A stretch of DNA of 34,524 nucleotides from a virus. Under the pieces are notes generated by a model. The model ran no database searches, was not told where the DNA came from, and saw only the letters and a list, made by a program, of their open reading frames with translations. The stretch spans positions 1-34,524 of the IMG/VR virus record IMGVR_UViG_3300021389_000076; one strand, given 5' to 3'. Numbering within the stretch: the first letter of the stretch is position 1; each line of letters opens with the position of its first letter. A program made the position numbers and the translations under genes. Shown here in pieces: positions 1-34,524 of this stretch.

Positions 1-719
1 GGTTCACCAGTTGCTTTTCTTTTTTGTAGTAATTTTCCCCACTTTCTTCTCGCATCAGGTTCTCCTTGTTCGAGTTTTCTCATAAACTTATCACCTACAA
101 CTGCACATTGGTGTAAATTAAGTGATTGTCTATTTACATCTCCTTTAGGTTCTCTGATTTCTAACCACTCTTCGAAATCCTCGTGGTCAATATTAAGGTT
201 AACTGAAGCAGCTCCTCTTCTTACTGAACCTTGGTTAGTTGCAAGTATCGTAGAATCATAAATTTTAGCAAATGGTACAACACCATCAGATGTTCCATTA
301 CCTGTAATAGGTGCTCCTGCTGGTCTGATTTGGTTGATTCCAATACCAACACCACCACCATGTTTTGCAAGTAACATTAATTCTAAGTTCTTATTTCCGA
401 TATCATAAATGGAATCGGCAACATCAATACCGAAACATGATATAGGTAATCCTCTATCAGTGCCAGTATTTGAAAGAACTGGTGTTGCAAGATTTAACCA
501 ACCCTTCCATATGTAATCGAAGAACTTAGTTGCCATCTGAGGTTTGTTTAATCTTTGAGCTACTCTTGTTGCAACCCTCCAATAAGCATCTTTTGGTTTT
601 TCACCAGGTAACAAATATCCTTTAGATATAGTTTTTACATATATCTCTGTATTTGCCCATGATGGGAAATCTACATCAAGTTCCCAACCTAAATCCGCTC
701 CGTAGTTTGTTTTTGCCAT
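1..719 (-). CDS. nrdA: Ribonucleotide reductase class I alpha subunit, N-terminal part (runs off left edge)
   Basis: The reading frame opens with an ATG at 719 and stays open to base 1, giving about 239 N-terminal residues of the catalytic subunit that reduces ribonucleotides to deoxyribonucleotides. Recognisable pieces are LATPVLSNTG, the active-site cysteine region GLPISCFG, the glycine-rich HGGGVGIG loop and GSVRRGAASVNLN. The start goes almost directly into the core, so there is no N-terminal ATP-cone, meaning dATP overall-activity control is probably absent from this subunit. The ATG follows the MazG-like gene by 6 bases and lies downstream of nrdB in the same direction, so Hc1, nrdB, mazG-like and nrdA look like one transcript supplying dNTPs for phage replication. 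The C-terminus, with the redox cysteine pair, is outside the window. Confidence 0.95.
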   Translation of the reverse strand, partial: MAKTNYGADLGWELDVDFPSWANTEIYVKTISKGYLLPGEKPKDAYWRVATRVAQRLNKPQMATKFFDYIWKGWLNLATPVLSNTGTDRGLPISCFGIDVADSIYDIGNKNLELMLLAKHGGGVGIGINQIRPAGAPITGNGTSDGVVPFAKIYDSTILATNQGSVRRGAASVNLNIDHEDFEEWLEIREPKGDVNRQSLNLHQCAVVGDKFMRKLEQGEPDARRKWGKLLQKRKATGE

Positions 720-725
720 TTTATA

Positions 726-1037
726 TTATTTTTCGTCTTTTACAAATACACCATCAACAGTTTTACCTGTTCTGTTTTCTATTTCATTGTATGCTTGTTC
801 TAAACACTCTTCAGGTGTATAACCTAATTGGCGTGCTAAAATTATAACAGTTACAAGAATATCACCAATACCATCTTTTATCTCATATTCATTTTTCTTT
901 AAAAGTGCTCCAGCTGTTTCACCAACTTCTTCCATCACTTTTATCATTTGTTTTGGTGCATTTTCTTTCTTATCTATATTTCTTGTAATTGCCCAATTAC
1001 TAACCTTAATGGCTAACTCATTTAAATCCATGTTCAT
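726..1037 (-). CDS. MazG-like nucleotide pyrophosphohydrolase
   Basis: A 103-residue all-alpha protein with the MazG/NTP-PPase signature: EEVGETAGALL around residues 36-46 followed by DGIGDILVTVIILA around 55-68. These match the EExxE and ExxD metal-binding helices that coordinate magnesium. The family hydrolyses (d)NTPs to monophosphates. In phages it is usually explained as housecleaning of non-canonical nucleotides or as lowering a stringent-response alarmone; neither can be decided here. It sits between nrdB (6 bases away) and nrdA (6 bases away), which fits nucleotide-pool control. The length is typical of single-domain phage MazG proteins. The first ATG (MNMDLNE) is used; the second methionine, two codons on, is an equally possible start. 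Confidence 0.85.
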   Translation of the reverse strand: MNMDLNELAIKVSNWAITRNIDKKENAPKQMIKVMEEVGETAGALLKKNEYEIKDGIGDILVTVIILARQLGYTPEECLEQAYNEIENRTGKTVDGVFVKDEK

Positions 1038-1043
1038 AATTTT

Positions 1044-2039
1044 TTAAAATAAATCGTCCCAATTCTCACCTTCATTCGCTTTAGAATAATCAGTAGGTCT
1101 GATAGCGAAGAAATCTGTGTGAGTTAGTCCTCCTGTAAGATGATAGAACCATTCTAATTTTTCTGCTTTCTTTTTATCGAATTCAAAAATTGGTTCATAT
1201 CCTAATTCTTGTAATTTTGTATTTGTTCTTGCTTTAATAAATTCTTTTAAATCTTCTTTTTCAAGATTTTCCAAATCCCCTTGTTCAAAAATCATATCAA
1301 TGAAGTTTGTTTCTAATTGTACAATTAGTTTTGATGCTTCTATGATTGATTCTCTACACTCATCTAATAATTCAGGATATTCATCACACATATGTCTGAA
1401 TAATTGACAACCCATCTTAGAATGTAGAGATTCATCCCTCACACTCCATTTCATTTGTTGTCCTATACCTTTTAGTAGATTTCTCATTTGGAATGAGTAG
1501 AGTACTGCAAATGAAGAGTATAACGATACTCCTTCAGCGAATGCTGAAAATATTGCTAAACTTCTACCAACTTCCTGTCTTGCTTTTGGATTTGTTGCCA
1601 AATCTTCATGTTTCCATTCAGCGGTAGTTGAGGTTAGGAGTTCAAACTTCTCAGCAACTGCAGGTTCGTGCAGAAATGCTGAAAAGTCCTCTAACCCTAA
1701 TGTCTCATTTAGATATGAATAAGCTGTAGCGTGAATAGTTTCTTGAGAACCGAACATCATAGCCATCTGTTTGATTTCATGTTTCGGAAACCAATCAGTA
1801 ACCATGTTAGTCCAATAATCAGAAACTGCACATTCGGTTTGAGCAAATCCAAGTAAGATGTTACCAACTAAGTTTTTTTCAGCAGGTGTTAATCGTTCAT
1901 TCCAATCTTTAACATCACCCTGCATTGGGATTTCAGTATGTAACCAAAATGCTTGGGCCTGTTTCAACCAACCTTCTGTATAGTAGATTGGATATTCGAA
2001 TGGTTTAAACGGAATTCTTTCTTGGAATAATTTACTCAT
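1044..2039 (-). CDS. nrdB: Ribonucleotide reductase class I beta subunit (radical-generating R2)
   Basis: A 331-residue ferritin-like R2 protein that builds the metal cofactor and radical needed by NrdA. The visible metal-ligand set is E69 (FAQTECAV), E100 and H103 (QETIHATAY), E169 (FAEGVSLY), and E203 and H206 (RDESLHS). Tyr107 lies four residues after H103, the position of the radical tyrosine in classical R2. The first carboxylate ligand appears to be Glu rather than the Asp of E. coli-type R2; Glu here is known from class Ic and some manganese-using R2 groups. There is no N-terminal ATP-cone. The gene starts 16 bases after the Hc1 histone-like gene ends and is followed by mazG-like and nrdA. 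The subunit assignment is secure; the metal type is inference. Confidence 0.95.
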   Translation of the reverse strand: MSKLFQERIPFKPFEYPIYYTEGWLKQAQAFWLHTEIPMQGDVKDWNERLTPAEKNLVGNILLGFAQTECAVSDYWTNMVTDWFPKHEIKQMAMMFGSQETIHATAYSYLNETLGLEDFSAFLHEPAVAEKFELLTSTTAEWKHEDLATNPKARQEVGRSLAIFSAFAEGVSLYSSFAVLYSFQMRNLLKGIGQQMKWSVRDESLHSKMGCQLFRHMCDEYPELLDECRESIIEASKLIVQLETNFIDMIFEQGDLENLEKEDLKEFIKARTNTKLQELGYEPIFEFDKKKAEKLEWFYHLTGGLTHTDFFAIRPTDYSKANEGENWDDLF

Positions 2040-2055
2040 GATATAACCTATGTTT

Positions 2056-2226
2056 TTATTTGTTTTCGTCTACTGATGCTTTTCTGTAATCTGTTACAAG
2101 TTTCTTAATTTCACCAATTGCTTTTCTAGCTCTTGATTTTGCTGCTTTTGATGAACCATTGTGTTCATCTTCGAATTGAACGAATAAATCTTTAATCTGT
2201 TCAAATAGTTCTTGTGAATTTGCCAT
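2056..2226 (-). CDS. Hc1-type histone H1-like DNA-binding protein
   Basis: A 56-residue lysine/arginine-rich helical protein beginning MANSQELFEQIKDLFVQF. The core KAAKSRARKAIGEIKKL and the ending TDYRKASVDENK closely resemble the small histone H1-like (Hc1 family) proteins common in Bacteroidota. Such proteins bind DNA non-specifically and compact it. I chose the ATG at 2226 because AAAAGGAAA lies a few bases upstream; a longer frame opens at 2262 but would put the start inside the leader hairpin. It is the first gene of the nrdB-mazG-nrdA transcript. Its leader carries a hairpin shared with the gp32-like gene. It is probably of host origin; packaging or coating phage or host DNA is an inference. 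Confidence 0.75.
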   Translation of the reverse strand: MANSQELFEQIKDLFVQFEDEHNGSSKAAKSRARKAIGEIKKLVTDYRKASVDENK

Positions 2227-2256
2227 AAAATATTTCCTTTTAATTGTTTTTGAAGT

Positions 2257-2272
2257 GACCAAACTTATGGTC
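2257..2272 (-). promoter_or_regulatory. Leader hairpin of the Hc1 gene (shared loop)
   Basis: On the transcribed strand GACCA-TAAGTT-TGGTC folds as a 5-bp stem with a 6-base loop, about 30 bases before the Hc1 start codon. The decamer ATAAGTTTGG within it (2259-2268) is identical to one in the hairpin in the gp32-like leader at 8090-8112, and both are followed closely by CAAAA. This suggests a common RNA-binding regulator, possibly the single-strand-binding protein itself. Confidence 0.45.
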
Positions 2273-2391
2273 GTGTTTATAATTATTGTATATATTGAAA
2301 AACGAAAAACTTTTTTCGTTATTTTTTTTAATTTCTATTTTGTTACATAGTTGTTATTTCTCAACTCACTATGTGTAATAATTTTTTGATA
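2273..2391. other. AT-rich intergenic region between fucosyltransferase-like gene and Hc1 gene
   Basis: This gap is one of the largest in the window. It presumably contains the promoter for Hc1-nrdB-mazG-nrdA, but I find neither the TTTG-N20-TATATTTG form nor an exact TATATTTATA box. The nearest candidate is TATATACA (minus strand, about 2288-2295) without a clear -33 element. An imperfect inverted repeat (CATAGT...ACTATG, about 2347-2374) lies just beyond the upstream gene's stop and lacks the T-run expected of a terminator. Confidence 0.4.
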
Positions 2392-3393
2392 TCATATCTT
2401 CGGTTTTAACAGTCTTTCGTATCTTGAAACTATCCACCCCAAGTCATCATGTATAAAATTTCTTTTTTTCTTTTTATACTCATATGCAAATACACTCCAT
2501 GTTGATACTGGATATGCAATGAGAAATTTAGTATTAGATAATCCAAATAAATCAACTACATTATCAAGATGCATTTCTTTACTATTTTTTATATTTGTTA
2601 AATCTAATTCTTTTTTTAAATCATCCTTTGTTATCAAAACATCTTTGTATTTATCTAATATATTTTTCATATATTTTTTTGGTACATCATAAGATAAATA
2701 AAACTTTTGATTTGGATTTAATTCTAAAATAGAATCAAACAATTTAAAATACTCTTCATCTGAATGGTACTTGAATATTGAATGTTCTATAGCTCCTTGT
2801 TCTTTTCTAAAGTTTATATATTCTGAGTATTCATCCTTTTCATATAACTCCTTTGGAATCTTAACTCCTCTACTTCTTCTTATATGAACTCCAACTAAAT
2901 CAGAAGTAATTTTTTCAACAATTTTTTGATTACTTTCATTTTTTAGTTTTACAGAACTCAATGGTCTATTTTCTAAAAACATAGTTTCTTCATTGTGTTC
3001 AGGATGTCCATAAAAATCTTTTGCATAAAAACAACCTAAATCAGTATATGGATATTTTGATATATAATTTTTTGTTGAATCTAACTTTGATTTTTTTGTA
3101 AATATATCTCCTAATGTTTTCCAATCTGTAATTGAAATATCACTCAAGTTATTAAAATATTTAACTTCATCTTTTTTTGATATTACCGATGTATTTGGAA
3201 GTGTTATCAACTCCTCTAATTCAGGCCATTGAGATTCTTCTACTGATATAGTAAATTCATCATTATGAAATTTACTATTAATATGATTAGCAATTTCCCA
3301 ATGAAAAATTCTATTACAAAGTCCTGTATCATATAATACATTTATCTCTGTATAATCTCTCTGCCAAGGGTCTTTCCACTTTAATACTCCCAT
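2392..3393 (-). CDS. Fucosyltransferase-like glycosyltransferase (GT-B fold, HxRR motif)
   Basis: A 333-residue protein with two marks of the alpha-1,2/alpha-1,6/O-fucosyltransferase superfamily: an N-terminal donor loop DTGLCNRIF (residues 22-30, like the GxxNRL motif) and VGVHIRRSRG (residues 167-176, the HxRR motif that binds the GDP-sugar pyrophosphate). A later LSNTKFLIAYPVSTWS segment resembles the C-terminal nucleotide-binding region. No signal peptide or membrane segment is seen, so it should act in the cytoplasm. It lies immediately downstream of the gp41-like helicase with start and stop almost touching, so it is translationally coupled to an early replication gene. The acceptor is unknown; phage or host protein, modified base or glycan precursor are all possible. 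Its base composition is even more AT-rich and lysine-rich than its neighbours, which may mark recent acquisition. Confidence 0.6.
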   Translation of the reverse strand: MGVLKWKDPWQRDYTEINVLYDTGLCNRIFHWEIANHINSKFHNDEFTISVEESQWPELEELITLPNTSVISKKDEVKYFNNLSDISITDWKTLGDIFTKKSKLDSTKNYISKYPYTDLGCFYAKDFYGHPEHNEETMFLENRPLSSVKLKNESNQKIVEKITSDLVGVHIRRSRGVKIPKELYEKDEYSEYINFRKEQGAIEHSIFKYHSDEEYFKLFDSILELNPNQKFYLSYDVPKKYMKNILDKYKDVLITKDDLKKELDLTNIKNSKEMHLDNVVDLFGLSNTKFLIAYPVSTWSVFAYEYKKKKRNFIHDDLGWIVSRYERLLKPKI

Positions 3394-3394
3394 A

Positions 3395-4756
3395 CTATCC
3401 CATATTCTCTACATACTTTTTATGTAAGAGTTTTTTAGTTTCTAATTGTCCACTTGCAGATTGTTTTGTTGCAATTACACCATCTGGTGAATTACCATCA
3501 TAAACTTCAATGTAACCTGTGTTGGTATTCATCTTACATGGGAATGTGATTCCATCTGGTCCGAATCTGTTTTTCATAATATGAGCTCGAGCAGTATCAT
3601 TCAATTTATCTTTTGATTTTCTACTCCAACTCATAATGAAATCCGCATTCATTACTTTGGCATAAGAATCTGCAATCTTATCTGCCTCGATAACTTCGGA
3701 ATCAATTGCTGAACGGTTGGTCTGAGATGCAGTCCAAATTGGAATTTCCAATTCACCACTCATTCCACGAAGGTCAATATATACTCCTCCTTGCTCCGCA
3801 TAAGTAGAGTCTGACTTATTAGAGTGAGAGAGGAGAAGGTCGGCATAATCAACAATGATAACATCGGGTTTGTTATCTAACGTAACCATTTTCTCTATAT
3901 GTTGCTGTAACTTTTTTACTGTAACACCCTTTGGAGGGAAGTACTTAATAAGTAGTTTCCCCTTCAAGTTCGAGATTTTGCCTTTTACCTCTTCTTTTTT
4001 GTCCTTCAAATCTGTGGAAGGAATTTGTGTAAACACAGTATCATATCTCGCACCAACGTAGTGCTCTGATAATTCCATTGTGTAATGTACTACACTCAAA
4101 CCTCTCCGAACAGCTTCTGCACCGATAGCGGTGAGAATCCATGTTTTTCCAACACCTGATGGTGCAACAACTACTCCTAATTCACCTGGTCCTAATCCAC
4201 CATCCATTAAATCATTTATAGGATTCCATTTAGTTGGAACAGTTGTTCTATTTAGTTCTTCAGTCCTTTCATCGAAATCTTCGATATAATCCATACCTAA
4301 GTTGGTTTCATTACCAACCTTCATAGCTGAATCAACTAAATCTTTGATTCTATCATAAGAACCAGCTTGTAATAAATCTACTGATTGTAGTATTACGTTT
4401 TTTAAATTTTGATTAATACAAAAACTTTTAAACTCATCCTTAATATAATCTAAATCTACATTACCAACTTGAGTAAAAACGTGTCGTAGTTGTTCTACAA
4501 CAGTTTTCTTTAAAACTTCGTTATCTACTTTTGATAATTGTGATTTGAATACATCGAGTGTAGGAGGTTTTTTATAATCTAAATGATATTGTAGTATCTC
4601 AGAAATAATCCATTTGTTAGCATCGTTCTCAAAGAACTTAGCAGTAGTTATTTCACTAATCGTATCTAAGAATTTCCCATCTGTAAGTAGAGCCGAAACT
4701 ACTTTTGATTGGAACGATTGGCCATATTTTGATAATGTATCTATTTGTTCTTGCAT
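3395..4756 (-). CDS. Replicative DNA helicase, DnaB/T4 gp41-like
   Basis: A 453-residue SF4 hexameric helicase that would unwind DNA at the phage fork. An N-terminal helical domain (about 1-150) precedes a RecA-like motor with Walker A APSGVGKT (198-205), Walker B DVIIVDYADLLL (around 300) and the sensor-like TASQTNRSA, followed by SWSRKSKDK and RFGPDG typical of the gp41/DnaB C-terminal region. The length is close to T4 gp41. It is the first gene after a host-type promoter (4778-4809), with a predicted short leader, and is followed directly by the fucosyltransferase-like gene. I see no primase domain. Confidence 0.92.
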   Translation of the reverse strand: MQEQIDTLSKYGQSFQSKVVSALLTDGKFLDTISEITTAKFFENDANKWIISEILQYHLDYKKPPTLDVFKSQLSKVDNEVLKKTVVEQLRHVFTQVGNVDLDYIKDEFKSFCINQNLKNVILQSVDLLQAGSYDRIKDLVDSAMKVGNETNLGMDYIEDFDERTEELNRTTVPTKWNPINDLMDGGLGPGELGVVVAPSGVGKTWILTAIGAEAVRRGLSVVHYTMELSEHYVGARYDTVFTQIPSTDLKDKKEEVKGKISNLKGKLLIKYFPPKGVTVKKLQQHIEKMVTLDNKPDVIIVDYADLLLSHSNKSDSTYAEQGGVYIDLRGMSGELEIPIWTASQTNRSAIDSEVIEADKIADSYAKVMNADFIMSWSRKSKDKLNDTARAHIMKNRFGPDGITFPCKMNTNTGYIEVYDGNSPDGVIATKQSASGQLETKKLLHKKYVENMG

Positions 4757-4777
4757 TGACTCTTTTTAAAACTTATA

Positions 4778-4809
4778 CAAATATACGAAATTTATTTTTA
4801 ATATCCAAA
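4778..4809 (-). promoter_or_regulatory. Early-type promoter P1 (TTTG-N20-TATATTTG)
   Basis: On the minus strand TTTG (4806-4809) and TATATTTG (4778-4785) are separated by exactly 20 bases. This matches the Bacteroidota primary-sigma consensus (-33 TTTG, -7 TAnnTTTG). It lies in the only gap between the exonuclease and helicase genes, placing transcription start roughly 15 bases before the helicase ATG. Confidence 0.8.
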
Positions 4810-5865
4810 TTATTTTATGATTAAATTTCCAAAAGTGGTTTTTAACCAATCATTGATATCTCCAAAGTTTCCGATAACTTTGTATTTTAACAGAATTTTC
4901 ATGAAATTCATTTTATTTAAGGGTTCGATAGGTTCGTTAAATCTATCTAAAGTTTTCATTTTTATATTACCACTAATATCAACATCATCAAGTTGCATTA
5001 GTTCCCTATTTAGTAATATTTGTCTTTTTGATTTAAGTATATCTTTGTAAATCTTTATTTTACCTTTTGTTTCAGTTTCCTTTTCTTCACATAATTTTAG
5101 TAAATCATCTACTGATAATTTAACATCTTCTGTAATTTCAGGAAATCTTTTTACTACGGTCTTAATACCACATCCATATACTCCAGGAATATTATCTGAT
5201 TTATCCCCATCCAATACTCTATATAGTAAAAGGTTTTTGGATTCAATTCCATACTCTTCCTTTACCATTGTTTTATTGTACATTTTCTTTTTGGTGGGTG
5301 ACCAGACGATGGTTGTATCATCAACCAATTGAAGGAAATCCTTATCAGTTGACATAATCACCGCCTGTTCATCTTCCTTGAGAAGTTTGGTGGATATATA
5401 AGCCATGATATCATCGGCTTCAACACCATCATATATCATAGTTGTAAGAGGTAATCCATCTAACATTTCATTTAACCAAACGAATTGTCTTTTCATGGAT
5501 TCTCTTTCATCCTCATCATTCATCATACCTGCATAGGCACGATTTACTCTGAGTTTGTTAGAATCTCTTTGAGCTTTATATCCACTAAATTTCTTCTTTC
5601 TTTGGGTAGAACCACCCTTACCATCGAACACTACAACAACACGAGTCGGTTGAGTTTGTCTAATTGCATATCCAATTGATTTGAGAACACCAGTTACACC
5701 ACCAACATGGTCACCATCTTCATTCATTGTAGGAATGGATGACCAACATCTGATAAATGTATTTAATCCATCAATAATTAATACACGAGAATTCTTGTGT
5801 CTATTGATATTTTGTTCTCTATCGGTTTCAACCGAATCTAAAATGTTTTTGTATAGTTCTTTCAT
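4810..5865 (-). CDS. 5'-3' exonuclease / RNase H (FEN family, T4 rnh-like)
   Basis: A 351-residue FEN-family nuclease expected to remove RNA primers and flaps during lagging-strand synthesis. Acidic metal-binding motifs are visible in order: LIIDGLNTF (Asp32), VVVVFDGKGGS, DGVEADDIMAY and STDKDFLQLV. They are followed by the helix-hairpin-helix region DGDKSDNIPGVYGCGIKT that grips duplex DNA. A roughly 20-residue polar N-terminal extension precedes the first catalytic strand. Its start codon overlaps the stop of the small gene upstream, in the transcript gp32-uvsX-small gene-exonuclease. It probably complements the family A polymerase of this phage, which carries no 5' nuclease of its own. 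Confidence 0.88.
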   Translation of the reverse strand: MKELYKNILDSVETDREQNINRHKNSRVLIIDGLNTFIRCWSSIPTMNEDGDHVGGVTGVLKSIGYAIRQTQPTRVVVVFDGKGGSTQRKKKFSGYKAQRDSNKLRVNRAYAGMMNDEDERESMKRQFVWLNEMLDGLPLTTMIYDGVEADDIMAYISTKLLKEDEQAVIMSTDKDFLQLVDDTTIVWSPTKKKMYNKTMVKEEYGIESKNLLLYRVLDGDKSDNIPGVYGCGIKTVVKRFPEITEDVKLSVDDLLKLCEEKETETKGKIKIYKDILKSKRQILLNRELMQLDDVDISGNIKMKTLDRFNEPIEPLNKMNFMKILLKYKVIGNFGDINDWLKTTFGNLIIK

Positions 5866-6086
5866 TATAAAACTTCTTTAGTATTAAAGTATTTTTCAAG
5901 TGCTCCTAATCTATCATCTGCATCTACTAACATAACGAGAGCTTCCTCTGCGTTTTTGTAGAAATCTTCAGTAGAGTGGTCACCGATTCCAACTGCTTTA
6001 TTACCAAGAAGTTCTAAAGAAAGTAGAGCTTTGGCCTTATCAGCCTCAGCACTACTTTTCAACATCGTAAATAATTTTTTGTCCAT
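5865..6086 (-). CDS. Small conserved-looking protein of unknown function
   Basis: A 73-residue protein beginning MDKKLFTMLKSSAEADKAKALLSLELLG, predicted mostly helical and slightly acidic, with no recognisable motif. It is wedged between uvsX (gap of 2 bases) and the 5'-3' exonuclease (overlapping stop and start), so it is cotranscribed with recombination and replication genes and likely works there. I do not recognise the family; a helicase-loader or recombination-mediator role would be a guess from position only. Confidence 0.7.
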   Translation of the reverse strand: MDKKLFTMLKSSAEADKAKALLSLELLGNKAVGIGDHSTEDFYKNAEEALVMLVDADDRLGALEKYFNTKEVL

Positions 6087-6088
6087 AA

Positions 6089-7219
6089 CTATTCATTTAC
6101 ACCAGCACCACGAGTATCTATTTCCATATTATCGATATCTAAAGTATCAGATTTATATTGTAAGATTGTTTCTTCACATATCTTTTTGTAAATCTGTTCT
6201 CTAAGTTCAGTATTCTCATCCATCAAAGGAATAAAATCTTTTGATTGGAATTTAAATTCTTCACCTGTTTCAGTATCAACATATGAATACCATGCACCAG
6301 CTTGTTTTACTAATTTGTTTTCTTTCATAACTCCGAGCCATGACCCGTAGTTATCAATCCCTCTGTCAAAGTAGATTTCAAAATCAGCCGCTCTTAGAGG
6401 TGGGCCCATTCTGTTTTTTACAACTTGACAACGTACTTTCATACCAACTGTTTTGTCCTTACCATTTACCTTCATCTTGATTTGTCCCATATTCTTTAAC
6501 CTCAATCTTACAGATGCGTGAAAAGCAAGAGCTTTACCACCACTTGTAGTCCAAGGGTCTCCGAACATAGCATTCATCTTTTGTCTAAGTTGGTTAGTGA
6601 ATACCAATGAGATTTTCTGTCTACCAATCATATTGGTAATCTTTCTCATCGCCTTCGAGATAATAATAGCTTTATCAGTAGCGTATCCATCTTTCTTGTA
6701 ATCTGCCGCTAATTCATTAGTTGTAGAAGCAGCCGCAACTGAATCTACTACTATTGTTACTATTTTATCTTTGGAAGTTTCTCTAACTTTCTCAATGATA
6801 GTTTCTGTGAAATCAAAGATTTGTTCAACCGAATCAGCCGTTACATAAAGAAGTTTAGAAACGTCAACACCGATTGCTTCTAAAAATTCTCTACTTACTG
6901 CAGTTTCTGTATCAATAAGAACAGCAACACCACCTTGTTTCTGTGTTTCCGCAAGGAGGTGTGCTGATACTAATGATTTTCCTGATTGTTCTAATCCTGT
7001 GATTTCAGTTATTCTACCAACGGGTAAACCACCATAAGGACGATTTGAAACAGCCACATCCAACATTGCACATCCTGTCGATATCCAACCATCTACGTTT
7101 GTAGGTGCTTCATCATCGTTAAGAAAAAATGCTACTTTGGAATCTTTCGATTGTTTGTTAAGTTCACCCGCTAGAATATCAGCCAGGTCGAGCTCTTTTA
7201 CTGCCTTCTTTTTCGCCAT
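6089..7219 (-). CDS. uvsX: RecA-family recombinase, UvsX-like
   Basis: A 376-residue strand-exchange protein. Walker A is GLEQSGKS (75-82), preceded by the RecA-type GGLPVGRITEI strand. The Walker B region is IVTIVVDSVAAAS (about 153-165), followed by LVFTNQLRQKM matching the RecA DNA-binding loop 1 area, and KALAFHASVRLRLK with the helix usual in RecA and UvsX. The short N-terminus and the ending DIDNMEIDTRGAGVNE fit phage UvsX rather than bacterial RecA, which has a longer C-terminal domain. It is 10 bases downstream of the gp32-like gene, its known functional partner in T4 recombination-dependent replication. No UvsY was recognised. Confidence 0.92.
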   Translation of the reverse strand: MAKKKAVKELDLADILAGELNKQSKDSKVAFFLNDDEAPTNVDGWISTGCAMLDVAVSNRPYGGLPVGRITEITGLEQSGKSLVSAHLLAETQKQGGVAVLIDTETAVSREFLEAIGVDVSKLLYVTADSVEQIFDFTETIIEKVRETSKDKIVTIVVDSVAAASTTNELAADYKKDGYATDKAIIISKAMRKITNMIGRQKISLVFTNQLRQKMNAMFGDPWTTSGGKALAFHASVRLRLKNMGQIKMKVNGKDKTVGMKVRCQVVKNRMGPPLRAADFEIYFDRGIDNYGSWLGVMKENKLVKQAGAWYSYVDTETGEEFKFQSKDFIPLMDENTELREQIYKKICEETILQYKSDTLDIDNMEIDTRGAGVNE

Positions 7220-7229
7220 TTAGTTTGGT

Positions 7230-8039
7230 TTAGTTGTTAAATAAATCATCAAAAGCAGCCGCTACATCATCAGTTTTCTTCGATGAAGATTCTGTTGTAG
7301 TAGTTGGTGCAGATTCTACTGGTTTAGAAGCTGGAGTATTTTGTGATAAGGTAGCCTGAGATTCAGTTTCTTTCTCACCTTCTCCACTTGGGTTTAACCA
7401 ACCTTCTAATACTGATTTTAATTCATCATAAGATAATTCAGAATATAAATCTGTAATTTCAGTTTGTGATTCTAAAAATTGAGTTACTTTATCAGTATCT
7501 TCACTCACTGGTGTAGTTGATGGTTTAACTCTAATAGTAGTAGTTGGATAAGTAGTACCAGCTTCTTCTGCTGATTTGTACTCGATTGTTAAATCTCTAC
7601 CACTTGTTGGGTCGGTGATATCACCATAATCAGGGTCAGCAATATATCCAAGAATTTCTTGATATACAGTTTTACCAAATCCCCAAAATCTTACTCCTTC
7701 ACCTTCTTCACCTCTAACAATAACGGGTACGAAAGTTCTCAACTTAGGCTCCATAGCCTTCGCAGCCTTCCAATCATCTTTATCACCCATTCTCTTTAGT
7801 TTATCTGCAAACTCTACAATAGGGTCTGGTCTACCAAATGATTGTGGTGAAAGATACGTTTTGTTATTAATGTTGTAGTGAAAGTACAATTCGATGAAAG
7901 GGTTATCTTTATCAAATTGATAAGGAACGATTCTTACTTGATGTTTACCTGGAGTAGGTTTCCAAAGTGCATCAGTTTTACGTTGTGTGTTTTGCAGTTT
8001 GTTCAGTCTGCTTCTGATTGCGTTAATGTCTAAAGCCAT
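7230..8039 (-). CDS. Single-stranded DNA-binding protein, T4 gp32-like
   Basis: A 269-residue protein with gp32 architecture. A basic N-terminus (MALDINAIRSRLNKLQ, then RKT, the region used for cooperative binding in T4) is followed by an OB-fold core rich in aromatic residues (FIELYFHYNINNKTYLSP, GVRFWGFGKTVYQEI). A Ser/Thr-rich linker (about 215-250) leads to an acidic tip DDVAAAFDDLFNN that would recruit replication partners. I see no cysteine, so the structural zinc of T4 gp32 is missing. It heads the uvsX-exonuclease operon. The leader is about 80 bases, with a hairpin and a late-type box, suggesting regulated expression as in T4, where gp32 represses its own translation through a leader structure. 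Confidence 0.88.
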   Translation of the reverse strand: MALDINAIRSRLNKLQNTQRKTDALWKPTPGKHQVRIVPYQFDKDNPFIELYFHYNINNKTYLSPQSFGRPDPIVEFADKLKRMGDKDDWKAAKAMEPKLRTFVPVIVRGEEGEGVRFWGFGKTVYQEILGYIADPDYGDITDPTSGRDLTIEYKSAEEAGTTYPTTTIRVKPSTTPVSEDTDKVTQFLESQTEITDLYSELSYDELKSVLEGWLNPSGEGEKETESQATLSQNTPASKPVESAPTTTTESSSKKTDDVAAAFDDLFNN

Positions 8040-8089
8040 GATTTTTACCTTTTAGTTTTAATTAATTTATTTTTTAAGTTTAAAGTTTT

Positions 8090-8112
8090 GAGTGCCAAAC
8101 TTATTAACACTC
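8090..8112 (-). promoter_or_regulatory. Leader hairpin of the gp32-like gene (shared loop)
   Basis: The transcribed strand reads GAGTG, a 13-base loop TTAATAAGTTTGG, then CACTC: a perfect 5-bp stem about 50 bases before the start codon. The loop contains ATAAGTTTGG, identical to the sequence in the Hc1 leader hairpin at 2257-2272. The position is where T4 gene 32 carries its autoregulatory pseudoknot. Confidence 0.5.
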
Positions 8113-8120
8113 GGTGTATA

Positions 8121-8130
8121 TATAAATATA
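8121..8130 (-). promoter_or_regulatory. Late-type box TATATTTATA upstream of gp32-like gene
   Basis: An exact minus-strand TATATTTATA about 82 bases before the gp32-like ATG. The TTTG/CTTG -33 element is absent at the 20-base spacing. It is the only copy upstream of a replication gene, and would give the gp32-like gene a leader containing the 8090-8112 hairpin. Confidence 0.45.
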
Positions 8131-8176
8131 AAGAAACCACAAAAAACACCGAATTTTCGTGATTACTTATTAACAA

Positions 8177-8518
8177 TTATTTAGCCCATTTATCTCTTTG
8201 AACGATTTGTGAAATGATACCATAAACTGATAAATCTTCATAGGTATCTTGAATATTTTCACCAACCTCATCTGGTTGGCCTTTGACTACTAATTGTAGT
8301 AATCTTTGTATTTTATCATTCTTTCTAAACCACAATCCAGTCAATGCAACATTCTTATCTTCTGTTGTTTCCAAAGGTGAACCTACTGATATATTACCAG
8401 GTCCATAGTTCCTTTGTTTTTTACAAAAAGTTTCGTACATCTCATCGAGGATTTTTTTAAACTCTGCGGTGGTTTCAGGATATAACCTTTCACAGTATTC
8501 TTTTGCTGTTTCTTCCAT
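8177..8518 (-). CDS. DUF1599-like protein (possible nucleotide-related)
   Basis: A 113-residue protein with the pattern I associate with DUF1599: YETFCKKQRNYGPGNIS (about 29-45), then GLWFRKNDKIQRLLQLV (62-78), then ENIQDTYEDLSVYGIIS (89-105). Conserved acidic and arginine residues in helices recall MazG-like all-alpha pyrophosphatases, but I cannot confirm an activity. It lies directly behind promoter P2 (8537-8568) and is the last gene before the gp32 operon, so it is probably expressed early. Confidence 0.6.
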   Translation of the reverse strand: MEETAKEYCERLYPETTAEFKKILDEMYETFCKKQRNYGPGNISVGSPLETTEDKNVALTGLWFRKNDKIQRLLQLVVKGQPDEVGENIQDTYEDLSVYGIISQIVQRDKWAK

Positions 8519-8536
8519 ATTTAAATTTTATTTATA

Positions 8537-8568
8537 CAAATATACGAATTTATTTTTACAATTCCAAA
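8537..8568 (-). promoter_or_regulatory. Early-type promoter P2 (TTTG-N20-TATATTTG)
   Basis: Minus-strand TTTG (8565-8568), 20 bases, then TATATTTG (8537-8544), 19 bases before the ATG of the DUF1599-like gene. The spacer also shares AAAAATAAATTCG with P1 and P3. A 9-bp inverted repeat (TACGAATTT/AAATTCGTA) spans the spacer and upstream side. Confidence 0.8.
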
Positions 8569-8590
8569 CAAATTCGTATTTTTTTTATTA

Positions 8591-8881
8591 TTAAGCTTGA
8601 GATAGTTCCTCAATATCAATTTCTTTCATTAACAAATCATATGATAACTCGGTTGGGTTATGGAATATAACCTCGTGGTCAATATATTCAAACTTCTCCA
8701 AATCATTGGATTGTTTTTCTACTATCTTAGATAGTTTACCCTTCATATCATCAGTCCATATTGCTACATCTGATGATACTTCCATTGTGAACTTATGTCC
8801 ACCTTTTGGTTTCCAATGAGTTGTTCCCTCATGAAATCCATAATTTTCGTAATACTGAGTATCAATTATAATTTTTGCCAT
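8591..8881 (-). CDS. Hypothetical phage protein with DTQYYENYG/HWKPKGG motif
   Basis: A 96-residue protein of unknown function. Its N-terminus IIIDTQYYENYGF followed by HWKPKGGHKFTMEV resembles small proteins seen in many phages with a conserved ENYG and KxKGG pattern; I cannot name the family with certainty. The C-terminal third is acidic and helical. It belongs to the row of small early-type genes between P7 (9546-9577) and P2, separated from the next gene by only 17 bases. No signal peptide or membrane helix is seen. Confidence 0.7.
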   Translation of the reverse strand: MAKIIIDTQYYENYGFHEGTTHWKPKGGHKFTMEVSSDVAIWTDDMKGKLSKIVEKQSNDLEKFEYIDHEVIFHNPTELSYDLLMKEIDIEELSQA

Positions 8882-8898
8882 AATTCAAATTTTAAATT

Positions 8899-9129
8899 TT
8901 AATAAAAAAACGCATTCCACATAATTGAAATGGGTAGTTTGTGAACACCTCTTCGTGTTTCAATATGTTTGTTTGATTCGTATCGTCCTCGTTCATCCAT
9001 ATAAGTACAATAACCTTTTTCAGGATAAACACCAATTAATTTTGAACAAAGGGTTGGAGCGAAATTATTAGAAAACTTCTGTCCAATAACTTCTTTTAAT
9101 TCGTTTACTTGAGTTTCTGTAAAATACAT
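8899..9129 (-). CDS. Small hypothetical protein
   Basis: A 76-residue protein (starting MYFTETQVNELKEVIGQKF) with a helical N-terminus and aromatic, basic C-terminus ending WNAFFY. No motif recognised. It lies in the same run of closely spaced genes as the HExxH protein (10 bases upstream) and the DTQYYENYG protein (17 bases downstream), so it is probably cotranscribed from P7. Confidence 0.6.
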   Translation of the reverse strand: MYFTETQVNELKEVIGQKFSNNFAPTLCSKLIGVYPEKGYCTYMDERGRYESNKHIETRRGVHKLPISIMWNAFFY

Positions 9130-9139
9130 ATTTTAAGGT

Positions 9140-9526
9140 TTAAATAAATAATTTGTAATCTTTTTCGTAACTAATCGCTTCAATCTCATATGGATGAGTT
9201 ACATAATCATATCCCATATTGTAATATCTTTTGAACCAAGATGGTGATTGTAAGTAGTGGATGTATTCGTGAATCAAAGTTTGAATAACCATTTTCTTAC
9301 TTTTCATCTGTGGATAGTAAATACTAATTTCATTCATCATTGAACAATACTCAGCGTGACACTTATCTTCTTCACCTTCAGCACCTTCCTCACCACTATA
9401 CTTTTCATAAATGTTTTTATGAAGTTCTACATAAGGAGTACATTCTTGGAATTTTGAGAACCCATAATGTTTCTCAATCTTTGGGAAGATTTCTTTAACT
9501 ATTTTTTTAACTGTTGATTCTTTCAT
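9140..9526 (-). CDS. Putative zinc metallopeptidase (HExxH)
   Basis: A 128-residue protein with a zincin motif HEYIH (H86, E87, H90) in TLIHEYIHYLQ, and a likely third ligand glutamate in YEIEAISYEKDY about 25 residues later. That spacing fits gluzincin- or SprT-like small metallopeptidases. An acidic insert GEEGAEGEED (about 45-54) and two cysteines (CHAEYC) lie before the active site. A frame extending to 9535 would start with TTG; I use the ATG at 9526 because it is 20 bases after the -7 box of promoter P7. No signal peptide, so the target is intracellular and unknown; small phage zincins can be virion-maturation or host-takeover proteases. Confidence 0.65.
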   Translation of the reverse strand: MKESTVKKIVKEIFPKIEKHYGFSKFQECTPYVELHKNIYEKYSGEEGAEGEEDKCHAEYCSMMNEISIYYPQMKSKKMVIQTLIHEYIHYLQSPSWFKRYYNMGYDYVTHPYEIEAISYEKDYKLFI

Positions 9527-9545
9527 AACTCTCAATCTTACACTA

Positions 9546-9577
9546 CTAATATACGAAAAATATTTGAGACTACCAAA
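9546..9577 (-). promoter_or_regulatory. Early-type promoter P7 (TTTG-N20-TATATTAG)
   Basis: Minus-strand TTTG at 9574-9577, 20-base spacer, TATATTAG at 9546-9553. One deviation from the -7 consensus (TTAG for TTTG), but the spacing and flanking CG are the same as in P1-P3. It lies directly upstream of the HExxH gene and probably drives the three genes to 8591. Confidence 0.65.
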
Positions 9578-9594
9578 TTTTTTAACACTTTTTT

Positions 9595-9885
9595 TTAATC
9601 AACTTGATTATGTGCATAATATTTACTTGAATCTGTGATATTATAATTGTATAAAGTTCCACAATCATCATCATCCATGGTATTTTCGGTAATATTACAC
9701 CAATCTGGTAGTATTTTTTTCAATCCGTCTAAATCTACTTTTTGCCAGTATCCAAATCTAAGTGTTATTCCTGTACACACAGAATACACTCTACCTTTAG
9801 TGAAGTAATCATCATTTCCGATTTGGAAATCATCAGAACCATACCACTTTTTAATTTGTTTAAATATTTTATATCCTATTCTCAT
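9595..9885 (-). CDS. Hypothetical protein
   Basis: A 96-residue protein rich in Asp, Tyr and Trp, with segments GRVYSVCTGITLRFGYWQKVDLDG and an acidic run MDDDDCGTLYNYN. No motif recognised. It is read together with two more unknown genes from promoter P4 (10507-10538): 10128-10469, 9896-10108, then this one, with 10- to 20-base gaps. There is no secretion signal. The high aromatic and acidic content is typical of small phage host-takeover proteins, but that is only suggestive. Confidence 0.6.
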   Translation of the reverse strand: MRIGYKIFKQIKKWYGSDDFQIGNDDYFTKGRVYSVCTGITLRFGYWQKVDLDGLKKILPDWCNITENTMDDDDCGTLYNYNITDSSKYYAHNQVD

Positions 9886-9895
9886 GTCTTATATT

Positions 9896-10108
9896 TTAAA
9901 TTCCACATTCCATTCTATGAACATACTCATGGTGGAGATATTCAGTATAAACTTGTAGGTTTAAGTAATCGCCTTGTTTACTATAATCCCCAATGTAACT
10001 AAAATCCAAACTATCGAAGTTAGAATCGTTACTAACTAACCAAGAATATTGTTTCTTGGTTAAATATGTTAAATCATTTAATTTTTTTACTAAATCTGCT
10101 ACTGTCAT
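9896..10108 (-). CDS. Small hypothetical protein
   Basis: A 70-residue protein (MTVADLVKKLNDLTYLTKKQ at the start) with a predicted N-terminal helix and a tyrosine-rich C-terminus (YTEYLHHEYVHRMECG). The HHEYVH stretch resembles HExxH in letters only: E and H are not in the right register (HHEYVH does contain H-E-Y-V-H), but the protein is too short to carry a third ligand and fold. It is part of the P4 operon. Confidence 0.55.
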   Translation of the reverse strand: MTVADLVKKLNDLTYLTKKQYSWLVSNDSNFDSLDFSYIGDYSKQGDYLNLQVYTEYLHHEYVHRMECGI

Positions 10109-10127
10109 ATCTTATATATTTTATATT

Positions 10128-10469
10128 TTAAAATTGTCCATCATCTTCAAATGATACCAATTCTGGTTCAGAATACTTGTATGTTACTGATAAAGTTGGG
10201 TTAAATATTGTTTGATATCCACTTTGATTATAAACACTATTAGTAAAGTTACTAATAACTGTATCTATAAAATCTTTTAGAAGATAAGTTCCATCAGAAG
10301 AACCGAAGCCATCTCCCTCATCCCAATCATTAGTCCATTCTTCAGCTATCTGTACTGAAATATCAACCAATTCAGAGAATTGAATTTGTTCATCGTTAAT
10401 CATTTGTTTGAAAGAATCGATACCAAGAGCCTTGGTTACGATAGTGGAAGGGTTTACTAAGTAATTCAT
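10128..10469 (-). CDS. Hypothetical protein, first gene behind repeated promoter P4
   Basis: A 113-residue acidic protein (starting MNYLVNPSTIVTKALGIDSF), with EEWTNDWDEGDGFGSSDGTY in the middle. No known motif. Its ATG lies about 38 bases downstream of the -7 box of promoter P4, whose leader matches the leader of the P5 gene at 18587-18874, so the two genes should be coregulated although their products are unrelated. Confidence 0.65.
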   Translation of the reverse strand: MNYLVNPSTIVTKALGIDSFKQMINDEQIQFSELVDISVQIAEEWTNDWDEGDGFGSSDGTYLLKDFIDTVISNFTNSVYNQSGYQTIFNPTLSVTYKYSEPELVSFEDDGQF

Positions 10470-10496
10470 TCGTTTAACTTTTAAGTGTTATTAATT

Positions 10497-10511
10497 ATTT
10501 ACATAGTAAAT
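10497..10511. promoter_or_regulatory. Candidate operator palindrome, copy A
   Basis: ATTTAC-ATA-GTAAAT, a perfect 6-bp inverted repeat with a 3-base centre, overlapping the first bases of the -7 box of P4. The same 15 bases occur at 18901-18915 and 19211-19225. The position would let a dimeric protein block promoter opening. Confidence 0.6.
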
Positions 10512-10538
10512 ATACGAAAAAAAAACGAGAAATCCAAG
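10507..10538 (-). promoter_or_regulatory. Early-type promoter P4 (CTTG-N20-TATATTTA)
   Basis: Minus-strand CTTG at 10535-10538 and TATATTTA at 10507-10514 with the same 20-base spacer as P1-P3. The -7 box has A in place of the final G, and it is covered by the palindrome at 10497-10511. Confidence 0.7.
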
Positions 10539-10549
10539 CAAAAAGTGAA

Positions 10550-10951
10550 TTATTTTTTGTTAAATTCTATTACCTCGAAGATTCTTGTAGAAATCTTTTT
10601 TGTTCCTTCTACATTGGTAACGATGATTGAGTTTTGGAATTTATCCCAATCGATAGAGAATTTTTTATCTAATACACCATTGTTTTCTTCTTTAACTAAT
10701 TCGTTTAGTGCATTGATGGTATAAAGAGTATTAGATTGTTTCTTTCTATGAACTAATATAGTATCAGAAAGAGGTCTTTCTGGTCTAAATGTTGTATCTA
10801 TATTATAGGTAACAAAAAGCTCTTCCAAATTACCCTTATTCTGTAAAACATAGATATAGTTATAAACTATATGATACGTTTCTCGAATTTGTTGCAAGGT
10901 ATTCTGAAGTTCAACTTTAGTAGTAAAAGTACAAAGTAACTGTGTTTGCAT
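10550..10951 (-). CDS. Hypothetical protein
   Basis: A 133-residue protein (MQTQLLCTFTTKVELQNTLQQI at the start) that may be an alpha/beta fold: an initial strand, a helix with YHIVYNYIYVLQNKG, then LFVTYNIDTT, DTILVHRKKQSNTLYTINALNELV and a final strand-rich part. I recall proteins of this kind in marine T4-like phages but cannot assign a function. It is preceded by a late-type box at 10983-10992 and is followed by the P4 cassette, so it is probably a single late-expressed gene. Confidence 0.65.
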   Translation of the reverse strand: MQTQLLCTFTTKVELQNTLQQIRETYHIVYNYIYVLQNKGNLEELFVTYNIDTTFRPERPLSDTILVHRKKQSNTLYTINALNELVKEENNGVLDKKFSIDWDKFQNSIIVTNVEGTKKISTRIFEVIEFNKK

Positions 10952-10982
10952 AAATTTCCTATCTCAATTATAATTGGTCACC

Positions 10983-10992
10983 TATAAATATA
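10983..10992 (-). promoter_or_regulatory. Late-type box TATATTTATA
   Basis: Exact minus-strand TATATTTATA, 32 bases before the ATG at 10951, in a 114-base gap that contains nothing else recognisable. No TTTG/CTTG at the -33 position. Confidence 0.55.
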
Positions 10993-11065
10993 ATCGAATT
11001 TTACGAAAATGTTAAAATATTAACTAAATGTAATGTACCTCGAATTAGAGTTATGTATGGGGGTT

Positions 11066-13333
11066 CTAGCAAGTGTATTTCTTAGAATACTCTTCTTTTT
11101 CAGGAAAATCTCTACCCTCAGCAACGTTGGCACAATATAGTTTTTCTTTCATAGAAGGATGTAGATTCATTTCTAAATTAACTGCTGGTTCATAACCCAA
11201 ACCTCTTTGTCTTGGTGCAACAGTTGAGAGAGGAATCTTTTCTCCACTTGCCTCTACTTCAAATACCAATTGATAATCACCCTTTTCATCTGGTCCATCT
11301 ATTGTTAGATTTTCTTCTATTTCATCATAATTGGTTGTACCAAATATTCTTTCAAGAACTTTAGGGTCTGCATTAACACCTCCAAGAGACATCTTCTCTT
11401 CTCCTTCAAGTAATGATTTAAGTGGAAACTTTTCTCTTACTGTATTCATCATACCACTTTTGTATGGTTCGTTTACCATATTTTCAACAAATGCTTTATT
11501 AAAATCTTTTCCTATTTTTAGATGTTTTTCAAGTGCCTTTTCTGATTCTTCATCACCTAAAAATTTACCAGTTCTCATCATCATTGTAGAAAACTTATCT
11601 AAGTACATTGAAGTGGTTTTTTGTTTTTTAAATCCAGCTTCAATCATTTTATCTCTTAATTCATCTCGGTTGATTGGATGTGTTAATCCTTTTAAAACTT
11701 TAACAAATGCAGCAGTATATTTTTTATCTTGATTTAGTGCTTTTGATAATTTAGCAATACCTTCTGGTGAATCATCTATACTATTCATTAAGGTAAGTTG
11801 TTGTAAAGAAACATTATTATAGAATTCAACATTACTACTTCTCATTTTTTCGTTAAATACTTTTGGAGAAGCTGCATCAGGTACTCTATTCATACCTTCT
11901 TCTTTTAATTCTTGTTCTCTTTTCTTTAACTTTTCATCTTCTTTTTTACCTTCACCTTTTGTATTTTCTTTATTAGCTTTTAGTTCAGCTCTTCTTTGTT
12001 GTATCTGCTCTAACTCTTTAGATTCTTCTTCACTCAAAGCCCATGTACCAACTGCACTTACTGATGGTTGTGATAGGAATATATCCAAATCTTTTTTAAG
12101 TGATACTTCATCTAATTTAGATTCACCTGTTTCTTTGTTTTTTACTCTAAGGTACATATCAGTAGAGAATCCTTTGTTTTGAGAATAACTTTCCATTCCC
12201 ATTGCTTCTACCTCATCACCTAAATCCCATGCACCATTTTCTATTTCCCAATTTCCTTTTCCAAATTCGGCATCATATCTTTGTCTAATACCTGCTCTTA
12301 CCGCTTTAGAAGAGTTTACCCAACCTGCATCTAAAATAGGTTCTTGTCCTTTTTTATATCTTGGTGGTTTATAAGATGAACCATCTGCCTTTTTTTGTTC
12401 TAACTTTTCATTGTGAGATTCAATGATAGATACAACTTGTTCAAATTGTTCATCATCTAATGTAGAGAATACCATAGACATTACTTCACCAGCTTGAGCT
12501 TGTATCTTACCTGCACCAGAACCACCAATCATTGAAGTCATAGGAGGTGTTGTACTATTTACTAATCGAGCATTTACTAATCTCTCCATTAGTTTAACAT
12601 ATTTTTTTGGTACTTTTGATGGTGAACCAAAAACATCTTCTGATAATTTTACTGGTGTATCAGAGTTGGATTCTGGTTTATTTTTTTCATACTCTTCATC
12701 AGTTATATCAATTTCTTTTTCATAAAACTCTCTATTAACTTCACCAAGAGATTTATTTTTTTCTCTTTTTAGAACATTTGGTTGAGATTGTGGAGTTGAT
12801 TTCTTTTCTTCAGGATTACTATCTTCTTTTTCTTTTTGGATTTTATCTACAATTTCTTTTTCTTTTTTTCTTTGTGCTTTTTGAGATGGAGTATTAAAAG
12901 TTTTCTTTATAGAATCTTGTTTTTCCTTTTCTTCTTCTGGTGAACTTCCATCACCACTTGAGTTTTGTTCCGAATCTTTAGCAGCTTCTTCTCCCTCTTC
13001 TCCTTGCTTTTCCTTTTCTTTATCGTATTCAGAATCAGATACTGCTTTTAGTTTTCCGCTATCATCTTTGGTGTATTTCTGAGCACCATCTTTACCTTTA
13101 TCAGAAGCCTTTACATAAAAACCTTTACCAATATGAGCATAATCTTTATCCTCACCTTCAGTATCATCTTCATTAGTTAGAAATTCAAAGATAGTTTCTT
13201 TTACATCATACTCACCCCATTCTGAAAGAATCTCAGACATGATTGATTGATGTTCCTTGTTATGTACATTGGGAATCCCTACTCTGTATGAGAGTTCTCT
13301 TACTAACTTATCTATGATTTCTTTATAATCCAT
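11066..13333 (-). CDS. Large protein of unknown function, charged N-terminal linker
   Basis: A 755-residue protein in three parts. A short folded N-terminus (1-75, ending AHIGKGFYVKASDKG) precedes a very long Lys/Glu/Ser-rich, probably disordered linker (about 76-235). A folded C-terminal half (240-755) contains GMESYSQNKGFSTDMYLRV and DEVSLKKDLDIFL (D392, E409, K413/K414), a spacing reminiscent of a PD-(D/E)XK-like nuclease core but not a clean match. GGSGAGK at 270-276 looks like a P-loop but lacks the following Ser/Thr. I believe related proteins occur in marine T4-like phages, but I do not recognise a function. It follows the LamG-like gene by 15 bases, and a late-type box overlaps the gap. 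It could be virion-associated or a processing enzyme. Confidence 0.75.
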   Translation of the reverse strand: MDYKEIIDKLVRELSYRVGIPNVHNKEHQSIMSEILSEWGEYDVKETIFEFLTNEDDTEGEDKDYAHIGKGFYVKASDKGKDGAQKYTKDDSGKLKAVSDSEYDKEKEKQGEEGEEAAKDSEQNSSGDGSSPEEEKEKQDSIKKTFNTPSQKAQRKKEKEIVDKIQKEKEDSNPEEKKSTPQSQPNVLKREKNKSLGEVNREFYEKEIDITDEEYEKNKPESNSDTPVKLSEDVFGSPSKVPKKYVKLMERLVNARLVNSTTPPMTSMIGGSGAGKIQAQAGEVMSMVFSTLDDEQFEQVVSIIESHNEKLEQKKADGSSYKPPRYKKGQEPILDAGWVNSSKAVRAGIRQRYDAEFGKGNWEIENGAWDLGDEVEAMGMESYSQNKGFSTDMYLRVKNKETGESKLDEVSLKKDLDIFLSQPSVSAVGTWALSEEESKELEQIQQRRAELKANKENTKGEGKKEDEKLKKREQELKEEGMNRVPDAASPKVFNEKMRSSNVEFYNNVSLQQLTLMNSIDDSPEGIAKLSKALNQDKKYTAAFVKVLKGLTHPINRDELRDKMIEAGFKKQKTTSMYLDKFSTMMMRTGKFLGDEESEKALEKHLKIGKDFNKAFVENMVNEPYKSGMMNTVREKFPLKSLLEGEEKMSLGGVNADPKVLERIFGTTNYDEIEENLTIDGPDEKGDYQLVFEVEASGEKIPLSTVAPRQRGLGYEPAVNLEMNLHPSMKEKLYCANVAEGRDFPEKEEYSKKYTC

Positions 13334-13340
13334 ACTATAC

Positions 13341-13350
13341 TATAAATATT
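13341..13350 (-). promoter_or_regulatory. Possible late-type box (AATATTTATA)
   Basis: A 9-of-10 match to TATATTTATA only 8 bases before the ATG at 13333 and overlapping the stop codon of the LamG-like gene. If active it would give an almost leaderless transcript, so it may be fortuitous. Confidence 0.25.
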
Positions 13351-14245
13351 AAGGTGCAGAATTCTTATATGTATGGTCACTTGGTAGAGAACTTGTTAAT
13401 CCCCATTTGTGTGCAAGATAACCTTCTGCTTTTATTAAATGTGTTAAATCAGTACCACTTGTACCAGGTATATTTGCTACTGCAAAGAATTCACCTAATT
13501 TACCATCCAATTCTTGAGATGACCTGTTTCTCATCAACCTTAATTGTTGGTTTGTTTGTAATGAGTTATCATAATCATTTACAGGTGTGAATGCGTTTGT
13601 ACCATCTACTCTAACACCGATTTGGTTTCCACTCTTATTAAACCAACAAGCAACGATGTGATATTGATTTCTTGTTAAACTTTTATCATCCCATAATTCT
13701 ACATTACCAATTGTAGAACTAATTCTGTTAGAAAATAAACCATCCAAATCTAATTCACCTGGCCAAGAGTTTGATGAGTTACCACTACTGATTGCATAAT
13801 CTCTTTTTGGTGATTGATTTGTTTCATAACTCCAAAGTGTATCTTGAGTACTATTTGTTCCTTCGAATCTAAACACACCGATTGCCCAATGGTTACCATT
13901 TGATACTTGTGCTTCATTTGTACTACTTTGTAGATAATCTCCATTACCATCAAAATCGAATACATTCAATCCGTTCTGAGTTGATGAGTTAGTTACTACA
14001 TTACTACCAATATCTATTGTATAAGTTCCTGATTTATCAGTTACAGAAGTTAGGCCTGTTCCACTTCTTGTGTAAGTTGAAGAATCTGATGCATCAATCC
14101 AAGCAACAGTTGTTATATCTGTATTTGGTGACCAAGGAGTTGAGGCACTACCTGTTGGCCAGATGTGTTCGTTATTATAATAAACACCATCCACCGAAAC
14201 ATTATTGAAATAAATGCCTTGTGCGGTATTAATCCTTCTATCCAT
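13349..14245 (-). CDS. LamG/concanavalin-like virion-associated protein
   Basis: A 298-residue protein. After a short N-terminal segment (VSVDGVYYNNEHIWPTG, like phage minor structural proteins) it has a jelly-roll-type domain: WIDASDSSTYTRSGT, FDFDGNGDYLQSS, GVFRFEGTNS, IVACWFNKSGNQIGVRVDG and LGEFFAVANIPG. It ends with the motif AEGYLAHKWGLTSSLPSDH that is very common in LamG-like proteins of marine phages and bacteria. Such domains bind carbohydrates. A preceding AAGGAT ribosome-binding site and a 2-base gap from the fibre-like gene upstream suggest the two are made together and form an adhesion or receptor-binding structure on the virion. Confidence 0.7.
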   Translation of the reverse strand: MDRRINTAQGIYFNNVSVDGVYYNNEHIWPTGSASTPWSPNTDITTVAWIDASDSSTYTRSGTGLTSVTDKSGTYTIDIGSNVVTNSSTQNGLNVFDFDGNGDYLQSSTNEAQVSNGNHWAIGVFRFEGTNSTQDTLWSYETNQSPKRDYAISSGNSSNSWPGELDLDGLFSNRISSTIGNVELWDDKSLTRNQYHIVACWFNKSGNQIGVRVDGTNAFTPVNDYDNSLQTNQQLRLMRNRSSQELDGKLGEFFAVANIPGTSGTDLTHLIKAEGYLAHKWGLTSSLPSDHTYKNSAP

Positions 14246-14247
14246 TG

Positions 14248-14580
14248 TTATCCTTGTATGATATATAAAGTACCACTAACTGGTGTAATTGCTTCATAAG
14301 ATGCGGTTGTCATCACTTGTATCGTATCTACTGTTGATGAACTCACATATCCTAAACTTGCTATTTGAGTTGAACCACTAATAATATTACTACCATCTGT
14401 GATTTGAGTTGAACCACTTATGATTCCATCACCATCTGTGTTTAAATATTTTGAATCAAAAGTTGTTGTGGTAGCTACAGAATCAACTACCCATGTTGTT
14501 CCATTATAACGATATACCGTACCATTACTTGCGGTGTGAGTATCTCCACTTGATGCTCCATCAGGAAAATTGAAAGCCAT
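14248..14580 (-). CDS. Small fibre-like structural protein
   Basis: A 110-residue Ser/Thr/Gly-rich protein. Its N-terminus FPDGASSGDTHTASNGTVYRY, NGTTWVVDS resembles the collar-like start of phage fibre proteins. The centre has a short repeat ISGSTQITD / ISGSTQIAS (about 54-76), and the end SGTLYIIQG resembles fibre tips. No enzyme motif. A strong AAAGGAG ribosome-binding site 9 bases before the ATG fits high late expression. It overlaps nothing and lies just upstream of the LamG-like gene, so a fibre-adhesin pair is plausible. Confidence 0.6.
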   Translation of the reverse strand: MAFNFPDGASSGDTHTASNGTVYRYNGTTWVVDSVATTTTFDSKYLNTDGDGIISGSTQITDGSNIISGSTQIASLGYVSSSTVDTIQVMTTASYEAITPVSGTLYIIQG

Positions 14581-14599
14581 AATTAAATCTCCTTTACTA

Positions 14600-14609
14600 T
14601 ATAAGTATT
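14600..14609 (-). promoter_or_regulatory. Weak late-type box before fibre-like gene
   Basis: The minus strand reads AATACTTATA about 20 bases before the ATG at 14580, two mismatches from TATATTTATA. Listed because of its position; the fibre gene may instead be read through from the nuclease gene. Confidence 0.25.
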
Positions 14610-15255
14610 AAAGTAAACTCTTCTTACGAGCTTTACCTTGAGTTTCTACTTCACATTCTACTTCGTATTCATTCCAAGGTTTTGTCGGTTTTTGATTAGG
14701 GAATACAAATTTTCTACAAGTACCATCATCATCAAAGTAAATTGTTTTTACCATTGTAGTTGGAATATGTCCACCTGTTGGTAAAACTTCATGTCCTTCT
14801 TCAAAGATGTTTTCGATTGTAATTGTTAAATTTTGTTCATCATCCCAAACCCTTTCTTCTTGTTCTAACAATCTCCAAGCACCTCTATTCAAATCTTGTT
14901 GTTGTAAAGTACAATTTAAATAAGAAAATGTCGTATAAAGATTATTATAAGAATCGGAATATGTAGCGGCGGGTGCAAGATGTCCTTTATCCCATGGATT
15001 AGAGTAATAATCATGCTTATCTGATGTATGTACTCCATTTTCTTTATGAAAATCCATATTTCCTCTATCTACGTTTTTTGGTCTATTTGTTGAGGTATAA
15101 GTAAGTTTTACTGGTTGTTCCAATACTTCACTATACCACACCTTAAATACTTCGTTCTCAATTATAACTTCTTCTCTTAGTTCTTGAGCAACGATTTCTT
15201 CTGGACTACACCCAACTAAGAGGAATGTAAAGAAGATTAATTTTAATAATTTCAT
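14608..15255 (-). CDS. Lipoprotein DNA/RNA non-specific endonuclease (NUC1, beta-beta-alpha-metal)
   Basis: A 215-residue exported nuclease. Residues 1-16 are a lipoprotein signal peptide (KLLKLIFFTFLLVGC) with lipobox LVGC and Cys16 as the lipid attachment site. The next residues SPEE form the acidic patch seen in Bacteroidota surface-lipoprotein export signals. The catalytic region has DKGHLAP (His92, general base) and TFSYLNCTLQQQDLNRGAWRLLE cut as N114, Q118-120, N123, E131; the spacing of H, N and E matches Serratia nuclease (H89, N119, E127). It should degrade DNA and RNA outside the inner membrane. A late-type box lies 26 bases upstream. Roles could be destroying competing phage DNA at the cell surface, digesting released nucleic acid or nutrient scavenging. 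The ending GKARKKSLL is basic. Confidence 0.88.
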   Translation of the reverse strand: MKLLKLIFFTFLLVGCSPEEIVAQELREEVIIENEVFKVWYSEVLEQPVKLTYTSTNRPKNVDRGNMDFHKENGVHTSDKHDYYSNPWDKGHLAPAATYSDSYNNLYTTFSYLNCTLQQQDLNRGAWRLLEQEERVWDDEQNLTITIENIFEEGHEVLPTGGHIPTTMVKTIYFDDDGTCRKFVFPNQKPTKPWNEYEVECEVETQGKARKKSLL

Positions 15256-15282
15256 ATTTTTTATTAAAGTTTTAGTTCAATA

Positions 15283-15292
15283 TATAAATATT
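15283..15292 (-). promoter_or_regulatory. Late-type box before lipoprotein nuclease
   Basis: Minus-strand AATATTTATA (9 of 10 to TATATTTATA) 27 bases before the nuclease ATG at 15255. It overlaps the stop codon of the DNA polymerase gene, marking the change from an early-type operon to a late-type one. Confidence 0.5.
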
Positions 15293-16547
15293 AAACTTTT
15301 GAGTAATCACTACCCCAATCCGCTTTGACGGGAAATCCATAACTTTCGAGAACGGATTTAACTAATTTAATAGTTTCAACCTCAGAATCATCGAATTCAA
15401 ATAAGAATGAATCATAAGTGTATAATATAGGAAGAGGAAGTTGTAACTTCTTTAGTTTACTCAGTACCTCAATGTTAAACTCGGTTTCCGTCGCTTGGAG
15501 AATATAATTAAAGAACTTTTGTGCGTTAGGTTTTTCAATCCAACCTAAAGGTATTTTTCTACCTTTGGGAGTTTGTAAATAACCATTTTTCACTGCTTCG
15601 TTTTGCATCTTGGAAATAAACCTATCTACTTTATCAAAGAATGGTATCTTTCTATCTTCATCGGATACACCTCCATATAAGATTCTAAACGTTCTTCCTT
15701 TGGATTCCCCATAATCACAACCATATTGGTCTGCTAACCATTGGTGAACCGAAGTATCGGGTAGTTTGTATTTAATCAACTTACCAATAATCCTAACATG
15801 ATATGCATCGTAATCGAATTGTAAAAAGAGTTTTCCTTTTTTTGGAATGAATACTCCCCTACTACCATCGGATTTGTTTAATGCACCATAATTGATACCT
15901 AAATGTCTATTGGAAGGTCTTGATGTAATCGTGTATGGATTGTATTCGGTGAATGTATGTGAAAACCATAAAGATTTACGATTATCTGGCCATCTATCAA
16001 AAAATTTTTCCCTATCGACTTGTATCCCTTTTCTCTCGATATCTGAAAGGATAGGAATCATCGTTTCATCCACCCAATTGTTTGTATGGGTTATATCCCA
16101 CTCATCTGCAATACCTCGTAGTACCTCACCCCACTTCATTATAGGGATTGATTTACCCAAACCATCTCTTATACCCATTCGGATATAAAAACTCGTTAGA
16201 ACCTCTAATTTATCACCGAAAGGGTATATTTTAAAGTTTTCAAAGAATAAAGAAGTTTGCACATCTTTTAGATTATTTACCTTAATATCGGTTTGTAAGA
16301 AACCTTTTTTGTTCCAAATCCACTTTTCTTGATTCGAGGTTGATAAATCTATTTCTAACTTTTCACAATCATTATGGTTGAATGGAAGTATAAAATCAAG
16401 ATTTCGGAATTGGACATACAAAAATGACAACCCATTAGTCATAGGATGTCTTTCCAAATCTTCCCAAATAGGAATAATCTTAGATTCTTCGTTATTCCAA
16501 TATTCGAGAAATTGGTCTTTCTCTTTATTAGTTTCTACTATAATCAT
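15291..16547 (-). CDS. Compact family A DNA polymerase
   Basis: A 418-residue DNA polymerase I-type replicase. Motifs in order: TSRPSNRHLGINYG (208-221), the T-x-R primer-template contact; motif A FDYDAYHVRIIG with catalytic Asp245; motif B KGRTFRILYGG with K283, F287, Y291 and G292; motif C ILYTYDSFLFE with catalytic Asp379. Motif C lacks the usual second acidic residue (HDE), as in some phage relatives. The first 150 residues hold the place of a proofreading domain, but I see no DxE or other exonuclease motifs, so 3'-5' activity is probably lost or supplied elsewhere. The polymerase is much shorter than E. coli Pol I and T7 polymerase. It closes the P3 operon, overlapping the 78-residue gene upstream by 4 bases. 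Canonical T4 uses a family B enzyme, so this is a lineage marker. Confidence 0.85.
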   Translation of the reverse strand: MIIVETNKEKDQFLEYWNNEESKIIPIWEDLERHPMTNGLSFLYVQFRNLDFILPFNHNDCEKLEIDLSTSNQEKWIWNKKGFLQTDIKVNNLKDVQTSLFFENFKIYPFGDKLEVLTSFYIRMGIRDGLGKSIPIMKWGEVLRGIADEWDITHTNNWVDETMIPILSDIERKGIQVDREKFFDRWPDNRKSLWFSHTFTEYNPYTITSRPSNRHLGINYGALNKSDGSRGVFIPKKGKLFLQFDYDAYHVRIIGKLIKYKLPDTSVHQWLADQYGCDYGESKGRTFRILYGGVSDEDRKIPFFDKVDRFISKMQNEAVKNGYLQTPKGRKIPLGWIEKPNAQKFFNYILQATETEFNIEVLSKLKKLQLPLPILYTYDSFLFEFDDSEVETIKLVKSVLESYGFPVKADWGSDYSKV

Positions 16548-16780
16548 TCTACTTCATCAAAATTTACATTGTTATCCAACATAAATTGCTTGAGTTGTTC
16601 TCTACACTTTACATAAGTATCGTACTTCTCTTGACTGTACTCTTCATCAGACATATACTTGTATTGTTTTCTGAGCCATTGGTCCATCTTCCAACAAACA
16701 TGCCACCAATCCGAACCTTTGATTGCAAGGTTGAAATCTGATTTATCTTCTGGTAAATTAAATTCTAATATTGCTTTCAT
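16544..16780 (-). CDS. Conserved small phage protein (EFNLPED/MDQWLR type)
   Basis: A 78-residue protein. The opening MKAILEFNLPEDKSDFNLA and the later WKMDQWLRKQYKY match a small protein often found beside replication genes in diverse phages; its function is unknown to me. Predicted strand then helices, acidic at the C-terminus (NNVNFDEVE). It overlaps the polymerase start by 4 bases (ATGA-type), suggesting a polymerase-associated role. Confidence 0.75.
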   Translation of the reverse strand: MKAILEFNLPEDKSDFNLAIKGSDWWHVCWKMDQWLRKQYKYMSDEEYSQEKYDTYVKCREQLKQFMLDNNVNFDEVE

Positions 16781-16781
16781 A

Positions 16782-17279
16782 TCAATCCCACCAATTTTGT
16801 ATATTATGTTCTATAAAATCCCATAAAAGTTTATGGGCTCTCTTTTGTTTATCTTGTGAAAGTAACATCATTTCATGTCTTAATTCATCTATTTCTTTTT
16901 GATGTTTATCATCTACTGCTTTTTCATTCCAATGTACCAATTTATAATAAGGGTCTCCATTTCCATCTTTCTCTTCTAGCTCAACAAACTCATATTTTGT
17001 TTTCCCATAAGCAAATTCAATATGATTAATATACTCTGTTCCATACTCTTCGTCATATACCTTTTGCATTAAATCTACTGCGGTTTTGATTCTTGATGCA
17101 GTATTATGATTACCAACATGATTACCATTTTCTCTGATACTTTTTTCAGTTCGTTTCAGTTGGTGTTGAAACAAATCTATCGAATAACGATGGTCCCAAT
17201 CATATCCTTTCCATATTAGGGGAAGGAATGAAAGGGTTCGTTCTATTTGTCTATATTTCCTTTTGAACCAATATCTCAT
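16782..17279 (-). CDS. Conserved hypothetical phage protein
   Basis: About 165 residues if started at MRYWFKRKYRQIER; the frame is open up to 17357 but the upstream part overlaps the preceding gene by over 100 bases and looks like read-through, so I use the ATG at 17279 (17285 also possible). Features: LPLIWKGYDWDHRYSIDLF, HQLKRTEKSIRENG and a C-terminal WDFIEHNIQNWWD, all with many aromatic residues. I recall similar proteins in marine phages, function unknown. It overlaps the end of the 17251-17634 gene by about 29 bases and is 1 base from the small gene downstream. Confidence 0.7.
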   Translation of the reverse strand: MRYWFKRKYRQIERTLSFLPLIWKGYDWDHRYSIDLFQHQLKRTEKSIRENGNHVGNHNTASRIKTAVDLMQKVYDEEYGTEYINHIEFAYGKTKYEFVELEEKDGNGDPYYKLVHWNEKAVDDKHQKEIDELRHEMMLLSQDKQKRAHKLLWDFIEHNIQNWWD

Positions 17280-17634
17280 ACCCATCTTCATTTGTTTTAA
17301 ATTCTTTAATGGTTTTACCCATAAACTCCATTCCTTCAGCAAGATATGGTCCACCACTTGGGTCTACCATATTAATTACATCAGTTTTAGAAGTAACTAA
17401 AGGAAGAAGGTCAGCAAATACATACTCCCCCTTTTCATCATCGTAATTATGAACTTCATTTTTAAAATCTTCGAAAGAAAGTCCACCATAATCTTCTTGG
17501 AACTTTTCCCAAGCTTTGGTGTAATCGTTTGGCATTCCAAATCGATGGTATTCAAAATTACCACTCCATTGAATATTACCATTTTCTAATTCGGTGAAGG
17601 TAAATACATCACCATATCTATTCTTGTACTCCAT
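17251..17634 (-). CDS. Hypothetical protein
   Basis: A 127-residue acidic protein starting MEYKNRYGDVFTFTELENGN, probably beta-rich at the N-terminus (GNIQWSGNFEYHRFG) and ending in strands MEFMGKTIKEFKTNEDGYEILV. No motif recognised. It overlaps both neighbours by 17-29 bases, which indicates tight translational coupling inside the P3 operon that ends in the DNA polymerase. Confidence 0.65.
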   Translation of the reverse strand: MEYKNRYGDVFTFTELENGNIQWSGNFEYHRFGMPNDYTKAWEKFQEDYGGLSFEDFKNEVHNYDDEKGEYVFADLLPLVTSKTDVINMVDPSGGPYLAEGMEFMGKTIKEFKTNEDGYEILVQKEI

Positions 17635-17818
17635 TATTGTATTCTAATAAGATTAGTTCCGCTGTTTCTTCATCTACATAACCACTTCCATCCATATCAA
17701 CGATATGTCCTACATAATACATACCATCTTCTTCTGTTAAATCTGATTTAGTTAGTGTAGGATTGAATCCTAAAAGAAATAGTTCTCTGTTGCTTAATTT
17801 TGACATTAGTTTTTCCAT
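17618..17818 (-). CDS. Small protein with EF-hand-like calcium loop
   Basis: A 66-residue protein whose residues 41-52, DMDGSGYVDEET, follow the EF-hand loop pattern D-x-D-x-S-G-x-V-D; the last position is Thr instead of Glu. A single such loop is also found in dockerin-like and excalibur-like motifs, so calcium binding is only a suggestion. It is the first gene behind promoter P3 (17838-17869). A second ATG at 17806 is an alternative start. Confidence 0.6.
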   Translation of the reverse strand: MEKLMSKLSNRELFLLGFNPTLTKSDLTEEDGMYYVGHIVDMDGSGYVDEETAELILLEYNNGVQE

Positions 17819-17837
17819 TAGTTTAAATTTTATATTA

Positions 17838-17869
17838 CAAATATACGAATTTTATTTTTAAAATCCAAA
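17838..17869 (-). promoter_or_regulatory. Early-type promoter P3 (TTTG-N20-TATATTTG)
   Basis: Minus-strand TTTG at 17866-17869 and TATATTTG at 17838-17845, 20 bases apart. The spacer is very similar to P1 and P2. It sits directly behind the stop of the 17870-18085 gene and drives the operon ending in the DNA polymerase. Confidence 0.8.
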
Positions 17870-18085
17870 TTATTCTTCAAACATTTCATATAATTGACTA
17901 ATTGTATTAATCCAATCTGGTGAAAAATTTGATAAAGAACTTAAATCACCCAACTTCACTTCAGTAACAGCTACATTACTTTCTAATACCTCTAACAACC
18001 CATTTACAAGTGTAGGATACTCTTGAATATCAGATAAAAGTTTATCTTTAATTTCTGGTTTTAATCGTTGAAATAAATTTTTCAT
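17870..18085 (-). CDS. Small hypothetical protein
   Basis: A 71-residue, mainly helical protein starting MKNLFQRLKPEIKDKLLSDI and ending QLYEMFEE. No motif recognised. Its start overlaps the stop of the SWIM-type gene by 4 bases, placing it last in the P5 operon (18587-18874, 18263-18583, SWIM, this gene). Confidence 0.6.
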   Translation of the reverse strand: MKNLFQRLKPEIKDKLLSDIQEYPTLVNGLLEVLESNVAVTEVKLGDLSSLSNFSPDWINTISQLYEMFEE

Positions 18086-18273
18086 ATTGCTAAGTGATTT
18101 AATTTTTCATGTAATCGTTTCATGTGTTTACAAGGTGAATGTGGTCTGAATTCTCTTGCCTTACATTCACAATCATCTATTCGGTAATCTGTTACTCGTA
18201 CATTATAATACGATAACTTACCTGTCTTTTTATTACGAGAACCCATTTCTCGATAGTACCAACTACTTGTCAT
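18082..18273 (-). CDS. SWIM-type zinc finger small protein
   Basis: A 63-residue protein with C35-x-C37-x10-C48-x-H50 (DCECKAREFRPHSPCKHMK), the SWIM zinc-finger spacing, preceded by a two-strand segment (SYYNVRVTDYRIDDC) as in known SWIM domains. SWIM fingers mediate DNA or protein contacts, for example in recombination factors and transposases. The track of in-frame codons continues upstream through TTG, but the ATG at 18273, overlapping the upstream gene's stop, is the natural start. Being the whole protein rather than part of a larger one is unusual. Confidence 0.7.
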   Translation of the reverse strand: MTSSWYYREMGSRNKKTGKLSYYNVRVTDYRIDDCECKAREFRPHSPCKHMKRLHEKLNHLAI

Positions 18274-18583
18274 AACCAACAAATTTCAGTTTAACATCAT
18301 CAACTAATCCGTTTGATACTGCCAATGGATATTCTTCATTTAACCAATAGTTTTGAACATTATCAACTTCGTTCAAACAATCTTCTTTTAATTCTTCGAT
18401 ATCATAACTATCACCATATTTGATACCACCACAAAGAACCATTAGTTCATTAAGTTTATCAAAATCGTTTTGAAAATTAACAATTGATTTAATAATTTCC
18501 AATTTCATTAATTGAGAAACCATATCGTTGTGGTCATACATTTCTTTTGACCAAGGTTTTGTAATTTCTATTCCGTAATTCAT
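18263..18583 (-). CDS. Hypothetical protein
   Basis: A 106-residue acidic, probably helical protein (MNYGIEITKPWSKEMYDHN at the start; ELKEDCLNEVDNVQNYW in the middle). No motif recognised. It overlaps the SWIM gene by 11 bases and follows the 18587 gene by 3 bases, so the four genes of the P5 operon are tightly coupled. Confidence 0.65.
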   Translation of the reverse strand: MNYGIEITKPWSKEMYDHNDMVSQLMKLEIIKSIVNFQNDFDKLNELMVLCGGIKYGDSYDIEELKEDCLNEVDNVQNYWLNEEYPLAVSNGLVDDVKLKFVGYDK

Positions 18584-18586
18584 ATC

Positions 18587-18874
18587 TTATTTGTTTAAAG
18601 TTAACATTGATAATGGAACATTATATTCACTAACTCTACCATAAGAAGTGTTGTTTAGAACTTCAATAACAGCTTTAGTTCTGTTAATTTTCTTAACTCT
18701 ACATTGTTTACCATTCAACTTAGGATGGTTAACATTAACATTAGCTCCGATATAAAGTTCGTTCTTTACATCCCAAGCCAATTCACTTTTTTTGATTTTG
18801 ATTACTTCAACTACTTTAGAGTTCAACTCTCTTAGTTCTTCAAGGGAAAGGTTTTTTAATTCTGAATAATTCAT
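18587..18874 (-). CDS. Hypothetical protein with KOW/SH3-like C-terminal segment
   Basis: A 95-residue protein. The N-terminal 35 residues form a charged helix (LEELRELNSKVVEVIKIKK). The rest looks like a small barrel: YIGANVNVNHPKLNGKQCRVKKI, NRTKAVIEVLN and YNVPLSMLTL, similar to KOW/SH3-like nucleic-acid or ribosome-associated domains. A role in transcription or translation control is a guess. It is the first gene behind promoter P5 and shares its leader with the P4 gene. Confidence 0.65.
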   Translation of the reverse strand: MNYSELKNLSLEELRELNSKVVEVIKIKKSELAWDVKNELYIGANVNVNHPKLNGKQCRVKKINRTKAVIEVLNNTSYGRVSEYNVPLSMLTLNK

Positions 18875-18900
18875 GTTTTAAGTTTTAAGTGTTATTAATT

Positions 18901-18915
18901 ATTTACATAGTAAAT
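18901..18915. promoter_or_regulatory. Candidate operator palindrome, copy B
   Basis: ATTTAC-ATA-GTAAAT overlapping the -7 box of P5; identical to copies at 10497-10511 and 19211-19225. Confidence 0.6.
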
Positions 18916-18942
18916 ATACGAAAAATAAATGAGAAATCCAAG
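18911..18942 (-). promoter_or_regulatory. Early-type promoter P5 (CTTG-N20-TATATTTA)
   Basis: Minus-strand CTTG at 18939-18942, 20 bases, TATATTTA at 18911-18918; 37 bases before the ATG at 18874. Confidence 0.7.
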
Positions 18943-18964
18943 CAAAAGTGGATTTTTTTTTCAA

Positions 18965-19192
18965 TTATTTTAACCACAAGTTATAAACATAATCGTAACT
19001 TGTTTTTAGTTGTTTTGCTAATTCTGAGAATAATCTCTCTCTTACTAAACTATCAGCAACACCGATGTAATCATAAACATCCATACCACCAAATAGTTGA
19101 GTAACCAATCCAGCGAAGGTTGCTTTATCATCAAGTTCAATTCCCAACTCATCAGTTGGGTACGTTTCTAAGTAAAATTGTTTAATTGTCAT
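18965..19192 (-). CDS. Small hypothetical protein, single gene behind P6
   Basis: A 75-residue acidic helical protein starting MTIKQFYLETYPTDELGIEL, containing DYIGVADSLVRERLFSELAKQL. No motif recognised. It stands alone between two copies of the repeated promoter cassette: P6 upstream and P5 downstream. Being a one-gene unit under the shared operator, it is a reasonable candidate for a regulator or an anti-host factor, but nothing in the sequence proves that. Confidence 0.65.
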   Translation of the reverse strand: MTIKQFYLETYPTDELGIELDDKATFAGLVTQLFGGMDVYDYIGVADSLVRERLFSELAKQLKTSYDYVYNLWLK

Positions 19193-19210
19193 ATCTTTTA
19201 AGTTTTAATC

Positions 19211-19225
19211 ATTTACATAGTAAAT
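19211..19225. promoter_or_regulatory. Candidate operator palindrome, copy C
   Basis: ATTTAC-ATA-GTAAAT, identical to the other two copies although the adjoining -7 base differs, which suggests the palindrome itself is under selection. Confidence 0.6.
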
Positions 19226-19252
19226 GTACGAAAAAAATACGAGAAATCCAAG
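19221..19252 (-). promoter_or_regulatory. Early-type promoter P6 (CTTG-N20-TACATTTA)
   Basis: Minus-strand CTTG at 19249-19252, 20-base spacer, TACATTTA at 19221-19228 (still fits TAnnTTT). It lies 29 bases before the ATG at 19192. Confidence 0.65.
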
Positions 19253-19270
19253 CAAAAAGTGAATTATTTT

Positions 19271-19903
19271 TTAAATTTTTTCAAAATAACCACCAACATC
19301 AAATGAAATATTAGTGTTTATAGAACCTTTAGTAGAAGGTACGAATTCGGATGGTTTAGCTATTCTAAAATCAACAGAAACTCTACTATCATGTTCTTCA
19401 TTAGTTTTATTACCATGTAGTAAGTTTGCTCCTTTGAATACTAAAACCTCACCATATGAGATATTATAGGGTTTAAAATCTTCTTTACCCTCTTCTGATT
19501 CAATCCATATAGTATTTGTTTCATATGAATCGGTAAATGGTAGTAGTATATTTATTTCTGATTGTCCATGATTGTAATCCCTATCTCTATGCCACTCACC
19601 AACAGCTTGATTACCTTTTAAATGAACTCTGAAAGTTGGAATCTTTTGGAATATAATTTCATCTAATTCAAATTCATACTTAATGAACTTATCTATAAAA
19701 TTATAATATGTTTGTTTAAACCTTTCATCAAAGTTACTATAATATAGTTTATGCCATGTAGTAGATTGGTCTTTTTCTCTTGTAAGTGTTTTATATTCTT
19801 CTACTTCATGTAGATTTTCAAGTGTGTTTGTTTTTAATGTTTCCTTTACAATTTCTCTGAATGGATATAAGGATGTATCATATCTTAATTTATATGTTTT
19901 CAT
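19271..19903 (-). CDS. Fe(II)/2-oxoglutarate-dependent oxygenase
   Basis: A 210-residue oxygenase with an intact iron-binding triad: H105-R-D107 in GEWHRDRDYNHG and H163 in ANLLHGN, followed by R174 in HDSRVSVDFR to bind 2-oxoglutarate. The double-stranded beta-helix is visible in INILLPFTDSYETNTIWIES and YGEVLVFKGANLLHGN. Such enzymes hydroxylate small molecules, proteins or nucleobases; the substrate cannot be read here. I use the ATG at 19903, which overlaps the upstream oxygenase stop as ATGA; the longer frame would need TTG at 19912. The pair is therefore translationally coupled, next to tail genes. Confidence 0.82.
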   Translation of the reverse strand: MKTYKLRYDTSLYPFREIVKETLKTNTLENLHEVEEYKTLTREKDQSTTWHKLYYSNFDERFKQTYYNFIDKFIKYEFELDEIIFQKIPTFRVHLKGNQAVGEWHRDRDYNHGQSEINILLPFTDSYETNTIWIESEEGKEDFKPYNISYGEVLVFKGANLLHGNKTNEEHDSRVSVDFRIAKPSEFVPSTKGSINTNISFDVGGYFEKI

Positions 19904-20673
19904 ATATTCCAATATTTTGATTGAATAGAATAGATATCAATAGGTGTTCTTTTCATATGTCCACCTTTTTTGAATTCAGCACCTTTTAAAGAATATCCAG
20001 CTAAAAAACTTCTTCTGAATCTGTTTGAATTATTTGGTTCTGAACCAAGTACTGTATGTGAATGTAGAAGAACCATATCACCCTTTCTTGTATTACCTTG
20101 TATTTTTTTAAAATCATGTCCTTCAGGCATTACACATGGTTTACCTCTTTCATTCCTCCAATTCTTTGGATTGGTTTTTACTCTCTCTTCATCAACTTCA
20201 ATTGGTAATATTCCCAACCTATGAGTACCTTCATAATTCCAAACAGCACCATTTTCTTCATCATGGTTATCTAAAGCTATAGTAATGTTTAAGTATTCAT
20301 TATGTTTACATCCTGTGTAAAATGAATTTTGATGCATATCTCTACCTAATTGTCCTGGTGGTTTGAAGTAACACCAAGTTTGTGTTCCATCAATTTTACC
20401 ATTAAGTAAAAATTCTGTTGCTTCTATTATCTTTGGATGTGTAAATATTTTTTGAAACTTTTCAGATAATTTATGTGGATACATAAATGGGTCATAATCA
20501 CCCCATTCTTCACCACCATCTTTAGTAGTTTTTTGTCTTTCTTTTCGAAGTATCTCTAATTCATTATTTAATTCATCACACTCATCTTCAGTAAGTAAGG
20601 GCAATGTGGAGAATCCTCTATATCTCCAATCGAAAAGTAATTGTTGTTTTTCTTCTTCAGTAAGATATATCAT
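19900..20673 (-). CDS. Phytanoyl-CoA dioxygenase-like (PhyH) protein with altered metal site
   Basis: A 257-residue PhyH-family protein by overall pattern: GFSTLPLLTEDECDELN near the N-terminus, then MHQNSFYTGCKHNEYLNI, TIALDNHDEENGAVW, the GTHRLG segment and KGDMVLLHSHTVLGSEPNNS followed by RFRRSF. In PhyH the iron ligands are HxD and a distal His in a His-Gly-Ser sequence. Here H114 is kept, but Asp is Asn116 (HQN) and the distal His position reads Leu209 (VLGS); H206 nearby might substitute. The 2-oxoglutarate Arg (R220/R221) remains. It may be inactive, use other chemistry, or act as a partner to the coupled oxygenase downstream. It is the first gene of this pair, 33 bases after a tail gene. 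Confidence 0.75.
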   Translation of the reverse strand: MIYLTEEEKQQLLFDWRYRGFSTLPLLTEDECDELNNELEILRKERQKTTKDGGEEWGDYDPFMYPHKLSEKFQKIFTHPKIIEATEFLLNGKIDGTQTWCYFKPPGQLGRDMHQNSFYTGCKHNEYLNITIALDNHDEENGAVWNYEGTHRLGILPIEVDEERVKTNPKNWRNERGKPCVMPEGHDFKKIQGNTRKGDMVLLHSHTVLGSEPNNSNRFRRSFLAGYSLKGAEFKKGGHMKRTPIDIYSIQSKYWNI

Positions 20674-20706
20674 ATAACCTAATTTAGTTTGTATATGTAT
20701 ATATAT

Positions 20707-21099
20707 TTAATTTTTGTAAAATTGTAATAAATTTGGTAAATATAATTTTAAGTTTGGCATTAGATGACCAACCAATTTAATAGCAGCAGAATTAGATTGT
20801 TGTACTGTTTTTTCATTTACAATAGTATTAGTACTATCTAAAGAATTTATATCCTTAGGCCCTCTTATTCTCCATTTTACATCAACAACAACATATAATG
20901 GGTTATTTATAAATTGACCTTTTGCTCTACTTGATAACTCATATATAGGAGAACCTTTATCATTTGTTTTTTGTAAAAAATATCTTCGTATAAATCCCCT
21001 ATTATAATCTTTATCAGTTGGTTTAGGAATAAACGCTTTAATATTTTTTTCTATAATAGGTGTTCGGATTATTTTATTATATCTATCTTTATTTTCCAT
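20707..21099 (-). CDS. Putative tail/baseplate protein
   Basis: A 130-residue basic protein (MENKDRYNKIIRTPIIEKN at the start) with strand-rich middle NPLYVVVDVKWRIRGP, and a helix near the end (AAIKLVGHLMPNLKLYLPNLL). No family recognised. Its start overlaps the hub-like gene's stop (TAATG), so it is made together with that protein, and baseplate assembly is the likely context. Confidence 0.55.
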   Translation of the reverse strand: MENKDRYNKIIRTPIIEKNIKAFIPKPTDKDYNRGFIRRYFLQKTNDKGSPIYELSSRAKGQFINNPLYVVVDVKWRIRGPKDINSLDSTNTIVNEKTVQQSNSAAIKLVGHLMPNLKLYLPNLLQFYKN

Positions 21100-23609
21100 T
21101 ATTGCTCATCTCCTATTAATCTAAAATCACAAGTAATATCTGTTTGCCATACCATACCACTCATACTATGTCCTACTGATATTATTTGGTAAAAACTTGG
21201 TGGCCCATATTTAAAAGGAATACCTTCAAACTGAATCATATCTCCAACTTTAAATCCACTTAAACCTTGTACACTAAATCTAACTTTGGCAAGACCAGGT
21301 ATTGGATTAACTCTATTTGTATATTCTTTTTCAACTTCTCCCTTAATATTAGAATGTAATCCTTTATCAATTAACTCTACTTGTTTTAAAGCAGCTTTAT
21401 CATCCCATGTACCAACACATAATAAAGATTCAATAGTACCATTATCTCTGGAAGATTTTGTTGGGTCTGTTACAGCTTCTATAATATCTATCTTACCTTT
21501 TCTATCTTGAACTCGTGAAAATACACCTGCTTTATTAGCAAATAAATCAAATGCTCTTGCATTAGCTGGTGGTTCTTCTTCCTCTTGGTTTTCAGTAGTT
21601 TCTGGTTGCTCTCCTTGAGCTGCCATTTTATTTAATTTTGTTCCAACTTGGTCCTCAAATACTCCTGGGTCTGAATAAACTCCACCAAATAACATAAAAG
21701 GTGTATCACCACTACCATCTACCTGATTAGCAGACATTTTCTTTATCATAACACTACTCTGCATAGCACCAGGTACACTCATATTCCAATCTATTGATAA
21801 AAATGGAGAACGAGAACCTCTTGCTTCAAAAGTTGCAATTTCATCTACTGTTTGTTTTTCAATATGTCCTGAAAATGTTCTATCTTCATATGTTAATATA
21901 GTAGGTCCTTTTTCATCTCCCTGCTCTGCTCCTTCTCTTAATTGAAAATCCCATATAGAATTACAAGCACCACTCATACCATTTAACATTTCAACCATCA
22001 CATCTTTAGAGTTCATATTGGATTTAGCCATACATTGTTTAAAAAATTCATAGTTAATATATAAATCCTTTAACCAACCCCAAAACCCTGCCTTTTCTTT
22101 TGTAGGTTCTACTGTATCATCACAATCGTATTTTAATACATCACCATCTAAATCATATGTACATGGAAATGCAAAAGGTACTGGTCTTGATTGTCCTGTT
22201 GCAGGGTCATCTGCAGAACCATTTAACGCCGCAATTTCATCACCTTCTGGTGCAGATTCTACAATTGGATGTAAGTTTGCTTGAAATTCTTTATTACCCA
22301 ACTCTTCAAAGTTGATAAACTTTATAGGTTCTTCACTTTCAGAATCTACTAAAGCCTGTCTTAGTCCAAAATTAGGAGCTTGTGTATTCGGTATATATAA
22401 TACAGATTTATCAGTACTCCACATATGTGGGAAAGCTTTAATTACAGTTTTTGAAATATCAATAGTTAAATTTTGACTTTTAACACCATCACAACCAGTT
22501 TCTTTTCTTTCCAAATCCATTGCATATGAGTTGAATAAAGCCACTGCCAATTCAAATCTGATAAATCGTTCTTTATCAAACAATGGAGTATCGTTTGGTA
22601 TAGATAATGATTCACCACTTCTATTTCGTATAGTTGTACCTTTGGTTAATGATTTCAATAAGTGGTCTCTTACTTCTTCATCAAAATTAACAAAATTACC
22701 TTCATACGCCCAATTTCTTCCTTGTGAATCCTTCTTTGTTGCCCAACTTCGAGTATTTGCTGTTTTTTTGGTATTAGGTAACCCATTAAACATCTGTTTG
22801 TACAAAGCAACTCCTGGTGTACTCTTACCAATTTTTTCAGGTTCAAATGATGGTGCACCATTGTTTACTGTATTTTCTGTACTATTACCTCCAGTATGTA
22901 CTTGCATATATTCTGCAACTTGTCCTACACCTGATAGTTGTACTTCTACTTCATAAGTTTCACCTGCTCCAAATTTAACACTTCCACCAGAAACAATTCC
23001 TAATGTTGCATCATATTGGTAGTTTGAATCTTTCCTTTTTTCTTTCAGATATGTCCAATTATTATATTGTACCATATCACATGGTGTAATTGCTCCACCT
23101 GCACCTACTTTTTGTTCAACAGAATCAGCAACATTCCAACCCCACTCAAGTAAAACATGAAATCCTGGTTCTAAGAAATATTTTGCAATTTCATCTGTTT
23201 GTTCTTTTGTAAAACATTTTATTACAAATTTTGATATTTTTAAAGCTCCTTGTTGTCTTTCTTCTATACTAAGTGATTCAATAACAGGAGAAGGTCTTAA
23301 CCCTCTTCCTTCCTCAATTTTAATTGGAGTAGTCATATCTAATGCATACCCAAGTATACCTGGTTGTGTTAGATTACCATATGTATTTTCAAAAGCAGTA
23401 CTTTTATCATAATTCTTTCTATGGAAACTTTCCATTACCAAACCACCAGGACTATCTCCTTCAACATCTTTTCCTGCAGAAATTACTCGTATCCATGTAG
23501 AAAGTCCACCAACACCACCTTGAGATAGGGGTTTGTTTGTGTTTTCAGCTCGAGATTCTAAAATCTCTCTGAGTTCTTTGTATAAATTTGAATACTTTGG
23601 AAAAAACAT
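21099..23609 (-). CDS. Large baseplate hub-like structural protein
   Basis: An 836-residue virion protein. The N-terminal third has GYALDMTTPIKIEEGRG and KYFLEPGFHVLLEWGWNV, and the C-terminus has GFKVGDMIQFEGIPFKYG and FYQIISVGHSMSGMVWQTD, a pattern I associate with phage hub proteins of the gp27/gpD type (ends in a beta-barrel before the tail tip). A Glu/Gln-rich, low-complexity linker (QGEQPETTENQEEEEPP) lies near residues 665-685. No lysozyme or peptidase motif was found, so the cell-wall hydrolase must be elsewhere. It is 3 bases downstream of the LysM/gp53-like gene. Confidence 0.6.
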   Translation of the reverse strand: MFFPKYSNLYKELREILESRAENTNKPLSQGGVGGLSTWIRVISAGKDVEGDSPGGLVMESFHRKNYDKSTAFENTYGNLTQPGILGYALDMTTPIKIEEGRGLRPSPVIESLSIEERQQGALKISKFVIKCFTKEQTDEIAKYFLEPGFHVLLEWGWNVADSVEQKVGAGGAITPCDMVQYNNWTYLKEKRKDSNYQYDATLGIVSGGSVKFGAGETYEVEVQLSGVGQVAEYMQVHTGGNSTENTVNNGAPSFEPEKIGKSTPGVALYKQMFNGLPNTKKTANTRSWATKKDSQGRNWAYEGNFVNFDEEVRDHLLKSLTKGTTIRNRSGESLSIPNDTPLFDKERFIRFELAVALFNSYAMDLERKETGCDGVKSQNLTIDISKTVIKAFPHMWSTDKSVLYIPNTQAPNFGLRQALVDSESEEPIKFINFEELGNKEFQANLHPIVESAPEGDEIAALNGSADDPATGQSRPVPFAFPCTYDLDGDVLKYDCDDTVEPTKEKAGFWGWLKDLYINYEFFKQCMAKSNMNSKDVMVEMLNGMSGACNSIWDFQLREGAEQGDEKGPTILTYEDRTFSGHIEKQTVDEIATFEARGSRSPFLSIDWNMSVPGAMQSSVMIKKMSANQVDGSGDTPFMLFGGVYSDPGVFEDQVGTKLNKMAAQGEQPETTENQEEEEPPANARAFDLFANKAGVFSRVQDRKGKIDIIEAVTDPTKSSRDNGTIESLLCVGTWDDKAALKQVELIDKGLHSNIKGEVEKEYTNRVNPIPGLAKVRFSVQGLSGFKVGDMIQFEGIPFKYGPPSFYQIISVGHSMSGMVWQTDITCDFRLIGDEQ

Positions 23610-23612
23610 ACA

Positions 23613-23909
23613 TTATAATTTTCTAAAATCGTTTATAATTTTTTGATAGTTTTGTGGTATTCTCAACTGAGTACCATCTGGTAATGCAAAAGTAGCATCA
23701 TGGATGTTATTAGCTGTAGCAATTATCCACCAATAAGCAGAATCATTATAAAACTCATTTGCAAGAGTATCTAATCTATCATCTGTTTGTGTAACTATAT
23801 ATATGTCATTATCAGATTTAGGTATATCAGGATACACCCTTGACCTAAAAACAGTTCTACCATCTTTAAGTTTTTGTTTCTTATTATTTTGATATCTACT
23901 TGTTGCCAT
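23613..23909 (-). CDS. LysM-like baseplate protein (gp53-like)
   Basis: A 98-residue protein whose C-terminal two thirds form a LysM-like fold: DIYIVTQTDDRLDTLANEFY, AYWWIIATANNI and ATFALPDGTQLRIP, ending in a helix NYQKIINDFRKL. This pattern matches the baseplate wedge protein gp53 of T4 and the tail X/LysM proteins of other phages, which help join baseplate parts. The N-terminal 30 residues are basic (QNNKKQKLKDGRTVFRSRV). It lies between the tube-cap-like gene (6 bases) and the hub-like gene (3 bases). Confidence 0.75.
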   Translation of the reverse strand: MATSRYQNNKKQKLKDGRTVFRSRVYPDIPKSDNDIYIVTQTDDRLDTLANEFYNDSAYWWIIATANNIHDATFALPDGTQLRIPQNYQKIINDFRKL

Positions 23910-23915
23910 TTTATA

Positions 23916-25280
23916 TTAAAAAGTTTGTGGAGAACCTCCATAGTTATAAAGTTCGGTTTCAATACCTGGTGTTTCTACCAACTTAATTGTCATAGATACA
24001 TCAATAAACTTTGGTAATTTCAATCCATCAACATCTATTTCCCAATTTCCATTATCTGGTACAGTGTAAGTTAATGATTCTATAAATCCTGTTCTATCTT
24101 TATAAACATCTCCTAATTGAAATTTTATAAATGGAGCATTTATTATATCTAAGTTTTCACCACCATATGAAGGATATGTTTGTCTTGTTAAAAAATCTAT
24201 TCTTTGCCAGTTTAGAGCCAATTCATTAGAATCATTACAATATATGTTTAAGTTAAATGTTATTGCTCTCTCAACACCTTCATAGATATAATAATTATGA
24301 GGATTTCCAATAAATTTATTTCCACTCCAAGTTGGAGTAACTGTTTCACTTAGCCCACTTACAGTAGTTCTAAAAAACATTTTATCATCTTCAATTGGTT
24401 TTTGTCCATATAATTTATCAGAAGGTTGTGGGTTCAATGATTGAATCCAAAAAGGAACTTGTAATACTTCATCTTCAGAAGTTACATTATATAATGGTGT
24501 TTTGTGTGTTCTTGGTTTTTTACTTTTATAATGGAGAACCCCTTGTCTTTTCTCAATTGGATTCATATCGATACCCATTTTTCCTCTAATATCGGCTTCC
24601 TTTTTATCAACGTAATCTGTACGATGGCCATCGGTAGTTCCATCTCCTTTATCAAAATATGACATAGGGTCAGTATCTCGTACAGGACCGCCACTTCTTT
24701 TTCCAAAAATAGCCCCTCTTATTGCATCTTTACCTGCTTTTAAAGCTCCACCAACTGCTTGTTTACCTAAAGTAGATGGATTACCACCAGATGCCTTTAA
24801 CAACGCTCCTAATCCAGTTCCATTATCACCCCATTTCCCTTTTGTATAAGCTTCGTTTGTTGGATTATCTTTAATTGTTTTTCCGTTTTTTCCAACTTCA
24901 TCACCAGCTTCTATTCCCATTCTCGATGGTAGTAATGTTACTGGTATTCCAAGAAAAGAGTTAACTGCATCTGTTGCTTTACCTATTACTTTAGATAAAC
25001 CACCTCCCTCTTCAGAACCCAATGCATTTAACATAGTATCTTTATCAGGAGTACTTCTTTTAGCTATTCGAGTTGCTTGATTACCATATATTAGTGGATT
25101 GTTTAGTTCCACAAGAGATTTTACCCTAACTCCACTAAGTTCTTGTTCAGCAAAGTTTTTAACTTGTTGTTTAAAACCACCTCTATTTTCTTGTGCAGAA
25201 GAATCTACCAAACCATCAGCAGTTGTTCCACCAGGAAAGTTAAGTTCTTTGTTTTTAAATAATTCTTCTATTGTTGGCAT
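23916..25280 (-). CDS. Baseplate/tail-tube initiator-like protein (gp48/gp54 type)
   Basis: A 454-residue protein. The first 240 residues are Gly/Lys-rich and loosely structured. The C-terminal 200 residues form a compact beta-rich domain: FRTTVSGLSETVTPTWSGN, YIYEGVERAITFNLNIYC, WQRIDFLTRQTYPSYGG, FIKFQLGDVYKDRTGFIES and FIDVSMTIKLVETPG. This is the type of domain found in proteins that cap the baseplate and start the tail tube. The order tape measure, this gene, gp53-like, hub-like supports that. A strong AAGGAG site precedes the ATG by 9 bases. Confidence 0.55.
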   Translation of the reverse strand: MPTIEELFKNKELNFPGGTTADGLVDSSAQENRGGFKQQVKNFAEQELSGVRVKSLVELNNPLIYGNQATRIAKRSTPDKDTMLNALGSEEGGGLSKVIGKATDAVNSFLGIPVTLLPSRMGIEAGDEVGKNGKTIKDNPTNEAYTKGKWGDNGTGLGALLKASGGNPSTLGKQAVGGALKAGKDAIRGAIFGKRSGGPVRDTDPMSYFDKGDGTTDGHRTDYVDKKEADIRGKMGIDMNPIEKRQGVLHYKSKKPRTHKTPLYNVTSEDEVLQVPFWIQSLNPQPSDKLYGQKPIEDDKMFFRTTVSGLSETVTPTWSGNKFIGNPHNYYIYEGVERAITFNLNIYCNDSNELALNWQRIDFLTRQTYPSYGGENLDIINAPFIKFQLGDVYKDRTGFIESLTYTVPDNGNWEIDVDGLKLPKFIDVSMTIKLVETPGIETELYNYGGSPQTF

Positions 25281-25292
25281 AATTTATTCTCC

Positions 25293-28200
25293 TTATGATA
25301 CTAATCTTGATGCAAAGTTTGAACGATTAAGTTGTTTTTCTAATTTTCCACCAATCCCTCTTGTTAATACATCTCCATCCATTTCAATTAAAGCACCTAA
25401 TAGTACTGCATCTCGTACTTCATCTAATTTTTTAAGTAATTCTTTATTATCTCCCTTATCACCTTCTATTAATCCTATTTTCTCAGCTAATTTTGAAACA
25501 AGTTCTGGTAATTTAGCACTACCACCCGTAGCGGCTCCCGCCATACCTGTTATGAATCCTATGTTCTTAACATCCAATCCTTTGGCTGCCATAGCTACAC
25601 CAAACATTGCAGTTGAGAACTCATTGAGTACTTGAGTTAGTGATTGAATAGGAGTTATAGAGGATTCTACTTTTTCTAAAAAGATATCAAAATTTTCTAT
25701 TGATGATACTAAATGACTTGAAAATGTTGTAATACCTGGTCCAAACGTTATTAATTTTTCTAACATTGCAAGAGGACCTGTTGGTTGTTGTTCTTCACCA
25801 CTCACCCAACTTGCAAATTTATTACCAATAGCACCAACCGCATTTCCAATACCTCCAGCGGCTGCACCTGCTCCTGCTCCAACTCCAAATACCGCAAGGG
25901 CTCCACCAAGAGCAGTTATTGCTCCTGCCATAGCAAGTACTTCACCTGCAGAACCTGATTTTTCTACTATCATTCCAAGTGTATTACCAATAGAATCAAA
26001 TACACCTATGATTGTTTCTCCAACTACTTCTGCAATTGATACAAATGCTCCAGCTACTGTTTCTACGATAGGTGCAAATGCCTCCATCATACCTATCATA
26101 GTATTTCCTATTACATCTGCTAATTGTACAAATCCATTTACAAGTATTTCAATTACAGGAACTACAATAGCGGCAATTCCTTCAAATATAGATTTAAACA
26201 TTTTACCTAATGGTTCAAGTGCAGGAGCCATAATTCTCATGGCGGCCGCTAAACCAATAAATGCTAATGTGATTGCTGCTAATCCGATTAGAGCTGCTGG
26301 ATTTGCTAATGATGCTAATCCACCTGATAATCCTTTTAAGAATCCACCAAGTCCTTTTCCTATAGCATTCAATGCAGTACCAATACCTTTTGATATACCA
26401 GATATTAAACCTCCAATACCACTACCAATAGATTTCATTGCTCCACCTAAACCAGATGCAATAGATTTAATTGCTCCACCCAATCCTTGACCGATTGATT
26501 TAATACCATTACCTAATGTTTTTAAGAATCCTCCACTACTTGATGCTGTTTTAGTTGTTGTTTTACCAAGACTGAGTAGATTTTTTCCTATACCAAATAT
26601 ACCACCACCTATTAATTTTAATAATGGAAATACTAATTTTAATCCCATAAAGGCGGCACCCAATACAACTATTTTTTTACCAAGTCCTCCTGCACTACCC
26701 TCTTCTTCTCCACTAAGTCCTGCAAGTTTATCACCTATCCAATCAAATGCTGGTTTTATAACATCCCATACTTTCATTACAGCATCTTTAACAACACCAA
26801 ACCCTTCTTTCATTCCATCAATAAAACTCATAATCGATGGTTTGTTTGTAGTAAACCATTCTCCCATTTTATCGAATGCAGTTTGTACCTTCTCAATACC
26901 ACCTTTTAGTATTTTCATTCCACCATCATTTATCCACTTCATCAAACCTTGAGCTAAAGGCATTAATAATTGACCTACCTTCATACCGATATTTGCCAAT
27001 TGACCTTTTAGTACATCCATAGATGTGTTCATTTGATTGGTAGTTTTTTGTTTTTTCAATGCATCTTGTAATTGAGCTTTATCCATTTTGGATAAATCTT
27101 TACCCGAAGATATTAAAGCTTGAGCTGCTTCTAAATCTTTACCTTTTAAATCACCAAGTTGTTTTTGGATTCTCTGTTGGTTAATCATATCTCCAATTGG
27201 CATTCCTGCTGCTTTGGAAAGAGCTTCTTGTTGATAAACATTAAGTTTTGTTAAATCACCAAGTTTACTTACTTCTTTTAAAGTTGCTTGTTGAGCTCCT
27301 ACAACATCACCTTGAGCTGCAAGATATCTTGCTTGATTGAAGTTAAGATTTGTACCTAATATTGCACTTGCTTCTAATTCTGAATTAATAGAAGATTCAA
27401 AATCAAGTAATCCCTTAGCAACACCAGCAGCTTGTTTAATTGATGTACCTAATTTAGCTGCTTGAATTGCTGCCTTCTGTAAAGATTGTGGTGAACCTTT
27501 GAAGTAAGTGTAAACTTCTTCAGAACTTTCCGCCATATCCTTCAATACCTTATCTGCAGGTACTCCTGCTAAGTTTGAAGCTTGAACGGTTATGTTAACC
27601 ATGTTCTGAGCAAGGTCTTGTGATTGTCCGAATGCGTTTTGGAATAGTTTATTTACATTACCAATAGCATCTGCACTTAATCCCATACCTACCGCTAATT
27701 TGGTAGTATTATTTAGTACCGCTGCACTTACATCTTCAACACCACCAAAGGCGTTAAACATTGCTCCAGCTGCTTTTGCACCATCTTCAAGTGAACCACC
27801 CATACCTTGAGCAATTCCTGATACAGTTCCTATCTTAGATGATATACCTTCAAATTGTCCGTTGAGTATTCCTGTTTCTTGTCTAAATGCAATTGTGGAT
27901 TTTTGCATTTTATCCATGGTGAGTAAACTCATTCCAAGTAAGGCAACAAACCCAACCATGGCGGTTCTCCAAGAGAATATAGATTTAAATACAGCTCCTC
28001 CCGATTTCTTCATAGCATTTGCTAATCCAGCAGTTTGAGATTTACCTTCTCTCATCCCTTCGTTGAAATCAACTACAAATTGTTTTGATGCTTTACCTAA
28101 TTTGTTTTTGATTCCATCTGCTCCTTTTTTAGCAAGTGAACCTAACATTCCACCAAGAACAGGTATTTGATTAAGGTGTCCTGTCATTTTATCAAGAGCA

Positions 28201-28607
28201 CCTCCTATTGATTCTTCGTATTGTTTTGCTGCTTTATTTACAGCTTCTGTGTTTTGAGCAAGTTTTTCTTCTGTTCGTAATGTAGCTAAGGTAGTATCTA
28301 ATATATCTACTTTAGCATCACCAATTGCTTTATTTTTACCAAAATAAGATGAGGAAATTCTATCTTTTTCAGATTCTATTCGTTGAATTTCTTTTGTAAT
28401 TGATTCAGAATCACTCAGTCCACTAACTGATGATTTCAACTCACTATTAAAATCTTTTAATTGTTTGCCTAACTTTGTTCTACCATCAATTTCTGAATCG
28501 ATATCTGATTGAATATCGGATATAAGAGATTGGGAAACTTTCAGAGCACTCTGATATTCCTGTTCTAATTTAATTCTCTCTTTTTGTTGCTTTAACGATT
28601 CAGCCAT
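25293..28607 (-). CDS. Tail tape measure protein
   Basis: A 1104-residue protein, the longest in the window. It has a charged coiled-coil N-terminus (KQQKERIKLEQEYQSALKVS), hydrophobic membrane-like segments (MVGFVALLGMSLLTM near residue 215-230; LIGLAAITLAFIGLAAAM near 770-785; AMAGAITALGGALAVFGVGA near 895-915), and a Gly/Ile/Ser repeat region around 690-750 (GGAIKSIASGLGG, GGAMKSIGSGIGG). These traits and its place between tail tube and baseplate genes are diagnostic for the ruler that sets tail length and enters the cell membrane at ejection. It is longer than T4 gp29, so the tail may be long. AAAGGA lies upstream of the ATG. Confidence 0.88.
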   Translation of the reverse strand: MAESLKQQKERIKLEQEYQSALKVSQSLISDIQSDIDSEIDGRTKLGKQLKDFNSELKSSVSGLSDSESITKEIQRIESEKDRISSSYFGKNKAIGDAKVDILDTTLATLRTEEKLAQNTEAVNKAAKQYEESIGGALDKMTGHLNQIPVLGGMLGSLAKKGADGIKNKLGKASKQFVVDFNEGMREGKSQTAGLANAMKKSGGAVFKSIFSWRTAMVGFVALLGMSLLTMDKMQKSTIAFRQETGILNGQFEGISSKIGTVSGIAQGMGGSLEDGAKAAGAMFNAFGGVEDVSAAVLNNTTKLAVGMGLSADAIGNVNKLFQNAFGQSQDLAQNMVNITVQASNLAGVPADKVLKDMAESSEEVYTYFKGSPQSLQKAAIQAAKLGTSIKQAAGVAKGLLDFESSINSELEASAILGTNLNFNQARYLAAQGDVVGAQQATLKEVSKLGDLTKLNVYQQEALSKAAGMPIGDMINQQRIQKQLGDLKGKDLEAAQALISSGKDLSKMDKAQLQDALKKQKTTNQMNTSMDVLKGQLANIGMKVGQLLMPLAQGLMKWINDGGMKILKGGIEKVQTAFDKMGEWFTTNKPSIMSFIDGMKEGFGVVKDAVMKVWDVIKPAFDWIGDKLAGLSGEEEGSAGGLGKKIVVLGAAFMGLKLVFPLLKLIGGGIFGIGKNLLSLGKTTTKTASSSGGFLKTLGNGIKSIGQGLGGAIKSIASGLGGAMKSIGSGIGGLISGISKGIGTALNAIGKGLGGFLKGLSGGLASLANPAALIGLAAITLAFIGLAAAMRIMAPALEPLGKMFKSIFEGIAAIVVPVIEILVNGFVQLADVIGNTMIGMMEAFAPIVETVAGAFVSIAEVVGETIIGVFDSIGNTLGMIVEKSGSAGEVLAMAGAITALGGALAVFGVGAGAGAAAGGIGNAVGAIGNKFASWVSGEEQQPTGPLAMLEKLITFGPGITTFSSHLVSSIENFDIFLEKVESSITPIQSLTQVLNEFSTAMFGVAMAAKGLDVKNIGFITGMAGAATGGSAKLPELVSKLAEKIGLIEGDKGDNKELLKKLDEVRDAVLLGALIEMDGDVLTRGIGGKLEKQLNRSNFASRLVS

Positions 28608-28626
28608 CTAATACAGTTCCTTTATA

Positions 28627-28875
28627 TTAGTTTAATAAACGTTGCCACGCTTTAGGAATTGGTTTTCCTTGTTTTTTTCTTTCTTCTGCTTTTTTTCTTA
28701 GTGCAGTGAAGGCATCATCTAAATCTTTTCCTAATTTGGCAAACTCTTTGTCACCCTTAAGTTTTTTACTCAAACCTCGTTTAAATAATGTATCTATAAG
28801 TCCTTCTGGAAGATTAAACTTTTTTGTTAAAGAATCTTTAACTACTTGCCTTTGTTCCGTTGTAAGTTTTTTCAT
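28627..28875 (-). CDS. Small basic tail-region protein
   Basis: An 82-residue basic, helical protein (MKKLTTEQRQVVKDSLTKKF at the start, ending PIPKAWQRLLN). I start it at the ATG at 28875, which has GGAG at a good distance, rather than the in-frame GTG at 28890. No family recognised. It lies 19 bases before the tape measure gene, where many phages encode tail-assembly chaperones; that role is possible but the sequence does not prove it. A late-type box (28902-28911) and a terminator lie just upstream, making it the first gene of a new transcript. Confidence 0.65.
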   Translation of the reverse strand: MKKLTTEQRQVVKDSLTKKFNLPEGLIDTLFKRGLSKKLKGDKEFAKLGKDLDDAFTALRKKAEERKKQGKPIPKAWQRLLN

Positions 28876-28901
28876 ATTTTTATACTCCACATTTATACTA
28901 C

Positions 28902-28911
28902 TATAAATATA
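28902..28911 (-). promoter_or_regulatory. Late-type box TATATTTATA before tape-measure operon
   Basis: Exact minus-strand TATATTTATA, 27 bases before the ATG at 28875 and 5 bases past the T-run of the preceding terminator. Confidence 0.6.
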
Positions 28912-28915
28912 GAGT

Positions 28916-28946
28916 AAAAAAAAAGTGAGGAATTTTACTTCCTCAC
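28916..28946 (-). terminator. Intrinsic terminator overlapping a stop codon
   Basis: The transcribed strand has GTGAGGAA, loop GTAAAA, TTCCTCAC, then nine T (28916-28924). The 8-bp stem is perfect. The stop codon of the 28935-29138 gene lies in the loop, so the stem's first half codes for that protein's last residues. Confidence 0.85.
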
Positions 28947-29138
28947 ATTTACATTTGGTCCTTTAGCTTGTGAATTTGTAGATTTAGAACTTTTTTTAAG
29001 TTGTTCTTCTTCCTTTTCTTTAGCCTCAGCAAGTTGTTTATAATAAAACGTTCTGATATGTACTGGTAACCTATAAACTCCTTCTTGAGTGAATCCATTA
29101 CCATAGTAACATAACTCAAAAATTTGCTTATGGAGCAT
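28935..29138 (-). CDS. Small conserved tail-assembly protein
   Basis: A 67-residue protein. The pattern IFELCYYGNGFTQEGVYRLPVHIRTFYYKQLAEA (split here as YYGNGFTQEGVYRLP and HIRTFYYKQLAEA) is one I recognise from small proteins next to the gp26-type gene in marine T4-like phages. A charged, disordered tail follows. The overlapping frame 28949-29164 is rejected. It starts 10 bases after the baseplate gene ends and finishes inside a terminator. Confidence 0.7.
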   Translation of the reverse strand: MLHKQIFELCYYGNGFTQEGVYRLPVHIRTFYYKQLAEAKEKEEEQLKKSSKSTNSQAKGPNVNVRK

Positions 29139-29148
29139 GACTGAGTAA

Positions 29149-29904
29149 TTAGTCGGTAGGCCAAAAAAACCCCACGCCCATTGGAATGGGCTTCACCTCC
29201 GTATCACCAGTAGTTGGATTAGTGAAAGGGAATTCCATATTGATATCAGGCTGGTGTTTCCTAACATTTTCTCGGAATGCTCTTGTATCTCTTGTTAAAA
29301 ACTTATTGTTGATGAAATCATTGATTGATTTTGCATCTTCTTTACCATCAACAGAGGTAATCATATATCGATACCTTGTAGTTAATTCAGCGGATGGTGC
29401 ATCTTGATTTAATCTATTTAATGCTTTAATATCAGCATCAATTTTCTTTTCATCACCATGAGTTAATATTCTCCATTGAAGATTTACACCTGTTGTAGTG
29501 GTGTATGTATAAGAGTTTTCTCTATTTAGTAGTTCTAAATCAGTTTCTTTTGTTTGTACTTTTGATAAGTCAACAGATGTTTTATGAGCATCACCCATTT
29601 CATCTTGTACCTGAACAGTATATTCTGGACCATAACCCAAAATACGAACTGCCAACATTATAGCATTTTTGTCCCCCAATATAATATCATCGATATTAAT
29701 TGCTTTATCTACTATAATTGACTCAAATAACTTGTCAAGAACCACCCCCTTTCGTATGAGATTCTGTGAAGCAAGAATTTCTTCTTCTTTCGCAGTCATG
29801 TATTTTATTTCTATTTCTCCAGATGATAGGGGATTATCTTCTGGATAACATTTACCTTGTGATGGTAGTGATATCACTTCGGTAGGAAAATCGTAATTTG
29901 CCAT
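29149..29904 (-). CDS. T4 gp26-type baseplate hub protein
   Basis: A 251-residue protein. The N-terminal VISLPSQGKCYPEDNPLSSG, EIEIKYMTAKEEEILASQNL and VVLDKLFESIIVDKAI follow the T4 gp26-type baseplate family (T4_baseplate). A central strand-rich part LQWRILTHGDEKKIDADIKA comes before a C-terminal helix and GVGFFWPTD. The family's role is in building the baseplate hub or chaperoning it. A late-type box (29930-29939) lies 26 bases upstream and a bidirectional terminator separates it from the tail-tube gene. Confidence 0.8.
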   Translation of the reverse strand: MANYDFPTEVISLPSQGKCYPEDNPLSSGEIEIKYMTAKEEEILASQNLIRKGVVLDKLFESIIVDKAINIDDIILGDKNAIMLAVRILGYGPEYTVQVQDEMGDAHKTSVDLSKVQTKETDLELLNRENSYTYTTTTGVNLQWRILTHGDEKKIDADIKALNRLNQDAPSAELTTRYRYMITSVDGKEDAKSINDFINNKFLTRDTRAFRENVRKHQPDINMEFPFTNPTTGDTEVKPIPMGVGFFWPTD

Positions 29905-29929
29905 ATAACTTTATTTTAATTGTTTCGTA

Positions 29930-29939
29930 TATAAATATA
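29930..29939 (-). promoter_or_regulatory. Late-type box TATATTTATA before gp26-like gene
   Basis: Exact minus-strand TATATTTATA 26 bases before the ATG at 29904 and shortly after the terminator; no -33 element. Confidence 0.6.
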
Positions 29940-29970
29940 TAAGTTTTGAAAAATTAGAAATTAGGCATAA

Positions 29971-29997
29971 AAAAAGTTCTCACTAAGAGAACTTTTT
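29971..29997 (-). terminator. Strong terminator after tail tube gene
   Basis: AAAAAGTTCTC, loop ACTAA, GAGAACTTTTT: a perfect 11-bp stem with T runs on both strands, so it can work in either direction. It follows the tail tube stop by 28 bases and insulates it from the gp26-like transcript. Confidence 0.9.
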
Positions 29998-30024
29998 TCT
30001 TTATAAAAATAAGTTGGAGTAGTA

Positions 30025-30513
30025 TTAAAATTCTAAGATTGCGTAATCATAAGAAAGTGTCAATTCAATTGAAGTAGGTTCGTTTGATGACCAATCCAAT
30101 CCACCGAAGTTTGCTGATTGGATAAATGCACCTTTAAGAGTCCATTGTTCAATTTTATCACCAACAGGTCCTAATAGATAACATTGGATATCTTTTTTAT
30201 AGAAATCTGCGTATCCATCTCTACCGGTGATAGATTCATGAGAAGTTCTCACCCATTCCATTACTGCTTGTGCACCACTTGGAACAATTGGGTCATAAAG
30301 TGTCATGGTAACATCTTGCCAATCCCCTTTACCTTTGAGTTTTCTCTTAACATTGATGTGGTCAAGAACAACAGTTTCAAACTGAATAGTTGGTCTTGTA
30401 GCTACTTTTATAAGATATGAAGGAATACCATCAATTTCCATGATGAACCTATTTTGCATCTTAGGTTCAAAGTTGGTATAAAACATATCGTTAAATTCTA
30501 ATACTTCTGCCAT
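30025..30513 (-). CDS. Tail tube protein, T4 gp19-like
   Basis: A 162-residue protein of the gp19 family that polymerises into the inner tail tube. Typical segments: MQNRFIMEIDGIPSYLIKVA near the start, DHINVKRKLKGKGDWQDVTMT, YDPIVPSGAQAVMEWVR, and the closing GLDWSSNEPTSIELTLSYD, YAILEF. The length matches T4 gp19. TAGGAG lies upstream of the ATG, and the gene has its own late-type box (30536-30545) and terminator (29971-29997), so it is a single highly expressed transcription unit, as expected for a major virion protein. Confidence 0.93.
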   Translation of the reverse strand: MAEVLEFNDMFYTNFEPKMQNRFIMEIDGIPSYLIKVATRPTIQFETVVLDHINVKRKLKGKGDWQDVTMTLYDPIVPSGAQAVMEWVRTSHESITGRDGYADFYKKDIQCYLLGPVGDKIEQWTLKGAFIQSANFGGLDWSSNEPTSIELTLSYDYAILEF

Positions 30514-30535
30514 TTTTTTTTCTCCTATTTACTAT

Positions 30536-30545
30536 TATAAATATA
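30536..30545 (-). promoter_or_regulatory. Late-type box TATATTTATA before tail tube gene
   Basis: Exact minus-strand TATATTTATA 23 bases before the ATG at 30513; no -33 element. Confidence 0.6.
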
Positions 30546-30567
30546 TAGTTTTTTTATTTTTAATTAA

Positions 30568-32952
30568 TTATGCTGAGAATGATGCTCCTGTCGGTAAGAT
30601 GTTGAAATCTAACACGATGAATTCAGCAGTTTTTGTTGGTTGTAAGAAAATCTGTCCAGCCAATATATTTCTGTCGATTACATCAGGTGTGTTATTACTC
30701 TCATCCATCACCACTCTAAATGCATATAAACCTTGTCTTTGTTGTATTCCTTCTAAATAAGGATTTACAGTATTCAAGAATCTACCTCTTGTTTGTGCCG
30801 TATTCTGTTCGAATACTAAGTATCTTGATGTAGATGCAATGTACTTCTTAACTTTAATCATTAATCTTCTTACATTGATTCTATCAAGTGCAGATGCTCT
30901 ATCTTGTAAAGTTTTCTGTCCAAATGCAACAATACCTTCACCAGGGAAAGATGCGATTGGATTAACTTTTCCTTCATATAGAGTATCTCTCTCAGCGTGT
31001 GTTAATCTATTCAATACAGAAACAGCTCCTACGATACCACCTCTGTTTAAACCAGCTGGTGCAAACCATTCAGCTGCTACAGCATCATTGGCTGCGTATA
31101 TTCCAGGCATCAATACTGATGGTGGAACAGCGGTTAGTCTGTTTGTTCTCGAATCGATTGTTTTAACCCATGGGTAGTATGTACCTACATAGTTAGAATC
31201 TAATCCGTTAGCTTGTTCAACTGCTTGTGATATAGTATCTGATGATACATTTCCATTAGATGAGTTGTAAGTTACACCAACAACATCACCGATAAAGAAT
31301 GCATCTTCTCTAGCTTCTACCATATCAACAATCTTATCAAATACATAAGAGTGATGTCTACGAACAATACCAGGTGCTGATACTAAGTTAATATCAAAAT
31401 CATCAGGGTTAGATACTGAGTTAATACCTTTAATATATGCGATTGAACCACTAGCTGTTGAAGTTGAACAATTGAATCCTTGTGTGTTACCACTACCAAA
31501 GTTTGCTGATGAACCAGCAAGTGCTACTTCAGTAGTTGGAGATACACCATCAAATCCACCTTGGAATCCAACTAAAAATTGTCTTTTGTTAACATCAACG
31601 GCTGCAGAACCAGTCAATTCAAAACCAAATGAATGTGTTCCGTCTGATGTAGTTACAGTTCCATCAAATGCAAATACAGTGTTTGAACCATATCCTGCTC
31701 CAACTGGAATTGGTGATAAGAAATGTGAGTTATCAATTTTAACAGTACCTGTTTCTAAATCAATTCCACTAAATTGTACACCATTCGATGCGTTGTTATC
31801 TTTAGAATCTATTGAGAAGATTACACCAGGTGTAATACTATCTGAACCACTAAGTGGTGATGAGTATTTACCATGTCCAAATGGTCCTGCAGTTACAGGG
31901 AATGAACCTTCTACTTTACATTCTACTCTTACATACTTAGAACGATTTACATAATCTCCGTTTTCAGTTTGTTTTCCGTTTGAATCTATTACAACGTTTC
32001 TATCACCTATTACTTTCTTAATGTAGTTTGGTGAAGCAGGGTCTAAGTTCAAGTTATTGAATGTTTCTAAGATTACTGGTCTCTTATCTGTATCAGAGTA
32101 TCCTCTAATTGCGATTGAGAAAGTTGCGTAATCAGTAGAATTATTTGAACCAGCTGCTTTTACGTTAAATACTGCTACTTTAAATTCTTTATTGTAGTTT
32201 CCACCATCACCGATAGTATGTAGTCTAAATAAATCACTTCTTTCACCAGAAATCAACTGAGATTGTATCCAAGGAGTGGAAGCGTGTTGAATATCTTGTG
32301 TAAATTCTTGAGTACCTAAATCAATTACAGTTACTTTAGAACCACTTAAGAAGTTATTAGCTAATGAACCAGCTCTTTTTTCAAAGTATTTGTTCATGTA
32401 TATTTTTTTAGAACCTCTTGCAGATTCTCCAAATACATCCGATAAATCGTTTCCTGCACTTGGTAGTACAGATGCGGATACTCCAGTTCCTATCTGAGAA
32501 CCACTAATAGAGAAAGCTGATGCTGATGGTTGACAATCTATAATACCAGATAAAGGTTCACCATCACCAAGTACACCAACAGATTCATCTCCATTGTGTG
32601 TTGCGTGTAAAACTCCAACTAATTTTCGTCCTCCTTGAATCGCAGAACCACTAACTACTATACCAGCTGCTCTTGTATGTGAATACCCACCTACATGACC
32701 AACTCTAACAATTGTTACAGTTCCTGCTTCTCTTAAATAATTTTGTACGGTGTAACCTGTATAGTATGAACCATTAGGTGTTCCGAATATTTCTTCAAAT
32801 TCTGATTGTGTACTGACAACGGTTGGTACGAATGCAGGTCCTTTTTGGAATGGTCCAATTACTGCTGCTCCTATCTCACCAATCCCTTGTGCTAAGAAAG
32901 AAAGGTCATTTTCTCTCGTAAATACACCAGGTGATACAATTTTTTCTGCCAT
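30568..32952 (-). CDS. Tail sheath protein, T4 gp18-like
   Basis: A 794-residue contractile sheath protein, longer than T4 gp18, with extra material in the middle. The N-terminus SPGVFTRENDLSFLAQG and GAAVIGPFQKGPAFVPTVV and the C-terminus YLVFEQNTAQTRGRFLNTVN, GLYAFRVVMDESNNTPDVID and AEFIVLDFNILPTGASF are standard sheath signatures. The central insert (about 100-480) is Ser/Gly-rich with several beta-strand stretches and probably projects outward. AAGGAG precedes the ATG and a late-type box lies 42 bases upstream. It defines the phage as a myovirus. Confidence 0.95.
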   Translation of the reverse strand: MAEKIVSPGVFTRENDLSFLAQGIGEIGAAVIGPFQKGPAFVPTVVSTQSEFEEIFGTPNGSYYTGYTVQNYLREAGTVTIVRVGHVGGYSHTRAAGIVVSGSAIQGGRKLVGVLHATHNGDESVGVLGDGEPLSGIIDCQPSASAFSISGSQIGTGVSASVLPSAGNDLSDVFGESARGSKKIYMNKYFEKRAGSLANNFLSGSKVTVIDLGTQEFTQDIQHASTPWIQSQLISGERSDLFRLHTIGDGGNYNKEFKVAVFNVKAAGSNNSTDYATFSIAIRGYSDTDKRPVILETFNNLNLDPASPNYIKKVIGDRNVVIDSNGKQTENGDYVNRSKYVRVECKVEGSFPVTAGPFGHGKYSSPLSGSDSITPGVIFSIDSKDNNASNGVQFSGIDLETGTVKIDNSHFLSPIPVGAGYGSNTVFAFDGTVTTSDGTHSFGFELTGSAAVDVNKRQFLVGFQGGFDGVSPTTEVALAGSSANFGSGNTQGFNCSTSTASGSIAYIKGINSVSNPDDFDINLVSAPGIVRRHHSYVFDKIVDMVEAREDAFFIGDVVGVTYNSSNGNVSSDTISQAVEQANGLDSNYVGTYYPWVKTIDSRTNRLTAVPPSVLMPGIYAANDAVAAEWFAPAGLNRGGIVGAVSVLNRLTHAERDTLYEGKVNPIASFPGEGIVAFGQKTLQDRASALDRINVRRLMIKVKKYIASTSRYLVFEQNTAQTRGRFLNTVNPYLEGIQQRQGLYAFRVVMDESNNTPDVIDRNILAGQIFLQPTKTAEFIVLDFNILPTGASFSA

Positions 32953-32993
32953 TTTATATTACTCCTTGTTTGTTATTTGTGTAATGATACACA

Positions 32994-33003
32994 TATAAAT
33001 ATA
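32994..33003 (-). promoter_or_regulatory. Late-type box TATATTTATA before sheath gene
   Basis: Exact minus-strand TATATTTATA 42 bases before the sheath ATG at 32952; no -33 element. Confidence 0.6.
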
Positions 33004-33010
33004 AATAAAA

Positions 33011-33036
33011 ATTCCTAAAGAACTATTTTTGTTCTT
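33011..33036 (-). terminator. Possible weak terminator after coiled-coil gene
   Basis: AAGAAC / GTTCTT, a 6-bp stem with a 7-base loop, overlapping the stop codon at 33023 and followed on the transcribed strand by AGGAATTTTTATTT. The T-run is interrupted. The arrangement copies the stronger terminator at 28916-28946. Confidence 0.4.
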
Positions 33037-33319
33037 CTTCTTTTTCTTTTGTTGTTTCTGCAGGTATAAAAGTGTTTGAAGTCGGGTCATAGTTACCATC
33101 TCCATACTTCTCATTTAAACTCTTAAACATCTCAGATTCTTTTACTACTAAGGAAGAGTGTTGTTTTAATAATTCTTCTTCCATAGCATCTATTTCTTCA
33201 ACTCTTCTTTTTCTTTCAATTGATAATTGTCCCAATCTCGTAAAGATATTTGAAACATCTTGTCTTAATTGTTCTAATCCCGCAACTTCTTCGTTTGTAA
33301 ACTTTATTTCTTTTGCCAT
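33023..33319 (-). CDS. Small coiled-coil protein of the tail region
   Basis: A 98-residue protein starting MAKEIKFTNEEVAGLEQLRQ, with a heptad-rich helix through about residue 65 (NIFTRLGQLSIERKRRVEEI), then a Pro/Asn linker and a highly charged KEKEEEQK tail. Similar small proteins are common in marine T4-like phages; I do not know a function. It has its own late-type box (33352-33361). Confidence 0.7.
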   Translation of the reverse strand: MAKEIKFTNEEVAGLEQLRQDVSNIFTRLGQLSIERKRRVEEIDAMEEELLKQHSSLVVKESEMFKSLNEKYGDGNYDPTSNTFIPAETTKEKEEEQK

Positions 33320-33351
33320 TTTGATATATTTTTAAAATGTTATTCAGTATA

Positions 33352-33361
33352 TATAAATATA
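33352..33361 (-). promoter_or_regulatory. Late-type box TATATTTATA before coiled-coil gene
   Basis: Exact minus-strand TATATTTATA 33 bases before the ATG at 33319; no -33 element. Confidence 0.6.
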
Positions 33362-33385
33362 TGAAACTTTACAAAACATAAAATT

Positions 33386-34524
33386 TTATGCAGTAAATGT
33401 TAGAGTTTTATAACCAGATTTTAATCCATGGTCAATTGCTCTTACTCGTGCATAATATGTAGTACCACTCGTAGTTGAATTTACTACATTTAAACTTGTA
33501 CCACTATATTCAGTAAAATTAAATATATCACTTCCACCAGATGTTGTACCAACTTGTACATCATATGCAGTAATACCAGTTGTACCACTTTCACTTCCCT
33601 CAGTCCACTCTAACATTTTTTCTGTACTATTATCAATAGTATATGTTAATGTAGCTGGAGTACCAGGTGCTCCTAAATCTGAGTGTGAACTTCCACCTTT
33701 GTTGTGAGATATAAATCCATTAGCTAAATAAGTATCTGGTGAAGTTACATCAAGTGATACGATTTCAGTAATTTCATCATTCACTTCAATACTTGTAATT
33801 TCTACTTCACTTCCATCATGTCTAATTAATGAATCTCCTTCTAATATAGTACCAAGAGTTTTAAATAATATTTGATTTTCTCTTTTTACTAACATTGGGT
33901 GTTCTGAAGTTCCAACTATTGTTCCTTCGTTGATATCATATATTCTTTCAGAGAATGAAAATACAACATCTTTTACAATTACTTCACTTTCAGATGGATT
34001 TTCATCACCTTCATATGAATACTCTAATAAGTTAACATCTTCATTATATTCAGGTAAAGAATATCCTTTTAATCTATCACCTTCTTCTAAATCACCAATT
34101 TCAACTTGTGTTCCATCTATCTTTGTTACCAAAGTATCAGAAACTAAACATAAAGAAGTTGAGTTACCATCATATGAATCTACTGCATAAACTGGTTTTG
34201 TTATAGCAGTGTTGTATCGTGTAGCGTGGTCATTGAATCCATCAGCAAAAGTACCAGATAATGTATGAGATACAGTTCCCATAAGAGAAGTTTGTGAACT
34301 CGCTCCTTGTGGATTCATAGAACCAACTGTAATTACAGCGGTGTAATCTTGATTTATCCCTATTGATAAGAATCCTGATGTATCGAGATTCATATTATAT
34401 GCAGGAGATACTGCCCAAGTGAAATTAGCTCCTCTACCTTTTATACTTCCAAACTTACTTCCTTCATTTGCAAATGTCATTGTGTAAGTTTCATTAGTAG
34501 ATTCAACAGCATATGTATATCCAT
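33386..34524 (-). CDS. Virion protein with intein-like Hint domain and FN3-like domain (start beyond right edge)
   Basis: The frame is open through the right edge (GYTYAVESTNETYT precedes the first ATG at 34480), so the N-terminus is outside the window. Counting from that ATG: residues 1-110 are a beta-rich structural segment (FTWAVSPAYNMNLDTSGFLS); 111-260 a Hint domain; 271-364 a fibronectin type III-like domain (TPATLTYTIDNS, TAYDVQVGTTSGG, TYYARVRAIDHGLKSGYKT). The Hint domain should cut or splice the chain by itself. The protein lies at the upstream end of the tail genes, so it is probably a decoration, neck or fibre protein. Nothing suggests a homing endonuclease. Confidence 0.75.
   Translation of the reverse strand, partial: GYTYAVESTNETYTMTFANEGSKFGSIKGRGANFTWAVSPAYNMNLDTSGFLSIGINQDYTAVITVGSMNPQGASSQTSLMGTVSHTLSGTFADGFNDHATRYNTAITKPVYAVDSYDGNSTSLCLVSDTLVTKIDGTQVEIGDLEEGDRLKGYSLPEYNEDVNLLEYSYEGDENPSESEVIVKDVVFSFSERIYDINEGTIVGTSEHPMLVKRENQILFKTLGTILEGDSLIRHDGSEVEITSIEVNDEITEIVSLDVTSPDTYLANGFISHNKGGSSHSDLGAPGTPATLTYTIDNSTEKMLEWTEGSESGTTGITAYDVQVGTTSGGSDIFNFTEYSGTSLNVVNSTTSGTTYYARVRAIDHGLKSGYKTLTFTA
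33701..34150 (-). other. Hint / bacterial-intein-like domain coding segment
   Basis: About 150 residues with all intein splicing blocks: block A CLVSDTLV starting at Cys111, block B GTSEHP (T191, H194), block F VSLDVTSPDTYLANGF and block G ending His259-Asn260. The residue after Asn is Lys (HNKGGSSHSD) instead of Ser, Thr or Cys, which is a feature of intein-like (BIL) domains and implies cleavage rather than standard splicing. Confidence 0.82.

Follow-up and report, generated by a model that had tools for sequence, protein, structure and literature searches.

We describe a phage gene for an exported DNA/RNA non-specific endonuclease (NUC), for which the best explanation, held tentatively and at somewhat under an even chance, is a phage-encoded route for scavenging extracellular nucleic acid. 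The gene (nt 14608–15255, minus strand) starts with ATG, encodes 215 aa and lies in the window, by which we mean the whole 34.5 kb stretch of DNA analysed, taken from an IMG/VR virus record. Its fold family, catalytic residues, export signal, late-type box and purifying selection can be read from the sequence. The scavenging reading draws on the conserved export of the enzyme, on linkage to NrdA, on a cassette of receptor, S1/P1 nuclease and kinase in related phages, and on the adjacency of cellular relatives to a SusC/SusD-like pair.

The window is a fragment of a contractile-tailed phage, with genes for tail sheath, tube and hub, and nearly all of its genes lie on the minus strand. It also encodes a ribonucleotide reductase (RNR) small subunit (nt 1044–2039, minus strand; phrog_86, E = 2.4e-72), which gives a nucleotide-supply context ∼13 kb downstream of the nuclease, together with a DnaB-like helicase, UvsX, an ssDNA-binding protein and MazG; the gene set as a whole is myovirus-like and lytic. 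No tRNA or Rfam element was found in the window. We infer that the host is a marine member of the Bacteroidota, since the isolate relative is Flavobacterium phage immuto, the sister group of the nuclease is flavobacterial, and the receptor of a sister contig shares 74% identity with a Polaribacter receptor.

The nuclease matches Pfam Endonuclease_NS (PF01223) with E = 1.1e-17 and 64.8 bits, where the cut-off is 23, and PHROG 14168 'nuclease' (phrog_14168) with E = 1.8e-13; NCBIfam gave no family for it. In a phmmer search of the PDB it matches Drosophila EndoG, mouse EndoG and Serratia nuclease, and in an alignment with 3ism its residues H92, N123 and E131 fall on the catalytic set of EndoG. 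Specifically, H92 lies in the catalytic motif DKGH (D89–H92, nt 14980–14991; DRGH in EndoG), the metal-ligand N123 in LNRGAW (codon at nt 14887–14889) and the catalytic-site E131 in LLEQE (codon at nt 14863–14865), all on the minus strand. The motif and all three residues are invariant across 11 nuclease homologues (alignment A1), in keeping with what a sequence-only reading of this DNA had predicted, a complete NUC1-type nuclease. DKGH replaces DRGH throughout this branch of the family, in viral and cellular proteins alike, which is a conservative R to K change. A Foldseek search with an AF2 model returned EndoG, EXOG, Serratia nuclease and NucA with prob 1.0; this model and that of the kinase discussed below come from shallow alignments and are of low confidence (pLDDT 66 and 68), so that their fold matches count as support only. 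The gene is under purifying selection, with dN/dS of 0.10–0.27 between the window and eight relatives, and a family-profile scan of viral contigs confirmed at least 589 viral relatives. Judged by these matches the window protein is a member of the known Endonuclease_NS enzyme family; what appears to be new is an exported phage version with import partners.

In a tree of the family, 56 of the 60 viral nucleases fall into one well-supported clade, and a neighbouring clade groups 46 cellular nucleases, flavobacterial and related, that include many lipoproteins. Two MAG contigs are nested in the viral clade and are possibly viral contigs in bins. The nucleases L100, L102, L113, L129 and L132, from bins assigned to Hellea, Flavobacteriaceae, SAR86 and other Gammaproteobacteria, lie inside or next to the same clade; their contigs may be of phage origin, caught up in MAGs or single-cell genomes. 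Among the flavobacteria, one marine clade (inspected in L138, L139 and L142) has the cellular nuclease lipoprotein as the divergent neighbour of a SusC/SusD-like pair, SusD being recognized by eye. This adjacency is a second link between the nuclease family and TonB-dependent import.

The N-terminus of the window enzyme reads MKLLKLIFFTFLLVGC followed by SPEE, with a lipobox, LVGC, that ends in Cys16; the lipoprotein signal peptide, MKLLKLIFFTFLLVG and then C16, is encoded at nt 15208–15255 (minus strand). Sorted with a rule-based classifier rather than SignalP, the 58 distinct viral homologues comprise 36 with a lipobox, 21 with a Sec-type or other signal and one (L080) with a plain Sec signal assigned by eye. 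Because all 58 carry an export signal while lipobox and Sec types are mixed, export is conserved and the type of anchor is not. Together with the low dN/dS this argues that export is the selected feature, and since it is kept family-wide while the proteins switch freely between lipoprotein and Sec forms, it also argues that the nuclease acts outside the cytoplasm. The lipobox noted in the sequence-only reading is thus genuine by these rules, and is found likewise in at least 36 of the 58 viral homologues; the exported nuclease is very probably a lipoprotein.

That reading had also seen a surface-export-like signal in SPEE, which occupies positions +2 to +5 after the lipid cysteine (nt 15196–15207, minus strand). 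The Bacteroidota rule calls for a polar residue and two acids around +4/+5 (Lauber 2016, PMC5080379), and published forms of the signal (LES) combine a polar or K residue with an acidic pair near +3 to +6 (QKDDE, SDDFE, SDDDD). With its acids at +4/+5, SPEE fits the loose rule and resembles the published signals without being identical to them, and the closest relatives have SPEE, STEE or TAEE at this place. However, the acidic patch is a trait of a subclade only: adjacent acids at +3 to +6 occur in 12 of the 36 lipoprotein-type viral homologues, compared with 14 of 89 background lipoprotein-like ORFs from flavobacterial contigs, and many relatives have a plain Sec signal. Surface display of the nuclease is plausible from its sequence.

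A late-type promoter box, ATATTTATA, lies 36 nt upstream of the nuclease start (nt 15283–15291, minus strand). The same box precedes the genes for tail sheath (nt 30568–32952; box at 32994–33002), tail tube (nt 30025–30513; box at 30536–30544) and baseplate hub (nt 29149–29904; box at 29930–29938) on the same strand. The window holds nine copies on the minus strand and none on the plus strand, where a Markov model expects 1.0 ± 1.0, and eight of the nine lie at most 90 nt upstream of a gene, the sheath, tube and hub genes among them. In 21 distinct close relatives the box sits at −29 to −41 before the nuclease, those with a different upstream gene included; it is absent from the nuclease in more distant lineages. 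A second box, TTCGTA(T/C)ATTT, stands ahead of non-structural genes. The claim that the nuclease has a late-type box of its own is borne out by the strand bias and by the sharing of the box with tail genes, and late expression of the nuclease in the window lineage is a well supported prediction. A T4-type late promoter was considered and rejected, since it needs TATAAATA at −10 on the coding strand and the coding strand gives ATATTTATA. Three near-identical upstream regions of ∼80 nt (at nt 10440–10560, 18850–18965 and 19165–19275, minus strand), located before three small genes, read TTTTGCTTGGATTTCTC...TTCGTATATTTACTATGTAAAT and represent a repeated promoter or leader with the non-late box. 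Another late box precedes the gene for a 755 aa protein (nt 11066–13333, minus strand), which is found downstream of the nuclease lineage-wide and has no match in Pfam or PHROG.

The upstream neighbour of the nuclease, conserved in the lineage (neighbour cluster 2), is a DNA polymerase A-like gene (nt 15291–16547, minus strand; phrog_17, E = 8.6e-13). Its product has 418 aa, and its profile matches (residues 304–413) reach only the C-terminal part of family A polymerases; it is possibly a split or reduced polymerase. Downstream on the same strand follow a short protein (nt 14248–14580) with weak tail-tip or tail-collar similarity (Pfam 0.0028, below the cut-off; phrog_3449, 0.0047) and a virion-structural or lectin-like protein (nt 13349–14245; phrog_10356, 4.7e-8), neither of them conserved. 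The sequence-only reading had taken such neighbours as adhesin-like. Both genes are missing beside the nuclease in a sister contig and several other close relatives, and we rejected the adhesin link as a conserved feature. The sister contig (G001, 68.5 kb) is collinear with the window, with 91% DNA identity over the polymerase–nuclease stretch and 86% between its nt 7170–15649 and window nt 1–8512. At ∼32.5–37.9 kb it carries a GuaB-like gene, a TonB receptor, a small membrane protein, an S1/P1 nuclease and a kinase. Of these the receptor, S1/P1 nuclease and kinase (∼33.6–37.9 kb) begin ∼18 kb beyond the point matching the window end and ∼32 kb from the contig's own nuclease; the window phage may also carry them, beyond the end of its record.

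The same partners recur elsewhere. Neighbour clustering of 59 distinct viral nuclease loci, with Pfam assignments, brought out a TonB-dependent receptor (∼825–904 aa; barrel 2e-17, plug 1e-12), an S1/P1 nuclease carrying a signal peptide (S1-P1, 3.8e-60) and a P-loop, AAA_28 kinase-like protein (2.2e-12). NrdA is followed directly by the nuclease in independent lineages (L056, L061 and L074), and in immuto NrdA and a resolvase-like gene come before it. The fullest order, UvsX – exonuclease – DnaB helicase – NrdB – NrdA – nuclease – receptor – S1/P1 – small membrane protein – kinase, is found in L056 and L061, the UvsX gene of L061 lying outside the stretch listed. The order nuclease – TonB receptor – S1/P1 – small TM protein – kinase occurs in six loci, which do not amount to as many independent events. 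The kinase precedes the nuclease in a separate lineage, L094 has receptor – kinase – nuclease, and in L053 a different TonB receptor lies three genes from the nuclease.

Scans were also started from the partners. Counting sequences and not independent events, a receptor scan of viral contigs found 138 relatives, of which 80 were kept, with the kinase at most four genes away in 39 loci, S1/P1 in 16 and the nuclease in 4, and an S1/P1 scan of viral contigs found 34 loci, 30 of which have the kinase and/or the receptor within three genes and 6 of which show the five-gene order given above. Among 50,697 reference phages there are no S1/P1 relatives, and receptor relatives are present in only 7 records. 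The metal-ligand residues of S1/P1 are invariant in three aligned viral proteins, and enzymes of this family release nucleosides or nucleotides and phosphate. For the kinase, the best folds found with the low-confidence AF2 model are NadR, thymidylate kinase and deoxyadenosine kinase, and some phage homologues are annotated as thymidylate kinase; sequence searches against solved structures returned nothing meaningful. NAD salvage by a NadR-like kinase is possible given this model. For the receptor, the solved-structure searches found SusC homologues, over the N-terminal ∼175 residues only. The phage receptor clade (L205–L284) comprises at least 80 viral contigs at no less than 65% identity, and the Polaribacter receptor to which it is 74% identical lies beside pgi. 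Three flavobacterial genomes have cellular homologues next to pgi, a location that gives no clue to the substrate. A GuaB/IMP dehydrogenase-like gene, its function assigned by eye, directly precedes the phage receptor in many contigs (L197, nt 6468–7538; L205; others), where it adjoins GroES- and GroEL-like genes; 18 of the 80 loci carry it.

According to the scavenging reading, a lipid-anchored non-specific DNA/RNA endonuclease would reach the envelope of the infected Bacteroidota cell and there, outside the cytoplasm, break extracellular nucleic acid down to oligonucleotides. In phages with the fuller gene set, uptake would be through the phage's own TonB-dependent receptor; a phage-encoded exported S1/P1 nuclease would then trim the oligonucleotides to nucleosides and phosphate, and a phage-encoded P-loop kinase, its gene next to that for the phage ribonucleotide reductase, would re-phosphorylate the nucleosides. 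Nucleic acid from outside the cell would in this way supply phage DNA synthesis with nucleotides and phosphate. In marine sediments, Bacteroidota commonly have genes for extracellular nucleases, and DNA is a major phosphorus source in that habitat (PMC8289736). Against the reading, the window has no such cassette, the host relatives of the receptor sit at a chromosomal locus beside pgi, and among 40 nuclease-bearing contigs, most of them fragments, the TonB receptor is found in 12 and S1/P1 in 5. In the window lineage, moreover, nuclease and cassette are apart, and only the nuclease has a late box, the receptor and S1/P1 having none, so their timing is not shared. A wider proposal, which we regard as more doubtful than probable, is that marine Bacteroidota phages carry a transferable nucleic-acid utilization locus with which the infected cell would forage extracellular DNA, the window gene being its surface nuclease, now under late control. 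With the same reservation, its parts would be the exported endonuclease, a TonB-dependent outer-membrane importer, the exported S1/P1 nuclease, the small membrane protein and a nucleoside/nucleotide-type kinase.

Alternatively, a late, envelope-bound nuclease could digest host DNA after lysis and so free progeny virions from viscous, sticky DNA and debris, which is close to the second idea of the sequence-only reading, that host DNA is cleared from released virions. The box that close relatives share with the tail genes would suit such a role, as would the place of the nuclease beside tail genes in the window, and an enzyme held outside the cytoplasm would leave phage DNA safe until it is packaged. 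However, the lipid anchor would keep the enzyme on the debris, other lineages place the nuclease behind RNR or the kinase without a late box, and no lysis gene is found among the recurrent neighbours in the 59 viral nuclease loci. According to a 2022 review, no phage had been reported to degrade eDNA actively (PMC9145820), which we also count against this explanation. Taken together we consider clearing after lysis rather unlikely, though a live competitor of scavenging.

Superinfection exclusion, which the sequence-only reading had put forward, would have a periplasmic or surface nuclease destroy the DNA of later-arriving phages. An exported non-specific nuclease of phage origin could act in this way, and host periplasmic endonuclease I degrades superinfecting T-even DNA, which speaks for the idea. 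Exclusion lipoproteins also exist in phages, namely Llp, Cor and Ltp, the last of which is cited for this role in PMC11437467. However, predicted expression in the window lineage is late and not early, an enzyme on the outer surface would miss DNA that travels enclosed within the tail tube, and the partners that recur (RNR, TonB receptor, S1/P1 and kinase) suggest nucleotide supply. No exclusion gene was found beside the nuclease. The best PADLOC match is weak and unconvincing (0.023), and with NCBIfam giving no family, identity with a known defence protein was rejected. Exclusion thus lacks support as the main function: it is possible but distinctly unlikely, and not favoured over its rivals.

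A general role in extracellular DNA or biofilms, where opening a DNA matrix or aggregates would aid spread, or a gain of phosphate alone without nucleoside import, seems to us improbable. Marine Flavobacteriia do use the same enzyme family as a lipoprotein, and extracellular DNA is important as a phosphorus source (PMC8289736), but this would leave the receptor – S1/P1 – kinase cassette and the RNR linkage unexplained. Cytoplasmic degradation of the host chromosome for nucleotide recycling, with the N-terminal helix incidental, would fit the proximity to RNR and replication genes in some phages, but it is very hard to credit when each of the 58 distinct viral homologues has a clear lipobox or Sec signal, and a cytoplasmic nuclease without specificity would not spare phage DNA.

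Compared with known systems, the enzyme shares its family profile, H/N/E set and fold matches with the beta-beta-alpha metal nucleases Serratia nuclease, Anabaena NucA and EndoG/EXOG, but it has DKGH instead of DRGH and is a short, viral lipoprotein of 215 aa. Streptococci have secreted prophage DNases (e.g., Spd1), which are phage-borne secreted nucleases encoded by Gram-positive prophages; the window nuclease differs in belonging to a myovirus-like lytic gene set, to Bacteroidota and to a family with import partners. The protein gp012 of Immutovirus immuto (NC_055915.1, 'nuclease') is 40% identical, exported and encoded next to replication and RNR genes, and its gene is followed by a lectin-like one, but it has a Sec-type signal, no lipobox and no late box, and lies on a separate branch of the tree. 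Cellular lipoprotein nucleases of marine flavobacteria are of the same family and form the sister group of the viral clade; they differ in being chromosomal and, in one clade, in lying beside the SusC/SusD-like pair. A phage-encoded SusC-like TonB receptor in the megaphage Mar_Mega_1 has been proposed to serve carbohydrate uptake (PMC9723777); no nuclease is mentioned in that paper, whereas in the phages studied here S1/P1 nuclease and kinase genes repeatedly accompany the receptor. DNA-utilization loci of Ca. Izemoplasma co-localize an extracellular nuclease with further nucleases, phosphohydrolases and transporters (PMC8289736), but they are cellular, differently arranged and use ABC rather than TonB transporters. 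A literature search that reached only a minority of subscription journals found neither a secreted phage nuclease for scavenging or exclusion nor a description of the nuclease–receptor–S1/P1–kinase cassette.

Lytic phages are thought to build their genomes and particles from what the chromosome and metabolism of the host itself provide. If the scavenging reading is true, infected cells would in addition harvest the DNA of their neighbours, including DNA freed by earlier lysis, and viral lysis would be linked both to the production of new virus and to marine phosphorus recycling. It would also supply a function for phage TonB-dependent receptors, which have so far been proposed to serve carbohydrate uptake.
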